Shown here one piece after another: positions 1-64,000 of a stretch of DNA of 64,000 bases. Within the stretch, counting starts at the first letter, position 1. Each line of letters opens with the position of its first letter. A program made the translations under genes and the position numbers. The notes beneath the pieces were generated by a model. That model was not told the origin of the DNA. It did not search any database and was given only the letters and a program-made list of their open reading frames with translations. Origin of the DNA: Sulfuricurvum sp. (GTDB lineage Bacteria > Campylobacterota > Campylobacteria > Campylobacterales > Sulfurimonadaceae); contig NZ_JAQUHV010000003.1 of NCBI RefSeq assembly GCF_028681615.1, positions 1 through 64,000 on the forward strand. Reading direction: 5' to 3'.

Positions 1-160
1 CTGAAGGGTTTTTGGCGATATAATCAAGAGCTTTTTGCCCATCATCGATTGATGTTACTTTGTATCCATGCTTATCTAAAACGGAACTGAGCAGTTGTTG
101 ATTAGTTGCCGAATCGTCTACACATACAATATGAAATGTTTTTTGAATAATATTAGACAT
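1..160 (-). CDS. Response regulator receiver protein (N-terminal fragment, cut by window edge)
   Basis: Only the first 53 codons are in the window. They read as the start of a CheY-like receiver domain: after a short N-terminus comes a beta-1 strand ending in VCVDDS, whose DD pair is the Mg-binding acidic pair. A helix (TNQQLLSSVLDKHGY) and a second strand (KVTSIDDGQKALD) follow, the usual receiver order. The phosphoacceptor Asp lies beyond the window, so output domain and role cannot be stated. It is transcribed away from rpsO. Confidence 0.75.
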   Translation of the reverse strand, partial: MSNIIQKTFHIVCVDDSATNQQLLSSVLDKHGYKVTSIDDGQKALDYIAKNPS

Positions 161-247
161 CTTTACTGTTCTTCTGATGAAATAGTTATGATTAGATTGG
201 TAGAACGAAATATAAAGATAATTATACACATTTTTAATATTTTTGGC

Positions 248-253
248 TATAAT
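248..253 (+). promoter_or_regulatory. -10 box of the rpsO promoter
   Basis: A perfect TATAAT preceded by TGGC lies 61 bases before the rpsO start codon. It follows an AT-rich tract without an obvious -35 box, the usual pattern for sigma-70 promoters in Campylobacterota. The start site itself is inferred. Confidence 0.55.
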
Positions 254-313
254 TCCGACCCTGCTTGAAGAAATCGTTTTTCGAGTAAAATTTATACCCA
301 TCAGGAGGCTATT

Positions 314-589
314 ATGGCTTTAGATACGGCGAACAAAGCGCAAATCATTAAACAATACCAAAGAACTGAAGGTGATACAGGTTCAAGTGAAGTACAAATC
401 GCACTTCTTTCAACTCGTATTGCTGGACTTACAGAACATCTTAAAACATTCAAAAAAGACCATTCATCACGTCTTGGTCTTTTGAAACTTGTTGGTCAAC
501 GCCGTCGTTTGATGCGTTATTTGAAACGTACAAACCGCGAAAGCTACAACAAACTTGTTGCTGATCTCGGTATCCGTGACAACATCTAA
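314..589 (+). CDS. rpsO: 30S ribosomal protein S15
   Basis: 91 residues, close to the usual 88-90 for S15. The family signature is clear: [17 protein letters not shown] near residues 20-36, then [31 protein letters not shown] through residues 42-72. S15 binds the central domain of 16S rRNA early in 30S assembly. A strong ribosome binding site (AGGAGG, 303-308) precedes the ATG. The gene is monocistronic, with its own -10 box upstream and a hairpin terminator downstream. Confidence 0.98.
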
Positions 590-608
590 ATCGTATTCGA
601 TTTAACAG

Positions 609-645
609 ACCGGCGGAGCGATCGCTCTGTCCGGTACTTCTTCTT
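609..645 (+). terminator. Rho-independent terminator after rpsO
   Basis: Outer stem ACCGG (609-613) pairs with CCGGT (631-635), and an inner GAGCG/CGCTC stem pairs around AT. A pyrimidine-rich tail (CTTCTTCTTTAC...) and a later T run follow. It may also serve the convergent thioesterase gene. Confidence 0.7.
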
Positions 646-675
646 TACTTTTCTTCCGTTTTTTTCACATTCGAC

Positions 676-1056
676 TTATTTTTCCTGCAATACCGCATAA
701 GTTCCTGTTGCAAAGGCTACAAGATTCGTCTCATCAAACAGCTCTATTTTGACGAAAGAGGTTGTTCTTCCCTGACGTATCACATTTCCGACGGCGCGTA
801 AATTGCTCCCCACTACCGGTTTCAAATAATTGATTTTAATCTCCATGGTCACGGAAGTATACCCGACTCCGAGATTTGAGACGGCTGCATACCATCCCGT
901 ATTGTCCATCAACGTGGAAATGACTCCGCCGTGAACAAAGCCCATGTGCTGCAAATGATACGCTTCCACACGCAGTTCGACTTCAGCCATCCCCTTGTCA
1001 CTGTGAACCAGCCTGCCGCCAATATGTTCTAAAAACGGAAATTTTATATCGTGCAT
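676..1056 (-). CDS. PaaI-type hotdog-fold thioesterase
   Basis: 126 residues, the standard length of a single hotdog domain. The motif HMGFVHGGVISTLMDN (about residues 37-52) matches the HGG...D active-site helix of the 4HBT/PaaI family, whose members hydrolyse acyl- or aryl-CoA thioesters in the cytoplasm. The later strand MEIKINYLKPV is also typical. The substrate cannot be read from the sequence. The next gene on the same strand, the aminotransferase, lies upstream with a gap of about 24 bases, so the two may be cotranscribed. Confidence 0.85.
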   Translation of the reverse strand: MHDIKFPFLEHIGGRLVHSDKGMAEVELRVEAYHLQHMGFVHGGVISTLMDNTGWYAAVSNLGVGYTSVTMEIKINYLKPVVGSNLRAVGNVIRQGRTTSFVKIELFDETNLVAFATGTYAVLQEK

Positions 1057-1080
1057 AGTAATCCTTTTATAAGTTGCATT

Positions 1081-2193
1081 TTAACGTTTAATTAGAGTGT
1101 TTTTATACGTTTGTGCAATGATCGAAACTCCGCGCTCCATCTCCTCGAACGTCGAATGGGTAAAGTTGAATCTCGCTTCCGAACACAGCGGCGTTGCGGT
1201 GTAAAATTCTCCGCCCGGGACAAAAACGGCTCCGGCTTTTAACGAGTCCATGGCCAAAGCATACGCGTCTATCCCTCCTGTAAACGTACCGTAGATAAAC
1301 ATACCCCCCTTGGGTTTTTCGAAAACAAATTCCGGAAGCAGCGTTGTGAGCTTATCGGCAAGATAATCGCATTTTGCACGGTAAAGCGCTCTGATTTTCG
1401 GTAAATGTTCCTCAAACGCTCCGGATGCCCAAAACGTGTCGGCGACCATTTGGGAGAGGGTAGAGGTATGCAGGTCTGAACGCTCTTTAAGTGCCAAAAT
1501 CGGTTGAAGCAACGATGCATCCCCCCGAATCCATCCCAGCCGCAATCCCGGAGCCAGGATCTTGGAAAACGATCCTACATGAAGTGCATGATGCGGCGCG
1601 AACGATGAGAGCATCGGTAGTCTTTCTTCGAAATACAGCTCCGTATAAGCACCGTCCTCTACGATAATTCCCTCATGCCGGATGGCTGTTTGTGCGATCC
1701 TTATTCGCTCTTCTACGCTGTAACTGTATCCTGTCGGGTTTTGGAAATCACACATGATATAGGCCCGTTTCGTCTTTGCAAAAAGAGATTCAAACTCCTC
1801 AGTGTTTTGCAGTGCATAGGGATACAACGGACATCCGTTTGCATTAAAAGCGTTTAATGCCCCCAAATAGGCGGGAGCTTCAACAACGCTCCCTTCTTTA
1901 AAATAGACACGGCTGATAAGATCGAGCGCCTGCTGTGCTCCCGTCGTGATGAGGATGTTTTCTCTCGATGTTTCCAATCCCAATGCGGTGTAATAGGCGG
2001 CCAGTTTGTCCCGTAATGCCGAAATACCGGCACTGAAGGAGTATTGCAGCGATTTGGGATCGGACAAAACGCTTTGAGCCGAAGCGGCGATAGCCTGCAT
2101 CGGAAACAGATTTTCATCGGGCAATCCACCTGCAAAAGAGATGGTGTCGGTATCGATCACTTCTAAAATTTCTCGGATAAATGAGCGTTTCAC
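1081..2193 (-). CDS. PLP-dependent class I/II aminotransferase (MocR/LysN-like)
   Basis: Fold-type I aminotransferase of the group that includes 2-aminoadipate aminotransferase (LysN) and MocR catalytic domains. Visible features: N-terminal FAGGLPDENLFP, substrate loop YSFSAGISALRDKL, cofactor-binding CDFQNPTGYSYS, and the lysine motif GSFSKILAPGLRLGW that carries the PLP Schiff-base lysine. It would transfer an amino group between an amino acid and a 2-oxo acid. The start chosen is GTG at 2193, five bases after AGGAG (370 residues). An upstream in-frame ATG at 2259 would add 22 hydrophobic residues of no family character. It is divergent from the AraC-type gene, which may regulate it. Confidence 0.85.
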   Translation of the reverse strand: MKRSFIREILEVIDTDTISFAGGLPDENLFPMQAIAASAQSVLSDPKSLQYSFSAGISALRDKLAAYYTALGLETSRENILITTGAQQALDLISRVYFKEGSVVEAPAYLGALNAFNANGCPLYPYALQNTEEFESLFAKTKRAYIMCDFQNPTGYSYSVEERIRIAQTAIRHEGIIVEDGAYTELYFEERLPMLSSFAPHHALHVGSFSKILAPGLRLGWIRGDASLLQPILALKERSDLHTSTLSQMVADTFWASGAFEEHLPKIRALYRAKCDYLADKLTTLLPEFVFEKPKGGMFIYGTFTGGIDAYALAMDSLKAGAVFVPGGEFYTATPLCSEARFNFTHSTFEEMERGVSIIAQTYKNTLIKR

Positions 2194-2312
2194 GGTCACT
2201 CCTTTTTTTGATGACAGTTTAGAGAAAAACAAAAAGTTATTCTTTATCCAAATACTCATAATTATTATCCAAAATATACATTTTTATTATCTATTTATGC
2301 TATTATTGCGGT

Positions 2313-3191
2313 ATGAAGCGTGAAACAAAAAACCAAAGAGCCGATGTCGTCAACAGTGTCCTCTCGTATATCTACCTCTACATCGACACCGATCTCAATG
2401 TTGCCGAACTGGCACACATGAACGCCTTGAGTCCCAATCACCTCCACCGGATTTTTAAAGAAGAGACGGGGAGAAATTTGTTTGAAACCATCAAATCGAT
2501 ACGTCTGCAAAAAGCGGCGAGTCTGTTGTTGACCAACAAATACGCAACGATATCTCAGATCGCGCGCATGTGCGGATACAGCTCCCAGACCTCATTTATA
2601 AAAGCGTTTAAAGAGCGGTTCGATACGACGCCGAAAGTATGGAAAAACGGTGCCTATCTCCTTTATTCCAAAAAGAATATCGAAAGTTCCAAAAGTGCCA
2701 GCGCATCCAATCGGGACTTTTCAGGGACAATACCGAAAATCGTAAAAACCTCTCCGATACGGGCGGCGTACATACGCCACAGCGGGTACGATATATCGAT
2801 CAAAAACAGCTGGAACCGGCTTTATGCGTGGAGTCTGGAAAACGGCATACCGGAGAATGCACGGCAAATCGGATTTCACCACGACAATCCGACGATTACG
2901 CCGCTCAGCGAATGTGCCTATATCGCCGCTATCGAGATCGACAAGGATATTCAGCCGCACGGTACGGTCGCCTATTTTGAAATTCCAGCGTCCTTGTGTG
3001 CGGTTTTTAGTATAAGCGGAAAATACGGGGATGTGTTGCGGTTTATGCAGTATGTGTATCAGATATGGCTGCCCGGCAGCGGTTTCGAAGCCAAAACACT
3101 GCCGCCCTATGCGATCTATCGAAAAAATCATTTTCTTAATGAAACGGGGGAGTTTGATCTGGAGTTTTATCTCCCGATCAGTGTATTATAA
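2313..3191 (+). CDS. AraC-family transcriptional regulator with GyrI-like effector domain
   Basis: Two-domain regulator of 292 residues. Residues about 10-110 form the double helix-turn-helix of AraC/XylS proteins: LNVAELAHMNALSPNHLHRIFKEETG is the first HTH and ISQIARMCGYSSQTSFIKAFKERF the second. Residues about 145-292 resemble the GyrI/SOUL-like effector-binding fold (KTSPIRAAYIRHSGYD, then a C-terminal FDLEFYLPI). The order HTH-first then GyrI-like is the Rob/SoxS-relative arrangement that senses small molecules. The short divergent intergenic region suggests it controls the aminotransferase; that is inference. Confidence 0.85.
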   Translation: MKRETKNQRADVVNSVLSYIYLYIDTDLNVAELAHMNALSPNHLHRIFKEETGRNLFETIKSIRLQKAASLLLTNKYATISQIARMCGYSSQTSFIKAFKERFDTTPKVWKNGAYLLYSKKNIESSKSASASNRDFSGTIPKIVKTSPIRAAYIRHSGYDISIKNSWNRLYAWSLENGIPENARQIGFHHDNPTITPLSECAYIAAIEIDKDIQPHGTVAYFEIPASLCAVFSISGKYGDVLRFMQYVYQIWLPGSGFEAKTLPPYAIYRKNHFLNETGEFDLEFYLPISVL

Positions 3192-3336
3192 GCGATCGAT
3201 TTGATCATATTTCATCTCTCGCTTACTGTAACTGAAATAAATAATATAGCTTCGATCAACACTTGAAACAAGTTCCAATAAAGATATACAATAAACAATA
3301 AAATTGTTAACTCTTAAATTAAAGGTGGCAGTAGGG

Positions 3337-3801
3337 ATGGAAACTAAAGAATCGAAATTTTTTACATCGGTTTCATTAATCATTGTAGCTGCTTTGACTC
3401 TGTTAGCTTTTATTGCTCTTTTTATCTATTCAAACTTTGAAGAGAGAGAAAGCAAGGAGATACAAAACACCTATCACGCGGAGATAAAAAAAATAGAGAA
3501 TTATCTGAATGAAGGAAACTGTACCAAAGCCTTTTTAGAATACGAACAAGCGAAAGTAATACGTCACACTATAGATAAACGAGGACTTTATTACAGTTTT
3601 AATGCCCATCCTGCCGCGGCACACTCTTTGGAAATTGCTGAGTGCTTTGCAAAAATGAAAGAGTTTGAGAAAGCCGTCTCAATACTCGATAGAGAAGGTG
3701 GTCGCGGTCCCGATTATTTTTTAAGAGCATCCGCTGTCTACAAGAGTGCAGGAGAATTAAAAAAAGCACAAGAGGCACAATCAAAAGCCGAAAACTTTTG
3801 A
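3337..3801 (+). CDS. Membrane-anchored protein with TPR-like C-terminus, function unknown
   Basis: I do not recognise a family. One transmembrane helix lies near the N-terminus (SLIIVAALTLLAFIALFIYS). A soluble part follows, with helix pairs such as NEGNCTKAFLEYEQAKVI and SLEIAECFAKMKEFEKAVSILD that resemble one or two TPR units. The start chosen is ATG 3337 (154 residues), since the alternative TTG at 3304 adds unrelated residues. It stands alone after the AraC gene, and AT content rises just upstream of it. Confidence 0.55.
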   Translation: METKESKFFTSVSLIIVAALTLLAFIALFIYSNFEERESKEIQNTYHAEIKKIENYLNEGNCTKAFLEYEQAKVIRHTIDKRGLYYSFNAHPAAAHSLEIAECFAKMKEFEKAVSILDREGGRGPDYFLRASAVYKSAGELKKAQEAQSKAENF

Positions 3802-3820
3802 TCTTTTTTACAACGTACCA

Positions 3821-4162
3821 TCACACATCATGATGATAATGTTCTAATACCCGTTTGTATTCTTCATAGACTTGCGCAGGAGTTTGTGAGTTTTTATACA
3901 TTTTTAGAATTTGGCGAATGAAATCGAGTGGATACTCGATAGATAGCCCTGCGTTACGCGCATAAATTTTGGCAAGAGTTTCATACATTCCCTCATAAAC
4001 CTCCGGCTCTTCTTTTTTCAGACGCTGGAGATTCTCTTCGGCCTGAAGCAGCTTGGCATCGTTAAACTCACCACGCTCATTGATTGTTTTGCGAAGTTCA
4101 ACATATTCTTTTAGGTTTTTTCGGTTTAGGACATAATCGGTAAACAATTCTATGAGTGACAT
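3821..4162 (-). CDS. Conserved-looking small helical protein, function unknown
   Basis: 113 residues from the ATG at 4162, which follows GGAGCAGAA. A longer in-frame start at 4210 lacks a binding site. The protein is charged and helical (NLKEYVELRKTINERGEFNDAKLLQAEENLQ) with no signal peptide or membrane segment. It contains a YPLDFIRQILKMYKNSQTP stretch but no catalytic motif that I recognise. It lies just upstream of nothing else on its strand and downstream of kdsB. Confidence 0.6.
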   Translation of the reverse strand: MSLIELFTDYVLNRKNLKEYVELRKTINERGEFNDAKLLQAEENLQRLKKEEPEVYEGMYETLAKIYARNAGLSIEYPLDFIRQILKMYKNSQTPAQVYEEYKRVLEHYHHDV

Positions 4163-4239
4163 TTCTGCTCCTTTATTCGTTTCAGTAATTCTACGCTTTA
4201 AGTATAGCAACAGTGTAGCATGAAAAAAAATAAATTATT

Positions 4240-4959
4240 TTAAACTCCGAAAATCTTTTTCGCCCGTTCCAAATCCTCTACCGTATCGATCCCGAATCCG
4301 CTGCTGGCGACTTTGACCATCGAGATTTTTTTGCCGTGGTAGAGCGCGCGGAGCTGTTCGAGTTTTTCGATGTCTTCGAGCGGTGCTTCCCCGAGGGCGC
4401 AAAAATCGTGGAGCGATTTTTTCGTAAATCCGTAAATCCCGATGTGTCCGAAATAGTTCGCTTCACCGCTTCGGTTGAACGGAATAGGACTGCGGGAAAA
4501 ATAGATCGCATTGTGATCGACGTCGGTGATGACTTTTACCAAATTAGGGTCTTGCGCCGATTCGGTGTTGATCGCGTTGTAGCAGCTTCCCATGATGAAC
4601 GGAGCATTTTGCGCTTTGAGGGCGTTGAGGCGTTCGATCAGGAGTTCGAGAACTTCCGTTTCGATAAACGGCTCGTCGGCTTGGACGTTGATGATGAGTT
4701 CATCGTCGGGTACATCGATGATCTGGGCGCATTCGTTGATGCGGTCGGTTCCGCTTTTATGCGTTGTAGAGGTAAGGCGCGCTTCAACGCCGTGAGCGGC
4801 ACAGATGTCGAGGATTTTTTCATCGTCGCACGCGACGACGACACGATCGATTGATTCGACCCGTTTCGCGGTGCGGATCACCATCGGCAAGCCGCCGATA
4901 TCGGCGAGAACTTTTTCGGGAAAGCGGGTTGAGGCGAGACGGGCAGGGATGATAATCAT
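4240..4959 (-). CDS. kdsB: 3-deoxy-manno-octulosonate cytidylyltransferase (CMP-Kdo synthetase)
   Basis: 239 residues, the normal length. The N-terminus MIIIPARLASTRFPEKVLAD is the nucleotide-binding signature of KdsB. VVVACDDEKI, the KSGTDRINEC segment and NVQADEPFI (metal and CTP site) follow in the expected order. It activates Kdo with CTP for lipid A-core assembly in the cytoplasm. That fits a Gram-negative with LPS or lipooligosaccharide. It is divergent from the methyltransferase gene at 5014. Confidence 0.96.
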   Translation of the reverse strand: MIIIPARLASTRFPEKVLADIGGLPMVIRTAKRVESIDRVVVACDDEKILDICAAHGVEARLTSTTHKSGTDRINECAQIIDVPDDELIINVQADEPFIETEVLELLIERLNALKAQNAPFIMGSCYNAINTESAQDPNLVKVITDVDHNAIYFSRSPIPFNRSGEANYFGHIGIYGFTKKSLHDFCALGEAPLEDIEKLEQLRALYHGKKISMVKVASSGFGIDTVEDLERAKKIFGV

Positions 4960-4978
4960 TGTTAAACCTATTGAGCGA

Positions 4979-4984
4979 TATAAT
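4979..4984 (+). promoter_or_regulatory. -10 box for the 5014-8111 gene run
   Basis: TATAAT 30 bases before the ATG at 5014, in the short divergent gap between kdsB and the methyltransferase gene. No clear -35 is visible. Confidence 0.45.
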
Positions 4985-5013
4985 TACCTAAATCATAACG
5001 CAAAGAGTCGTAA

Positions 5014-5712
5014 ATGCTCCTTTATCAACCCGATAGCGGGTATTGTTATAACAGCGATTCAATACTGCTGTACGGATTTATCTCACGGTTTGCCCCAAAG
5101 GGGAGAGTGCTCGACGTCGGTGCGGGGAGCGGTATCGTGGGATTATTGGTCGGGCGCGATTTTCCGGAAGTGACACTCGAAGCGGTTGAAAAACAGCCTT
5201 TGTACGCCGAATTTGCCCGTCGCAATGCAGCTATCAATCATATCGGATATACCTTGCATGAGGGGGATTTTTTAGAGCTCGGAAATCATGGGAGCTATGA
5301 CTGGATCGTCTCCAATCCCCCGTTTTACCATGAAAATGTTTCCCGTTCCGAAAACCCGATTCTCCATCAGGCCCGCTATAACGTCCATTTGCCGATCGAG
5401 CCGTTTATAACGAAAATCTCAAAGCTCCTCAAATCGAGCGGCGAAGCGGCGATTTGCTACGACGCGCGTCAATTTGTACAGCTTTGCAGTGCATGCGAAC
5501 GTGCAGGATTAAGAGTCGTTGAGGTACAATTCGTCCATTCAAAAGAGGATCGTCCCAGTACGTTGGTGATGATGTATCTTAAAAAAAACAGCAAGTCGTC
5601 ACTTACTATATTGCCGCCGCTCATAACACAGGCAAATGGTGAGTACACTTCCGCCGTACAGGCTATTTATAACAAGGCAAAGGCACACAGTATAAAATGT
5701 CCGATTACATGA
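5014..5712 (+). CDS. TrmN6/YfiC-like SAM-dependent methyltransferase
   Basis: Class I methyltransferase of 232 residues. The N-terminus MLLYQPDSGYCYNSDSILLYGF matches the YfiC/TrmN6 group, which methylates adenine 37 N6 of tRNA1(Val). VLDVGAGSGIVGLLV (about residues 33-47) is the SAM motif I, and WIVSNPPFY (about residues 103-111) is the NPPF/Y motif of N6-adenine methyltransferases. The tRNA target is inferred by family. It overlaps the next gene by 16 bases, so the pair is translationally linked. Confidence 0.85.
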   Translation: MLLYQPDSGYCYNSDSILLYGFISRFAPKGRVLDVGAGSGIVGLLVGRDFPEVTLEAVEKQPLYAEFARRNAAINHIGYTLHEGDFLELGNHGSYDWIVSNPPFYHENVSRSENPILHQARYNVHLPIEPFITKISKLLKSSGEAAICYDARQFVQLCSACERAGLRVVEVQFVHSKEDRPSTLVMMYLKKNSKSSLTILPPLITQANGEYTSAVQAIYNKAKAHSIKCPIT

Positions 5713-6077
5713 CACAAGAAGGATTCACTTATGCGTTCGATCCGAGTGCCTGCGCGTCATGCGGAGGGAATTGCTGTACAGGCGAGAGCGGAAGCATTTT
5801 CGTATCCGTCACTGAAATCGCCGCGATCGCAAAACTTTTGGAGATGGATGAAGGGGAATTTAGACGTACCTATTTACGTAAAGAAGGATTCCGCTTTTCG
5901 CTCAAAGAGCGGCTCGTTAACGGCTCATACGATTGTGCGTTTTTTGATCGTTCACTAAAGGGGTGTAGTATATACACTGCAAGACCGCTACAGTGTCGGA
6001 CATTCCCGTTTTGGGACTATTTTCGCCACCGTATCGATGAGCTAAAAGCTGAATGTCCGGGAATAATTCATGATTAA
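5697..6077 (+). CDS. YkgJ-family cysteine-cluster protein
   Basis: 126 residues with a conserved set of cysteines: CASCGGNCCTGESG near residues 18-31, then CAFFDRSLKGCSIYTARPLQCRTFPFW near residues 79-105, and a final Cys near the end. This is the pattern of the YkgJ/zinc- or iron-chelating domain family, whose biochemical role is mostly unknown. It overlaps the methyltransferase gene upstream and the TPR gene downstream by 8 bases, so all three are likely cotranscribed. Confidence 0.8.
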   Translation: MSDYMTQEGFTYAFDPSACASCGGNCCTGESGSIFVSVTEIAAIAKLLEMDEGEFRRTYLRKEGFRFSLKERLVNGSYDCAFFDRSLKGCSIYTARPLQCRTFPFWDYFRHRIDELKAECPGIIHD

Positions 6078-7329
6078 ATTACTGCTCTCTTTATTAGTGT
6101 TGGCCTCTGTTGCGAGTGCCGTTTCCAGAACGGTGACGAATCCGAATCTTTTGGAAGATACGTTTACTCTGTATGCACTGGATGCGCAGGTGCGCCAAAA
6201 ATACAATAATGCATCCGAATATTTTGCCGAACTGTACAAACAGACTTCCAAAAAAGAGTATCTGTACCAATCGCTTCGTATGTTAGAACAAGCAGGGGAC
6301 ACAAAGACTCTCTCCAAAAAGACGGCGAGTGCATTGGCCAAGTTCCCGGATGACGTTACATTGAAACGATTTGAGATTATCGGTTTGCTGAAAGGGGGAA
6401 GTTTCGGCGAAGCATCACAAAAAGGGTTGCTTCTCAGCAATAAAACCCAAAAAGCTTCGGACTATCTTCTCTACGGAGAAGCACGTTTAAAACTGGGGGA
6501 TTATGAGGGGACGGTGGACGCGCTGAAAAAAGCCTACGCCCAGACCTTTGATGATACGACGGCGGAACGGATTGCCCTGATCCAATACACGCAGTTGGGC
6601 GAAAAACCCGAAGCGATTGCCTTTTTAAAAGAACACATCAGCGCTCACGGAAACAGCAAAACAGTCGGTAAACGTTTGGCGAGTCTGTATGCCGACAGCG
6701 GTAAATTCGATGAAGCGGCGCAGATGTATGAGCAAACGTATGAGATCGATTCGGATCCTGTCGTGGCACAGGAGGCGGTTAAAATCTATGCCTATCAGCA
6801 AGATCTCACCAAAATGAGTGCGATGCTCGAAAAATCCCATATTAACGATCCTCTATTATTGGATATTTACGTCAGAACCAAACTCTTCGACAAAGCATCA
6901 CCGCTTGCCCAAAAATTGTATGAACACGACGGAAACCCGCTTTATTTGGCACAAAGTTCTGTTTATATGTATGAAGCGGCACAAAATAAAGATGACAAGG
7001 TGATGGTAGACAGCGTAGTCGACGGGCTGAAAAAAGCGATGAAAGATTTGGATGATCCGCTGTACCTGAACTATTTGGGCTATTTGATGATCGATCATGA
7101 TCTCAATATCACCGAAGGGATGGGATATGTCAAACGGGCACTTGACAAACAACCCGATTCGCCGTTTTACATCGATTCGCTTGCATGGGGAAATTATAAA
7201 CTGGGCGAATGTGCCGAAGCATTGCGTTTGATGAAGCAGGTCGAATCGATGATCGGAACCGAAGAGGATGAGGTCAAAGAACATATAAAAGCGATTGAAG
7301 CGTGTAAAACCAAGGAGAAAGATAAATGA
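6070..7329 (+). CDS. Exported TPR-repeat protein
   Basis: 419 residues starting with a signal peptide ([19 protein letters not shown]). Nearly the whole mature part is paired helices of TPR type, for example [19 protein letters not shown] and [20 protein letters not shown] last repeat includes [27 protein letters not shown], the form seen in periplasmic or outer-membrane-associated TPR proteins of Campylobacterota. The partner is unknown. It overlaps trpC by 4 bases (ATGA). Confidence 0.75.
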
Positions 7330-8111
7330 TTTTAGATGATATCATCAAAAAAACCAAAGAAGATTTAAAAGAGCGCGAAGCCAAGTTCAGTATGGATTGG
7401 CTGGGTCGCTCTCTCGCATTTAACGCGCGGGCACCTCGCGACGTGCACCCTTTTTTAACCTCTACCCCCGAAGAGCCGTACCGTATTATCTCGGAAGTCA
7501 AAAAAGCGAGCCCGTCCAAAGGGGTGATCCGAGAAGATTTCGATCCTGTCGCCATCGCACAGGCCTATGAACGCGGCGGTGCGAATGCGATTTCGATCCT
7601 TACCGAGCCCCACTTTTTTCAGGGTAACCTCGATTATCTCGCAGAGATCCGACGCTATGTGAGTATTCCGCTCCTTCGTAAAGATTTTATAGTCTCTAAA
7701 TACCAGCTCCTCGAAGCGTTGGTTTACGGCGCGGATTTTGTCCTCTTGATCGCTGCCGCACTCTCTACGAGTGAACTCAAAGAGCTGTTAAACTATACCC
7801 GCCACTTGGGGATGGAAGCATTGGTAGAGATTCACGATAAATCGGAACTGACAAAAGCAATTACCGCCGGAGCCGACATTATCGGAATCAACCATCGTAA
7901 CCTCCAAACGTTTGATATGAATATGAATCTCAGTTATGACTTGATCCCCCTTATCCCGAACGGTAAGATCATCGTTGCGGAAAGCGGCATTTATGAACAC
8001 GGACAGCTCGAAGATTTGAACAAAGCGGGAGTGGATGCCTTTCTTGTGGGTGAATCGTTGATGCGTCAAGAAGATGTAGAAACGGCATTGAAAACACTAA
8101 AAAACGGATAA
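7326..8111 (+). CDS. trpC: Indole-3-glycerol-phosphate synthase
   Basis: 261 residues, a monofunctional TrpC. The TIM-barrel signatures are present: [19 protein letters not shown] (the KxSPSKG site), [35 protein letters not shown] with the catalytic Lys, [10 protein letters not shown], and the phosphate site [15 protein letters not shown] followed by [12 protein letters not shown]. It closes the indole ring in tryptophan synthesis. No other trp gene is nearby, so the pathway genes are dispersed or split. Confidence 0.97.
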
Positions 8112-8195
8112 ATAGTACATTTGCTACTTTTTTAAGCAACCCTTGTGATTACTTTAGGATATGATTAACTTAGTCCTAATAATCAAGGGGTGCCG

Positions 8196-9560
8196 ATGAT
8201 TGAACCAGTGTGTCCGGAATTACAAAAGTTTTATGATATCTTCGATAGCGTAGATCAGACGAAAGTCTCCGAGTTTAAAGACTTTTTAGAAGCCAATGCG
8301 GTGAATTTCAACCTCTTTAAAGAGGGAAATTTTATTGAACGTTCTTTCCCCTTTGATGTCATACCCCGTATCATCCCCAAATCTGAATTTGATGAATTGG
8401 AAGCCGGTATTATTCAGCGGGTAAAAGCGTTGAATGCCTTTTTAAATGATATTTACAACGACCAAAAGATTGTCAAAGACGGAGTCGTACCGCGTGAATA
8501 TGTCGATTCGGCGAAAGCGTTTTTGCCGGAGTTCATGGGTGTCAATCCCCCTAAAGGGGTTCGTACTCATATCAGCGGAATCGATTTGGTCAAAGATGCC
8601 GTAAGCGGAAAGTGGGTCATTCTCGAAGATAACCTTCGGGTTCCGAGCGGTGTAAGTTACCCCTTGACTATCCGACGGGCGTTTCGACATACGTATCCCG
8701 AATTTTTTGAATCCATGAAAATCTCAAAAATTAAACACTACGGCGATGAGCTCAAAGCGGCAATGGATTATGTCAACACGGGAGGGCTCAATGTGGTTCT
8801 CACTCCGGGACGTTACAACTCAGCCTATTACGAACACAGCTATCTCGCCAAAATTACCGGTGCGACACTCGCACTGGGTGATGATTTGGTGGTTGAAAAC
8901 GATGAAGTCTTTTTATGTGCGTACAACGGTGAAAAACTTCGCGTCGGAGCCATTTACCGGCGTTTAGATGATGATTTTCTCGATCCTGAAGCATTTGAGG
9001 CGGACAGTCTTATCGGGGTCAAAGGGATTACGAAAGCGTACCGTGCAGGGAACGTTGCGATCATGAACAGCATCGGAAACGGTGTTGCGGATGATAAAGG
9101 GATCTATTATTTCGTTCCGGAGATGGTCAAATATTATTTGAATGAAGAGCCGATTCTCTCGAATGCACCGACCTATTTGCCGTATTATGAAAAAGATCGC
9201 GAATATGTGTTGGCCAACATCGATAAACTGGTCATCAAAGATGTCGCTGAAGCGGGCGGGTACGGCGTATTGTTCGGCAACCGTTTGAGCCCTGAAAAAC
9301 GCTCAGAGATTATCGAGATGATTTTGGCGGAACCGCGTCGTTGGATTGCTCAAGAGGTGATCGAGTTTTACGATTTACCGTGTATGATGGAGGGTCAAAT
9401 CCTCCCTCGCAAAGCCGATTTGCGTGCCTACGTCATATATGGAGAAAAAGTGACTGTCAGCATGGGCGGGCTTACCCGTTATGCGATGGAAGAGGGAAAT
9501 TATCTCGTCAACTCTTCTCAGGGGGGCGGATTTAAAGATACATGGGTGGTAGAGTTATGA
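8196..9560 (+). CDS. Circularly permuted ATP-grasp protein
   Basis: 454 residues from ATG 8196, placed five bases after AAGGGG. A GTG two codons earlier is possible. It belongs to the circularly permuted ATP-grasp family (DUF404/407 type), recognised by DIYNDQKIVKDGVVP, WVILEDNLRVPSGVSYPLT, GGLNVVLTPGRYNSAYYEHSYLA, LVIKDVAEAGGYGVLFG and the C-terminal ADLRAYVIYGE...GGLTRYA...LVNSSQGGGFKDTWV. The family is predicted to form amide bonds using ATP. Its usual partner is an alpha-E protein, here encoded next with an ATGA overlap. The substrate is unknown. Confidence 0.85.
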   Translation: MIEPVCPELQKFYDIFDSVDQTKVSEFKDFLEANAVNFNLFKEGNFIERSFPFDVIPRIIPKSEFDELEAGIIQRVKALNAFLNDIYNDQKIVKDGVVPREYVDSAKAFLPEFMGVNPPKGVRTHISGIDLVKDAVSGKWVILEDNLRVPSGVSYPLTIRRAFRHTYPEFFESMKISKIKHYGDELKAAMDYVNTGGLNVVLTPGRYNSAYYEHSYLAKITGATLALGDDLVVENDEVFLCAYNGEKLRVGAIYRRLDDDFLDPEAFEADSLIGVKGITKAYRAGNVAIMNSIGNGVADDKGIYYFVPEMVKYYLNEEPILSNAPTYLPYYEKDREYVLANIDKLVIKDVAEAGGYGVLFGNRLSPEKRSEIIEMILAEPRRWIAQEVIEFYDLPCMMEGQILPRKADLRAYVIYGEKVTVSMGGLTRYAMEEGNYLVNSSQGGGFKDTWVVEL

Positions 9561-10258
9561 TCAACGGTGCAGCAATTTCCGTTAATACGGCACAACATTT
9601 ATACTGGTTCGGCCGGTATGTACAGCGGGTACAAACAATGCTGGTTGAGATGCTTGAGTGCTATGATCATGTAATCGACCGGGATTTTGAGTACGGCAGC
9701 AAGTTTTTTGATAAATTGGGGATAAAAGCGGACTATAAAAACGGTCTTGATTTCCTCAATGTAGGTGTCTACGGTGCTCATCAGGGGAGTATTGAATCGA
9801 TTATCAAAATGGCACGCGAAAATGCTATCGAAACACGGCATCTTTTGGATGAACGCGGATTTGCTACGCTCAATAAAATCTATAACCATCTTTCCGAAGG
9901 GCGCAGTCGAGCAGCCATCAGTCCGACCCATTTGGAAGAGATTGTTGATAACTGCAGTTTGATTTTAGGTATTTTTTCTTCCGAACTCGATCGCACCCGA
10001 GCCTATCAGCTGATCCGCTTCGGACAGCAGATTGAACGTTTTGATTTGATTTTACGTCTGTACGGAGAGATTGAAATGGTGACGGCAGATATTGATGTCG
10101 TCAATAATATTGCACGGCAGTTGAACCGTAACTACCGTCCTATCAATGTGACGACGTCGGATATTCCGAAATTTCTTCTCTTTTTAAACGGCGTTGTTGA
10201 TAGGGTTATTCAAAATAAAGCATGTGTCCCCGAATCGTTTCAATCGCAAAGTTCATAG
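9557..10258 (+). CDS. Alpha-E domain protein (DUF403), ATP-grasp partner
   Basis: All-helical protein of 233 residues from the ATG that overlaps the preceding stop (ATGA). The opening ISVNTAQHLYWFGRYVQRVQTMLVEML and the later ARENAIETRHLLDERGFATLNKIYNHL are characteristic of the alpha-E family, found beside circularly permuted ATP-grasp genes in many bacteria. No catalytic residues are known. A structural or substrate-presenting role is assumed from context. A start at 9542 is in frame but has no better binding site. Confidence 0.85.
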   Translation: MINGAAISVNTAQHLYWFGRYVQRVQTMLVEMLECYDHVIDRDFEYGSKFFDKLGIKADYKNGLDFLNVGVYGAHQGSIESIIKMARENAIETRHLLDERGFATLNKIYNHLSEGRSRAAISPTHLEEIVDNCSLILGIFSSELDRTRAYQLIRFGQQIERFDLILRLYGEIEMVTADIDVVNNIARQLNRNYRPINVTTSDIPKFLLFLNGVVDRVIQNKACVPESFQSQSS

Positions 10259-10266
10259 GAGAATAT

Positions 10267-11205
10267 GTGGGTGTTATAGAAGAAGTTTTTTCAATCGACC
10301 TGCCCGTAGGGGAGCAGTTCCGGATTCAGCGGTGCCGATATATTCCCAAAAAAGGTGAAACTCTCAAGCGGATATCCATTGTAAGCGGAATTCACGGGGA
10401 TGAGCTGGAAGGGCAGTATGTCTGTTTTTTGTTGGGAGAATGGCTGCGTGCCAATCCGGACAAGATAAAAGCAACGATCGATATCTATCCGGCTATTAAC
10501 TCTTTGGGGCTTGATAGTATCACCCGTTCGGTCCCTTTTTACGAAGTCGATTTGAACCGTGTTTTTCCGGGAAGTAAAAATGATTTCCTCCCCGCCCAGA
10601 TTGCCGATGGGGTTGTAAGCGCGATGAAAGGATCGGAAATCGCAATCGATATCCATTCCAGTAACATCTTTTTACGTGAAATACCGCAAGTGCGGATTGC
10701 AAAATCTCAGGAAAAAACCCTGGTACCGTTAGCCAATAAACTTAATATCGATTTCGTATGGGTTCATGATGCGGTGACGGTTTTAGAGTCTACGTTTGCC
10801 CATGCTATGAACACTCTTGGAACTAAAACACTGGTTGTAGAGATGGGAGTAGGGATGCGTCTAGGCAAAACCTACGGGCATCAACTTTTGGACGGACTTT
10901 TGAATCTTATGGCGTGTGAAGGATTTTTATCCATCGAGCCGCTGGACGTCCGTTATCCGATACAGTCGCATGTAGGTGAAGTAGCCTATTTGAATGCATC
11001 GTGTCCGGGATTGTTCGTCCCTTCAATTGAGCATTGCCAAATGATTGAAAAAGGTTCGGTTGTCGGGCAAATCGTTGATCCTCTGAGCGGCCAAGTGCTC
11101 GATGAAGTGATTGCTCCTATCGGAGGAATTTTGTTTACTCTTAGAGCTTATCCGATTGTGTATGAAGGCTCATTAGTCGGAAGAATTTTTGGAGAGAACG
11201 AATGA
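10267..11205 (+). CDS. Succinylglutamate desuccinylase/aspartoacylase-like zinc hydrolase (catalytic residues kept)
   Basis: M14-superfamily protein. From the GTG at 10267 (TAGGAG, then five bases) it has 312 residues. An ATG at 10222 would overlap the previous gene by 37 bases. Zinc ligands are visible as SGIHGDELEG (His43, Glu46) and AIDIHSSN (His130), and the general-base region as TLVVEMGVGMR. The C-terminal part (LYGxxL replaced by DPLSGQVLDEVIAPIGG) is a lipoyl-like beta domain, common in this family. It would remove an acyl or amino-acyl group, and the position after an ATP-grasp gene suggests it trims or hydrolyses the ligation product (inference). Confidence 0.82.
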   Translation: MGVIEEVFSIDLPVGEQFRIQRCRYIPKKGETLKRISIVSGIHGDELEGQYVCFLLGEWLRANPDKIKATIDIYPAINSLGLDSITRSVPFYEVDLNRVFPGSKNDFLPAQIADGVVSAMKGSEIAIDIHSSNIFLREIPQVRIAKSQEKTLVPLANKLNIDFVWVHDAVTVLESTFAHAMNTLGTKTLVVEMGVGMRLGKTYGHQLLDGLLNLMACEGFLSIEPLDVRYPIQSHVGEVAYLNASCPGLFVPSIEHCQMIEKGSVVGQIVDPLSGQVLDEVIAPIGGILFTLRAYPIVYEGSLVGRIFGENE

Positions 11206-12131
11206 AACGACTAGAGATACTCAATTTTAAGTCACCCAACCGTGCTCCATTGATTGTGGAGGGTTTTTTATTCGGTGAAGAGAGCAAAGGGCCGTCTGTC
11301 GCCATTGTCGGTGCCATGAGCGGGGATCACATCAATCAGCTCTATGTTGCTTCGCGCTTTGTCGATTTTCTTCGTCAAAAAGAAGAAGAGGGGAAAATTA
11401 CGGGCAAGATTTTGGTGATTCCTGCCGTGAATACCTATGCATTGAATATGGGACAGCCGTTTTGGCCATTGGATAAAACCGATATCAATATGATGTTTCC
11501 GGGATATGCTCAGGGTGAAACGACGCAGCGGATTGCTGCTAAACTGTTTGAATCGCTTCAGGGATACGACTTCGGCATTATTTTGGAAGGACGTCGCGAT
11601 CAGGGGATGTGTCTGCCGTATGTAAAACTGATTAAAAGCGGATATGAAGACCTGGAAGCGGCGAAAGATCTTGGGATGCGGTTTATCCATTATCGCGAGT
11701 ACAGCCCAATCGAGACGGTAATGTTACAGTATAACTGGCAATTATGGGGGAGCAAGGCGCTCTCTTTGGTTTTCGGTAAAAATGGAGCAATCGAACACCG
11801 CAGCAGCGAGGAAGTTCACGGGGCGCTGGTACGGTTTATGGCGAAACGAGAAATATTGGATGTATCGGTATTTGAAGGCTTTTCAAGCAATGTGATCGGG
11901 CCGGATCACATCACGCTTCTCAAAGCATCGCATGCAGGGATTTTCGATTCCTTGGTGTCGTGCGGCGATACAATCGAAAAAGGGGCTATTCTCGGTCGGA
12001 TTACCGATGCACTGAGCGGTAAGAAATTGGAAAAAATCATTGCACCCTCCGGAGGAGTTTTGACCTGCCAATATTCCCATCCGCTGATTTTTCAAAATTC
12101 GATTGCGTTTAGGATAGCATCCGTCAATTAA
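11202..12131 (+). CDS. AstE/AspA-like paralogue lacking all zinc ligands
   Basis: 309 residues, starting in an ATGA overlap with its paralogue. It aligns along the whole length: VAIVGAMSGDHINQLYV against SIVSGIHGDELEGQYV, DINMMFPG against DLNRVFPG, and the C-terminal DALSGKKLEKIIAPSGGVL against DPLSGQVLDEVIAPIGGIL. The three zinc ligands are replaced (His to Ser40, Glu to His43, His to Glu129), and the Glu of the VVEMG motif is Val. It is probably not a zinc hydrolase and may be a regulatory or heterodimer partner of the upstream enzyme (inference). It closes the operon. Confidence 0.8.
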   Translation: MKRLEILNFKSPNRAPLIVEGFLFGEESKGPSVAIVGAMSGDHINQLYVASRFVDFLRQKEEEGKITGKILVIPAVNTYALNMGQPFWPLDKTDINMMFPGYAQGETTQRIAAKLFESLQGYDFGIILEGRRDQGMCLPYVKLIKSGYEDLEAAKDLGMRFIHYREYSPIETVMLQYNWQLWGSKALSLVFGKNGAIEHRSSEEVHGALVRFMAKREILDVSVFEGFSSNVIGPDHITLLKASHAGIFDSLVSCGDTIEKGAILGRITDALSGKKLEKIIAPSGGVLTCQYSHPLIFQNSIAFRIASVN

Positions 12132-12225
12132 ACAGTATTTGCAATCGATGTATTTTTAAAGTTCCATAATGTATTATTGGATGATAAAAGAAGAGTTAGA
12201 AAGGGTTGGATGATCTTTCTAGCGA

Positions 12226-13515
12226 TTACTCAACCCGATTTCGTCCGTTTTGTTTGGCCAAATAGAGTTTGGCATCGACGGCATGGACATATTTTTGAAT
12301 GGTCTCTTTTGTCACAAAGGTGAGATCGTTGCTGTCGATTTCAAATACGCCGATACTGACGGTGTAGGAAAGACGGGCGCTTTCATATTTGAGTTCATGT
12401 TCAGAAACCGTTTGAACGATCGTTTCGGCGATTGTGTGTGCCTCTTTGTACGTTGTTGAGGGGAGGAGAATTAAAAACTCTTCTCCGCCGAAGCGGAAAA
12501 TAAAGTCGGATTTGCGCAAGGTTTTTTGAAGTGTGGCCGCAAAATCTTTGATTACTTCATCTCCGGCAAGATGGCCGAAACGGTCATTGATTGCCTTGAA
12601 ATGGTCCAGATCGCACATGATCATGGTTGATTTGGTCTCTGTGGCTTTGGCAATTTCGATCTGACTGATCATGATTTTTTCAAACAGACGTCGCCCGAGA
12701 AGTCCGGTCAAAGGGTCCTTAGTATATTCCCCGATGATCAGCATATCGTTAATAATGGCGATTTCATTGCCGATTTCCAGTGAGGTGTAATCCAGTTGGA
12801 TCAGTAGCTGGATCAGATTCCTATGATTGAACCCGTCGGACGAATGGTGCTGCATAATATTGGAGGCCAACTCATGCAAGGCGATATGAAGCCGCTGAAT
12901 GTCATGAAAATGGCTTGTATTGGAAAGGTAAGGAAGAGAAGGGTTGTGAAGCCATTGCCCGAATGAGCATTGAGTATGATCTAGTTCACAACTGCTCCCC
13001 TCCCGTTCTGTCCCTTGAAGTTTTGCAATCAGCACCAGCATCCATTCCAAATGGTGCTGATAATGGATCATCAGATGTTTTTCGATTAAGTGAGAAAGAT
13101 GGGAGAGACGGAGGTGATTTTTAGTCGCCAGCTTTCGTAAAATCTGTTGATAATACTCTTCGGAGATACGATTCTCTAATGCGGAAAAATGCTCATTGGC
13201 GTAAGCAACGGAAGAACATTTTCCCTCAGATGCCAAAAGGCCTAATATCTCACGAGCGACATTGGACAATTCGCTGTGGACAAAAAGATAAGGGAGATCA
13301 TTTTGGATGCAAAATTCGAGGTACTCTTCGATGATATGGCTTTCATCTGAGGAATCAAAAGAGTCAAAAACGGAGAGAAGTTTCTCTTTTTGTTCGTTGA
13401 TCGTTTGTGCATAAGAGAATTCATGCTTTATGAAACATTCGCTGCTTTGTACCTCTTGGGTGAAATGCTCCAATGCATTACGCATGGCTGGCAAATAGTT
13501 TTTCCATTGAAGCAT
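12226..13515 (-). CDS. Diguanylate cyclase with zinc-binding CZB domain
   Basis: 429 residues, no membrane segments. Residues about 145-225 look like a CZB domain: His155 in HHLEW, Cys183 in CSFGQWL, and His210/His214 in LHIALHELA supply the 3His-1Cys zinc set known from DgcZ and TlpD. Residues about 265-429 are a GGDEF domain with the intact active loop GGEEF (343-347) and an RxxD product-inhibition site (Arg334-Asp337) five residues before it. It should make c-di-GMP from two GTP, with activity likely lowered by zinc as in DgcZ. The first 140 residues are helical and unassigned. It lies 12 bases after the YqeY gene. Confidence 0.88.
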   Translation of the reverse strand: MLQWKNYLPAMRNALEHFTQEVQSSECFIKHEFSYAQTINEQKEKLLSVFDSFDSSDESHIIEEYLEFCIQNDLPYLFVHSELSNVAREILGLLASEGKCSSVAYANEHFSALENRISEEYYQQILRKLATKNHLRLSHLSHLIEKHLMIHYQHHLEWMLVLIAKLQGTEREGSSCELDHTQCSFGQWLHNPSLPYLSNTSHFHDIQRLHIALHELASNIMQHHSSDGFNHRNLIQLLIQLDYTSLEIGNEIAIINDMLIIGEYTKDPLTGLLGRRLFEKIMISQIEIAKATETKSTMIMCDLDHFKAINDRFGHLAGDEVIKDFAATLQKTLRKSDFIFRFGGEEFLILLPSTTYKEAHTIAETIVQTVSEHELKYESARLSYTVSIGVFEIDSNDLTFVTKETIQKYVHAVDAKLYLAKQNGRNRVE

Positions 13516-13527
13516 CGAATATCCCTT

Positions 13528-13971
13528 CTACGCCAAAATCTTTTTTGCACATTCGTTGATGCGCTTGCCGTCGGCTTGTGCTCCGAGTGCTTTGGATGCG
13601 GCACCCATGATACGTCCGATGTCTTTGATCGAAGTGGCCCCGATTTCACTGATCAGTGAACGCAGAGCGTTTTCAAGCTCTTCATCAGTGAGCTGCTTCG
13701 GAAGATAGGTTTCGAAAATAGCTGCTTCAGAAGCCTCTTTTTCATACAAATCTTCACGTCCCGCATCACGATACTGAGCCATTGCGTCGTTGCGTTGTTT
13801 AACCTGTTTTTGGATGATTTTGATGACATCTTCATCAGTAAGCTCTTTGCGCTCATCGACTTCGATTTGTTTCATCGCGCTGCTGAGAAGACGAAGTGCA
13901 TCGCGCAATGCACTGTTTTTCTCTTTCATCGCTGTTTTGATATCGTCGTTTATCTGTTCTCTGAGTGTCAT
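13528..13971 (-). CDS. GatB/YqeY domain protein
   Basis: 147 residues, the standard YqeY length. Typical segments are LREQINDDIKTAMKEKNSALRDALRLLSSAMKQIEVDERK at the N-terminus and IGRIMGAASKALGAQADGKRINECAKKIL at the C-terminus, the helical tail domain shared with the GatB subunit of the tRNA amidotransferase. The function of free YqeY proteins is unsettled. It is first in a two-gene unit with the diguanylate cyclase, and divergent from flgH. Confidence 0.88.
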   Translation of the reverse strand: MTLREQINDDIKTAMKEKNSALRDALRLLSSAMKQIEVDERKELTDEDVIKIIQKQVKQRNDAMAQYRDAGREDLYEKEASEAAIFETYLPKQLTDEELENALRSLISEIGATSIKDIGRIMGAASKALGAQADGKRINECAKKILA

Positions 13972-14029
13972 AAAATTTCCTTGGAACTATTTTTGCTTTA
14001 TTATAGCTAAATATGACTTGGATGGAATA

Positions 14030-14746
14030 ATGCGGATATCCCTATACCTCTCGATACTCTCGGCATCATTGTTGGTAAGCGGCTGTACGGCACGTATTAC
14101 AGAACCCGAAATCGCATTTACCCCTCCAAAATACGTCGAAGAGATGCCCTCACGTGAAGAAGAGAACACCTTTGTCGCCCGGGGGAGTTTGTTCGGTCAG
14201 GGTGACAGTCCGCTCTTTTCCGATCATAAAGCGATGCATGTCAATGATATCGTAACCGTTGTCATCTCCGAAACGGCAGCCAGCTCCAGCGTTGGTAAGA
14301 AAGCGCTTTCCGAAGCGGATACGATTGGACTAAAAGGCGGTATCATGACATCCGGCGGTGGAAACTCGGCGGTAAGTTCTGCAGTAAGCAAGCTGAACGG
14401 ATTAGCAGATATCGGGTTAAGTGGCGGATCGACATCCTCTTATACGGGATCGGGGAGCGCAACGAAAAATGCGACGTTTACCACTACGGTATCATCGCGA
14501 ATTGTCAAAGTAATGTCAAACGGGAACTATTTTATCACCGGTCGACGGGAGATTATGGTGGACGATCAAAAGCAGATTATGGAGTTAAGCGGAGTAATCC
14601 GTCCGTATGATATTGATCAGAATAACCAAATCAGCTCGTCTAAAATTTCCGATGCTAAAATCCTGTATGCGAATGAAGGGGATGTCGACCGTTCAACTCA
14701 GCAAGGGTGGGGAAGCAAGCTCGTCAATGCAGTTTGGCCGTTTTAA
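14030..14746 (+). CDS. flgH: Flagellar L-ring protein FlgH
   Basis: 238 residues from the ATG at 14030. Much longer upstream starts run through the antisense YqeY gene and were not used. It begins with a lipoprotein signal (lipobox LVSGC). FlgH signatures follow: SLFGQGDSPLFSDHKAMHVNDIVTVVISE, a Gly/Ser-rich middle, FTTTVSSRIVKVMSNGNYFITGRREIMV, ELSGVIRPYDI and the ending GWGSKLVNAVWPF. It forms the outer-membrane ring round the flagellar rod. No other flagellar gene is nearby, which is common in Campylobacterota. Confidence 0.95.
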   Translation: MRISLYLSILSASLLVSGCTARITEPEIAFTPPKYVEEMPSREEENTFVARGSLFGQGDSPLFSDHKAMHVNDIVTVVISETAASSSVGKKALSEADTIGLKGGIMTSGGGNSAVSSAVSKLNGLADIGLSGGSTSSYTGSGSATKNATFTTTVSSRIVKVMSNGNYFITGRREIMVDDQKQIMELSGVIRPYDIDQNNQISSSKISDAKILYANEGDVDRSTQQGWGSKLVNAVWPF

Positions 14747-14784
14747 GACTTTTTTGCTGACGTAAACCCGTTATTGACTCACTC

Positions 14785-15999
14785 CTAGTGAATCATCTGC
14801 ATCGGATCGATGTGTGCATTGCGCTGTGTAACTTCGAACATCAGTTCACGAGCGACACGTCCGATGATCGAACCTTGTTTGATCCGTTTGCCCACTTCGA
14901 CGGTAGGGGCGATTTTATCCAAATGGGCGTAGATGGTATGTAAACCGTTATCGTGTTCGATAATGATGACATTTTCCAGCATTGCCGTCGGTTTGGCAAA
15001 AATGACTTTGCCGTTGAGGACCGTTTTGACTTTTGCGTCGGCTTCGGTAGGGCGCAGTGACACTGAGTCGTTAAAGATCTTGATTCCATAGACCGGATCG
15101 GTATATGGGCCGAAGCGTTTGGTGACGACATAGCCATCAAGCGGTGCAATCGTCCGTTCTCCCGCATAGGCCGCTACATTTGAAGGGCTGTATTCGGCTA
15201 CCGCTTGTTTGACATCTTCTGGAACCGGTTTGGAACCCGGTTTCGGCGGTGTGAGCGGAGGCGGAGCTTTTTTAGGCTTGAGTGATTCGCGTTTGATGAT
15301 ATTGAGACTTGCAAGTGTATTTTGCAATGAGCGTTGTTGCTCTAAAATCTTATCCAGCGATTTTTTATACTCTTGTTTGTCTTTTTCAAGTTTTGCAATC
15401 GCTTTTTCATTTTCTTTTTTTGTCTCTAGGACTTTGTTCTTTTGTTTATCAATGACTGCAATGGATTGTTTTAAAATCGTTGTTTTGCTAGAGAGGCCGG
15501 TTATTTTTTCGTTGTTATCGGCAAATAACACATTGAGCTCTTTGATCTCTTGATTGATCTGTTTGAGATGAAGTTTGAGGGCTTCTTCGGTAATAAGAGC
15601 ATCTGCCTCTTTGGCACGGTCATCGTTGATCAGCAATGAGATGGAGGTATTGCGCGCAATGGCAAAAACAAGACGCTGTTCTATCTCATTTTGGGTTTTA
15701 ATCAGGTTGTTTTGCTGAGTTTCCAACTCTTTGAGTGTCGATTTATTGGATTGATAAACACTCTCTTTGGATTGCAGGTCCTGAACGAGAGAATTGATAT
15801 GTTCTTGCTGCGTTCCGACAATCTGCTTTTGCTGATTGATTTTGGATGCGGTCTCTTCGAGTTTGGCACTGAGACTGGAGTATGTTTGTTTCGTCTCATT
15901 CAGTTGTTTGGACGTCTTATTGATTTTTTCATCAATTTTCGCTGCAGGGAGCGAAACAACGAGAAAAGAGAGCAAAAGGAGGGAGAAGGGGGTTTTCAT
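14785..15999 (-). CDS. EnvC-like murein hydrolase activator, degenerate LytM domain
   Basis: 404 residues: signal peptide, a long coiled coil (about residues 20-235), a Pro/Lys-rich linker (KPKKAPPPLTPPKPG) and a C-terminal LytM/M23 fold (about 285-404). The zinc site is degenerate. The usual HxxxD is replaced in VYGIKIFND, and the usual HxH before FEV reads ELM. Only the His of IYAHLDK remains. That is the pattern of EnvC, which activates amidases and does not cut peptidoglycan itself. It directly follows ftsX with no gap, so it should be driven by FtsEX in the periplasm at division. Confidence 0.85.
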   Translation of the reverse strand: MKTPFSLLLLSFLVVSLPAAKIDEKINKTSKQLNETKQTYSSLSAKLEETASKINQQKQIVGTQQEHINSLVQDLQSKESVYQSNKSTLKELETQQNNLIKTQNEIEQRLVFAIARNTSISLLINDDRAKEADALITEEALKLHLKQINQEIKELNVLFADNNEKITGLSSKTTILKQSIAVIDKQKNKVLETKKENEKAIAKLEKDKQEYKKSLDKILEQQRSLQNTLASLNIIKRESLKPKKAPPPLTPPKPGSKPVPEDVKQAVAEYSPSNVAAYAGERTIAPLDGYVVTKRFGPYTDPVYGIKIFNDSVSLRPTEADAKVKTVLNGKVIFAKPTAMLENVIIIEHDNGLHTIYAHLDKIAPTVEVGKRIKQGSIIGRVARELMFEVTQRNAHIDPMQMIH

Positions 16000-16812
16000 C
16001 TATTCCTCTTCTTCATTTCCGATTACGATCGTCATTGTGAGAACGATGGAGACCCCGAGCGCTATGAGGAGAGATCGGATACTGTCATCGATAAAATTGA
16101 AAAGTTGGATTTTAATACCGACGGTTTGTAGCAGTAAGTCCATCCATCCGTATTCTCCAATGATAAAAAAGGTCAAACACAAAATGGCGGTAGCGATAAT
16201 GGCATCAACGATAGCAAGACGGAAAAGGACGGCGGAACGGAGCCATACCGGTGCACCGAAAAGGGCCATGATACTCATACGTTCCGAATGTTGGAACTGC
16301 CACAAACGCATCTCTTTGAGAATGAGCAATGAGGTAACGGCAGCGATGGCGATTGAGAATACCTGAACGACGTCTTTAAACAGCAGCATCAGTTTGTAGA
16401 CGGTGTCATGTGTTTGAGCATACCCTTCCACCCGGACGATTGCAGGATTCTTTTGAAGTCTTTTTTGAAGGTTTTGAATCTCAGAAGGCGTCGGAAAACG
16501 GTTCAAATAGAGTCGATAAAATTTTGGAAGAGTCAGTTTGAGCAAGTCCAGATTTTTTTGTGTCATTTCCCCTTGGAGACGGTTTAAAACCTGATCGGTA
16601 GCGATGGCTTCACTGCGCTCTATGAGCGTATCCATCGCTTTGAACTCGACCGGGGTGAATGCCTTGTTGGAGACGACAATGATCGAATAATCATTTTTAA
16701 GATTGGTTTCGTATGCGGCAATCGTACGGTCAACCGCGACATAAATCTGAACCGCAAATAAAACTGTGAAAAGGGCAATGATAAGTGAAATATGGTTTTT
16801 AAGAGACTTCAT
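16000..16812 (-). CDS. ftsX: Cell division protein FtsX
   Basis: 270 residues. One transmembrane helix lies at the N-terminus (ISLIIALFTVLFAVQIYVAV). A periplasmic loop of about 130 residues follows (including NRFPTPSEIQNLQKRLQKNPAIVRVEGYA), then three C-terminal helices, as in FtsX. The MSIMALFGAPVWLRSAVLF stretch corresponds to the conserved IxxxLGA segment of the FtsX/MacB permease family. It pairs with FtsE and transmits ATP hydrolysis to the periplasmic EnvC-like protein. It overlaps ftsE by 14 bases. Confidence 0.9.
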   Translation of the reverse strand: MKSLKNHISLIIALFTVLFAVQIYVAVDRTIAAYETNLKNDYSIIVVSNKAFTPVEFKAMDTLIERSEAIATDQVLNRLQGEMTQKNLDLLKLTLPKFYRLYLNRFPTPSEIQNLQKRLQKNPAIVRVEGYAQTHDTVYKLMLLFKDVVQVFSIAIAAVTSLLILKEMRLWQFQHSERMSIMALFGAPVWLRSAVLFRLAIVDAIIATAILCLTFFIIGEYGWMDLLLQTVGIKIQLFNFIDDSIRSLLIALGVSIVLTMTIVIGNEEEE

Positions 16813-17470
16813 GGATATTCCCTAGCTCAATATGAAAATGTTTATACGGTACGGTGATTTCGGATGGGATATGATGGGTAACTACGACGATGGTCGTCTT
16901 GAGCTGCGTGTTGGCCCCTTCCAATAAGTTCCATATGACTTGCGATGAATATTCATCCAAATTTCCGGTCGGCTCATCCGCCAAAATGAGGATCGGATTA
17001 TGAGCCAATGCACGGGCCATCGCAACACGCTGCTGCTCACCCCCGCTGAGTTCCGGAGGATATTTTCCCGCTTGATGGATCAGTTTGACATGTCCGAGGA
17101 GCTTTTGTACCTGTGAACCGCTCACATCTTTGGTATAGCCAGAGATGATAAGAGGAAGCATGACATTCTTTTCGATGGTCCACTCTTTAATCAGTTTGTA
17201 GTCTTGAAAGACGACACCGATATGACGGCGGAGAAAATTGAGCTTCGAGGTGCTGATTTTATTCATTTTCACCCCGCCTACCATCAACTGGCCGGCTCTA
17301 GGAGTAATAGCCCCGTAAAATGATTTTAGAAGGGTTGATTTGCCGCTTCCGCTGGCACCGGTGATAAACACAAAACTCCCTGCATCGATAGAAAACGAAG
17401 CTTTGCTGATAATGCTTTCGAACTCTTTGTACGAGAGGGAGAGGTTTTCTGCAATAATGACTTTATCCAT
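16799..17470 (-). CDS. ftsE: Cell division ATP-binding protein FtsE
   Basis: 223 residues, a complete ABC ATPase: Walker A GASGSGKST (about 39-47), Q-loop VFQDYKLI, signature LSGGEQQRVAMARAL, Walker B ILILADEPTGNLD, and switch His in VVVTHH. Identity as FtsE rests on the size, the DYKLI Q-loop typical of FtsE and the immediate coupling to ftsX. It overlaps trmB by 8 bases. Confidence 0.92.
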   Translation of the reverse strand: MDKVIIAENLSLSYKEFESIISKASFSIDAGSFVFITGASGSGKSTLLKSFYGAITPRAGQLMVGGVKMNKISTSKLNFLRRHIGVVFQDYKLIKEWTIEKNVMLPLIISGYTKDVSGSQVQKLLGHVKLIHQAGKYPPELSGGEQQRVAMARALAHNPILILADEPTGNLDEYSSQVIWNLLEGANTQLKTTIVVVTHHIPSEITVPYKHFHIELGNIHEVS

Positions 17471-18638
17471 GAATCAACTCGTTTAATAAGATATGGGCTT
17501 TCAGGTTTGCACTGGATGGGACGGGTGTCGTCGGGTAATAACGGGCTGTAGCGTTTTGGATAATAACATACGTACTCTCAGGCCGGTCGAAACTTCCCAT
17601 GGAAAGACGGAGCATACTTCCATCTTCACCGATGCTAAAGGTACGTTCAACATGTAAAAATCCCCACTCCCGTTTGTAGGTCTCTTTTTTGATACGATCG
17701 ATAACACTAAAATCAATGGGATCGGAGCTAAAAGAAAAATCACCGATAATATCCGGTTCAGGACTTTCGTCTTCACAGGTAAATGTGACGTCGTAGATAT
17801 TTTTTTCCATCTTCTTCCAGCGGTCTTCGTATTTACTCACGATAGCGATCTCTTGGTTTTTACGGACGTCGAATCGGCTTTTTGCCGGAGAACTGAACGT
17901 CTCAAGGGCAAATCGGTAATAATTTTCACTGTCGGTGCGGAGTTCGAGCGTCCCGCCGACGCTTAGTACACGATCTGATTCTTTTAAGAATGCTTCGGAA
18001 ATGACACGACGGTGCGGCTTTTTGTCCCAAGGGACGGGAAAATGGACGTAAATTTTTCCAACGATGTTGGAAGGGACAAATTCTAGAAAAAGGCGTGCAT
18101 CGTAATCAAGCACCATGATGTTGGACAGCTTTTGGATGACGATCTGTTTGAGTGCCTGTTCGATAGAGGGTTTATGAATCTCCAACCCGATAAATAAAAC
18201 ATCGGGATTCGCGGCAGCTTGATGAAGCAGATGTCGGGCTGAGCCGAATCCGATCTCGATACGCACTTCTCGGTCACGTGGAAAGTTTTCGACGAAAAAA
18301 GGGATCGATTTAAGCGCGTCATGTGTTTTAAGATGGGTGTTTTCCGGTGCATTATCGACATTGGAATCGAGAATACGTGAACCGGAACACTCCGCATACG
18401 CCAAAAGGGCGTGTTTAACCAAAAAGTTCGGGGAGGGGCGGGTGACTTTATCGCTTTTTAGGAGCTCTTTATTCTCCGTCTTTTTGTGTACTAAAAAGAA
18501 TTCCCGGCCTTTATAACGGGTAGCGATAAGTGCTCCGCCGCTTTGGTTTTTATAGTCTGCTTGAAACAGAAACTCAACGTCACCGCATTGTGCGGGAAAG
18601 GTGAGGGGTTTGAATGATTCGAGATTTAAATGCGGCAT
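17463..18638 (-). CDS. trmB: tRNA (guanine-N7)-methyltransferase, long Campylobacterota form
   Basis: 391 residues, against about 240 in E. coli. The central part carries the TrmB core: VRIEIGFGSARHLLHQAAANPDVLFIGLEIH (SAM site), then KIYVHFPVPWDKKPHRRV (the FPDPW-like motif, here FPVPW) and GGTLELRTDSENYYRFALE. N- and C-terminal extensions of about 100 and 70 residues are found in this lineage. It methylates G46 in the variable loop of tRNA. It sits between the lipoprotein gene (3-base gap) and ftsE (overlap). Confidence 0.93.
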   Translation of the reverse strand: MPHLNLESFKPLTFPAQCGDVEFLFQADYKNQSGGALIATRYKGREFFLVHKKTENKELLKSDKVTRPSPNFLVKHALLAYAECSGSRILDSNVDNAPENTHLKTHDALKSIPFFVENFPRDREVRIEIGFGSARHLLHQAAANPDVLFIGLEIHKPSIEQALKQIVIQKLSNIMVLDYDARLFLEFVPSNIVGKIYVHFPVPWDKKPHRRVISEAFLKESDRVLSVGGTLELRTDSENYYRFALETFSSPAKSRFDVRKNQEIAIVSKYEDRWKKMEKNIYDVTFTCEDESPEPDIIGDFSFSSDPIDFSVIDRIKKETYKREWGFLHVERTFSIGEDGSMLRLSMGSFDRPESTYVIIQNATARYYPTTPVPSSANLKAHILLNELIHG

Positions 18639-18641
18639 ACT

Positions 18642-19895
18642 TTATTTTGCCTCGAAACTGAGTTCAATCGCCTGAGTCGGCAGAGAACGGATTCCGTCTT
18701 TATCGACACTCATGATTTCATACAAATAAGTGGTATCCGGTTTGATATCCCCATCATGGAAACGAGGCTCCGTGATGTTGTTGATATCGATACTCTCACG
18801 GCTGATCCAGCTTGTCTTGGTCGTTTTGACGACTGTATAGGAGACGGTGCGCGGGTCGTTATTACTCCATTGCAATTCGACCGCTTTGTTGAGTATTTTA
18901 CCCTCATACGCGATCGGTGTTTGAGGTTTTGAGAGGGTTGATCCTTGTGTTGCTACAGGAGAGAGAGTACTTTCCAAGCCGTCTTTATCAACAGCGGTGA
19001 CTTTGTAAAAGTAGAATTTCCCGTCTTCCGTAATCTTATCGGTAAAGGTCGTTGCTTCAAGTTTTACATGATAATCAAATGATCCGTTCGGAGTGGAGGA
19101 ACGATAAATATTGTAATGGCTGAAATCGCTCAACGGACTCGGTTCCCATGTCAATGTAATCGCACGAGGGATATTGTTGGTGGCGGTAATGTTTTTGATT
19201 TCAGGCGGGAGAGGTTTGGTTACGACTTTTGTCACTTCGCTCGGTTCTGTGGAGAGTTTGTCGAATGTAACTGCTTTGATGCGATAAAAATAGACTTGGC
19301 CGTCTTTGAGATCACGGTCGATAAACTCAGCGTTCAAACGTCCTGTAATTGTGGCAATAACGTTCCATTTTTGGTCGTTTGCATCTTGGCGTTCAATCAC
19401 ATACCCGCTGATTTTTCCGTTAGGATGCGGACGCCAGAGAAGTTTCGCACTGCGCGGCATATTGCCGACAGATTGGAAAAAGCTGACCGGAGCGATCATC
19501 GGCTGCGTCGCTACGAGGAGTGTTTCACTGCCGACCGATTCGCTTCCCTCTTTGGTAAAGGATGAAAAACGGTATTGATATTGCGTTGCGGGTTTTAAAT
19601 CGTTATCCACATAATGGGTCGCAAAACGGCTGTCGACTGTAGCAATACGCTGTAATTTTTGATCCTCTGCACCCGGCGTGTTGCGATAGATATAGAGACC
19701 GTTGACTCTCGGATCTTCAATAGGTTTCCACTCAAACGCAGCCGATGTGATATCCGCGATAAATCCGTTCATAGAAGGGGTTGGAAGTGTCGAATCGATG
19801 GTTACCGTTTTTTGAGGTGCAGGTTGAGGCGCACAACCGCTAAAGAGACTCAGAGCTAAAGAGGTGCTCAATACGTATCGGATCGATGAGTGCAT
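18642..19895 (-). CDS. Lipoprotein with fibronectin type III domains
   Basis: 417 residues from the ATG at 19895, which is preceded by AAAGGA. A start six codons upstream lacks support. A lipobox (LFSGCAP) gives a membrane-anchored mature protein. About four FnIII-like units of about 95 residues follow. Each has a central Trp in the first half and Tyr-rich ends such as TQYQYRFSSFTKEGSES, QVYFYRIKAVTFDKLSTE, GKFYFYKVTAVDKDGLES and TTYLYEIMSVDKDGIRS. It is an envelope binding or scaffold protein of unknown target. It overlaps rluD by 56 bases and lies 3 bases before trmB. Confidence 0.82.
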   Translation of the reverse strand: MHSSIRYVLSTSLALSLFSGCAPQPAPQKTVTIDSTLPTPSMNGFIADITSAAFEWKPIEDPRVNGLYIYRNTPGAEDQKLQRIATVDSRFATHYVDNDLKPATQYQYRFSSFTKEGSESVGSETLLVATQPMIAPVSFFQSVGNMPRSAKLLWRPHPNGKISGYVIERQDANDQKWNVIATITGRLNAEFIDRDLKDGQVYFYRIKAVTFDKLSTEPSEVTKVVTKPLPPEIKNITATNNIPRAITLTWEPSPLSDFSHYNIYRSSTPNGSFDYHVKLEATTFTDKITEDGKFYFYKVTAVDKDGLESTLSPVATQGSTLSKPQTPIAYEGKILNKAVELQWSNNDPRTVSYTVVKTTKTSWISRESIDINNITEPRFHDGDIKPDTTYLYEIMSVDKDGIRSLPTQAIELSFEAK

Positions 19896-20817
19896 GAAAT
19901 TCCTTTGGATCAAAATGTTTATTTAAATAATCTTCCATCACCGGCCCCAAAGAAGCGGTGAAAGTCACCTTTTCATGGGTGGTAGGATGGGTAAAATAGA
20001 GTATATAGGCATGAAGCAAGATACGTTCCATCTTGTCGCTTTTCGTGTGGCTTCCGTAGAGGTGATCGCCGATGATATGACGGCTGATTGATTCCAAATG
20101 GACCCGTATTTGATGGGTTCGTCCGGTATAGAGTTTACAAACGATCAGCTCTTCCGTATCATCATGGCTGGGAAGGAGTTTGCGAAACTCGGTTTTGGCA
20201 TTTTTCCCCGTTTCGCTGATCGCCATTTTAAGACGATTATGGGTACTTCGTCCGATAGGGCGGTCGATTACGGTGACTTCTTCTTTCATCGGCGGGTTGA
20301 CGACTGCCAGATAAAAACGTCCCATCGTTTTATCCTGAAGCTGAAGGGAGAGGGCTTCGTGGGCTACGTTGTTTTTGGCGATGACCATCGCTCCGCTGGT
20401 TCCGCGGTCGAGGCGATGGACGATACCGTGACGCTCTTCGCCGCTGAGGGTTGAGAGGCTGATCCCTTTGTGTTTGAGCCAATCGACGAGAGTCGGCTCT
20501 TTGACGCTCAGTGCGGGGTGGACGGTGAGGGAACTGGGTTTATCGATAACGAGGATGTCATCGTCCTCGTACAAAATCTCGACATCAAAATCAATTTCTA
20601 AAGCGGGAGTTGATTTTTGCTCAGGGAAGATGATATAGACAGTTTGACCTTCTTTGAGTTTTAGTCCTGCTTTAGAGGTGGCTTTACCATCAACGCTAAC
20701 GCATTCCTGATCGATGAGCTGGGTGATTTGGTTACGGGTCTGTCCTAACTGCTGTGTTAAAAAAACGTCCAAACGGACTGCAGTATCGGTAGTGAAGTGA
20801 GCTTTTGCTTGTGTCAA
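19840..20817 (-). CDS. rluD: RluA/RluD-family pseudouridine synthase
   Basis: 325 residues with an N-terminal S4-like domain (VRLDVFLTQQLGQTRNQITQLIDQECVSVDGK). The catalytic domain has the HGIVHRLDRGTSGAMVIAK motif carrying the catalytic Asp, then LYTGRTHQIRVHLESISRHIIGDHLYG. Family members isomerise uridines in 23S rRNA. RluD is the closest match by architecture, but the exact site is not provable here. First gene of a six-gene operon reading to the EnvC-like gene at 14785. Confidence 0.88.
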   Translation of the reverse strand: MTQAKAHFTTDTAVRLDVFLTQQLGQTRNQITQLIDQECVSVDGKATSKAGLKLKEGQTVYIIFPEQKSTPALEIDFDVEILYEDDDILVIDKPSSLTVHPALSVKEPTLVDWLKHKGISLSTLSGEERHGIVHRLDRGTSGAMVIAKNNVAHEALSLQLQDKTMGRFYLAVVNPPMKEEVTVIDRPIGRSTHNRLKMAISETGKNAKTEFRKLLPSHDDTEELIVCKLYTGRTHQIRVHLESISRHIIGDHLYGSHTKSDKMERILLHAYILYFTHPTTHEKVTFTASLGPVMEDYLNKHFDPKEFHALIDPIRIEHLFSSESL

Positions 20818-20910
20818 AATCGGGTGCCTTTTAGTATCGTGTCTTGTAATAAATTAAAATAAAGTTCTAAACCTGCTATATGTTACAATTAGCAAAAAAT
20901 AAGGACCGTA

Positions 20911-22020
20911 GTGTTCAATATTGATCGGCGAATTTTAGCACACTTTGATTTCATAACCATTATCTTATTGATTCCCCTCATATTTACTTCAGGTTGGCTT
21001 ATTTACGAGATTCATCCGACTTTGGGACAAAAGCATTTGGTGTATGTTTCGGTCGGAATCGGTGTGTTTATTACCCTTTTTCTCCTCCCCATTAGACGGA
21101 TGCTGTGGATGATCCCCATCTTTTACTGGGTGAGTATTCTGCTTCTGATAGCCGTAGAGTTCGTAGGACATGCGAGGCTGGGGGCGAAGCGGTGGATCGA
21201 AATCCCCTTTATCCATTTTACGCTGCAGCCATCCGAGCTATTGAAACCCGCATTTGTCCTTATGCTGGCCTATCTCATCAGCCGAAACCCGCCTCCGAGG
21301 GACGGTTATGGACTGAAAGATTTTCTAAAACTCTCTTTTTTTATTCTGTTTCCTTTTATTCTGATCGCAAAAGAGCCCGATTTGGGGACGGCAACGGTGC
21401 TTGTGATGCTGGGATTCGGAATTTTATTTATTGTAGGGGTGCATTGGAAAATCTGGGTCGGTTTGATCGCAGCTTTTGTTATTTCGTTACCGCTCGTGTA
21501 TACGCAGCTGCACGACTACCAAAAACAGCGCTTGACCGATTTCGTCAGTGAAAAGCCGAGTTACCACGTCGAACAGTCGATGATTGCGGTCGGTTCCGGA
21601 GGATTTTTCGGAAAAGCCAAAGAAGATGCGACCCAAACGCAGATGAAGTTTTTACCGATTGCATCGAGTGACTTTATTTTCGCCTATGTGGTTGAACGGT
21701 TCGGATTTTTCGGTGCATTTTTACTGATATCACTGTACGCTGCGCTGATCCTCCATCTGATGATTACCGCATTTTGGACGGAGGATTATTATATCAAGGT
21801 AGTCGCAGGGGGGATATCTCTGCTGTTCTTTATCTATATGGCAGTTAATATCGCCATGACGATCGGAGTTGCTCCTGTCGTAGGGGTTCCATTACCGATG
21901 TTTAGTTACGGGGGAAGCAGCTTTGTTAATTTTATGGTTTTGTTAGCCGTAATGGAGAACCTTTTAGCCTATCGATTTCGATATCTTTACGGAGACACGG
22001 GTAAAAAAAGCTTTCTCTAA
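20911..22020 (+). CDS. rodA: Rod-shape SEDS glycosyltransferase RodA
   Basis: 369 residues, about ten membrane helices, starting at GTG 20911 after AAGGAC. SEDS-family signatures are LGAKRWIEIPFIHFTLQPSELLKP, LIAKEPDLGTATVLVMLG (the catalytic Asp loop), YHVEQSMIAVGSGGFFGK, FLPIASSDFIFAYVVERFGF and GVPLPMFSYGGSSFVNFM. SEDS proteins polymerise glycan strands from lipid II. The sequence is closer to RodA/MrdB (elongation) than FtsW by length and by QPSELLKPA. A TACAAT at 20884-20889 is a likely -10. Confidence 0.92.
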   Translation: MFNIDRRILAHFDFITIILLIPLIFTSGWLIYEIHPTLGQKHLVYVSVGIGVFITLFLLPIRRMLWMIPIFYWVSILLLIAVEFVGHARLGAKRWIEIPFIHFTLQPSELLKPAFVLMLAYLISRNPPPRDGYGLKDFLKLSFFILFPFILIAKEPDLGTATVLVMLGFGILFIVGVHWKIWVGLIAAFVISLPLVYTQLHDYQKQRLTDFVSEKPSYHVEQSMIAVGSGGFFGKAKEDATQTQMKFLPIASSDFIFAYVVERFGFFGAFLLISLYAALILHLMITAFWTEDYYIKVVAGGISLLFFIYMAVNIAMTIGVAPVVGVPLPMFSYGGSSFVNFMVLLAVMENLLAYRFRYLYGDTGKKSFL

Positions 22021-22032
22021 TTTAAGAGCGTT

Positions 22033-22038
22033 TATAAT
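22033..22038 (+). promoter_or_regulatory. -10 box of the tRNA promoter
   Basis: TATAAT 16 bases before the mature 5' end of the tRNA, between rodA and the tRNA. A small GAGCG/CGCTC inverted repeat surrounds it. Confidence 0.45.
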
Positions 22039-22054
22039 GGCGCTCCTCAAATAC

Positions 22055-22130
22055 GGGTCAATAGTTCAGTGGTTAGAGCCCCCCGCTCATAACGGGGTTG
22101 TCGCAGGTTCAAATCCTGCTTGACCCACCA
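22055..22130 (+). tRNA. tRNA with CAU anticodon (tRNA-Ile2 or elongator tRNA-Met)
   Basis: 76 bases with a full cloverleaf. The acceptor stem GGGTCAA pairs with TTGACCC, followed by A and an encoded CCA. The anticodon stem CCCCG/CGGGG encloses the loop CTCATAA, and the T-stem GCAGG/CCTGC encloses TTCAAAT. The first base pair is G-C, so it is not the initiator. The D-loop AGTGGTTAGAGC and loop CTCATAA resemble the lysidine-modified tRNA-Ile(CAU), but elongator Met cannot be excluded from the sequence alone. Confidence 0.95.
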
Positions 22131-22251
22131 CATATATTCAAATCTTCCAAAAATAATGCAAATTATGTATAAGGTTTTAGCAGAAAAATTTTCAATTTTC
22201 AGCATGTCAAAAAACCTCATTTTTTGATTTCCGCACATTTTTTTATTCCGA

Positions 22252-22327
22252 AAGTGTTTTTCGTATGGATTCTTGCAGCTTTTTTGGCTTTAAAAGTAGG
22301 GTAAGGGAGAGTATACGAAAAACACTT
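22252..22327. repeat. 76-bp segment with perfect 15-bp terminal inverted repeats
   Basis: AAGTGTTTTTCGTAT at 22252-22266 is repeated in exact inverse at 22313-22327. The right arm ends in the ACTT that directly abuts the first insertion element. It could be a small non-autonomous mobile element, the end of a decayed element, or a hairpin that served as the insertion target. Confidence 0.5.
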
Positions 22328-24111
22328 GAGACTGTGAAAGAACCCTATAAATTTCAGACTGATTTAGCTTTGAAATCTGAAAAATCATATCTAAACCTAT
22401 TGTTTTGAAGAATTTGTACTAAAACAGCCCAAATCTCAATAGATACAGCAATATGCAATGCTATTTCAGCCTTTATGGCATCAATATTTTCATTGTTTTT
22501 CAATGAATTCATCAGTTTTCTGAACAAGTTCGGCCCAATTAAATTGAGTATGCGTCTGAAGTTGTATATGAACATAATCAAAGCATTTTCACCTGAAACT
22601 TTTTCTATGCCTCTAACAAGAAAGTGTGACCAGCCCAGTGTCTGTTTGGTTGTACCGAAAGGGTGTTCGCAAATGGCAGCTCTTTTATTGATGACGTTTT
22701 TAGCTTGGGCGGTTTGCATCATCCGAGCATGCTCTTTAACGGTTTGGTAATATTCTGAAATAGATATTTTTTTAAATCTTGATTTGTCCGGGATACATTG
22801 GCTTCGGATCGGGCAGGCGCTACAGCTTTTTATGGCAGCACCATAGAAATAATATCGTGTATCGTCTTGTCCTATTTGTACGGCAGTGCTTTTGTGCAAC
22901 TCTTTTTGATTAGGACAGATAAATAAATCGTTTGATGGATCATAGGTAAACGCATCTTGAGGAAAAAATCCTTTTTTCTCGCGTCCTTTCTGCTTGTCTG
23001 GAATACTCAAATAGGGGGTAATGTTCTCTTTCTTACAATTATTGACTTGTTTTCCGCCATAATAACCGGCATCGGCAACGACGTTTAAATGATCTTGATC
23101 CAATATGGCTTTAGCCTCTTTTGCCATTGGATAGAGCTGATGATAATCTTGTCCTTCTGAGCTGACCTCTGTTGCTACGATAAGTTTGTACTTACTGTCA
23201 ACAGCGATTTGACTGTTGTAAGCCATGAGATTATGGCTGGGCTTAACCATTTTTTTAGCATCAGGATCGGTTCTATTGTATTGAGTGACACCCATCTTTT
23301 CGAGCAATGCCAGATCCTTATCGAGTTTGGCCTTTTTCGTTTTCATCTTGGAGAGATAATTCACTGTCGGTTTCAACGGCTGTTCTGTTTTGTCAGAATT
23401 ATCGGAAAAATTCAGTGCGTTGAGATACTCATCGATATTTTCATCGATTTTGGCTAAATCACTCACAACATTTTTTTTGCTAATCAATTGATTTTTAGAA
23501 GCATTCGCTCTTAAAAAAGCTCCATCAATCGCTACAAGCTCACCCGTAACTAAATCTATATCCCTGCACAATAAAACGAACTCTCGAAACACCTTTTTAA
23601 GGGCTTTGCTGTTTTCTTTTCGAAAATTGGCAATTGTTTTATAGCTCGGTTGCAAGCCGGCACAGAGCCACATCATTTCGATATTACGTTTTATTTCAAC
23701 TTCCAACCGTCTTGAACTGCGTACTTTATTTAGATAACCATAGATATAAATCTTGAGCAATAGTTTTGGATGGTAGGCCGGTTGTCCATCGGATGAATTT
23801 AATGCAGCCTTGGTAAACCCTAATTCAATCATATCAAGCATCTCAACATAATCCTCTATCGCTCTGACAGGATTATCCACACTTACATACTCATCAATAC
23901 TTGGTGGAAAGAACATTTGCTGCTTCCGATTTTCACCTTCTTTGTAAAGATTGCCCATTTTATCTCAACCCTATATAAAGCCCTAAATATAGCCATTTTA
24001 GTGGGAAAATTGTAGCATTTAAAAGGTTTAAAACAGGTTATTTTATGGGAATACAGATGCTGCTTTATGCACGTATTTCAAGTTGCTTTTAGAAAGTTTT
24101 TTCACAGTCTC
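22328..24111 (-). mobile_element. IS1182-type insertion sequence, copy 1
   Basis: 1784 bp, bounded by imperfect inverted repeats: GAGACTGTGAAAGAAC at the left and, reading inward from the right, GAGACTGTGAAAAAAC. ACTT flanks it on both sides (22324-22327 and 24112-24115), a plausible 4-bp target duplication. It holds a single transposase gene on the minus strand and no passenger gene. The sequence appears identical to copy 2, 1788 bp downstream. Confidence 0.88.
22354..23958 (-). CDS. IS1182-family transposase, copy 1
   Basis: 534 residues. The N-terminal half has the DUF772-like segment (FFPPSIDEYVSVDNPVRAIEDYVE...HPKLLLKIYIYGYLNKVRSSRRLE). The DDE catalytic residues are visible as AIDGAFLRANASKN, VADAGYYGGKQVNN and CEHPFGTTKQTLGW. 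A Cys-rich insertion (CSACPIRSQCIPDK) precedes the Glu. The frame is complete with no stop or shift, so the enzyme is probably functional. The protein is identical to that of copy 2. Confidence 0.93.
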   Translation of the reverse strand: MGNLYKEGENRKQQMFFPPSIDEYVSVDNPVRAIEDYVEMLDMIELGFTKAALNSSDGQPAYHPKLLLKIYIYGYLNKVRSSRRLEVEIKRNIEMMWLCAGLQPSYKTIANFRKENSKALKKVFREFVLLCRDIDLVTGELVAIDGAFLRANASKNQLISKKNVVSDLAKIDENIDEYLNALNFSDNSDKTEQPLKPTVNYLSKMKTKKAKLDKDLALLEKMGVTQYNRTDPDAKKMVKPSHNLMAYNSQIAVDSKYKLIVATEVSSEGQDYHQLYPMAKEAKAILDQDHLNVVADAGYYGGKQVNNCKKENITPYLSIPDKQKGREKKGFFPQDAFTYDPSNDLFICPNQKELHKSTAVQIGQDDTRYYFYGAAIKSCSACPIRSQCIPDKSRFKKISISEYYQTVKEHARMMQTAQAKNVINKRAAICEHPFGTTKQTLGWSHFLVRGIEKVSGENALIMFIYNFRRILNLIGPNLFRKLMNSLKNNENIDAIKAEIALHIAVSIEIWAVLVQILQNNRFRYDFSDFKAKSV

Positions 24112-24115
24112 ACTT

Positions 24116-25899
24116 GAGACTGTGAAAGAACCCTATAAATTTCAGACTGATTTAGCTTTGAAATCTGAAAAATCATATCTAAACCTATTGTTTTGAAGAA
24201 TTTGTACTAAAACAGCCCAAATCTCAATAGATACAGCAATATGCAATGCTATTTCAGCCTTTATGGCATCAATATTTTCATTGTTTTTCAATGAATTCAT
24301 CAGTTTTCTGAACAAGTTCGGCCCAATTAAATTGAGTATGCGTCTGAAGTTGTATATGAACATAATCAAAGCATTTTCACCTGAAACTTTTTCTATGCCT
24401 CTAACAAGAAAGTGTGACCAGCCCAGTGTCTGTTTGGTTGTACCGAAAGGGTGTTCGCAAATGGCAGCTCTTTTATTGATGACGTTTTTAGCTTGGGCGG
24501 TTTGCATCATCCGAGCATGCTCTTTAACGGTTTGGTAATATTCTGAAATAGATATTTTTTTAAATCTTGATTTGTCCGGGATACATTGGCTTCGGATCGG
24601 GCAGGCGCTACAGCTTTTTATGGCAGCACCATAGAAATAATATCGTGTATCGTCTTGTCCTATTTGTACGGCAGTGCTTTTGTGCAACTCTTTTTGATTA
24701 GGACAGATAAATAAATCGTTTGATGGATCATAGGTAAACGCATCTTGAGGAAAAAATCCTTTTTTCTCGCGTCCTTTCTGCTTGTCTGGAATACTCAAAT
24801 AGGGGGTAATGTTCTCTTTCTTACAATTATTGACTTGTTTTCCGCCATAATAACCGGCATCGGCAACGACGTTTAAATGATCTTGATCCAATATGGCTTT
24901 AGCCTCTTTTGCCATTGGATAGAGCTGATGATAATCTTGTCCTTCTGAGCTGACCTCTGTTGCTACGATAAGTTTGTACTTACTGTCAACAGCGATTTGA
25001 CTGTTGTAAGCCATGAGATTATGGCTGGGCTTAACCATTTTTTTAGCATCAGGATCGGTTCTATTGTATTGAGTGACACCCATCTTTTCGAGCAATGCCA
25101 GATCCTTATCGAGTTTGGCCTTTTTCGTTTTCATCTTGGAGAGATAATTCACTGTCGGTTTCAACGGCTGTTCTGTTTTGTCAGAATTATCGGAAAAATT
25201 CAGTGCGTTGAGATACTCATCGATATTTTCATCGATTTTGGCTAAATCACTCACAACATTTTTTTTGCTAATCAATTGATTTTTAGAAGCATTCGCTCTT
25301 AAAAAAGCTCCATCAATCGCTACAAGCTCACCCGTAACTAAATCTATATCCCTGCACAATAAAACGAACTCTCGAAACACCTTTTTAAGGGCTTTGCTGT
25401 TTTCTTTTCGAAAATTGGCAATTGTTTTATAGCTCGGTTGCAAGCCGGCACAGAGCCACATCATTTCGATATTACGTTTTATTTCAACTTCCAACCGTCT
25501 TGAACTGCGTACTTTATTTAGATAACCATAGATATAAATCTTGAGCAATAGTTTTGGATGGTAGGCCGGTTGTCCATCGGATGAATTTAATGCAGCCTTG
25601 GTAAACCCTAATTCAATCATATCAAGCATCTCAACATAATCCTCTATCGCTCTGACAGGATTATCCACACTTACATACTCATCAATACTTGGTGGAAAGA
25701 ACATTTGCTGCTTCCGATTTTCACCTTCTTTGTAAAGATTGCCCATTTTATCTCAACCCTATATAAAGCCCTAAATATAGCCATTTTAGTGGGAAAATTG
25801 TAGCATTTAAAAGGTTTAAAACAGGTTATTTTATGGGAATACAGATGCTGCTTTATGCACGTATTTCAAGTTGCTTTTAGAAAGTTTTTTCACAGTCTC
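24116..25899 (-). mobile_element. IS1182-type insertion sequence, copy 2 (direct tandem)
   Basis: 1784 bp in the same orientation as copy 1, separated from it by only ACTT (24112-24115) and followed by ACTT again (25900-25903). The same terminal inverted repeats are present. Two intact copies sharing one 4-bp junction form a tandem dimer. It may have arisen by insertion into the end of an existing copy, or by recombination. Confidence 0.88.
24142..25746 (-). CDS. IS1182-family transposase, copy 2
   Basis: 534 residues, residue-for-residue the same as the transposase of copy 1, with the same DDE triad contexts (AIDGAF, VADAGYYGG, CEHPFG). Complete identity means very recent duplication or ongoing gene conversion. 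It is transcribed away from the two-component genes at 26.0 kb. Confidence 0.93.
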   Translation of the reverse strand: MGNLYKEGENRKQQMFFPPSIDEYVSVDNPVRAIEDYVEMLDMIELGFTKAALNSSDGQPAYHPKLLLKIYIYGYLNKVRSSRRLEVEIKRNIEMMWLCAGLQPSYKTIANFRKENSKALKKVFREFVLLCRDIDLVTGELVAIDGAFLRANASKNQLISKKNVVSDLAKIDENIDEYLNALNFSDNSDKTEQPLKPTVNYLSKMKTKKAKLDKDLALLEKMGVTQYNRTDPDAKKMVKPSHNLMAYNSQIAVDSKYKLIVATEVSSEGQDYHQLYPMAKEAKAILDQDHLNVVADAGYYGGKQVNNCKKENITPYLSIPDKQKGREKKGFFPQDAFTYDPSNDLFICPNQKELHKSTAVQIGQDDTRYYFYGAAIKSCSACPIRSQCIPDKSRFKKISISEYYQTVKEHARMMQTAQAKNVINKRAAICEHPFGTTKQTLGWSHFLVRGIEKVSGENALIMFIYNFRRILNLIGPNLFRKLMNSLKNNENIDAIKAEIALHIAVSIEIWAVLVQILQNNRFRYDFSDFKAKSV

Positions 25900-25901
25900 A
25901 C

Positions 25902-26006
25902 TTGTTTATCGACACGAAACCATTTTATGATGAAACCTCTGCTTTGGATGTTTTTTCGGAGCATTTATCTTTTGTTCCACGTTACAGCCTGCTGTCAACT
26001 CCATAA
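25902..26006 (+). pseudogene. C-terminal remnant of a gene cut by the insertion elements
   Basis: Directly after the right end of IS copy 2, a frame of 34 codons is open from the junction to a TAA at 26004. It reads FIDTKPFYDETSALDVFSEH followed by LSFVPRYSLLSTP, has no start codon of its own, and looks like a normal soluble protein end. I do not recognise the family. The matching 5' part is not visible left of copy 1, so a deletion probably accompanied the insertion. Confidence 0.45.
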
Positions 26007-26013
26007 TTTGGGT

Positions 26014-26019
26014 TATAAT
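26014..26019 (+). promoter_or_regulatory. -10 box for the two-component operon
   Basis: TATAAT 20 bases before the preferred start codon of the response regulator (26040). The resulting transcript would begin near 26026, which supports the start at 26040 rather than 26025. Confidence 0.5.
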
Positions 26020-26039
26020 TATGCATGAAAAGGACACGA

Positions 26040-26720
26040 ATGATAAGCATTGTAATTGTAGAAGACGAGATACTCGTTGCCCACTTTATGTCTGAATTGT
26101 TGAAAAAAATGGGGTGTAATGTTGTTAAAATTATCCATAAATTTGACAACGCAATCGAAACAATCAGCCAAATTCGTCCCGATATTTTATTGCTTGATAT
26201 TAATCTTGGTACCAAAGAGACAAAAACAGCGGGTATTACGATAGCCGAAGCACTCAAAGATCACAATATATTAACCATTTTTATTACTGCCTACAGTGAT
26301 GAGAGAATCGTTAAAGATGCGTTAATGCAAAATCCAGAAAATTACATCATCAAGCCTTTTACCGAAGAGTCCATCAAAATTTCTATCCAACTTGCACTCA
26401 ATAAACTTCAACGCAGATCCGAAGAGACGGTTTCATTCAAGTTATGTCAAGAATATGCTTTTAATGCAAAGTCGAAATATGTAATGTATGGTGACGATAA
26501 AATCTTTTTGACCTCTACTGAACTGTCCGCATTAGAATTATTATGCGATAGATCCAATAAAATTATTACCCATGAAGAACTTCAAAATTCTATCTGGGAG
26601 TTTAAATCGGTATCCAGTTCAACCGTGCGTGAATTATTTTCAAGACTGCGTAAGAAAATACCCTGTTTAAAAATTCAAAATCATGCAGGCATAGGATACG
26701 AACTTATCCTTAGAGGATAA
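26040..26720 (+). CDS. OmpR-type response regulator
   Basis: 226 residues from ATG 26040 (AAAAGGA six bases upstream); an ATG at 26025 is also in frame. Receiver domain residues 1-120: acidic pair in VEDE, phosphoacceptor Asp53 in LLLDINLG, Thr/Ser switch in FITAYSDE, Lys in YIIKPFTEES. Residues about 135-226 are a winged-helix Trans_reg_C domain (LTSTELSALELLCDRSNKIITHEELQ ... VRELFSRLRKKI...GIGYELIL). Three bases separate it from the kinase gene. Its likely target is the giant gene at 28.7 kb, which has an 11-bp-phased repeat upstream. Confidence 0.9.
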   Translation: MISIVIVEDEILVAHFMSELLKKMGCNVVKIIHKFDNAIETISQIRPDILLLDINLGTKETKTAGITIAEALKDHNILTIFITAYSDERIVKDALMQNPENYIIKPFTEESIKISIQLALNKLQRRSEETVSFKLCQEYAFNAKSKYVMYGDDKIFLTSTELSALELLCDRSNKIITHEELQNSIWEFKSVSSSTVRELFSRLRKKIPCLKIQNHAGIGYELILRG

Positions 26721-26723
26721 TGT

Positions 26724-28589
26724 ATGAAAATCCCGATTTCTATACAATTTATACTCTTATACTTTATCCTCTTTCCTCTCTATGCTTATGGTGACAACAC
26801 CGTCAAAATCGATGCTAACACATCATCCATAGAATCATTTAATCTTGATTACGGCGAAAAAGTAAATATTTTATCGGATATCAACGACCAACCAATATGG
26901 AAAACCATAGCGAATAGAGTCCATTTCATCCCAAAAAAGAATTATTGGTACAAACTCTCTCTTCAAAACGATACCCCTTACGTTCAAGCCCGTATTTTAT
27001 TGCTGAGCGAAACCAATATCGAATATGTAGATCTTTACAGCAAAAAAGATACAGGATTTATCAAAGAGGCCTCGGGCGCGACTATCGGCATTGACGCTCG
27101 TCCTGTCAATTCGCATTTTATTGCTTTCAAAGTTACCTTGCAGCCTTATGAAACATCTACCCGTTATCTTCATATACAGTCTCTTCTCCCCAGTTTCGCA
27201 GAAATTTGGCTACTAACCGACCAAGACTTTGACAAATATGAAAAACAAGCTTTATTGATTTATGTTGTTTATTTTGGAATTTTGCTCACTACCTTGATCT
27301 ATTCTTTGATTATAACCGTTGTGCTCAAAGAGAAAATCTTATTGGTAAACACTCTGTATCTATTTTTTAGTTTGCTTTGGATTATGCTCAATTCGGGGAT
27401 TTATTTGTATTTTTTTCCCTCTTACGTAGCATGGAGGCTTTCGTGTTCCATTTCGATCACTTATATACTTCTCATCGAATTTGCCAAATTTTTTATTAAC
27501 ACAAAAGAGATTTCACTAACATTGCACCGTATCGTTCTCTTCTTGGAATCACTCTTACTATTTACCGCCATTTTATCCTTTATCGATATGACATTAGGTA
27601 TATCGTTACTGGTTTATACAGGATTTGTGGTTCTGATTTTTCTCATTACTGCCATTGTTCTTTTTCTTTTTGTCCCAATAAAAAGGATAATAAAAATTTA
27701 TTTGATGATTGTATTGCCCCTGCTAACTGCATTGTTTATTTATTTGCTAGCTTCCGCAAACATCATTCATGCAAATTATATGTTTCAATACTCCTACGTA
27801 GTCGGCTCCTTTATTGAACTAAACGGTTTCGCGTTGCTGACACTCTATTACCTGCTGAAAATGAAAAAAGAGAAAGAGTATGAAAAAAACGAATTGGACA
27901 TCTTGCGAGAGAGGTATACCCAAGAGCTGGAAAAGGAGATCATAAAAAAAACTGAAGAGCTTTATGCTTCAAACCAAGTGTTGGAAAAAAATTTCCAATA
28001 CCAAATCGCATTGATGCAAGAGATTCATCACAGGGTCAAAAACAATCTTCAGATGATTATCTCTATTATTTCATTGGAGCTGTTGAAGTCAAAATCCGAA
28101 GAGACCAACAGCATACTGAAAAATACGATCATTCGTATACAGTCCATCTCAACGATTCATGAAATGTTATACCGCTCATCGGATATTACCTCCATCTCTT
28201 TATCGGACTATACTCACAATCTGATACGCTCCGTCAGATCGATATTTGATGAGACGAATATGAAAATTTACATTTCCTGTAATGAACACACTGTCGGAAT
28301 GCGTGACGCGATCAATCTGGGTCTTATTATTATCGAATTGGTTTCTAACTCGATCAAGCACAATAAAAATTCCGAGAACTTAAAAATATCCGTTAGGATA
28401 ACTTATGTGGGATCAAAATTATCCCTCTTTGTCAAAGACAACGGCATCGGTTTTGATATCGATGCAACCGATTTATCCAAAAGTGTCGGAATCAATCTCA
28501 TCGAATCGATTGCGAGTAGTTTTAACGACTCATACTATAGCTTTTGCCAAAGAAAAGGGACGCTGTTCGCACTTACATGTCGTTTCTAA
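26724..28589 (+). CDS. 7TMR-DISM sensor histidine kinase (HisKA_2 type)
   Basis: 621 residues. Signal peptide (about 1-22), a periplasmic 7TMR-DISM extracellular domain (about 30-165, a carbohydrate-binding-like fold), then seven membrane helices (about 175-385). A coiled coil (KMKKEKEYEKNELDILRER...) leads to the HisKA_2 dimerisation helix with EIHHRVKNNLQMIISII (His435/436), then a HATPase domain with N-box IIELVSNSIKHNKNS and G-box VKDNGIGFD. It probably senses an extracellular ligand and phosphorylates the adjacent regulator. Confidence 0.88.
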   Translation: MKIPISIQFILLYFILFPLYAYGDNTVKIDANTSSIESFNLDYGEKVNILSDINDQPIWKTIANRVHFIPKKNYWYKLSLQNDTPYVQARILLLSETNIEYVDLYSKKDTGFIKEASGATIGIDARPVNSHFIAFKVTLQPYETSTRYLHIQSLLPSFAEIWLLTDQDFDKYEKQALLIYVVYFGILLTTLIYSLIITVVLKEKILLVNTLYLFFSLLWIMLNSGIYLYFFPSYVAWRLSCSISITYILLIEFAKFFINTKEISLTLHRIVLFLESLLLFTAILSFIDMTLGISLLVYTGFVVLIFLITAIVLFLFVPIKRIIKIYLMIVLPLLTALFIYLLASANIIHANYMFQYSYVVGSFIELNGFALLTLYYLLKMKKEKEYEKNELDILRERYTQELEKEIIKKTEELYASNQVLEKNFQYQIALMQEIHHRVKNNLQMIISIISLELLKSKSEETNSILKNTIIRIQSISTIHEMLYRSSDITSISLSDYTHNLIRSVRSIFDETNMKIYISCNEHTVGMRDAINLGLIIIELVSNSIKHNKNSENLKISVRITYVGSKLSLFVKDNGIGFDIDATDLSKSVGINLIESIASSFNDSYYSFCQRKGTLFALTCRF

Positions 28590-28638
28590 TGCTCAATACC
28601 CCTATTTACCAATAAATTCATTTGAATTTAAACCTATT

Positions 28639-28658
28639 CTAACGTTTTTCTAACGTTT
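28639..28658 (+). promoter_or_regulatory. Candidate response-regulator binding site (11-bp-phased direct repeat)
   Basis: CTAACGTTT occurs twice, at 28639-28647 and 28650-28658, an offset of exactly 11 bases or one helical turn. Tandem half-sites with this spacing are the usual target form of OmpR-family regulators. The site is about 40 bases upstream of a TATAAT box, and the operon just before it encodes such a regulator. The binding itself is inference. Confidence 0.45.
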
Positions 28659-28692
28659 ATATGCCAAACTAATATTAGGTTATCCAGTTGCT

Positions 28693-28698
28693 TATAAT
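28693..28698 (+). promoter_or_regulatory. -10 box for the giant surface-protein gene
   Basis: TATAAT in an AT-rich stretch, 18 bases before the TTG at 28716 and 84 before the ATG at 28782. No -35 is evident, which would fit an activator-dependent promoter. Confidence 0.45.
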
Positions 28699-28715
28699 TA
28701 AAATAAGATAAGCAG

Positions 28716-31700
28716 TTGAATACAGTGATCTTGAAAAAGTTGTTTCAATTACAATTGGACAATGTAGAAAAGGGAATGGTTATGGCTAATATGACAGCAT
28801 TTATAGAGAGTTTATACGAGAAAATATTATTCAGAGTTTCTGATGCATCTGGATTACTATATTGGACTGATAAGCTAGAGAATGGTGAATTAAGTATTAC
28901 TGAAATCACAAGTGACTTTGTAAATTCTCAAGAATTTGCAGTGAACATTGCTCCAATAGAAAATTTGTATTTTGCTGCGTTTGGCAGAGCGCCGGATATG
29001 AATGGTTTAGAATATTGGATCAATGAAAATAAGACTGGTATTTCTCTTGAAAAAATCGCATCTTTTTTCATTGAATCTAGTGAATATACGTCATTAGCTA
29101 CTGCGAATATGACAAATGAAGATTTTATAGAATCTTTGTATGTCAATGGACTGGGCCGTGAATCCGATGCATTAGGCAAAGCGTATTGGGTACACACAAT
29201 GGTTAATGGAGCTACAAAAGCCAATATTTTAGCTTCGTTTTCTAACTCGGCAGAAGCATATCTTAAGAATGGTGGTGACGCAAAAATAATAGCACTTCAT
29301 ATTGCTTTTACGCACGAGGAAGCAACAAATGCCGAGTTAAGTTCTAATGCCCCTTTAAATGAAATAATTAACTCTCTCTACAACTCAACTGAATATAAAG
29401 GGGTAGATGTTCCTGGTGCAACAGGTATAGTAAGTGATGGTTATATTTCTGGTGCTGCAGTATTTGCAGATGCAAATGGTGATGGTGTTTGGAATGAAGG
29501 CGAAGTAAAAACAACGACAGATGCAAATGGTGACTATACATTGGTGGGCGCAAGTGGTTCTATTGTAGCATTTGGTGGTATTGATATAGCTACCGGTATT
29601 GCATTTAAAGGCATATTTACCGCACCAGAGGGTTCAACTACAGTCTCTCCTCTTACTACACTAATTGATCAAGTTATGAAAGCTATATATAGTACTACAG
29701 GTGTGCCAATGACAGCAGCCGGGGCAACAGCAAAAGTTGCAGAAGCCTTAGGTCTAGACAGTTCCATAGATTTACTTACTTTTGACCCTATTAAAGCTGC
29801 ATCAGACGCTACTCTTAGTGCACAATCGCAGGCTGCAGCAGTTGCTGTTCAATTAGCAGCAATGCAGGTAGCAAATATGATCAGTCAGTCAGCATCCATG
29901 CTTTCAGGTGCAGGCATTACAACTGAAGCATCCGGTACAATTTCAGCGGCAGACGCATTGGCTGCTATGATTGTTGAATCTTCAACAGGATCGATAGATT
30001 TATCATCTTCACAAACTATAAAAATTTTCTTAGAAGGATCGGCAACTAAAGCAGGTGCAACTGCACAACAGGTCGCAGCGGTAGCAACAGTTTCACAGGC
30101 TATAGCTTTAGCAACTGCAAACATAAATACTGTGATGGAAACAGTCGTTACAGAGGCGGCAGTTGGAGTAAGTTTTGCAGAAATTTTTACACAATTGGCC
30201 AAAATACAAACAGTAGCTAATGATATTTCAATATTAGTAAAAACTGCTGCAGCTACAGAAAATGCTTTATCAGTAGTTGCTGCATCAGATATTGCGGCTA
30301 TTACATCAGCAGCCGGGATTAATCCAATTGACACAGTTGAACCAACTTTGCCACCTTCCTCTCATATAAACAATGCTCCCACTGTTACGGAGGCACTTAT
30401 TAGTGCGACAGATGAAGATCAGGTTACTTACTCCATTGATTTACTACAAGGTGCAAATGACAGTGATAAGGGTGCAATCTTACGAGTAATAGATCTAGTT
30501 GAACAAGACAGTAAAATAGGCTGGAGTGTCATAGGTAACAGTATCACAATTAATCCTAGTGCCTATAATACTTTGGCAGCGGGCGAAACAGAAACCCTTA
30601 ACCTTAATTATCAAATTCGGGATGAACAACGTGCTGTAGTCAATCAGACTCTTACTGTTACTATTGAAGGGCGTAATGATGCTCCGGTGGTAGAAGCTGT
30701 ATTGACCAGCAGTATCAACGAAGATCATACTGCTTATGTTATTGATTTGCTTCAAGGTGTCAGCGATATCGATCACACAGCGGTACTCAATGCCGTCAAT
30801 ATCGTCGAAACAAATAACAATGTTAAAGGATGGAGCATTGATGGCAATACCATTGTCACCGATCCTAATACGTATGATATGCTTGCCCAAGGAGAAACTC
30901 AAAAACTCGAATTTACCTACCAGGTACAAGACGAGCATGGTGCTACAGTCGATCAAAGCCTTACCATCGATATCGCAGGGATAAACGACGCTCCGACCGT
31001 GACCTCTCCACTTACAAGCACTACTGATGAAGATCAGCTCTCTTATGTCATCAATCTGCTGCAAGGGACCAGCGATGTCGATCACACAGCGGTGCTCAAT
31101 GTCGTCAATATCGTCGAAATTAACAACAATGCAGCAGGATGGAGCATTGATGGCAATACCATCGTCATCGATCCATCCGTCTATGATTCCATGAAAGCAG
31201 GTGAAGCCCAAAAACTGGAATTTATCTACACTATTGAAGATGAGTTTGGCGCTGCTGTCGACCAAAGCCTCACCGTCGATATCGCAGGCAAGAACGAAGC
31301 CCCTTCTTTGAGCGTGGAAACATTGGCGGGTGATAAGGTAAACGAAGTCAAACTCTATATCGTCAGCTCTCCTCTCTTAGATGAACGGGTCGAGCTTCGT
31401 TTTGACAATCTTGATCCCGACGCAAGGGTATATGACGGCATCGGCAATGATGTCACAAACGGGATAGCCGATTTCTATGCGAATGCGCTTTATCAAGGAG
31501 ATCACGTTTTTACCGTCGTTATGAACGGTGATGTTTTAACACCGGTAGATGTAACCGTAGCTGGCTACAATAGCGACGGTACGCTAAATGCCGAAAAAGT
31601 GCAAAGCACAGAGCTCTACTACGATATCAACGAAACAAGCCAGGCAGTGGCGTTTATCAACCACGACCAGAACATGTGGGCTGACACGATGTTCGGTGCC

Positions 31701-34700
31701 GACGCCAGAACGTCAGTTTTTGAATGGCACGAATACCTCCCGGTACTGGGCAACGACTTTTTACAGTGGAAAAACGGAGAGGTAATCACCAACGAAAACG
31801 GCACTCAGGCATGGCAACCCGGAGCGTGGTGCATCGCCAACGAGGGGATTGAGCTGTGGGAGAGCGGCAAGTTCAATCTGGTCGACGTCAGCCTCGATAC
31901 AACTGGTGCGACCAATGCCATGATATCCTATGCCGATTCATTGCTCGATGAAGCTGACAAACTATTGATTTCCACCGTTGCCACGGTAGATGAAAATATA
32001 GATCAAGCGGTATTGGCAGCTTATAAAGCATCGATGGAGCTTATCAACGACGCATGGACTGTCTACCAGAATTTCTCTACGAAAGTCGATCAAACTGTTC
32101 AGCAAGCATGGGTTAAAGCCCAGAATGACTGGTATACCGCCGATAAAGTCGTATATGGAGGTGCCACATCAGTCTACAATGCCGCTTTATCAACATGGAA
32201 CAGCGTGCAAAACTGGTGGAACGGTCTTTCAACGATTGAAAAAGTGTTTGCAGCAGGAGCATACGGAGCCGCCCAGGTTGCATGGTGGACGGCCGAGGGG
32301 GTTTATGCTGTAGCAACCGACATCCATAATGGTGCATTGGGCCTTTTTAACGCGGCAAAAAGTACTTATGATACGGCCGTTAAAGAAGTGAGAGATGCCG
32401 AATACGCCATCTATAAAGCAGTAGTAGATGGTGAAGCCGCTGCGCTGGACGCCTACTTTACCGCAAAAAATGCGCTGCTCGCCCTGGCGGAAGATGCCTA
32501 TAATGACGTCAAGGGTGTTGTGGACGATATTTTAAACGGCGTTGCAGACACCGGAGCCAGCGGCACTTTAAAAGTGGACGGCGAACTGTTCGGGCGCATT
32601 GGCGTGCAGGTGGACTTCATCGCTGATGGCGGTTCGGTCGATACGGACGTCAAATATACGTTCAGTTCCACTACCCAGTACAACAAGACCTCGGACATCC
32701 TCGTCATCACGCCGACACTTGTCAATGTTACAGACGGCACCGAAGTAGCATTCAGCACCCAAAGTCCGCATGTATCGATAGCCGCAAAACTGCTTTATGA
32801 TGTCGGTGCACAGCTCTATTTTGACATTGATGGACAAATGTATCTTATGGGCGATCCAATCTTTGATCTCGGAGGTTCGGAGGGAGGCATCAGCTTTTCT
32901 ACGGTACTCAGCACCGGTGGATCGAACATTAAGTTTGTAAAAAACAGTGATGGAATATATATCCCTCAGTTTGTGGACGCCACAGGGATCACATACACGC
33001 CGACACTGGTGGAAAATGAAGATGGCACCTTCTCTCTTCAGCTGCCAAGTTCGCTCATCCCTTACAGCGAAATGTTCGAAGGGATGACATTGCCTGAGCT
33101 TTTCGCGCCGGGCGAACTGCCGATTTTCAGCTTCGACAGTAGCACGGTCACCGTATCGGCACTCGGGAAAGAGTTCGATCTCGACGGGAAACTATCCGAT
33201 GTTCTGACGGATAAATTTGACCAATTGACCGACGGCGTTATCGAAGAGTTTACGGTTGCACTCCCCTATCTTGAGAGCGAAGGTACGTATGTTAGCATGG
33301 ATCAGTTACTTGCAGCATACAAAGAGTCTCCGGAGTACGCATACCGATGGCTTGCCGGTGAGGTAAGCAGACTCGCAGGCGGAGAGGGATACGATGTCTC
33401 AAGTATGAGTTTCGGAGAACTGATCAATGAATACTATTACGACGAAATGTTAAAAACCTTTAACATCGACCAGATCGTCACTACCGTTGAAAATGCGACG
33501 ATTACGTTGGGCAAAGAGATCATGCAGCTCATCGATCCGGAGTTTTTGAAAGAACAGCTTGGGCTGGCATCACAGCTGCCAGTGGCAAAAAACATGGCGG
33601 ATATCGGATCGCTCCTTGAGGGGACGATCAGCAATATAAATACAAAACTGCTTGACTTCGACGCAATAGAAAATCAGTTAGGGATCGATTTGGGACTCGA
33701 TATGAGCGGCATATTGAGCGATCTCTCGAGCCTGCAGACCAAACTGGCAAGCGTCAGCGACATGGGCAAAGAACTCTCAGGTTTGGGAGGGTATCTTGAC
33801 ACCAGCAGCACCGATACGGGCAATACGGGCACGGGCGATACGGGTAATCCTGTCAAATGGGATCCTGATAACGGAACCTATTACCGGGTGAATGACGCGG
33901 GAGAATCTGTCGTATTGTATTCTCTATCCTACGTACCTCAGATAGGTAAATATTACATCCAGGATCCTAACACGAATACGTACTATTGGATTGATCCAGA
34001 GACTGGCTGTCTTGTTCCAGTTGTTCCGAGCGATCCAGTGTTCTACGATCTAGGCATAACAGAACCGGTACTGTGGGATAGCAATATTGGCTATTATTAT
34101 GAGAAAACAAGTTCTTTCCTTTGGTCGAATATGACAGAAACAGTCGTAGTCAATCCACTCGGTTATGATTCAAGCATAGGCTATTTTGTAACGGATTTTT
34201 CAACGGGTGAACGGGTTATGGTGGATGTTGAAACCGGTTTACCTCTTCCGGCCGATCCAATCTTTCCTATCTGGTCTATAGATCGAGGTTACTATATAGA
34301 AACTCTAGGAGATACATACGTTCCATTCTCATTTTCTCAAGAGACCGGTATCACCTTAAATCCAATATTGATTGATTCCGTTACAGAATTAAAGTATATC
34401 GTCGATTCCGGAGGCAATCATGTGATAGTGACGGACCTCCTTACAGGCGGGCTGGGCGACAATGTTCCGACCTTGTACGATCCTGCCATAGATCGATCGG
34501 CCATACACTGGCAATCGTCTATGTATGTAGAAAGCGGTTATTACATGTATGATGGGACTCTCCTTAATGCACTGCTACAGGATTCCGATACGGGTGACTA
34601 TTATATACTCGATTATTTCACACAGCAACCGATCATAGTCGATCCGGGTACTGGTTTGCCGCTCAAAGCATCTGATTTTGAGGTTATGTATAATTCGGCC

Positions 34701-36350
34701 TATGATTATTACTTCATCGTGGATCCTGATACAGGTTATCCTGTCATTACGGATGCGTCAGGTCATCCACTCGCAGAAAGCCCTGTTGACATCACTGCGG
34801 TAACGGGTACTCCGGGTACATTTGAATATGCGATATCATCTCTGACAGGCATATTGAAAAGTCAATACGATGATTTTATCACTACACTGAAAGAGGATGT
34901 ACAAGCAACCTATGATCCTGAATTTGCCACTGTAATACTTTCCAATATCAATTATTTGACTACTCAAAACGCCTTGAACGGCAATAACGGCATACTCGAT
35001 ATCGATACCCTGATAGCAATGTGCCAAAACAATACAATGTTCTCGTACTCCGACTTTTTGTTCGGGACCAGTCTGATCTCTCAACTTCCTGCCGATATAC
35101 CGGATCTGAAAGAGTTTATGCTTAGTCATTTGGACACTTTCAATGCTAATACGGCAGGGCTCAATAGCTATCTGATAGAGCTGATCAATCTGAACCATGG
35201 CCTCTCAAGCCTCGCTTCAGATTTGAACAACTACAATACCTATACCAATGCGATGCAAGCGTATATGGACATCCTCGACTCTGGTGCGGGACTGGCGGAT
35301 ATCATCGCCAACATCACGCAAAACTTCGCACAAAACTTTACGGATCTGATGAAAGAGTTTCTGGACCGCGAATACGATACCGATCCATTCATTTTGGTCG
35401 ATCTGACCAACGGCGAGAGCGACGGGCTGTTCCATATCAACACGCTCAACTTCAACAGCGACGACATCATCAACGATCCGCTTAACCCAGACAGCTGGCC
35501 GCTTCCGTTTCTCCCATACACCGATCCTGATATCAGCGACAATACCGCTTCGTTCGGTTTCTACGTCGCCGGAGGCGAGACCGATCCAGTGTTCAAGATG
35601 ACGATAGACGTCGATATGCTAGTAAGCGAAATAATTATCAAAGTGCTCAATGCACTGGGAATCGAAATCCAGTATGACGGAAACAGTCCGTTCGAAACCA
35701 CAATAGGCGTCGACCAGATCCTTACATTTGCAAGTGTCGATGAAGAAACATCAACTCTCATCAAAAAGTTTTTTGACGCTAGTTTGCATGTCGATAAAAT
35801 GGATTACGACGTCAGTGCTTCGGCTGACATTTCTCAGGATTTCACCCTCACCGTGGATGACATGACCTATTTGCTCACCTTTACCGAAACCGGCAGCGAA
35901 TCAACGGATCCGGCAACGATGAGTTTCAAAGCGAGTGAATATGACTCATTTACTATCGAAGATGCCTCTCAATATGATGTGAACAAAGACGGAACGATCG
36001 AGTACGATCTGCAGATCGTTCCGACCGCTATGTTCTCGAACGATACGGAACTAGGTTACAACTACGGGCTCAATCTCGATTTCCTCCAGACGACGTTGAA
36101 AAGTGCCATCCAGGTGCCGCTTGCAGATTTACTTGGTATTCCGAAGCTTCCGACGATTTCCATCAATCTTGCCGATTACGATATCGGACCGTTGCTCGCG
36201 ATACAAGCCGAGATTAACGCGCTGGACATCGATATCTGGGAATCGCGCTTTGCGATGGACATTGGAAATGTCAGTCTGGAAGATAATAGTATCGATATCA
36301 ACCTTGTTGGAGTCAATAATATAGATACAGGTTCCATCCAGTCGGCCTGA
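28716..36350 (+). CDS. Giant DUF4214/VCBS-repeat surface or secreted protein
   Basis: 2544 codons from TTG 28716. The better start may be ATG 28782 (AAGGGA upstream), giving MANMTAFIESLYEK. Residues about 24-190 hold DUF4214-like units (LYFAAFGRAPDMNGLEYW; LYVNGLGRESDALGKAYW). A single prealbumin-like unit (ISGAAVFADANGDGVWNEGE) comes next, then a long Ala-rich helical part. Three VCBS/cadherin-like repeats of about 103 residues start at Asn552, Asn654 and Asn757. A helical region (about 1080-1280), beta-rich segments, a Thr/Gly/Asp linker near residue 1700, and about four DP-x-TG/YY repeats (about 1710-2025) follow. No RTX nonapeptides or classical C-terminal secretion signal are visible, and no secretion genes are adjacent. 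Adhesin or S-layer-like roles are plausible. The 5' third is visibly AT-richer than the rest. Confidence 0.85.
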   Translation: MNTVILKKLFQLQLDNVEKGMVMANMTAFIESLYEKILFRVSDASGLLYWTDKLENGELSITEITSDFVNSQEFAVNIAPIENLYFAAFGRAPDMNGLEYWINENKTGISLEKIASFFIESSEYTSLATANMTNEDFIESLYVNGLGRESDALGKAYWVHTMVNGATKANILASFSNSAEAYLKNGGDAKIIALHIAFTHEEATNAELSSNAPLNEIINSLYNSTEYKGVDVPGATGIVSDGYISGAAVFADANGDGVWNEGEVKTTTDANGDYTLVGASGSIVAFGGIDIATGIAFKGIFTAPEGSTTVSPLTTLIDQVMKAIYSTTGVPMTAAGATAKVAEALGLDSSIDLLTFDPIKAASDATLSAQSQAAAVAVQLAAMQVANMISQSASMLSGAGITTEASGTISAADALAAMIVESSTGSIDLSSSQTIKIFLEGSATKAGATAQQVAAVATVSQAIALATANINTVMETVVTEAAVGVSFAEIFTQLAKIQTVANDISILVKTAAATENALSVVAASDIAAITSAAGINPIDTVEPTLPPSSHINNAPTVTEALISATDEDQVTYSIDLLQGANDSDKGAILRVIDLVEQDSKIGWSVIGNSITINPSAYNTLAAGETETLNLNYQIRDEQRAVVNQTLTVTIEGRNDAPVVEAVLTSSINEDHTAYVIDLLQGVSDIDHTAVLNAVNIVETNNNVKGWSIDGNTIVTDPNTYDMLAQGETQKLEFTYQVQDEHGATVDQSLTIDIAGINDAPTVTSPLTSTTDEDQLSYVINLLQGTSDVDHTAVLNVVNIVEINNNAAGWSIDGNTIVIDPSVYDSMKAGEAQKLEFIYTIEDEFGAAVDQSLTVDIAGKNEAPSLSVETLAGDKVNEVKLYIVSSPLLDERVELRFDNLDPDARVYDGIGNDVTNGIADFYANALYQGDHVFTVVMNGDVLTPVDVTVAGYNSDGTLNAEKVQSTELYYDINETSQAVAFINHDQNMWADTMFGADARTSVFEWHEYLPVLGNDFLQWKNGEVITNENGTQAWQPGAWCIANEGIELWESGKFNLVDVSLDTTGATNAMISYADSLLDEADKLLISTVATVDENIDQAVLAAYKASMELINDAWTVYQNFSTKVDQTVQQAWVKAQNDWYTADKVVYGGATSVYNAALSTWNSVQNWWNGLSTIEKVFAAGAYGAAQVAWWTAEGVYAVATDIHNGALGLFNAAKSTYDTAVKEVRDAEYAIYKAVVDGEAAALDAYFTAKNALLALAEDAYNDVKGVVDDILNGVADTGASGTLKVDGELFGRIGVQVDFIADGGSVDTDVKYTFSSTTQYNKTSDILVITPTLVNVTDGTEVAFSTQSPHVSIAAKLLYDVGAQLYFDIDGQMYLMGDPIFDLGGSEGGISFSTVLSTGGSNIKFVKNSDGIYIPQFVDATGITYTPTLVENEDGTFSLQLPSSLIPYSEMFEGMTLPELFAPGELPIFSFDSSTVTVSALGKEFDLDGKLSDVLTDKFDQLTDGVIEEFTVALPYLESEGTYVSMDQLLAAYKESPEYAYRWLAGEVSRLAGGEGYDVSSMSFGELINEYYYDEMLKTFNIDQIVTTVENATITLGKEIMQLIDPEFLKEQLGLASQLPVAKNMADIGSLLEGTISNINTKLLDFDAIENQLGIDLGLDMSGILSDLSSLQTKLASVSDMGKELSGLGGYLDTSSTDTGNTGTGDTGNPVKWDPDNGTYYRVNDAGESVVLYSLSYVPQIGKYYIQDPNTNTYYWIDPETGCLVPVVPSDPVFYDLGITEPVLWDSNIGYYYEKTSSFLWSNMTETVVVNPLGYDSSIGYFVTDFSTGERVMVDVETGLPLPADPIFPIWSIDRGYYIETLGDTYVPFSFSQETGITLNPILIDSVTELKYIVDSGGNHVIVTDLLTGGLGDNVPTLYDPAIDRSAIHWQSSMYVESGYYMYDGTLLNALLQDSDTGDYYILDYFTQQPIIVDPGTGLPLKASDFEVMYNSAYDYYFIVDPDTGYPVITDASGHPLAESPVDITAVTGTPGTFEYAISSLTGILKSQYDDFITTLKEDVQATYDPEFATVILSNINYLTTQNALNGNNGILDIDTLIAMCQNNTMFSYSDFLFGTSLISQLPADIPDLKEFMLSHLDTFNANTAGLNSYLIELINLNHGLSSLASDLNNYNTYTNAMQAYMDILDSGAGLADIIANITQNFAQNFTDLMKEFLDREYDTDPFILVDLTNGESDGLFHINTLNFNSDDIINDPLNPDSWPLPFLPYTDPDISDNTASFGFYVAGGETDPVFKMTIDVDMLVSEIIIKVLNALGIEIQYDGNSPFETTIGVDQILTFASVDEETSTLIKKFFDASLHVDKMDYDVSASADISQDFTLTVDDMTYLLTFTETGSESTDPATMSFKASEYDSFTIEDASQYDVNKDGTIEYDLQIVPTAMFSNDTELGYNYGLNLDFLQTTLKSAIQVPLADLLGIPKLPTISINLADYDIGPLLAIQAEINALDIDIWESRFAMDIGNVSLEDNSIDINLVGVNNIDTGSIQSA
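30369..31292 (+). repeat. Three tandem VCBS-like coding repeats (306-309 bp)
   Basis: Units begin at the NxAPxV codons at 30369, 30675 and 30984, and a fourth NEAP at 31293 opens a diverged segment. Units 2 and 3 are close at the DNA level (for example the shared GTCAATATCGTCGAAA stretch), whereas unit 1 is more diverged and more AT-rich. The repeats encode stacked beta-sandwich modules in the giant protein. Confidence 0.75.
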
Positions 36351-36984
36351 TAATGTCGGAGTGTTGTTATATGCGGAATCAATATGAGCGGCTGTGAAAG
36401 ATGCTGGAATGTAGTTTTGAATTAAAAGCTTGAGGTAGCAGATTATTACAGAGTTTGGAAAAAATAGCATGATAAGTTGAATTGACTTTTCATTGCTATC
36501 TGAAAACCGAATAAACTTTAATGAAAGTAATATTAATCCTTTTACAGCATTGTGTTTAGCAAATGAATGCTCAGAGAAAGATATGATGAAATCTCTGCAT
36601 ACGCCGTATTGTCTAGATTCGGATGATTTTTTGGTTGATGAAAAATATTTTTTTAAGATTAGCTGGAAAAGTTAACATTTCGATTCAGAATTCTATTGTT
36701 CCTCATTCTTAGTTGGTGTGCATATACGATTGATAGGCTCAGTATGGGTATAGATACTATCGAGGAACAAATAGTGAGAAAGAATTTGCAGCTAAGGTAC
36801 AAGAATAGACCAAAAAACTGTATGTATGAAAGTCACTTTTTGCTAATGTAAGTTTTTTTATTAATACTAATAAAAATGCATAAAATATGTGATAGTAAAA
36901 TTCTACGTCTACCTCCAGCTTATTCCATAACGGTTTACAAAATTTTAGTACTTCGTCCTCACTTTTTTTTCGTTTTTTTATTCA
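36351..36984. other. Gene-poor AT-rich stretch
   Basis: I see no gene with a credible binding site in these 634 bases. Short frames at 36493-36675 (TTG start, 60 codons) and 36744-36851 have no recognisable product. The stretch lies between the end of the giant gene and the convergent end of the P-type ATPase gene, and may hold decayed sequence. A poly-T run (36964-36977) precedes the ATPase stop on the other strand but has no stem. Confidence 0.5.
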
Positions 36985-39570
36985 TCATATCACCTCGATT
37001 CCCATGTGGTTACGATAGTAGCGCAGTACCGCCATTTTAATTGTGTCATTGAAGATAAACCATACTGCGGCATATCCCCATGCAAAAGCTGCCCATCCCC
37101 ATCCGATCGGATGCATCAGGCCAAATCCGTATACGGCAATCACCGTGCCGGCTACAGCGCTCCAAAAACTGGCATGAATGAGTGCCCAAGAAGGCCAAGG
37201 GCGTTTCCAGAACCAGTCGTCGATACGGGTGTTATAAATCGTCCCGTGTCCTGCTACGATCAATTTGACGAAAAAAAGCGACTGGATAAAGTCAAGGGGA
37301 AGTTTCCATACGGACATCGCAAGCCAAAAAAGGAAAAAGGATGAGATAACACCGGCTATTCCCAACCAAGAGGAGAGGATTAAAATTTCCCTCATATCCC
37401 ATTTGACAGGGGCTTCGCGTACTTTTGTGCGATCATACGCGATGGCGAGAATAGGAATATCGTTAAGCAGTGCAAGAACGATAATCATCAGCGCTGTCAG
37501 GGGATAAAATTTGAAAAAGACGATTGCCAATGTCATAAATATAACTATGCGGACCGTTTCGGCAATGCGGAAGATCGTATAGCTTTTCATCCGCTCAAAC
37601 GTAATACGGGCAATCATGATTGCATCGACGATGACATGCAGACCCGGAGCCATCAAGACAATGTCGGCGGATGCACGAGCCGCATCGGTCGCACCGCTGA
37701 CGGCGATACCGCAGTCGGCTTTTTTAAGCGCGGGAGCGTCGTTGACCCCATCCCCTGTCATCCCGACGATATGTCCCCCTTTTTGAAGTTCGTCTACAAT
37801 GAAATATTTATCTTCCGGATAGACCTGTGCAAATCCGTCGGCCTGCTCGATCATTTCAATGATCTCAGATTCGTGTTTTTTGATGCTCCCTTTTGGGATC
37901 TCGATGGCATAAAGCTGTTTTTTGACTTCCGATACGATCCCTTCTATCAATGCAAAAATATCATTTTCAGAAGCCTCCGGTTTCATTTTTTTGACAATGG
38001 CTTCGGAGAGGATTTTTGAGAGGATCAAATATTCTTCGATACTTTCCCCTTTAAGCTCGCGGACATCTTCTATTTTGTCCCCGATCTTTAGGAGATTTGA
38101 GATATAGGCCGCTACGGCAATGTTGTCTCCTGTGACCATCTTAACATTCACCCCTTTTGCACGGGCGGCAGAAATGGCTTCTTCGGAGTCTTCGCGCGGC
38201 GGGTCGAAGAGGGGAACCAGCCCCGCAAAACGGAATGCTTTTTCATCAGGTTTCTTATAGGCGACTCCCAGTGTTCTGAATCCCTTACTGGCGAAGGTTT
38301 CCACTTGTGTATAGGCTTCGGATTTGTCGAAGGCTGAGTCATCGCAAAATTCGATAATGACTTGTGGTGCTCCTTTTGTGACTACGAGTCTACTTCCGTC
38401 ACTAAGAGAAAGAAGGGCTTCGGTGCGTTTGCCTACCGGATCAAACGGGAGGAATTTTATAAGGGTATAATCGGAGAGCTTTGTATAAAGACTACGCTCT
38501 TTGAGATAGGCAAAGATAGGCGCTTCGATCGGATCACCGTTCTCCTCTTTGCATGAGAGTGCGGCATAAAAGAGGAGTTCGTCCGGACTCTGTAATCCTA
38601 CGACAAAGGGGTCGGAAATATTCATTTTATTTTGTGTCAGTGTCCCCGTTTTATCCGAACACAGTACATCCATTCCGGCCAGTTCTTCGATAGCGGCCAG
38701 ACGGCTCACAATCGCCTCTTTTTTAGCAAGCACCGAGGCACCTACCGCCATGGTTACAGTCAAGACGGCAGGCATTGCAACCGGAATTGCCGATATCATC
38801 AGGACCAGTGCAAATATGAGCAGCTCCATCGTCGGCTCTCCCCGCAAAAGTCCGATAGCGATAATAATGCCGATCATGACGACGGTGAGGAGAATCAAAA
38901 AATTTCCGACGGTGATGACCATTTTTTGAAAGTGGCTTCGCTCTTCGCTCTGCGCTTTAGCTACGAGTTTCACCGTTTTACCAAAATAGGTAGATTCGGC
39001 GGTCGCTGTAATTACGGCGCTCATCTCACCTTGTTTGACTATGGCATTCGCATAAACGAGAGCTCCCGCTTCGTATTGTACCGGAAGCGATTCTCCCGTT
39101 AGAGCGGATTGATCGACGGAAAGAAAACCGTCCCCCTCTAGGAGCTTGGCATCGGCGGGGATAATATTGCCGCTTTTGAGTTTGATGACGTCATGGGGGA
39201 CCAGCTCTCGTGAGGGGAGCTGAATCCATTTTCCGTCGCGCAGCACGAGCGCCATCCGTGCGAGTTTTTGTTTTAATACTTTGATGGCGCTGAGTGCTTT
39301 GGATTCTTGATAGTAATCGACACCGCTGTTTACAAACAGCAATACCAAAATGATGATCAAGTCTTCCCACCGCTGTGCCAATGCCGATAGGACGGCTGCC
39401 GCTTCGATCATCCACGGGATAGGCCCCCAAAAACGGCGGAACATCCTGTGCCACGCGGTTTCTTCATGCTCTTCTATCTCATTGTAACCGTACTGTTGGC
39501 GCTGTTTTTCTACCTCTTCAGAGCGTAATCCATGAATGGCATCCGCTTGAAAACTCTCTTTTTTGTCCAT
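36985..39570 (-). CDS. Plasma-membrane-type H+-transporting P-type ATPase
   Basis: 861 residues from ATG 39570, which follows AAAGGAGAT. An in-frame start 33 codons upstream has no binding site. Type IIIA P-ATPase features: LTGESLPVQ in the actuator domain, phosphorylated Asp306 in CSDKTGTLTQNKM, KGAPQVIIEFC in the nucleotide domain, MVTGDNIAVAAYI, and MTGDGVNDAPALKKADCGIAV. The short N-terminus, ISAIPVAMPAVLTVTMAVGA in M4 and the PLTALMIIVLALLNDIPILAIAYD region are typical of archaeal, plant and bacterial proton pumps. It would export protons. It is divergent from the BON gene. Confidence 0.92.
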   Translation of the reverse strand: MDKKESFQADAIHGLRSEEVEKQRQQYGYNEIEEHEETAWHRMFRRFWGPIPWMIEAAAVLSALAQRWEDLIIILVLLFVNSGVDYYQESKALSAIKVLKQKLARMALVLRDGKWIQLPSRELVPHDVIKLKSGNIIPADAKLLEGDGFLSVDQSALTGESLPVQYEAGALVYANAIVKQGEMSAVITATAESTYFGKTVKLVAKAQSEERSHFQKMVITVGNFLILLTVVMIGIIIAIGLLRGEPTMELLIFALVLMISAIPVAMPAVLTVTMAVGASVLAKKEAIVSRLAAIEELAGMDVLCSDKTGTLTQNKMNISDPFVVGLQSPDELLFYAALSCKEENGDPIEAPIFAYLKERSLYTKLSDYTLIKFLPFDPVGKRTEALLSLSDGSRLVVTKGAPQVIIEFCDDSAFDKSEAYTQVETFASKGFRTLGVAYKKPDEKAFRFAGLVPLFDPPREDSEEAISAARAKGVNVKMVTGDNIAVAAYISNLLKIGDKIEDVRELKGESIEEYLILSKILSEAIVKKMKPEASENDIFALIEGIVSEVKKQLYAIEIPKGSIKKHESEIIEMIEQADGFAQVYPEDKYFIVDELQKGGHIVGMTGDGVNDAPALKKADCGIAVSGATDAARASADIVLMAPGLHVIVDAIMIARITFERMKSYTIFRIAETVRIVIFMTLAIVFFKFYPLTALMIIVLALLNDIPILAIAYDRTKVREAPVKWDMREILILSSWLGIAGVISSFFLFWLAMSVWKLPLDFIQSLFFVKLIVAGHGTIYNTRIDDWFWKRPWPSWALIHASFWSAVAGTVIAVYGFGLMHPIGWGWAAFAWGYAAVWFIFNDTIKMAVLRYYRNHMGIEVI

Positions 39571-39959
39571 CGTATCTCCTTTGGAACGTAAGATGTCCAT
39601 GTTGAATATAGCAACATTTTCGATTATATCCCAACATAAACAACGGCGTATTGATAAAAAAAGGATCATTTAAATTTATAAAATGAATTGATATCAAAAC
39701 GATTAATCTAGTTTTATAGATTATTAAAATATTAAATAAATTTATAAAATTAAATATTTTTATTTATAGATACTGTGTTACAATGTTAATAAATAATTAG
39801 GTATATGTAGAATACACTAGTAAGGAATCGTGTTCTATCATTGTTATAAATCCTAAGCGTATGGTGTTATGGAAACATTAGCTAGCCCTGTATAAACGGT
39901 ATTCTGCAATAGAATGAGTAGCTCTCTGGATAGGTCTTAGATAATATGAAAGAACTACT
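39571..39959. other. Divergent intergenic region (ATPase / envelope gene run)
   Basis: 389 bases without a gene, very AT-rich in the middle (39690-39800). It must carry the promoters for the P-type ATPase (minus) and the BON gene (plus). I could not single out a box with confidence; TAATAT near 39942 is one candidate for the plus strand. Confidence 0.5.
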
Positions 39960-40754
39960 ATGTATCTCGTTAAAAAAATCTCCAATCAAAGCTTTAATAA
40001 TAAAATAAATCTCCCTAAAGAAACTCACTCTACTGCAATGAATATTGTGATGGCAGCAGCTGTTTTAGTTGCGACGGCTGTTCCTTTGTTTGCATCAGAT
40101 ACAGACGATAAAATCGAATCTTCGTTTAGAAAAAGTTATGTGTATAAAACTTATCTTAAAGACGAGCACATTGCTATCAAGTCAAAAGACGGAGTGGTTA
40201 CCTTGTCCGGCGATGTTTTAGACGAAACACATAAACCGATGGCACAGGATACCGTTGAAGCGTTGCCGGGAGTCAAAAGTGTTGAGAATAATATCGTCAT
40301 CAAAAACGATAAGTCCGATACATGGCTTAAGATGAAAGTGCAAACGGCACTTGTATTTCACAATAATGTAAAAGCCAGCAGCACAGAAGTGTCGGTCAAA
40401 AATGGAGTCGTTACCCTCAAAGGCAAAGCGCAAAACCAAGCACAAAAAGAACTTACTACCGAATACGCCAAAGAGGTTGAAGGGGTAAAAGAAGTAAAGA
40501 ACGAAATGACAATGGCAAAACCGGATGACACACTAGGGGAAAAAATCGATGATGCTTCGATTACTGCTCAAGTAAAAATGACATTGATGATGCATAAATC
40601 TACCGGAGTTATCCGAACCAGTGTTACCACTGAGAATGGGGTTGTCACACTGAGCGGTCAAGCTAAAAATAATGCTGAACGTGATTTGGTTACAAAACTT
40701 ACCGAAAATGTTGAAGGTGTCAAAAATGTCTTCAATAAAATGACCATTGAATAA
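39960..40754 (+). CDS. Exported BON-domain protein (OsmY-like, three BON domains)
   Basis: 264 residues. A signal peptide with a long N-region ends near VPLFASD (residue 46). Three BON units follow, each with the GVVTLSG/KG core: KDGVVTLSGDVLDET, KNGVVTLKGKAQNQAQKE and ENGVVTLSGQAKNNAERD, each ending in a V-G-V-K-x-V-x-N strand. OsmY-type proteins act in the periplasm as envelope-stress chaperones. It heads a run of small envelope genes with short gaps and strong binding sites. Confidence 0.88.
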   Translation: MYLVKKISNQSFNNKINLPKETHSTAMNIVMAAAVLVATAVPLFASDTDDKIESSFRKSYVYKTYLKDEHIAIKSKDGVVTLSGDVLDETHKPMAQDTVEALPGVKSVENNIVIKNDKSDTWLKMKVQTALVFHNNVKASSTEVSVKNGVVTLKGKAQNQAQKELTTEYAKEVEGVKEVKNEMTMAKPDDTLGEKIDDASITAQVKMTLMMHKSTGVIRTSVTTENGVVTLSGQAKNNAERDLVTKLTENVEGVKNVFNKMTIE

Positions 40755-40773
40755 CACATTAAAGGAGAGAGAT

Positions 40774-40923
40774 ATGTTATGGACAATAGCAGTAATCTTA
40801 TTGGTTTTATGGGCATTAGGCCTGGTCTCCAGTTACACATTAGGTGGATTTATCCATTTATTGCTCGTGCTAGCAATCATTATTATTCTTATCCGAGTGA
40901 TTCAGGGACGACGACCGCTCTAA
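40774..40923 (+). CDS. lmo0937/DUF5670-type small membrane protein
   Basis: 49 residues: MLWTIAVILLVLWALGLVSS, then YTLGGFIHLLLVLAIIIILI and a short basic tail (RVIQGRRPL). Two hydrophobic helices joined by a TLGG turn are the hallmark of this very small family. AAAGGAGAGAG gives a strong binding site. The family often lies beside BON or CsbD stress genes, as here. Its end is partly duplicated at 41505. Confidence 0.85.
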   Translation: MLWTIAVILLVLWALGLVSSYTLGGFIHLLLVLAIIIILIRVIQGRRPL

Positions 40924-40939
40924 TGAGCGAAAAAAAGGA
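40897..40939 (+). repeat. Duplicated 42-43 bp segment, copy A (copy B at 41505-41546)
   Basis: The last codons of the DUF5670 gene, its stop and the following AAAAAAAGGA (the ribosome binding site for the next gene) recur at 41505-41546 with three substitutions and one missing base. Copy B precedes the second coiled-coil gene and serves as its binding site. This points to a small internal duplication that built the gene run. Confidence 0.7.
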
Positions 40940-40945
40940 TCTCAA

Positions 40946-41110
40946 ATGAAAAAGAGTCTAACTTTTATATTACTTCTTTTCGTGGTACTCATATCTAGTG
41001 GTTGCAGTGAGACATGGCAAGGTGCAAAAAAAGATACGGCTAACAGTGCCGAATGGAGCAAAGACAAGGTTAATGACGGAGCTCAATACGTAGAGAAAAA
41101 AACCGATTGA
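40946..41110 (+). CDS. Small entericidin-like lipoprotein
   Basis: 54 residues: signal peptide MKKSLTFILLLFVVLISSGC with lipobox SSGC, then a short charged mature part (SETWQGAKKDTANSAEWSKD...). The size, the W-xGAKKD and the repeated Asp/Lys pattern are like entericidin/YahH-type lipoproteins. Function is not established. AAAAAAAGGAT precedes it. Confidence 0.75.
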   Translation: MKKSLTFILLLFVVLISSGCSETWQGAKKDTANSAEWSKDKVNDGAQYVEKKTD

Positions 41111-41178
41111 GTCCAAATAGTAGAGATTGGACTCTTTGGTAAATTTCTGGCTACCTCAATTAATAGAGGAGAAACATT

Positions 41179-41466
41179 ATGAGCACAATAGAAGCATACA
41201 AACAGGAAATTGAAACCGAGTTGGATCGTGCACGGGAAAAATTGGTTGAGCTTAAAGAAAAGATACGAAGTTCTTCAGATGTAGAACGTCTTGACTCTAT
41301 CGATGAAATCGAAGCGCTGGAGAAAATGGCTAGCGACATGAGGGCTAAGATAAAAGAGCTGAATGAAGAGATGGAAGATTCTTGGGAACAAATCAAAGGT
41401 GATATTGACAGCTCTCGTAACACTATAAACGAGGCTTTTGCAAGACTAAACAGGTCATTGGTCTAA
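41179..41466 (+). CDS. Small coiled-coil protein A
   Basis: 95 residues, all charged helix with heptad character (EIETELDRAREKLVELKEKIR, LEKMASDMRAKIKELNEEMED). It ends in a segment like that of the next gene (DSWEQIKGDIDSSRNTINEAFARL against SMKAGVESSWDSLKTAFSDM). There is no signal peptide. RBS AGAGGAGAAA. Probably paralogous to the gene at 41553; function unknown. Confidence 0.7.
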   Translation: MSTIEAYKQEIETELDRAREKLVELKEKIRSSSDVERLDSIDEIEALEKMASDMRAKIKELNEEMEDSWEQIKGDIDSSRNTINEAFARLNRSLV

Positions 41467-41504
41467 ATAACAAATTTAAATCCATGTGAATGAATTTTTA
41501 CTTT

Positions 41505-41546
41505 GTGATTCAGGGATGACAATCGCTCTAATGAGCAAAAAAAGGA
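41505..41546 (+). repeat. Duplicated segment, copy B
   Basis: Counterpart of 40897-40939, noncoding here. It retains the former stop codon context CTCTAATGAGC and the AAAAAAAGGA that now serves the gene at 41553. Confidence 0.7.
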
Positions 41547-41552
41547 AATAGT

Positions 41553-41843
41553 ATGAGTGATAAAGCACTGTATCAACAAAAAAAAGAGGCACAACTCAAT
41601 GTTTGGAAGGCTGAAATTGACAAATTAAAAGCCAAAAGTTCAATGGCCAGTGCCGATGCACAGATCGAAATGAATAAACAAATCACTATGCTTGAAAAGA
41701 AAATCGATGAGGGAAAAACAAAGCTTTCCGACTTGATACAAGCAACTGATGATATGTATGAATCTATGAAAGCCGGAGTTGAATCGAGCTGGGATTCTTT
41801 GAAAACAGCTTTCAGTGACATGACTTCAAAGATCAAAAATTAG
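41553..41843 (+). CDS. Small coiled-coil protein B
   Basis: 96 residues, helical and Lys/Glu/Ala-rich (YQQKKEAQLNVWKAEIDKLKAKSS...QITMLEKKIDEGKTKLSDLIQ), ending SWDSLKTAFSDMTSKIKN. Similar in size, heptad pattern and C-terminal motif to the protein at 41179. Proteins of this type are common next to BON-domain stress genes, but no activity is known. Confidence 0.7.
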   Translation: MSDKALYQQKKEAQLNVWKAEIDKLKAKSSMASADAQIEMNKQITMLEKKIDEGKTKLSDLIQATDDMYESMKAGVESSWDSLKTAFSDMTSKIKN

Positions 41844-41863
41844 TTTTTAATAAAAAAGGATGA

Positions 41864-42409
41864 ATGATGAAAAAAATACTTTTAGCAGCTTTACTTGCCG
41901 GTTGTGGATTGATGGGTGCAGACAATGTTGCTTATATCGGTGCCAGTGTAGGAAATGCTGAATTGAAAACCAGTGTTGGATCAGGTGATTTTGAGTCTAA
42001 ACATGATGATACCCACTATACGGCTACCGTAGGACAATATGTTGGAGAATACGGGAGAGTATCACTTTCGTATACGTATGTAGAACCAACAGGCTATGTA
42101 CAACATAGTGATGGCGTGTCGTTGGCATTTGATTATATTTTACCTGTTGTTGATAATACCGTCTCATTATACCTGGGGCCTGTGATCGGATATACCCGGC
42201 TTAAAGAAGAATCTGCCGGGGTTAAAATGGATCTTAGCGGAATGCACTACGGTGCTCAAGCGGGCGCTATCATACGAATCGTCAATAATATCGAAATCGA
42301 AGGCGGATACCGCTATTTGGTTGAAACAGGAAAAGATACGGTTTTGGGTGTTGACGTGAGTGCGGATGATCTTCGCATGTGGTATGTCGGTGCTAATTTT
42401 CGCTTTTAA
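41864..42409 (+). CDS. Small outer-membrane beta-barrel protein
   Basis: 181 residues with a signal peptide ending near LMGADN. Alternating hydrophobic strands follow (YIGASVGNAEL, HYTATVGQYVGEYGRVSLSYTYVE, SLYLGPVIGYTRL, YGAQAGAIIRI, IEIEGGYRYLVE), and the C-terminus MWYVGANFRF ends in the Phe needed for barrel insertion. This is the OmpA/OMP_b-brl eight-strand barrel type. The specific function is unknown. Confidence 0.82.
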   Translation: MMKKILLAALLAGCGLMGADNVAYIGASVGNAELKTSVGSGDFESKHDDTHYTATVGQYVGEYGRVSLSYTYVEPTGYVQHSDGVSLAFDYILPVVDNTVSLYLGPVIGYTRLKEESAGVKMDLSGMHYGAQAGAIIRIVNNIEIEGGYRYLVETGKDTVLGVDVSADDLRMWYVGANFRF

Positions 42410-42479
42410 CTAAACAAACAAAAAAAGTCAGGCAGCGCAAGGTACTCAATCCAAGCGTTCAATTAGCATAGACAGGGGA

Positions 42480-42560
42480 GCAATAATACCTGCTGTGACT
42501 AATATGATCAAAAAAGGGCGTGCAGTAAATCGTCGTATTGAATTAGAACTGCGCGAATAA
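42480..42560 (+). pseudogene. OmpA C-terminal domain remnant
   Basis: A short open frame ends in PAVTNMIKKGRAVNRRIELE followed by LRE and a stop at 42558. TN...GRAxNRRxEL is the last helix and strand of the OmpA peptidoglycan-binding domain. No start codon or upstream half of the domain is present. It is the tail of a lost OmpA-family gene, lying between two intact barrel genes. Confidence 0.7.
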
Positions 42561-42647
42561 ACAAAATGACAAGTTTGTTAAGACATGTGATCATCACGCT
42601 GAATCGATCTTTGGAACGATTTACCTTATTAGATACAAGGATATGCA

Positions 42648-43235
42648 ATGTTAGAAAAAATCATGCTAGGTGCAATGATAAGCAGTGCCGTATATGCGGC
42701 CAATCAAGTTGAGTTAAATATTAATAACAAAGAAGTTGAAGGTCAGGTTCGTCTTGATATGGCACAGATGGGAAACAGTATGCAAGGTACTTACATCGGA
42801 GCAGGTATACTAAACGGCGATGAGAGCAACAGTGACAAAATCTCAAATATTGATCCGTTAATGGAACTATCCTTTATGGTTATGCGGCCGGTAACGAGTA
42901 TGACAGGTTTGTCACTGGGGCTTGGAGTCAAAGGGGAATACACCAAATTGGACGGGAGTCACTATTCGGCTCTTCCTTTAGGTGCCGAAGCCGAAATGAA
43001 ATTGCCGATTACGACACCGTTTCCCTTTTATTTCGGAGGTGTTTTGTACTATGCTCCATCTGTATTAACGTTTCAAAACGGTGACGAATATTTTGAAGCT
43101 CGTATTCATCTTGATGTTGAGCCGATTCATAATGGACGTATAGAGGTGGGATATCGTAAAATTGATACCGATCTAGGCAGCCGCAATGTTACTTATAACG
43201 ATGCACTGTATTTTGGTATGCGATATGATTTTTAA
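42648..43235 (+). CDS. YfaZ-like outer-membrane protein
   Basis: 195 residues with a signal peptide (MLEKIMLGAMISSAVYA). The mature part (VELNINNKEVEGQVRLDMA, then amphipathic strands GTYIGAGILNGDE, GLSLGLGVKGEYTKL, GRIEVGYRKIDT) ends YFGMRYDF with terminal Phe. The opening LNINNKEVEG matches the YfaZ family. It is probably an outer-membrane barrel of unknown substrate. Confidence 0.75.
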   Translation: MLEKIMLGAMISSAVYAANQVELNINNKEVEGQVRLDMAQMGNSMQGTYIGAGILNGDESNSDKISNIDPLMELSFMVMRPVTSMTGLSLGLGVKGEYTKLDGSHYSALPLGAEAEMKLPITTPFPFYFGGVLYYAPSVLTFQNGDEYFEARIHLDVEPIHNGRIEVGYRKIDTDLGSRNVTYNDALYFGMRYDF

Positions 43236-43272
43236 CCGTTGCATTTAAAATAGATAAATAATAGGAAACCAG

Positions 43273-43659
43273 ATGAAAATCTCAAAAGTGATTTTATCGA
43301 TAGTGCTAAGTGTTACAGTGTTTGCCCAGATTTCATGGGCTCAAATGGCTTCAACAGAGGCAGTTTTAGTCCAGCCTGCTGCAGTTTCGTCACATGAAAA
43401 AGTGAGTCAATTTGTGGCGCGTGAAGATGTCGCAAAAACATTTGAAAAGATGGGTGTCGATCCTAAAATGGTTGAGCAAAGAATTGCACTGATGAGTGAT
43501 GAAGAGGTATCAAAAATCTCTTCCCAAATCGATACATTGCCGGCCGGCGGTGATTTCGGCGGTATCATAGGGGCAGTTGTTTTTGTGTTTATCGTTTTAT
43601 TGATTACCGATATCCTCGGATTTACAAAAATATTTGGATTTACTCATTCAGCACGTTAG
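43273..43659 (+). CDS. PA2779-family protein
   Basis: 128 residues. Signal peptide (about 1-23), a helical domain with VAREDVAKTFEKMGVDPKMVEQRIALMSDEEV and IDTLPAGG, then one C-terminal membrane helix (IIGAVVFVFIVLLITDILGF). This order is characteristic of the PA2779 family, usually encoded next to a PA2778-type cysteine peptidase-like lipoprotein. Here the expected partner is only a remnant downstream. Function unknown. Confidence 0.82.
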   Translation: MKISKVILSIVLSVTVFAQISWAQMASTEAVLVQPAAVSSHEKVSQFVAREDVAKTFEKMGVDPKMVEQRIALMSDEEVSKISSQIDTLPAGGDFGGIIGAVVFVFIVLLITDILGFTKIFGFTHSAR

Positions 43660-43679
43660 TCAAATGCTGAAGTACTACC

Positions 43680-43817
43680 GTCTACGCACTCGTTGTCACT
43701 CTAATGGCAACGGGATGCGTCCCAAAAGAGCCGTTTCCTCCTGAACAACATTACGCATCATCTGAGATCAATGTCTTTTTATCCATTCTCGTTCAGGGCT
43801 TGAGACTCTTCATCTAG
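43680..43817 (+). pseudogene. Frameshifted lipoprotein remnant (possibly the PA2778 partner)
   Basis: A frame of 45 codons begins VYALVVTLMATGCVPKEPFP, with a lipobox-like MATGC, and ends at TAG 43815. The matching start lies in another frame (ATG CTG AAG near 43667), so a frameshift separates them, and only about 30 residues follow the Cys. Its position directly after PA2779, where a PA2778-type lipoprotein is normally encoded, suggests its origin. That link is inference. Confidence 0.45.
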
Positions 43818-43847
43818 ACCTATCTTAATCAAAAGAAGAATTAGACC

Positions 43848-45635
43848 ATGAATAATGAAATTAAAATCAAGGGGATGGGATCGATTCTGCATGAGCAGGG
43901 CGTTGCCTTCCGCGTATGGGCACCCCATGCACAACGCGTATCCGTTATCGGGTCATTCAACGAATGGGATGGTACTAAGCATCCGATGCTCTCTGAAGAA
44001 AATGGCTATTGGTATGCAAATGTGCCTGAGGCTCATGCAGGGGATGAGTATCTGTTTCTCCTCTCTACTCAAAACGGTGAGTTCAAGCGGATCGATCCCT
44101 ATGCCCGTGAAGTGACAAGTTCCGTCGGCAATGCTATCGTTCACGATACACGTTTCGACTGGGAGGGGGACGAATTTACTATTATGCCGTGGAATGAACT
44201 TGTCATCTACGAACTGCATGTCGGGACGTTCAATGATCAAGAAGACGTTATTCATCAGGGTGAATTTTCATCGGTGTCCGCGCGTCTGGATCATTTGAAA
44301 AAACTCGGCATAAATGCGATACAGATTATGCCGATAGGAGAATTCGCCGGAGAACGCTCATGGGGATATAATCCTTCTCATATTTTTTCGGTTGAAGGCG
44401 AATACGGAGGACCATTGGCGTTTAAACAGTTTGTCAAACGTGCCCATCAGGAGGGTATCGCAGTGATACTGGATGTGGTGTACAATCACCTTGGCCCCAG
44501 TGATCTCGATCTGTGGCAGTTTGACGGTTGGAGCGAAAACGGTCGCGGCGGAATCTATTTCTATAACGATGAAAGGGCGATTACCCCATGGGGAGAAACC
44601 AGACCCGATTTCGGACGGGGAGAGGTAAGGGAATACCTCATGGATAACGCCCTGATGTGGTTCGAGGAATATCATGTAGACGGTATCCGCTTTGACTGCA
44701 CCCAATTTATTCGGATGATCAACGATTCTGAAAAGCGAGATATTCCTGAGGGGTGGAGTCTGCTCCAATGGATCAATAGCCAAATCGCACAGAAATTTCC
44801 CGGACGTATCACCATTGCCGAAGATCTTCAAAACAACAGGTGGATCACCAAAGATGTCGGCGCCGGCGGCGCCGGATTCGCTTCTCAGTGGGATGCTATG
44901 TTTGTCCATCCCATACGTCAAGCGGTGGTTGCCCCCCAAGACGAGCAGCGCTCGCTTGATGCCATCCGTGATGCTATCTTATACCGCTATAACGATGATG
45001 CCTTTGACCGTATTATCTATAGCGAATCGCATGATGAGGTAGCAAACGGCCATGCCCGTGTACCGCAAGAGATTAATCCGAATGACCCAAAAGGATGGTA
45101 TGCACAAAAACGTTCGACATTGGCAGCGGCAATGGTCTTTACCTCTCCCGGTATCCCGATGCTTTTTCAGGGTCAGGAATTTCTAGAGGGGGGATGGTTT
45201 CGCGATACGGTTCCCGTTAATTGGGATCAATATGATGAATTTCACGGTATTGTTCGTCTGTATCGGGATCTCATACGGTTACGCTCAAACTGCGAGGGTT
45301 TCACACGCGGTTTGTGCGGCCAGTATACACAGGTCTATCACATGAACAATGAACGTAAGCTCATTGCATATCATCGCTGGGACAAGGGCGGTGCATCAGA
45401 TGACGTTGTAATCGTTGCTAACTTCTTACATGAGGCACAGGAAAATTACGTTATCGGACTTCCGGCCGAAGGAGCTTGGAAACTCCGTTTCAACAGTGAT
45501 TGGGAAGGGTACAATGATGATTTTGGCAACTATCCGAGTGGTGATGTTATCGCAATAGAGGGTGAGTATGATGGGATGCCCTTTCATGCTGTTGTTTCTA
45601 TCGGCTCTTACAGCGTAGTGATCTTTTCGCAATAA
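43848..45635 (+). CDS. GH13 alpha-glucan branching enzyme-like protein
   Basis: 595 residues. An N-terminal CBM48/early-set domain (FRVWAPHAQRVSVIGSFNEWDG) precedes the (beta/alpha)8 barrel. The four GH13 regions are present: DVVYNHLG, GIRFDCTQ (nucleophile Asp283), TIAEDLQ (acid Glu325) and YSESHDEV (Asp396). A C-terminal beta domain follows. The architecture fits a 1,4-alpha-glucan branching enzyme or related transglycosidase, but no glycogen genes adjoin it. Trehalohydrolase activity is less likely yet not excluded. Confidence 0.82.
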   Translation: MNNEIKIKGMGSILHEQGVAFRVWAPHAQRVSVIGSFNEWDGTKHPMLSEENGYWYANVPEAHAGDEYLFLLSTQNGEFKRIDPYAREVTSSVGNAIVHDTRFDWEGDEFTIMPWNELVIYELHVGTFNDQEDVIHQGEFSSVSARLDHLKKLGINAIQIMPIGEFAGERSWGYNPSHIFSVEGEYGGPLAFKQFVKRAHQEGIAVILDVVYNHLGPSDLDLWQFDGWSENGRGGIYFYNDERAITPWGETRPDFGRGEVREYLMDNALMWFEEYHVDGIRFDCTQFIRMINDSEKRDIPEGWSLLQWINSQIAQKFPGRITIAEDLQNNRWITKDVGAGGAGFASQWDAMFVHPIRQAVVAPQDEQRSLDAIRDAILYRYNDDAFDRIIYSESHDEVANGHARVPQEINPNDPKGWYAQKRSTLAAAMVFTSPGIPMLFQGQEFLEGGWFRDTVPVNWDQYDEFHGIVRLYRDLIRLRSNCEGFTRGLCGQYTQVYHMNNERKLIAYHRWDKGGASDDVVIVANFLHEAQENYVIGLPAEGAWKLRFNSDWEGYNDDFGNYPSGDVIAIEGEYDGMPFHAVVSIGSYSVVIFSQ

Positions 45636-45724
45636 CATTTCTTACATTCTAGAATAGCGGCAATTTGAGATAAAAACCTTTGGTGTTGAAAAACAAATCA
45701 ATCTACATGATAGTAAGGAATCCT

Positions 45725-46825
45725 ATGAAACAACTGCTATGGCTACTCTTCTTCAATATTGCATTGATAGCCGATAGTGTGAGATCGTTTCACGATATTG
45801 AAAAATCAGCCCTTAGCGGGGATGGATATGCCCAATATCAACTGGCGACGATGTATGAAAACGGATCGGGTACGGATCAAAACATGACTCAGGCCTTTTA
45901 CTGGTATAAGAAAGCCGCATACAATGCACTAGCCAAGAGTGAAGATAATACTTCAATAGGTAGCGATAAACAGGTTTATCAGATCGACCCAGTGACCGAT
46001 AAAAAAATGCAGAAATTTGGGAATGAACATTTGGATATGCCAAAAAATTCTGAAGAACGTAAATCATTGGTATCTACGATGTTCAGCAATTTTGGGATAC
46101 TTCCTCATGAAAAAAATTATTTAATACCCTTTTCGTATACGACGGAAAATTACGAGAAACGTAACAGTATCGACTACCCCGGATACAATGTTTTTAATAG
46201 CAATGTCGAAACGGAATTTCAGATCAGTTTTAAAAAAACGCTTAGCTATGACTTACTGGGTTGGAATGAAACGCTTTCTTTTGGATACACGCAAGAAGTA
46301 TGGTGGCAGTTATATACCAATTCTGCTCCGTTTCGGGAAACGAATTACAAACCTGAATTTTGGATAACTATTCCCAGCACACATGAACTGGATTCTCTAA
46401 GTGGTTTAAAAGACATTAGTATCGGGTTTCTGCATAAATCTAATGGACTTGGGAAACCGTTGTCTCGTGATATGAACCAAGTTTATTCAGATTTGGATTT
46501 TCAGTATAACGATTTACTGATTCAATTAAGAGGATGTTATACTCACGCTAGCAGTGATAATAAAGACATTACTTCTTATCTCGGATACGGTCATTTGAAA
46601 TTCAAATATCTTTATGGGCAGCATCAATTTGAACTGACGTTGCGGGATAACCTTTATTTTAATAGCAACAACCGTGGTTCAATCGAAGGTGAATACTCAT
46701 ACCCAATCAACAACTCTAAAAATAATTTTTTGTTCATCAAGGGGTTTAGCGGCTATGGTGAGAGTTTGATGGATTACAATCACCCGCAGAATCGTTTAGG
46801 AATCGGATTGCTAATTTCTAGATAA
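45725..46825 (+). CDS. Outer-membrane phospholipase A with N-terminal Sel1 repeat
   Basis: 366 residues from ATG 45725 (AAGGA upstream; an earlier in-frame start at 45680 is weaker). Signal peptide, then one Sel1-like repeat (SGDGYAQYQLATMYENGSGTDQNMTQAFYWYKKAA), then an OMPLA barrel. The active site His237-Lys-Ser239 in FLHKSNGLGKPLSRDMNQVY matches the HxSNG...SR.WN motif of PldA, and YTQEVWWQLY...PFRETNYKPEFW is the family hallmark. It should hydrolyse phospholipids that reach the outer leaflet. The Sel1 addition is unusual. Confidence 0.87.
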   Translation: MKQLLWLLFFNIALIADSVRSFHDIEKSALSGDGYAQYQLATMYENGSGTDQNMTQAFYWYKKAAYNALAKSEDNTSIGSDKQVYQIDPVTDKKMQKFGNEHLDMPKNSEERKSLVSTMFSNFGILPHEKNYLIPFSYTTENYEKRNSIDYPGYNVFNSNVETEFQISFKKTLSYDLLGWNETLSFGYTQEVWWQLYTNSAPFRETNYKPEFWITIPSTHELDSLSGLKDISIGFLHKSNGLGKPLSRDMNQVYSDLDFQYNDLLIQLRGCYTHASSDNKDITSYLGYGHLKFKYLYGQHQFELTLRDNLYFNSNNRGSIEGEYSYPINNSKNNFLFIKGFSGYGESLMDYNHPQNRLGIGLLISR

Positions 46826-47448
46826 GCATTGGCTTATTGTATTCAATAATAGCGATTGATTCAACTAGACTTGCATATTTTTTTCTTATAAAATATCAAG
46901 GTTTATTTTACATAAACGAACCTATAATGAAGGAAATCATTCCAACGTTAACAATGAGGCAGTAAAATGTCAAGCGCATGATTTTCCAATAGAGCATAAA
47001 TGTTTTGTAGCTCATATTGGAAGAAGTCAATTCGCCTCATATGCGCTTTTTTAAATAGCGAATATTTCCTCAACTTATTTCGGGTAATCCATCTATAAAT
47101 TTATTCGGTTACCTGCAAAATGGTATCTTGATAAGTTTATGTTCTTGCCTCTCATTTAATCAGCACATTCTATTTTTATGTTAGGTCATCACATAAAAGT
47201 GTTCCCTGTAGTTAAAATATAAGCTTTTATCCAGATTTGTCCTATTTTTTTTGGGATCAAATTCTGTTTTGGCTTTTTGAAACATATCAAAGAAAAACAA
47301 GATTAGGTCATTGCATTTTTGAGAGAATAAGCCCAAGTTGGATGTAGTCGCTTTAACTTTAAAAAAACATCAATGTAATTTATGATATAGTTTTTGTAAT
47401 AATTATGTTAGTGTACACATAACATCCATCAACGCAAGGATTTATTCG
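46826..47448. other. Gene-poor stretch with one structured element
   Basis: 623 bases with no credible protein gene. The only clear structure is the inverted-repeat cluster at 46954-47052, listed separately. The remainder is AT-rich. The promoter of the Sel1 gene must lie near its 3' end. Confidence 0.5.
46936..47052 (+). ncRNA. Candidate small structured RNA with terminator-like end
   Basis: TATAAT (46923-46928) would start a transcript near 46936. Three helices can form: ATGAGGC (46954-46960) with GCCTCAT (47034-47040); AAGCGCAT (46972-46979) with ATGCGCTT (47041-47048); and, inside, TCCAATAGAGC (46985-46995) with GCTCATATTGGA (47010-47021). The first two cross each other, so they form either a pseudoknot or alternative states. 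The second is followed by six T, as in an intrinsic terminator. No family is recognised. Confidence 0.4.
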
Positions 47449-48624
47449 ATGAGTAAACGAGCTTCGTCTTCGTCATTATTGCGCCTTACATTCATTAGTA
47501 TGGCTCTTTCAGCCGCACTAATGGCAGCTTTTTTTGAAGATGGAGTCAAAGCTTTTGATACCAAAAATTATTCTACAGCTGTAAAAATTTGGCAGCCACT
47601 TGCAGAGCAAGGAAATATTGCAGCGCAATACAATCTTGGAATCATGTATGAAAATGGGTATGGGGTGGAACACAACGATGCTAATGCCTTCAAATGGTAT
47701 CTCAAAGCTGCAGAACAAGGACATGTGGATGCGGAGTATAATGTTGGCGTGATGTATGGAGCCGGTCTTGGTACTCAGAAAAATGATCAACTTGCTGAAA
47801 AATGGCTCTCTTTGGCTGCTGCACAGGGAGATAAAGAAGCACAGAACATTCTCTCGTCACGTTACAATCATTTGGAAAATAAAACTGTTGATGCACAGCA
47901 AACTGTTGCTGTAACAAAAGAAAAGTTAAGCAATGATTCCAAATCGAATACTATCCCTTTAAAAGTTAAAAGTGACAAGAGAGTAGGAGCAGCTCCAATG
48001 GCTGTATCGGCAGGAAATACCAATCCGTTATCATCTACGGTTGTCGACATAAATCAAGACGGAATTGCGCCTATAACAAGTGTGCAAGATATATCACAAA
48101 TGTCAGAAGCAGCCAAATGGTTGATGAAGTCGGCCAAGCAGGGTGACCCTCGAGCTCAATATAATCTTGCTTTATTATATGCGGAAGGAAATGGAGTTCC
48201 AAGAAATGATGTGAGAGCGGCAGCATGGTATGCGGCTGCAGCAGCGCAAGGGTATTCTGAAGCGCAGTATAACCTTGCATTGTATTACCTTGCTGGCCGT
48301 GGTGTAGCAAATAACGATACACAGGCGATATCATTGTTTACGAAAGCTGCACTACAAGGAAATCCGAATGCACAATACAATTTGGGGGTTCTCCTTGCTG
48401 AAGGGCGTAGGGTAGCGAAAAATGAATCGGAAGCGGTTAAATGGTTTACTCTCGCAGCCAAACAAGGCCATGCTGATGCACAGTATGAGCTTGGATTGGC
48501 ATACTCTGAAGGAATTGGTGTTGGAAAAGACCTACAAGAGGCTCTTAAATGGTACCGTAAAGCAGCCGAGCAAGGACATAGCCGCGCGCAATATAACCTT
48601 GCTATCCTACTTTCAAATTCATAA
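47449..48624 (+). CDS. Exported Sel1-repeat protein
   Basis: 391 residues with a signal peptide (about 1-27). About eight Sel1-like repeats form two blocks (about 40-145 and 215-391), separated by a Ser/Lys/Thr linker. Each repeat has the AQYNLGxMYxxGxGVxxNDxxAxxWYxKAAxQGH pattern, for example NLGIMYENGYGVEHNDANAF. Such proteins scaffold protein complexes in the periplasm. It precedes the exopolysaccharide cluster in the same direction with a gap of about 100 bases. It is similar in style to the repeat in the phospholipase protein upstream. Confidence 0.85.
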   Translation: MSKRASSSSLLRLTFISMALSAALMAAFFEDGVKAFDTKNYSTAVKIWQPLAEQGNIAAQYNLGIMYENGYGVEHNDANAFKWYLKAAEQGHVDAEYNVGVMYGAGLGTQKNDQLAEKWLSLAAAQGDKEAQNILSSRYNHLENKTVDAQQTVAVTKEKLSNDSKSNTIPLKVKSDKRVGAAPMAVSAGNTNPLSSTVVDINQDGIAPITSVQDISQMSEAAKWLMKSAKQGDPRAQYNLALLYAEGNGVPRNDVRAAAWYAAAAAQGYSEAQYNLALYYLAGRGVANNDTQAISLFTKAALQGNPNAQYNLGVLLAEGRRVAKNESEAVKWFTLAAKQGHADAQYELGLAYSEGIGVGKDLQEALKWYRKAAEQGHSRAQYNLAILLSNS

Positions 48625-48726
48625 AAATAGTAATTCCTGATCCTTTTTTAATGATATCTAAAGAGCGGTTTTTCGGTTCTTATAAGATAGATGTAAAGTG
48701 GTTGATTACCCTAGAAAGGTCCTCTC

Positions 48727-50169
48727 ATGATTCTTGATAAAACCATTGCAAGTGCTGAAGTTATTCTAATCGAAGGGGAAAGAGGTGTAGGAAAAAATAT
48801 GCTTGCTACCTTCATTGCTGCTGCTTCTGGTTTAAAAAATCCTACCCAGATCGTAACGATTCCCGAAGAAACATTTTATAAAAAAAATGAGATCACCAAA
48901 AAAATGATGGGTGACAATGCTTTTGTTTTTGAGCACGCTGTCATTCTCAATAACGATTGGAAGAATTCCAAGCGTCATATGGGGATGAATTTTTTATTCA
49001 ACGACATTGAGAAACTACTCCGTGAGAGCGAGACAGAACTACTCTACATTCAACGGATCGATTTATTTTTTGATATGATGGACCAAATTGGCAGTTTTGA
49101 GATTCTTTCGGATATTGTCCGATTGGTTCTAAGTAAAAAGATCAAAACAGTCATTACGTTGCTCAAAGGGAGTGAAAATTATTCATCCATTCATGATGCC
49201 CTGCTCAATTATGCTGACTTGACTCTTTCGATTGCGTTTGATAATACTCAAAAAGGGCGGGAGGTTCAAGTTCTTTCTTCTTTCTATCCACTCGAGAATA
49301 CTCTGCATAGTTTTGTGTATACAGATCAGTCGTTTACATTGCTGCAGCAAACAAAAACAGAGCCGGTAGCAGTGGGTGCTGTTACGAATATTTTGCCTGT
49401 GGAAGTAGAACGTCCTTTAAGTAGGAATCACGCAAACATCAATATTGCAATTATTGCGCACAGCTCTTATCTGTCAGGATGGAATGAATATTTGTTTGGC
49501 AATCTGGTCCGTATTGCCGTACGTCGATTCAGACAGTTGTCAGAATTATCTGACGAGATGTGGTCTCAAAGTTCTTTGATTGTTTATGAAACTGAAACGG
49601 TTATGTCGGCAATGATGTTTTTGGAGAAGGCCAATACCAATTATCCTCAGCTTAAAACGATGATTGTTTTGGAGAAAGATTTTGTTCGGGCTGAAGACAA
49701 GATCCGTGCGCATCAGTTTGGTGCAACTGGAATTTACGATAATAAAATCAGAATCATAGATTACGTTCTCACTATTGAAAAAACGCTTGGAAATACCTTT
49801 TACTCTGACAGTGTTCGAGATCATATGCAGACCAGTACGGTAGAATCAGAAAGTAATTTTATTGAATTGATAGAACTCTCTCTTCGTGCAAGACGTATTT
49901 TTACCGTTTTCGTTTTTACCTATACTGTTCCTTTCCAAAATGAACGGTTTGATACGATTTTCAGAGAAGATGATGTCGCCTTTTTAGATAATGAGCATCA
50001 TAAATTTTATTTGATGCTCAGCAATACCCAGAAAACAGATTATGAAGTGGTATTGAAGAAGTTTTTATTGTTGAAAGAAGATGTGATATTTGACGCTGCT
50101 TATGAAGCACCTACTCTATTTAGCGGTGAAGTACGCCTGTTTGAACACACATTCGGAAGTACTGTATGA
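48727..50169 (+). CDS. BcsE-like protein: P-loop, receiver-like and degenerate GGDEF domains
   Basis: 480 residues, cytoplasmic. The N-terminal part (about 1-215) is RecA/KaiC-like with a near-canonical Walker A, GERGVGKN (17-24, Asn in place of Ser/Thr), and a Walker-B-like ELLYIQRIDLFF. The middle (about 240-365) looks like a receiver fold (INIAIIAHSSYLSGW...TMIVLEKDFVRAEDKIRAHQFGATGIYD) without the phosphoacceptor. The C-terminal part (about 375-460) resembles a GGDEF fold whose active loop is lost, but an RxxD site (Arg413-Asp416) sits five residues before it. That order matches BcsE, a c-di-GMP sensor of cellulose synthases. It overlaps the TPR/barrel gene by 4 bases, so it likely regulates this cluster. 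Confidence 0.6.
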   Translation: MILDKTIASAEVILIEGERGVGKNMLATFIAAASGLKNPTQIVTIPEETFYKKNEITKKMMGDNAFVFEHAVILNNDWKNSKRHMGMNFLFNDIEKLLRESETELLYIQRIDLFFDMMDQIGSFEILSDIVRLVLSKKIKTVITLLKGSENYSSIHDALLNYADLTLSIAFDNTQKGREVQVLSSFYPLENTLHSFVYTDQSFTLLQQTKTEPVAVGAVTNILPVEVERPLSRNHANINIAIIAHSSYLSGWNEYLFGNLVRIAVRRFRQLSELSDEMWSQSSLIVYETETVMSAMMFLEKANTNYPQLKTMIVLEKDFVRAEDKIRAHQFGATGIYDNKIRIIDYVLTIEKTLGNTFYSDSVRDHMQTSTVESESNFIELIELSLRARRIFTVFVFTYTVPFQNERFDTIFREDDVAFLDNEHHKFYLMLSNTQKTDYEVVLKKFLLLKEDVIFDAAYEAPTLFSGEVRLFEHTFGSTV

Positions 50170-52868
50170 ATAATGTTGTAGGCAAAATTGCTTGGATTGG
50201 ATTGACGAGTATCGCATTACATGCAAGTTTGGGGATTGACGAATCATCGTTTCAGAAAATGATTCGCGAACATCCAAACGATTTTCAGTATCGTGTGATT
50301 TATGCTCGTTTTTTGCTCGAGAATAATCGTATTGCACAAGCGTACGATGTGTTGAAGGGGTTGGATCCCAAGAAAAATTATTCTGTCAAAAAGATATTAA
50401 ATGATTTACACCAGCAAGAAGCAGACCAGTCTTTTTTGAAAAAAAAAGCGATTGATCTAAATAGCCAGGAGTATGTTACCAGTATTACTTCATTTTCCCC
50501 AGAGGAGGCAGAAAAATTATATGCCATTTTGTCTCGTCATCATATTGATATAAGTAATACTGTAAAAAAAGCGCTTGCACGTAAAATTGCTGAAGGATCA
50601 AACAAGTTCCTCGCCGGAAGTATTCTTGCATCAATGCCTAAAGAGTTCTCCGAAACGAGTGTAAAAAAGATAAAAGCTACATCTCCTGATTCGGACAGGA
50701 ACGAAATGCGTCGCTCGATTGTTGCTGTCACAAAAGAAGTTTCTATTCCAGTCATAACACATTTAAAGACAGATCGTGAATTGCTTGAAGAGAGTTTGGA
50801 GGAATATGCTCAATCTCCGAGTACACAGAATGTTCAGAAAGTTGCCTATCTGTATTCTAAATTAGGCCGCACAGAAGATCAAATTGCTTTATTTAAAGAG
50901 TATTTGAAAACTTATCCGTTTGACTCTGAGATTCGTTTGACATTAGGACAGAATCTTGCGTGGAACCGCCAATATGATGAAGCATTGATTTACCTTCAGG
51001 GCGTCGAAGGAAAACAGCGTTATTTGGCCAAATTAACAAGTGGTCAGATATACAGTTGGAAAGGGGACTATGAAGATGCAAAACAGCTGCTTGAAGAGGT
51101 AAAGCATCATGGAAACCCTTCGGAACGATTTGAAGCACGAAAAAGTTTGGCCTATATTGCACGCTGGGAAGGTGATAATGCCACGGCGGCACAGTTGTTT
51201 GCACAGTTGAATCAAGAGCAACCCTCTGATGAAGAAGTTCAAGAAGAGGTTTGGTTTGACCAAAAACAATTTACTCGTCTGATAGCTAAATATGAAGCAA
51301 ATTTAAAGAAAAATCCTGAAAATAAACAGTTGCTTCAGCGACTTTCTAATGTTCTTGTTTTGGATGGGCAATTCGAAAAAGCACTCTATTATCTGGATCG
51401 GGAGTATCGTAAAAATAATGATCCAGCTTTGCTTAAAGAGATGGGGAATATATCACTGCGGATGAAACAGACTGAAGAGGGATTATTGTATTGGAAAAAA
51501 TATGCCGAGAGTCTCAATACTCCAAAATCGTGGTTTGAATATGCCCAAAATCTTTTTTGGGTTGGAAAGAATAGCGAAGCGCTCGATACCTTGCTTTTGA
51601 TACGTCATAACGGAGAGAATGATGGCGATGTTGAAAAGCTGATACAACAAATTTCTAAAATAACTGAATCCTCCGGCGTGCAACTTCATACAGAAGCTTT
51701 ACCACAGCCGTCATTGCAGAAAGAAGAGCAGCCGGATTTGGGTAATGAAATGCAGGAAGAAGAAAAATTTGCCGATTTTCTTCGACAAAAAGGGAAGTTT
51801 TCGGAAGCATCGCGTCTTTACCGTCGCTTGTATTTGAAAAGTGGCGATATTAAATACGGCCGGGCTTACATGGAAATGCTTCAGTTTCAAGGAAAAGATG
51901 GTGAAGCATCGGCTATAGCAGAAATGTTGAATATTGATGAAATACCGTTTCCACGATTAGACAACAAAGTGGAAGAAAGTCAAAAAAAAGATATCCCTCT
52001 TACCCGCAATGAGCCTGTCCGAGTCAATCTAAAAACCGGAGTAGCAGTCGATCGGCTGAAAGATAGCAATGGATTGGAAATTCTCCAAGGGAAAATTATC
52101 GGTGAATATGTGACCGATTCAGACTACATTCTTAGAAGTGAGATTGGACGTTATCAATATAAATCAACAAAAAAAAGAATTGAGGGAACGAGTGCATTCG
52201 TATCTCTTGGTAAGGAAAATTGGGAAGGAGGGGTGTTTTTTGATACTGTGGGTTCCAAGGGTGAATTTAATCCTTACTTGCGTGCCTCTTTTCCATTAGC
52301 ACCGCATACCCTTAGTCTGAGTGCGCAAAGAAGAAATATAGGATTTTCTAAATACGCAATTACACCGTTTGAAGAACATAATTCTTTTACTTCTTTAACT
52401 ATTAGTGATTACGCATTGTTTGAAAACGGTCGTGAATTTTGGGGGGCAGCGGAATTTGGCCGGGATGAGAACGGTAATATGATTTTTACCCCGCAATTTC
52501 AGTATCGTTTCTATCAATTTGAATTACCAATTGCTGTTTGGTCCCTCTCTACGAGCGGTTGGTATACGTTCAATTCTCAGCCTACAGATGCCTATTATTC
52601 TCCCAGTTTTGCAGATGCGACTTATGTGTCAAATGGTTTGAATTTTCCGATGGCAGAACGTTTCAATCTTGAACTAAATGGTGCACTTGGGTACTCATTT
52701 AATAGTGAAACATCTCTTTATAAAATTGGTGCATGGATTGATCGTAAGATTGATGAAGGATGGAATCTGAAGCTTGGATGTTCAGATAATAGCTCATTCA
52801 GCGGTAGTAGTACATCGGTACCGTATTCGTACAGTCTGTGTAATGCACTTATCTATTATCGATGGTGA
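50166..52868 (+). CDS. TPR/outer-membrane barrel exporter of an exopolysaccharide (PgaA/YaiO-like)
   Basis: 900 residues. Signal peptide, a long TPR superhelix (about 30-600, including YPFDSEIRLTLGQNLAWNRQYDEALIYL and REYRKNNDPALLKEMGNI), then a C-terminal barrel (about 640-900) ending YSLCNALIYYRW. Barrel strands such as TLSLSAQRRNIGFSKYAITPFEEH resemble the barrels of BcsC/PgaA/YaiO proteins. It would carry polymer across the periplasm and outer membrane. ATGA overlap with the BcsE-like gene; 10 bases before the synthase gene. Confidence 0.8.
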   Translation: MNNVVGKIAWIGLTSIALHASLGIDESSFQKMIREHPNDFQYRVIYARFLLENNRIAQAYDVLKGLDPKKNYSVKKILNDLHQQEADQSFLKKKAIDLNSQEYVTSITSFSPEEAEKLYAILSRHHIDISNTVKKALARKIAEGSNKFLAGSILASMPKEFSETSVKKIKATSPDSDRNEMRRSIVAVTKEVSIPVITHLKTDRELLEESLEEYAQSPSTQNVQKVAYLYSKLGRTEDQIALFKEYLKTYPFDSEIRLTLGQNLAWNRQYDEALIYLQGVEGKQRYLAKLTSGQIYSWKGDYEDAKQLLEEVKHHGNPSERFEARKSLAYIARWEGDNATAAQLFAQLNQEQPSDEEVQEEVWFDQKQFTRLIAKYEANLKKNPENKQLLQRLSNVLVLDGQFEKALYYLDREYRKNNDPALLKEMGNISLRMKQTEEGLLYWKKYAESLNTPKSWFEYAQNLFWVGKNSEALDTLLLIRHNGENDGDVEKLIQQISKITESSGVQLHTEALPQPSLQKEEQPDLGNEMQEEEKFADFLRQKGKFSEASRLYRRLYLKSGDIKYGRAYMEMLQFQGKDGEASAIAEMLNIDEIPFPRLDNKVEESQKKDIPLTRNEPVRVNLKTGVAVDRLKDSNGLEILQGKIIGEYVTDSDYILRSEIGRYQYKSTKKRIEGTSAFVSLGKENWEGGVFFDTVGSKGEFNPYLRASFPLAPHTLSLSAQRRNIGFSKYAITPFEEHNSFTSLTISDYALFENGREFWGAAEFGRDENGNMIFTPQFQYRFYQFELPIAVWSLSTSGWYTFNSQPTDAYYSPSFADATYVSNGLNFPMAERFNLELNGALGYSFNSETSLYKIGAWIDRKIDEGWNLKLGCSDNSSFSGSSTSVPYSYSLCNALIYYRW

Positions 52869-52878
52869 TAATTTCTAA

Positions 52879-54174
52879 ATGCCTTTAATTATCATACTTT
52901 TATTTTTGTCTCTGACCTATCTGGCATTTTTGAATGTCGGTGAAATGTATACATTTTATCAAACTATCGACAATATTTTCATAATGTTCGCTATCGTTAT
53001 CATATCGGTATTTACCGGTCTGGTTATTCTCAGATACCTTACACTTATGTTTTTCTCTATTTTTAAAGTTGGATTAAAAACTGAACGAGAAAATGTTCAA
53101 AAAAACTTCCATACCCATCTTAGGGTTTCTATCATCGTTCCTGGCTACAACGAAGAGGTTGTTATAGGTAGATCGATTGTTTCTCTATTGCAACAGACCT
53201 ATCCGAATATGGAAGTCATTGTGGTAGATGACGGTTCTAAAGATCAGACGTACCGTGTTGCTAAACGGTATGAAAGCGAACGGGTCAAGGTTGTTACAAA
53301 ACCAAACGGAGGGAAATCAAGAGCGATAAATACAGGGATAGAATATGCAACCGGGGATATGGTGATGGTTGTGGATGCCGATTCGAGGCTAAATGATGAT
53401 GCGGTAGCCTTGATGGTACAATATTTCGATAATCCAGAGATTGCCGCCGTGGCCGGGTCGGTTTATGTTGTCAATCAAGTTAATGCAGTGACCCGTTTAC
53501 AAGCGCTCGAATACATTGAAGGGCTGAACATGGTTCGCAACGGGCAGGCTTTTTTAAAACTTGTTAACATCATACCCGGTCCGATTGGAATGTTTCGTAC
53601 GGAAGCACTGAAAAAAGTGGGTTTGTACGATCATGATACATTTGCCGAGGATTGCGATGTTACGTTGAAATTGCTTGCAGAAGGTTACAAAATTGATTTC
53701 GAATCAGATGCTGTAGCCTATACTGAAGCACCCGAACACTTGCTTGACCTTATCAAACAGCGTTACCGTTGGACAAGAGGGATCTTACAAGCGATCCGAA
53801 AACATAAATCCTACCTTTTTCATACACAAGGGCGTCCTTCGATGACGGTCGTTCTTTGGTATATGCTCTTTGAATCGATTTTTTGGCCTTTTATGGATGT
53901 TTGGGCAACGATATTTTTGCTGTATTTGACATTGATAACGGGGGTCAATTCACTTATCTTTTTCTGGTGGTCTCTGTTTACAATTCTTGACCTCGCTGGT
54001 GCGTTGTATTGTGTGTTGATAACGAAGGAAAAATTATCACTGGTTTTTTACGCTATACTTTACAGGCTCTATTTTATCGGTATCATTAATCTGACCAAAA
54101 TCTTTGCAACGATTGAAGAATGGCTTGGATTGGGGATGTCGTGGGGAAAACTTGATCGAAAAGGAAGAATATAA
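52879..54174 (+). CDS. Processive GT2 polysaccharide synthase (PgaC-like)
   Basis: 431 residues, two N-terminal and about three C-terminal membrane helices round a GT-A domain. Motifs: VPGYNEE, VVDDGSKD (Asp117 region), DADS (166-169), the AEDCDVTLKL catalytic base region (Asp258) and QRYRWTRG (Q294...R297-W298). This DD-DxD-D-QxxRW set marks processive synthases such as PgaC (poly-N-acetylglucosamine), hyaluronan synthase and BcsA. The PgaC assignment relies on the deacetylase in the same operon. No PilZ domain is present. Confidence 0.85.
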   Translation: MPLIIILLFLSLTYLAFLNVGEMYTFYQTIDNIFIMFAIVIISVFTGLVILRYLTLMFFSIFKVGLKTERENVQKNFHTHLRVSIIVPGYNEEVVIGRSIVSLLQQTYPNMEVIVVDDGSKDQTYRVAKRYESERVKVVTKPNGGKSRAINTGIEYATGDMVMVVDADSRLNDDAVALMVQYFDNPEIAAVAGSVYVVNQVNAVTRLQALEYIEGLNMVRNGQAFLKLVNIIPGPIGMFRTEALKKVGLYDHDTFAEDCDVTLKLLAEGYKIDFESDAVAYTEAPEHLLDLIKQRYRWTRGILQAIRKHKSYLFHTQGRPSMTVVLWYMLFESIFWPFMDVWATIFLLYLTLITGVNSLIFFWWSLFTILDLAGALYCVLITKEKLSLVFYAILYRLYFIGIINLTKIFATIEEWLGLGMSWGKLDRKGRI

Positions 54175-54176
54175 TT

Positions 54177-54392
54177 GTGAACATTATTACGTTTATGACA
54201 TTTGCAATTTTGGTAATTACTATATTGACACTGGTATTTGGCGTTTTGGCCTATTTTCTTTATAAAATACGTGAATCGAAGAAGAAAGTTCATATTCTTG
54301 AAGAGGGATATGAGGAGATGCTCACTAAACAAGATACTGATTATATTTTTTTCAAAAAGGTAAATCTTTATGAACGTCCTGAGACTAATTAA
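54177..54392 (+). CDS. Small single-pass membrane protein (possible PgaD analogue)
   Basis: 71 residues from GTG 54177. One strong membrane helix (FMTFAILVITILTLVFGVLAYFLY) is followed by a charged cytoplasmic tail (KIRESKKKVHILEEGYEEML...). It starts 2 bases after the synthase stop and overlaps the deacetylase gene by 23 bases. The position equals that of PgaD, which helps PgaC, but it is about half that length and shows no obvious sequence similarity. The role is inferred from context. Confidence 0.6.
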   Translation: MNIITFMTFAILVITILTLVFGVLAYFLYKIRESKKKVHILEEGYEEMLTKQDTDYIFFKKVNLYERPETN

Positions 54393-56208
54393 ACCAGGTT
54401 CTTTCGACTATGGTTTAAAAGTTTTCGGCTTTACTATTCTTATCGCGGTGCTGATGTCACCAGTATTTTATTTTCTTTTCAATAATTATGCTCCCGCGAA
54501 TTTTGCTATCAGTATTGGTGAAGCGAGAGAAGTATATCTCTTGCGATCTTCAACGACAATAGAACAGCTCAAAAGTTTTGGTAATGACGGAACAGGTTAC
54601 GAGAATCAGCTTAATCAGATATCGGGATATCTTTCCGAAATCGGAATCAGCTGCGAAATTATCGACGAGAAACGACTTCTGACGTTGAAGCCGGGAGACA
54701 CCCTATACGTAATCGATGCTATTGCTTTGGACGAGTCGTCGGTTGAAGCGATTGAGCACTTCGTAGAAAGTGGAGGAGGGTTGATCTTCAATTATTATAG
54801 CGGATTTAATGGATCGCAGGGAAAATGGCGTGGAGAGAGTTTTGTCAAAAATCTTACTGGATTAGAAAGAGATCCTTTTATCAATACGCTCAAAAAACAG
54901 GGCAATATGTTTTGTACTCCAAAAGTATTTTCACCATTGAGTACGAATGTGCCAAATGGACCTTTGATGACGTTTGTCTATTACGACGATATTCCTCTGT
55001 TCAAAGCACCAGAAGGGGTAAAACCAGACATGATGCTGACGAATTGGGCTCAATTTGATACACCGCTGATTGGAGATGCTAGGCTACCGAAACAATATGC
55101 GGGAGTACTCTGGCACGGTTTTAAAGGAAAAGGAAGTTGGATTTATTTTAATTTTCCTTCCTATGTTTTTGGTTCATCGCAAGCCGATTCAGGTAAATAC
55201 GTCTCATTATTTCAGGGAATGACACGGTATATGGTAGATGGTTCCGCAGTACGGGTTCATCCTTATATGTACGGAAAAAATCCGGTTTTTGTATCGGAAG
55301 ATACAGAATTTCATTTTGAAAATGCACGTAATTTTTCTGAGCTCGTTGGAGAGCTTCAAATTCCAGCAACAGCATTTTGTGTTGCCAAATTGGCCGATGA
55401 GAATGTTGAAGTTACCAAAGAGCTGGGTAAAAATCCATATATTGAAGTGGCATCCCACAGCTACACTCACGGTCCGTTGATCGGCATAGATGATGAGACG
55501 CTTGATCGGGAAGTCCTTGGATCAAAAATGGCTATTGAAAAGATTTCGGGTACACCCATCACCGGGTTTCGTCCTCCAAGAGAAGAGGTGGATGATCATG
55601 TGGCTCAAAAACTTGTTGAATCCGGCTATACCTATACAATGGAAAAGAATAAAAATCATCTGTACCCTTCCATCATTCGAAAAGACCTTGTAGTTATCTC
55701 CAGGATTGGGACAGATGATTATGCATTTTTAAGTAATCAAACATTTGATGAACAGGCATTACTGCAGGCGATGAGGGATGAAGCCTACTTTGTTGATGCC
55801 CTTGATGGTATCTATACTCTGAGTGTTCATACTCATCTTTTTTCAGATCCTCAAAATATTTCGCTTCTAAGATCAGTACTGACTCTACTTAAAAAAGAAG
55901 ATAAAGTAAATTTTTTGCAGGGACGTGAAATCGCAGATCGGATCAAATCAGTAAGTCTTATTGATGTTGGAGTGACACGTAGCAGTGAAAATTACATTGT
56001 ATCATTTCTTAACAACAATCCAAAAACTGTCTCAAAAGTCACCATACGCCTTTATTGGCCAAGATGGGGTGCGGCAAAAACATTTAAATCTGATACGACC
56101 GGCGTTAAATTTAGCGTTCTCTCGAATGAAAACGAGCGATATAGTGATATTACTTTTTATGATGTAACGCCACGAAAACAATTTTCACTTTTTGCACGTT
56201 ACCAATAA
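54370..56208 (+). CDS. Membrane-anchored polysaccharide deacetylase (NodB fold)
   Basis: 612 residues. One N-terminal membrane helix (VFGFTILIAVLMSPVFYFLF), then a segment (about 55-290) like a glutamine-amidotransferase/DUF4350-type module (EAIEHFVESGGGLIFNYYSG). A NodB deacetylase domain follows (about 300-490): VSEDTE (Asp311), ASHSYTHG (His363 and His367, metal ligands) and TGFRPPREE. A C-terminal beta domain closes it. It likely removes N-acetyl groups from the nascent polymer in the periplasm, the job of the first half of PgaB. Confidence 0.82.
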   Translation: MNVLRLIKPGSFDYGLKVFGFTILIAVLMSPVFYFLFNNYAPANFAISIGEAREVYLLRSSTTIEQLKSFGNDGTGYENQLNQISGYLSEIGISCEIIDEKRLLTLKPGDTLYVIDAIALDESSVEAIEHFVESGGGLIFNYYSGFNGSQGKWRGESFVKNLTGLERDPFINTLKKQGNMFCTPKVFSPLSTNVPNGPLMTFVYYDDIPLFKAPEGVKPDMMLTNWAQFDTPLIGDARLPKQYAGVLWHGFKGKGSWIYFNFPSYVFGSSQADSGKYVSLFQGMTRYMVDGSAVRVHPYMYGKNPVFVSEDTEFHFENARNFSELVGELQIPATAFCVAKLADENVEVTKELGKNPYIEVASHSYTHGPLIGIDDETLDREVLGSKMAIEKISGTPITGFRPPREEVDDHVAQKLVESGYTYTMEKNKNHLYPSIIRKDLVVISRIGTDDYAFLSNQTFDEQALLQAMRDEAYFVDALDGIYTLSVHTHLFSDPQNISLLRSVLTLLKKEDKVNFLQGREIADRIKSVSLIDVGVTRSSENYIVSFLNNNPKTVSKVTIRLYWPRWGAAKTFKSDTTGVKFSVLSNENERYSDITFYDVTPRKQFSLFARYQ

Positions 56209-56210
56209 TC

Positions 56211-57170
56211 ATGTTGTATTTGGCTGCTATTGTATTGTTATTCTATTCAATGGCGGCGTATGGATTTGATCTGATTGGAGTGGGAGGATATGAATACAAC
56301 TCATCAGACGGCGTTCATTCTATTACAGAACTTATCTATAATGAACATCTGAATAACGTCAATGCTATCTCCATGTGGATTACTAGAGACTGGGACGAAG
56401 GATGGTACCCTTCAGAGGAAGTTAACGAGCGGATTATTCAGAAGGGGTTTACTCCCATATTTATTTTGTATTGGTTTGAAGATTCAATTTCTAAATCGTA
56501 CATCCAGAAAAACAAAAATGCTTATTATGACTATTTGCACCGTATTAGGAGATATTTGGACCGGGTAGAAGGGAAAAAAATTGTTGTTTTGAATCCCGAG
56601 TTCAATGAGAATAGAGTTGAGGGGTGGGAAGGATTCAATGATATTTTGCTTGAAAGTAAAAAAATTCTTGACCACGGTGACATTGCAATAGGACCATGTG
56701 TTGGAGATTTTGGCAATTATGGAAATACAGAGGATTTGAACAACTGGCAGACTTTTGATCCTTCAATTGTCTCTTCTATCTCGCATTTTGATTTTATCGC
56801 ATTTCAAGAAATGCGTGCATTGACGCGAAACAAACGCAGCGAGATTGAAAAACTTCCTGAGCGGATCGAGTCATTCGGCGGGTATCTCCATTCGAAATAC
56901 AAAAAACCGGTGTTTTTAGCATATTTGGCATTATCGTCATGGGGGGAAGAAGGGGAAAAGCTTCAAGAAGAGGTGATAAGCAGACTTAATGAGCGTCAAG
57001 AAATCTTTACTCAGAAAGGGATTTTCGGTATCAATCTTTTTAATTTGATAGATGTCCCTTTTCATCGAGGATATTTTAATGAAGGAGAGCGCTTTTTCGG
57101 TATATACTATCATAATCTGATGCCAAAGCCATCGGTCTCATTTTTTAGGGAATTGAGGGTGAATAAATAA
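56211..57170 (+). CDS. Glycosidase-like (TIM-barrel) protein of the exopolysaccharide cluster
   Basis: 319 residues with a signal peptide (about 1-18). The sequence runs like a (beta/alpha)8 barrel: FTPIFILYWFED, KIVVLNPEFNENRVEGWEGF (Glu at a beta-4 end), FDFIAFQEMRA, PVFLAYLALSSWGEEGE, GIFGINLFNLID. No family is certain. It starts 2 bases after the deacetylase, so it could replace the C-terminal glycosidase half of PgaB as a separate protein. That equivalence is inference. Confidence 0.6.
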   Translation: MLYLAAIVLLFYSMAAYGFDLIGVGGYEYNSSDGVHSITELIYNEHLNNVNAISMWITRDWDEGWYPSEEVNERIIQKGFTPIFILYWFEDSISKSYIQKNKNAYYDYLHRIRRYLDRVEGKKIVVLNPEFNENRVEGWEGFNDILLESKKILDHGDIAIGPCVGDFGNYGNTEDLNNWQTFDPSIVSSISHFDFIAFQEMRALTRNKRSEIEKLPERIESFGGYLHSKYKKPVFLAYLALSSWGEEGEKLQEEVISRLNERQEIFTQKGIFGINLFNLIDVPFHRGYFNEGERFFGIYYHNLMPKPSVSFFRELRVNK

Positions 57171-57269
57171 TATTATAAATTTTTTTGGTAAAGTTTTCAA
57201 AAGAAGCAGAGATGAATATTTTTGTGGATCGAATTAGACAATATAATTACATAACGTTAAAAGGAAAAT

Positions 57270-57896
57270 TTGATGAAACTGTTTAAACGGGAAAAAGAAA
57301 ATACGGCATTTCAGTCGGAAATAAAAGGGGCAGGTATGGCAATGAACAATCCCTTTCAATCAAAAGTATCTCAGACATTTCCTCCACCCTTTCAAGCAGC
57401 GAAAACTACTGCAGTACATGCCGTGTTTCCAAAATCAATCGAAAAAAGTCGAGAGACATCCCTTTGGAATGAAAATAATGCCTATTTACTGATGACTTTG
57501 TTAAAAGAACTAGCAAAAGTGGGAGATAAAAACAATTTTACTACCATTTTAAATCTGTGGAGTATAACATTGGTCCAGGATGTACTGGATGAGTGTTACA
57601 CGATAGAAGAAGAGGAACATTTCGAATTGTTAGTTCAATTGCTCAACCAATTGATGATGCTTCGCCATCTTGGATGTTTTCAGTGTATGGTAGATGAGGC
57701 AGCGCGGATCATTCGTATCGATTATTTCAGCACGCGGATTGATCAGGCATGTTTAGATCAGTTTGGTGAAATTTATACAACGGCATTTATCGGAAACTTT
57801 TTTGAACGGTTGATGAGTGCGATAGTGGAAGTCGATTGTAAACTCCATTCGATCGAAGGGTCTACGGAAACGTGGACATATATTTACAAAGCTTGA
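57270..57896 (+). CDS. Uncharacterised protein at the junction of the two exopolysaccharide clusters
   Basis: 208 residues, not recognised. About 60 N-terminal residues are disordered (Ser, Pro, Lys rich, with PPPFQAAKTTAVH), then a helical domain (LLMTLLKELAKVGDKNNFTTILNLWSIT ... LLVQLLNQLMMLRHLGCFQCMV). No signal peptide; RBS AAAGGA. It lies 99 bases after the glycosidase-like gene and overlaps the end of bcsQ on the other strand by 13 bases. It could be an accessory factor of either cluster. Confidence 0.6.
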   Translation: MMKLFKREKENTAFQSEIKGAGMAMNNPFQSKVSQTFPPPFQAAKTTAVHAVFPKSIEKSRETSLWNENNAYLLMTLLKELAKVGDKNNFTTILNLWSITLVQDVLDECYTIEEEEHFELLVQLLNQLMMLRHLGCFQCMVDEAARIIRIDYFSTRIDQACLDQFGEIYTTAFIGNFFERLMSAIVEVDCKLHSIEGSTETWTYIYKA

Positions 57897-58630
57897 GCGG
57901 TTTCCGGAAGTAATTTTTTAAGCATTTGGATCAGGCTTTGAGTGAGAGGGGAAAGGGGATTGATCTGATCCAGAGACTGCATCTGAGCAGATGATTCTTT
58001 TACGTTAGAATCGAACGGAAGCGCAAAAAGATACATAGAGTCAAATAAATAGCGGTATACCGTTTCAAAATTGACGCTAATTTCATCTGCCCAAACTTTG
58101 TTTGTGATAAAACGTATGGCTTTTTCTGGGTGTTTATGTATGAGTTTGGCAAGGACTTTTTGCATAAGTTCTAGTGTTGCATATGAAGTTGCATCTGCTT
58201 CCAGAACTGCAAGAATCACATTGGAAAACTGCATAGCAAGATCGGCCATCGGGCTAAAGCCAGGGGGTGTGTCGAAAATGATGTAGTCAAAATACTCTTT
58301 AAGCAACTCTAAGTATTCAAGAATCTCTTGTTCATGATTGAACATCCAGAGAAGATAATCGTTGGTTTCCTCCATTGCGGCATTACCGCTGGGCATGACA
58401 TAAATTCCAAGTGAGGTGGAATGAACCAGTTCCTCAATTGGCATCGTAAAGATTTCGGATAGCCCGTTAAAGTTTCCGTTTCCGGTCATGCCAGAGATGC
58501 TGTTTTGCGGATCGGTATCGATCAATAAAACTTTATTACCTGCTTTGTGTAACAGTGAGGCAATATTGATGGCTAATGTGGTTTTCCCTACCCCTCCCTT
58601 TGAAGAATAAATCGTAAGACTTTGTTTCAT
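57884..58630 (-). CDS. bcsQ: BcsQ-like ParA/MinD ATPase of the cellulose operon
   Basis: 248 residues. Deviant Walker A SSKGGVGKTT (8-17), VLLIDTDPQNSISG with the DxDPQ of ParA ATPases, and YIIFDTPPGFSP (Walker B region). The ATGA overlap with bcsC and the location in the cellulose cluster make BcsQ the best name; BcsQ places cellulose synthesis at the cell pole in E. coli. It is last in the operon. Confidence 0.82.
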   Translation of the reverse strand: MKQSLTIYSSKGGVGKTTLAINIASLLHKAGNKVLLIDTDPQNSISGMTGNGNFNGLSEIFTMPIEELVHSTSLGIYVMPSGNAAMEETNDYLLWMFNHEQEILEYLELLKEYFDYIIFDTPPGFSPMADLAMQFSNVILAVLEADATSYATLELMQKVLAKLIHKHPEKAIRFITNKVWADEISVNFETVYRYLFDSMYLFALPFDSNVKESSAQMQSLDQINPLSPLTQSLIQMLKKLLPETAQAL

Positions 58631-61600
58631 AAAAAATTATCCCATGCGTAAGTATTCCGTATCAATTCATTCGGATGTAGTGGCGCTAAATCGTCAAAAT
58701 AGTAAATTAATGTAGCTCCTGTAGAGAAGAAACGGTACTGTGGGGCATCAGACCAACCTAAAAAGCCAAGCAAATGGAGATGCGAATCTATTTTGTATCC
58801 AAGATAGCCTTTGAAATTGGCTGAAAATCCGCTGGTAGAAGAGCTGCTATACTGTGCAGAAGAGTTTGCGAGGGGAAAGATGGGTTCAGAAGATTCTTGA
58901 AAGGATGAGAATCCAATATTCCCTTTGAGTCTCAGATAGGTTTGAGTATCGAGATTGCCAGTGTAATCGCCATAAAGGGAAAGAAGTTGATAGGAAGTAG
59001 GACTGAAATAGCCGCCGTGACCGAATGTGAAGTGATTGGTAGAATGGCGATAACGGTCATATACGAATAAAGGTCCTGTCAACAATTCATGTGAAGGAGT
59101 ATCGATGAGTTTTGTACCGGTAAATAAGACCATCTTGGATTCAGAATTTTCGATCGTATTGATTCCACTAATATGTGGGTAGTAACCGATGCTTAGCGAT
59201 TTAATCCAGTCGTCCGATGAAGAGATAGAAGCCTCTATACCTGACCGTGTAATCCTTCCCCATGCCTGACCGCTATTGGGATCTTTTTGTCCGGTGTATG
59301 AGAGGAGTGTTTCGGTCACCGGTTGGCGGAGAAATTGTATAGAATAATGCCATGAATTCCGATCGATCAAGCTTCTAAGATATCCAGTTGGTGTACTGGC
59401 AATTGATGAGTTAATCGGTGTTGTAGCAATTTTCCCTTCCCATAAAGAGGTATCGACGCGCTTGGTATATTTGATGAAAGGTTCAAATCCGTTCAAGGCC
59501 TCGATGTTGTGATTTCCAGTATTTGTTCCGTATCCAAGGAAGGAACGGTCTGAATCAGATAGCTTTCCAGTTTGAAGATGAATTATGTTGATGCCTGTAT
59601 GTAAGGTATCATCAAAAGAGGGAGTCAGGGTCGCTTCCAGTGGTATAACTGTTTTAGTTAGACGGTCTATCCCTCGTTTTCCAGATCGGTTTTCAAAAAA
59701 AAAACCACCACTTGCAGAGGATTGCTTTTTGGACAGGATTTGCTGTTTCAGATCGTTGATTGTATCACTTTGTTTCTGCTGATTTGAAACTGACGGGGAA
59801 TTTCTCAATAAAAATGACTTTTCTTGTTCATTTGATCGATCTTTCTCAGAATATATCGGAAGATTTTCGGGTTGCTGCAGCGAGGTTGGTAAAAATGGGT
59901 TATAGATACCGTTTAGATCATTCGTTTCGGAAGGTTTGGAAGTCTCTTCGGGTAAGCTCTTCTCTTGGTGTGGCATAAGGTCAGGTCTGTTATTGCGGTA
60001 GTCTTCAACTAGTTTGATTGTATCAAGTGCTTCTTGGGAGTATCCCATATTTTTGTATAACTCGGCAATTTTTTTTAAAAGCTCAACGTCGGTTGTTTTG
60101 GAAGCCTTAAAAAGATAGCCGTAGCTTTTTTTGGTATTTTTAGCATTATAGGCACTTACTGCTGACGCATAATAGAGTCGATTTGAAGGGTTAGAAGCGA
60201 GCAACTGTTCGAATATCAACAATGCATCGGCAGGACGCTTTTGATTCAGTAGGCTCCATGCAAGATTTTCTTTAAGAGTAGGATCGTTAGGGGCGAGCAA
60301 TAAACCACTTCGTGCAGTGCGCTCGGCTGCATCAAAATGTTTTAAACTGAGTTGTTGAGACGAAAGTTTGTGATAATAAACAAGATATAGATTTTTGAGT
60401 TCACTGAGCTCTTCAGAAGAAAAAGTTTTGTCTTTTAACGTATTGAAGTAGGTTTCAGTTTGTGTAAAACGTTCCAAATTTAAAAGAGCATACAGTAAAG
60501 CGATCAAATCATCTGTTCGTCCGCTTTTCTGATAAACGACAGTCCGATAGCGGATTGCATTGCTGCTTTTGAGATGTTCTGATATAAGGGCCAACTCACG
60601 CAGCACTTCGAGATTCTCTGGATCTTTTTTAAACAAATCTTCTGTCAATTGCTGGGCTTTTGTATAATTATTTGTTTGAATTAGAGAACCGATTTGGGCC
60701 ATTTTATAGTTGTACGTAAGTGCAGCATCCCATTTTTTTCTATCGATTTGTTCATAAGTTGTAAGAGCAGACTGATAGTTGCAAAGAGCATAGTATGTTT
60801 GTGCAAGGCCGTAGAGGGCATAAAAATTGTCGGGTGCAAATGTCAAAACTGACTCATAATACTCTTTTGCTTTTGAAAATTCTCCTTGGCGGCTATAGAC
60901 TTCGCCAAGACGAAGTAGAATGTCAATGTTTGAAGGAGTTTGCAGGTAAAGTTCTTGAAGAGCGTTTTCTGCTTCTGTGAGTGAATTTTGTGTAATGAGC
61001 TGTTTGATCGTGGTCATTTTTACTATAAAGGTGTTTTCGTTGTTGTTTTGGGCCTTTGTCGATCCGAGGTGTTCGAGTGCTTGAGTATAGAGTGCATATA
61101 TTTTAGGATCGTTATGAATTGCGGCTGCTCGAGCTAAGGTTTTGCGAACTTTGTCCCATTGCTGCTGATGTGCATACACAAGGGCATTTCCGTAGAGTGC
61201 AAGGGTATTTTTCGGTTGACGTTTCAAAATGGTATTGAACTGTGCAAATGCGTCATTCCACCGGTCTTCATCGATGGCTTTGTAACCTTCTGCAATGATT
61301 TGACTATCGTTTTGCTTTTTAGATATCACAGAGCGTTTTTTGATTTTTTTTCTCATTCCTGTGTTTTTTTTGACCTCTTTCTCTGATACGTTTGAATAGG
61401 GTGCAAAAGTTGAAATAGCAGACTTTGTAGGGGAAAGAGAAACCGAAGGGGTCTGATTTTTATCCATAGGCTCAGAAAATTTTTGTGTATGAGAAACACT
61501 ATTTGTTATAGTACGAATTCGACTTAATGCGGTTTCATTTTTTGGGGAAAGGATCAATATATGACGGTATATTTGAATTGCTTCGTCGTATTTTTGGAGA

Positions 61601-61722
61601 GATTCATATCGTTTCGCCAATCCAACAAGCTCCTCCACGTCGGGATTACTCGCATTCAGCATCACTGCCGAGGAGAGCAAACATAGCCATACTGTCGCCA
61701 AAATAGGTGCTGTTTTTTTCAT
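58627..61722 (-). CDS. bcsC: Cellulose exporter BcsC (TPR plus outer-membrane barrel)
   Basis: 1031 residues. Signal peptide ending near MLNASNP. About 20 TPR helix pairs fill residues 30-600 (for example EFSKAKEYYESVLTFAPDNFYALYGLAQTYY). A Gln/Ser linker and a BCSC_C-type domain from about residue 675 follow, with GGFFFENRSGKRGIDRLTKTVIPLEA matching the family opening FxxRSGExGLxRLxxxxxPLE. A C-terminal barrel ends TLIYYFDD... It carries cellulose through the periplasm and outer membrane. It overlaps bcsZ by 77 bases and bcsQ by 4. Confidence 0.87.
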   Translation of the reverse strand: MKKTAPILATVWLCLLSSAVMLNASNPDVEELVGLAKRYESLQKYDEAIQIYRHILILSPKNETALSRIRTITNSVSHTQKFSEPMDKNQTPSVSLSPTKSAISTFAPYSNVSEKEVKKNTGMRKKIKKRSVISKKQNDSQIIAEGYKAIDEDRWNDAFAQFNTILKRQPKNTLALYGNALVYAHQQQWDKVRKTLARAAAIHNDPKIYALYTQALEHLGSTKAQNNNENTFIVKMTTIKQLITQNSLTEAENALQELYLQTPSNIDILLRLGEVYSRQGEFSKAKEYYESVLTFAPDNFYALYGLAQTYYALCNYQSALTTYEQIDRKKWDAALTYNYKMAQIGSLIQTNNYTKAQQLTEDLFKKDPENLEVLRELALISEHLKSSNAIRYRTVVYQKSGRTDDLIALLYALLNLERFTQTETYFNTLKDKTFSSEELSELKNLYLVYYHKLSSQQLSLKHFDAAERTARSGLLLAPNDPTLKENLAWSLLNQKRPADALLIFEQLLASNPSNRLYYASAVSAYNAKNTKKSYGYLFKASKTTDVELLKKIAELYKNMGYSQEALDTIKLVEDYRNNRPDLMPHQEKSLPEETSKPSETNDLNGIYNPFLPTSLQQPENLPIYSEKDRSNEQEKSFLLRNSPSVSNQQKQSDTINDLKQQILSKKQSSASGGFFFENRSGKRGIDRLTKTVIPLEATLTPSFDDTLHTGINIIHLQTGKLSDSDRSFLGYGTNTGNHNIEALNGFEPFIKYTKRVDTSLWEGKIATTPINSSIASTPTGYLRSLIDRNSWHYSIQFLRQPVTETLLSYTGQKDPNSGQAWGRITRSGIEASISSSDDWIKSLSIGYYPHISGINTIENSESKMVLFTGTKLIDTPSHELLTGPLFVYDRYRHSTNHFTFGHGGYFSPTSYQLLSLYGDYTGNLDTQTYLRLKGNIGFSSFQESSEPIFPLANSSAQYSSSSTSGFSANFKGYLGYKIDSHLHLLGFLGWSDAPQYRFFSTGATLIYYFDDLAPLHPNELIRNTYAWDNFL

Positions 61723-62665
61723 CCATCCCTTTCTTTTCTGTGATACATGATACTTTATAAATTATACCGAAAAATTTCAATGAATTTTCCATGGCTCCAG
61801 AAGTATCAGATTGAAGAGACATAGAATTGTGTTCAAGATCGATCCAAACAGGTGCAAACGGGAATGATGCTAGGGTTTTGTAGCCATTGAGTTGTTGCTG
61901 TATCGTTGCATTGGGATGGAGCCTGTCCCACAATGACCAAAAAAGAGGGATGCGTAGAGCATCATAGCTAAAATAGGGTTTTTTGGTATCAAGAAAAAAT
62001 TTGTTATCCTTGAAAGCTATCCAGTCGGGATGAAGTTGTAGTTGTCCGAATCGTTGAGCGAGTATGAGTTTAGACTCGGTGATCATCCGTTTCCATAAGA
62101 TTGCATCGTCTACCCGTGCGAAAGTATCGAAAATAAAAGGAATATAGTAGGAAGGGTTGAGTAGAAAAGTGTTGTCATGGACAAAACCATATTTGCCCGG
62201 TAGCAACAAAAGCCGATCACCTGAAGAGAGGATGAGATGGCGTTTGATGGCCTCAAGATGCGTGATGGCTTTCTCCAATTGATCGGGATGTTTGAACACT
62301 TTTGACGCTTTGATACGTGCATAAGCTATCCATAAGTCACCATCGGTCGCATTGTTTGAGTCAAGAATTTTCCATTCATGCGTGTTTGATTTACCCCATT
62401 TCCATGGGTACAGCCCTTCGGAATTGCGCGGAAGGTTATTTTCAAGCCAGTGTTCAACACTCAGGTAGGTTGTTTCATCATTCATAGCTACGGCAAAAAA
62501 TAGGGTATAGCCAATTGCTTCTGAATGGGTGATAGCTTCATTTTCACGATCGATGACCCGACCATCTTTTTGGAGATAGCGTTCTTTAAAGAGTTCCCAT
62601 GTGATCGCGTTGAGTGAAGGTGAAAGTATCAATATCGCGATCAGGAGAAAAAAAACTTTAGACAT
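61646..62665 (-). CDS. bcsZ: Endo-1,4-beta-glucanase BcsZ (GH8)
   Basis: 339 residues with a signal peptide (MSKVFFLLIAILILSPSLNA). GH8 hallmarks: WELFKERYLQKDGRVID, THSEAIGYTLFFA with the general acid Glu49, YPWKWGK, and NNATDGDLWIAYAR with the substrate Asp108. BcsZ trims cellulose chains in the periplasm and is needed for normal export. The C-terminal 25 codons overlap the bcsC start, and the first 8 bases overlap the bcsB end. Confidence 0.87.
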   Translation of the reverse strand: MSKVFFLLIAILILSPSLNAITWELFKERYLQKDGRVIDRENEAITHSEAIGYTLFFAVAMNDETTYLSVEHWLENNLPRNSEGLYPWKWGKSNTHEWKILDSNNATDGDLWIAYARIKASKVFKHPDQLEKAITHLEAIKRHLILSSGDRLLLLPGKYGFVHDNTFLLNPSYYIPFIFDTFARVDDAILWKRMITESKLILAQRFGQLQLHPDWIAFKDNKFFLDTKKPYFSYDALRIPLFWSLWDRLHPNATIQQQLNGYKTLASFPFAPVWIDLEHNSMSLQSDTSGAMENSLKFFGIIYKVSCITEKKGMDEKNSTYFGDSMAMFALLGSDAECE

Positions 62666-64000
62666 TCGGATGATGAGTCTTTTTGAAATGGTTTAGTAGT
62701 CTGCGAATGACATAGACCATGAGGAGTAAAAGAATAACAGTCATTATGCCGAAAAAAAGAGCATTCTCGGTTAGATAAAAACGCATTTGATCGATGAGAC
62801 TGAGTGATCCGAGGAAATATTTATCTGCAAGTTCGAAAGAGTGTATTGTCTCAAGTGTCGTATTTACAATCAGTGTATCGCTATTCCATCCGATTTCTTG
62901 TTCGGGACTTAAAAGCATATCGATCCCTTTTTCAAGTGCGGATGGTGAGTCGTATTGGAATGAAATAACATTGCGCTCTTTGTTATAAGGGGAATGGAAT
63001 GCTTGGATGAGAAGGTTTTTTTCGATATTGCTTGATTCTTTGAGCGTTTTGTAGTTACGGAAAGGTTTGAGGCGATCCGTATCAAAAAAAGGAAGGTGAT
63101 CGACAAACCGATAAATGGAAGGGAATGTGGTTTCAAATTCCCCTCCAGATATTTTGACTTGCGATACTTCGGACAACTCTTGCGGCGTATGTCTGTAGGA
63201 ACCGATGAAAATAATCTCTTTATCTTTAACTTCGTCTATCTTGTCTGTGACATTTAGACGATACAATGGGTATTCAATCTCTTTTCCAAGGAAAAATCCA
63301 AGTTTCAAAGCGGCTTTGAGATTCGATGAGGAAAAATTGTCCATCACAATGGCACTATTCAAGCCGTCTGGATGGATAGAAAAGGGATAGGCTGCATAGA
63401 GAAAATAGCGGATGTAAGGCATTTCCAGCCAATGGGGAGCATCAGGTAGCTCAATGTAAGAAGTATCGAGGATGGTAGTCTGGAGATTTTCGAGATTGTA
63501 AAGTTCACAAAACCCTTTTTTGAATGGAATCATTGCTGGTTGTATCGCGAGTTTGTTTTTTCCTCCAGCAATTAGGTAAGCTGGAAAGTTATCTGACTTT
63601 TTAAAATTGAAGAACTTAGTGATACTAACCTCTTTAGATAGCTTTTCATCAAATGGTAGCTGAGTGGCAAATTTATTATTGACCAATATGTTTAAAACCG
63701 AATCGAATCGGACTTTGGAAGGATATATCCCATTAAGCCCAAGGATGATTTTTTGTTTGTCGTCAAAAAAGAAATCGGGATACATTTTAAAATCAATTTC
63801 CATCGGCGATGGGTACATATATTTGAATGTAGTTGTTTTGTGTCCAAGTTCGCGGAGTGTAATCCGTTGTCCAGTCGGCAGATAGTTGGGAGCAGTATAC
63901 GGTGAAGAAGGTTCTGGAAGTGTTATAGAATTAACCTGAATACCAAAACTTTTATGGAGGGTAAAGTTGTAGGAAGCAAAAGCGTATACTGAATCAAGGA
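62658..64000 (-). CDS. bcsB: Cellulose synthase regulatory subunit BcsB (partial; N-terminus beyond window)
   Basis: The frame is open from the stop at 62658 to the window end, 447 codons. Upstream of the ATG at 63818 it continues as SITLPEPSSPYTAPNYLPTG and RITLRELGHKTTTFKY, typical BcsB sequence, so 63818 is not the start. It has two carbohydrate-binding/flavodoxin-like modules, and one C-terminal membrane helix (FFGIMTVILLLLMVYVIRRLL) that anchors it next to BcsA. It guides the glucan through the periplasm. bcsA is expected just outside the window. Confidence 0.85.
   Translation of the reverse strand, partial: LDSVYAFASYNFTLHKSFGIQVNSITLPEPSSPYTAPNYLPTGQRITLRELGHKTTTFKYMYPSPMEIDFKMYPDFFFDDKQKIILGLNGIYPSKVRFDSVLNILVNNKFATQLPFDEKLSKEVSITKFFNFKKSDNFPAYLIAGGKNKLAIQPAMIPFKKGFCELYNLENLQTTILDTSYIELPDAPHWLEMPYIRYFLYAAYPFSIHPDGLNSAIVMDNFSSSNLKAALKLGFFLGKEIEYPLYRLNVTDKIDEVKDKEIIFIGSYRHTPQELSEVSQVKISGGEFETTFPSIYRFVDHLPFFDTDRLKPFRNYKTLKESSNIEKNLLIQAFHSPYNKERNVISFQYDSPSALEKGIDMLLSPEQEIGWNSDTLIVNTTLETIHSFELADKYFLGSLSLIDQMRFYLTENALFFGIMTVILLLLMVYVIRRLLNHFKKTHHPNV

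Follow-up and report, generated by a model that had tools for sequence, protein, structure and literature searches.

The six open reading frames at positions 48727-57170 of the analysed window (bases 1-64000 of contig C3, from a genome of 2.66 Mb) raise the question of whether a c-di-GMP receptor resembling BcsE, a protein of cellulose systems, can belong to another kind of exopolysaccharide operon. The original prediction had described these genes as a PNAG-type operon led by a BcsE-like sensor. Our analysis suggests, with a probability of about 0.8, that the first product, here named P1, acts in the cytosol as a BcsE-type receptor for c-di-GMP and specifically serves an exopolysaccharide operon that is neither a cellulose operon nor a canonical pga operon. 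The computed support consists of the gene set, the order of the three predicted folds in P1, two conserved RxxD motifs, homology to BcsE, the conservation of the operon and the co-occurrence of its genes.

Gene content of the operon

The six genes are present as originally predicted; all of them lie on the forward strand.

48727-50169, + strand: P1, predicted BcsE-like protein with RecA-like, receiver-like and degenerate GGDEF domains (ORF of 480 aa; AlphaFold2, Foldseek, hhalign)
50166-52868, + strand: P2, TPR-repeat protein, probable periplasmic scaffold and outer-membrane exporter (900 aa; TPR matches in Pfam)
52879-54174, + strand: P3, predicted processive GT2 synthase without a PilZ domain (431 aa; Pfam GT2, 3.4e-39)
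54177-54392, + strand: P4, predicted single-span membrane protein whose cytosolic tail carries a C-terminal strand-like YIFFE (71 aa; conserved family)
54370-56208, + strand: P5, predicted membrane-anchored NodB polysaccharide deacetylase (612 aa; Pfam PF01522, 3.7e-15)
56211-57170, + strand: P6, predicted secreted glycosidase-like protein (319 aa; conservation)

The start of P2 overlaps the end of P1 by ATGA, also as predicted. TPRs are present in P2, which scores only 18 bits against the PgaA model, and its C-terminal barrel and exporter role are considered probable from the sequence. P4 has one hydrophobic segment (residues 1-32) and belongs to a family of 60-72 aa proteins. The motifs SEDTE and SHSxxH of P5, which correspond to the metal-site motifs, are invariant or nearly so among 11 relatives, and its N-terminal domain resembles a beta-galactosidase-trimerisation domain. 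P6 gave no family match in Pfam or NCBIfam and has invariant Glu residues in NPE130xN and FQE200MR. Scans for promoters and terminators found nothing beyond chance level. A Sel1-repeat protein (47449-48624) is encoded directly upstream of P1 and is itself preceded by a gene (45680-46825) whose product has a repeat-like stretch at its N-terminus and possibly an outer-membrane domain.

Domain organization and predicted fold of P1

P1 had been read as a P-loop domain followed by a receiver-like domain lacking a phosphoacceptor and a GGDEF-like domain lacking its loop, and comparison of a predicted structure with BcsE had been proposed. An AlphaFold2 model of P1 was built on an alignment of ten relatives (mean pLDDT 77.8); residues 234-480 modelled alone reached a pLDDT of 86.3 and a pTM of 0.83. 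Together, the models of the whole protein and of its C-terminal half, searched with Foldseek, gave a degenerate NTPase, a receiver and a GGDEF fold in that order, and the column check agreed with the described losses.

48727-49347, + strand: P1 residues 1-207, degenerate RecA/KaiC-like NTPase-type domain (KaiC match; Walker residues)
49432-49815, + strand: P1 residues 236-363, receiver-like domain without a conserved phosphoacceptor (structure and HMM matches; column check)
49687-49698, + strand: first RxxD, R321-A-E-D324, at the start of receiver helix alpha4 (invariant; aligned to BcsE R306ATD)
49849-50124, + strand: P1 residues 375-466, GGDEF-like domain without the GGDEF loop and most of the beta1-beta2 helical segment (AlphaFold2; Foldseek)
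49963-49974, + strand: second RxxD, R413-E-D-D416, canonical I-site (invariant; aligned to BcsE R415TGD)

In VIA-align, the N-terminal domain was matched to KaiC over 192 residues (Z 19.3, rmsd 2.7 A) and the middle domain to receivers over 117 residues (Z 15.7, rmsd 2.4 A); receiver chains were also matched by the middle domain in an HMM search (E 1.5e-5). ATP hydrolysis by P1 appears unlikely, because its Walker A sequence lacks the Ser/Thr after GK and position 109, at the end of the expected Walker B strand, is occupied by His or Gln rather than Asp. The receiver phosphoacceptor column, which holds E288 in P1, contains Asp in a single relative (L016), and a GG[DE]EF motif is absent from every aligned relative. 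In active cyclases, helices lie between the first and second strands of the GGDEF domain. In the model of P1, these strands (E392-399 and E417-421) are separated by a short stretch only, which agrees with the description of the GGDEF-like domain of BcsE as missing the P-loop and alpha1 (PMC7439463).

Relationship of P1 to BcsE

In order to place P1 among proteins of known structure, its models were compared with 350,542 PDB chains using Foldseek. Five BcsE chains were the top five matches of whole P1, with full-length alignments and a best E of 4.5e-15, followed by KaiC at about 1e-10. For the C-terminal half, BcsE accounted for eight of the top nine matches; the ninth was the REC-GGDEF cyclase DgcR, and PleD and WspR came after it. 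E. coli BcsE ranked first in both searches, with low TM-scores that reflect domain orientations not reproduced in the model. The VIA-align match lists did not contain BcsE, being taken up by KaiC for whole P1 and by receiver domains for the half. PleD, WspR and DgcR share the REC-GGDEF tandem and the I-site with P1; unlike P1, they are active cyclases that have a phosphoacceptor and a GGDEF motif.

At the sequence level, P1 is only about 12% identical to BcsE and lies below Pfam detection. No Pfam family exceeded its cut-off for P1 or for P6, the Pfam BcsE family (PF10995) matched neither P1 nor anything else in the genome, and BLASTP of P1 against E. coli BcsE gave no match, a single-sequence comparison being too weak at such a distance. 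Profiles of 18 P1 sequences and six BcsE sequences were also compared. Here hhalign returned an E of 9.8e-6 (probability 82.5) over 333 collinear columns, which extend into the NTPase-type domain and include the additional RxxD of the receiver domain. R321-D324 was placed on R306-D309 of BcsE and R413-D416 on R415-D418. The controls, a reversed profile and 15 shuffles, all gave E values of 0.27 or worse; with only 13 P1 sequences the match was weaker (E 0.0066).

The RxxD at Arg413-Asp416 had been noted in the original prediction, which overlooked that at R321-D324. All four residues are invariant in both alignments of P1 relatives (13/13 and 18/18). They are among the few invariant residues, which include E351 and Y359, of a family about 20% identical to the P1 of the window. 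In BcsE, R306ATD and R415TGD together bind a c-di-GMP dimer in a single composite site, with affinity going from ~2.5 uM to ~140 nM (PMC11470070).

Fold, profile-profile homology and the dual RxxD thus support the BcsE-like nature of P1 that had been proposed, and none of the computational outcomes named in the original prediction as refuting it was seen. P1 and BcsE (PF10995, GIL domain; E. coli; PDB 6TJ0, 6YBB and 9FO7) share the order NTPase*-REC*-GGDEF*, the loss of the phosphoacceptor and of the GGDEF loop, and an RxxD in both REC* and GGDEF*; both are also encoded by the leader gene of an operon that contains a short single-span membrane protein. P1 differs from BcsE in belonging to a non-cellulose operon without BcsR or BcsQ and in lacking the BcsQ-binding tail. 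BcsE holds BcsQ by a long C-terminal tail, and P1 ends about 14 residues past its last modelled helix.

Stand-alone relatives of P1 (266-269 aa) that consist of the receiver-like and GGDEF-like domains only and retain both RxxD motifs were found at L026:5726-6535, where the gene adjoins glyS, ctpA and purC, and at L027:9603-10403; they are possibly free-standing c-di-GMP receptors. The existence of such proteins, the match of the P1 receiver domain to generic receiver profiles and the free KaiC-like ATPases of the Firestonebacteria operons described below would also be expected if the RecA/REC/GGDEF order had arisen by an independent fusion, P1 and BcsE being convergent rather than homologous. 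We consider this unlikely, as the hhalign match is collinear through part of the NTPase-type domain and the additional receiver RxxD.

Relationship of the operon to pga

Of the claim of a BcsE-like sensor in a PNAG-type operon, the likeness of P1 to BcsE was thus supported, whereas the assignment of the operon to the pga type is weak at best. The best NCBIfam model for P3 was PgaC/IcaA (TIGR03937), with a score of 192.7 bits where the cut-off is 422.3, and neither PgaD nor a PgaB with a GHL13 domain is encoded within the operon. A canonical pgaB-pgaC-pgaD locus, missed in the original prediction, was found elsewhere in the genome on contig C6 (positions 5838-9658 of L092, C6:38000-54000); its PgaB has the GHL13 domain, and no pgaA was found beside it. 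Moreover, two other P1-bearing genomes (G028 and G258) have a complete pgaABCD besides the P1 operon.

P3 is about 31-32% identical both to E. coli PgaC and to the PgaC of its own genome, which are 50% identical to each other, and 57% identical to the P3 of Pontibacterium. A first GT2 tree contained rows for NodC, Lactococcus and Deinococcus; its branches were very long, and it grouped PgaC with Firestonebacteria/Delta rows. For a second tree, the NodC, Lactococcus and Deinococcus sequences were dropped and three native PgaC proteins were added. In this tree, the five PgaC proteins grouped together (100/100), and the eleven P3 proteins formed a separate clade (99/100). Judged by sequence, the nearest characterised relative of P3 is PgaC/IcaA, yet P3 belongs to a separate clade. 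A Deinococcus plasmid (L088:5826-9275) encodes a protein of ~1150 aa whose C-terminal GT2 domain is 35.5% identical to P3, and this gene is followed by one for a diguanylate cyclase.

The resemblance to the E. coli PNAG system PgaABCD includes a GT2 from the PgaC/IcaA neighbourhood, a probable TPR exporter, a NodB deacetylase and a small membrane protein. The operon could accordingly be a divergent pga that makes ordinary PNAG with a sensor in place of PgaD, a reading favoured by the best NCBIfam match of P3 and by the deacetylase and glycosidase-like protein. It is improbable in view of the separate pga loci in this and two other P1 genomes, the own clade of P3 and its far closer likeness to a gammaproteobacterial P3 than to PgaC; PgaD and the PgaB-GHL13 fusion are also lacking. 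Since the genome has a pga locus of its own and P3 stands apart from the PgaC clade, we did not file the operon as pga. From the enzymes of the operon, a deacetylated aminosugar polymer is a plausible product, and PNAG itself is a possible one. In E. coli, c-di-GMP acts directly on PgaC/PgaD, without a BcsE-like sensor (PMC8461298).

Distribution and gene order

The presence of the same gene order in other Campylobacterota had been suggested as a check. Of 397 Campylobacterota genomes, 11 were found to have full-length P1, and these are precisely the 11 with P5; in them the order is always P1-P2-P3-P4-P5, usually with P6. Additionally, 84,980 genomes were scanned with P6 as bait, and the same order was found in further Campylobacterota and in three Gammaproteobacteria: Pontibacterium sinense, Marinobacterium jannaschii and a Methylococcales MAG. 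P1 always lies within the P2-P6 operon, the start of P2 overlapping it or being close. This recurrence indicates that the operon is not an oddity of one strain. The operon is absent from all nine sampled congeners, which suggests acquisition by horizontal transfer; P1 was not found in the plasmid and phage collections.

Just upstream of P1, other genomes encode an unusual histidine kinase-FecR-TPR fusion, often together with an OmpR-type regulator. The fusion was recognised by Pfam at L017:10717-12612 and L019:7516-9387, and ORFs of the same size lie upstream of P1 in L020, L021, L024, L025, L029 and L038.

Related operons of Firestonebacteria have P4, P5, P6 and a GT2 but no REC-GGDEF protein, which implies that a core system lacking P1 is possible and that P4 has some use beyond anchoring P1. 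In one of them (L042:7655-17162), which encodes P4, P5, P6, a GT2 and a TPR exporter, the place of P1 is taken by three ATPases, two of them free KaiC-like proteins with an intact Walker A and one of the XrtA type. Such free KaiC-like ATPases are a possible source of the N-terminal domain of P1.

Proposed mode of action

The host genome has 63 GGDEF matches, and c-di-GMP is therefore probably abundant in it. We propose that c-di-GMP, probably as an intercalated dimer, would be clamped between R321/D324 of the receiver-like domain and R413/D416 of the GGDEF-like domain, as in closed BcsE. Closure would alter the seating of P1 on the membrane synthase via the degenerate NTPase-type domain, with P1 docked either on the GT2 P3 directly or through the short tail of P4. 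We infer that this closure would activate P3, which has no PilZ domain; the polymer would then leave through the TPR/exporter protein P2, be deacetylated by P5 and be trimmed by P6.

The short membrane peptide BcsF extends the NTPase* sheet of BcsE by a strand and thereby recruits the protein. The strand-like YIFFE of the P4 tail may add a strand to the N-terminal domain of P1 in a similar fashion. P4 may, on the other hand, mainly serve the synthase, because it occurs without P1 in Firestonebacteria. We also considered P4 as a homologue of BcsF and rejected it, as only the architecture agrees, a sequence alignment is not meaningful, and P4 is present without P1 in Firestonebacteria.

Alternatively, P1 might be a scaffold that assembles the P3/P4 complex and has lost c-di-GMP sensing. 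Every catalytic function of P1 has been lost, and the assembly role of BcsE is separable from its c-di-GMP binding (PMC7439463). We nevertheless regard this as quite improbable, since nothing in this family, with its identity of only about 20%, is better conserved than the two RxxD motifs, a pattern that is difficult to account for unless a ligand is bound.

The adjacent cellulose operon

A cellulose operon, not mentioned in the original prediction, converges on the P1 operon.

57884-64000, continuing to about C3:67440, - strand: bcsQ, bcsC, bcsZ and bcsB, with bcsA beyond the window (convergent with the P1 operon)

Its products matched BcsQ, BCSC_C (1.9e-46), GH8 (1.9e-51) and BcsB (6.1e-107), and BcsA reached 803 bits against a cut-off of 699. 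An ORF of 94 aa upstream of bcsA (L015:7156-7440) may encode a BcsR/BcsP-type peptide. Between both operons lies P7 (57270-57896, + strand, 208 aa), conserved only in the close relative L028 and without a family in Pfam, NCBIfam or PDB.

P1 might instead be the BcsE that this operon lacks, with BcsA/BcsQ and not P3 as its target. In favour of this, the operon encodes no Pfam BcsE, and in L028 a BcsQ fragment likewise adjoins the P1 operon. This reading is very improbable, because a cellulose BcsB was found in only 2 of the 15 P1-bearing genomes, bcs genes adjoin the P1 operon in the window and L028 only, P1 always accompanies P2-P6, and the P1 model stops shortly past the GGDEF domain and has no long tail of the kind that holds BcsQ.

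Implications

The best reading of the P1-P6 operon is that it encodes a separate kind of exopolysaccharide system, synthase-dependent and under c-di-GMP control, which has its own BcsE-like sensor and lacks BcsR and BcsQ. Such a system has apparently not been described so far; a search of the literature, mostly of openly readable papers, turned up no protein resembling BcsE in any system other than cellulose. In the Pel system, PelD is, by description, a comparable c-di-GMP receptor of a synthase-dependent exopolysaccharide, with a degenerate GGDEF domain and an I-site RxxD (PMC7439463), but the genes of the Pel operon are unrelated to those of the P1 operon. The fuller proposal is that of a c-di-GMP-activated system, common to Campylobacterota and Gammaproteobacteria, whose sole receptor is a BcsE-family protein with two I-sites that works without BcsR/BcsQ and perhaps with P4 as a BcsF-like tether; to this we give an even chance.

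In cellulose systems, the role of BcsE is entangled with those of BcsR, BcsQ, BcsF and a PilZ-bearing synthase. In a simpler operon with a PilZ-less synthase, the role of a BcsE-like protein could be tested in isolation. The operon would also add a polymer system to Pel, alginate, PNAG and cellulose, with a c-di-GMP input predictable from sequence. The results suggest a wider use of BcsE-type sensors in turning on the production of biofilm polymers and, if the proposal is true, such sensors would be modules that serve polymer synthases in general and not just accessories of cellulose production.
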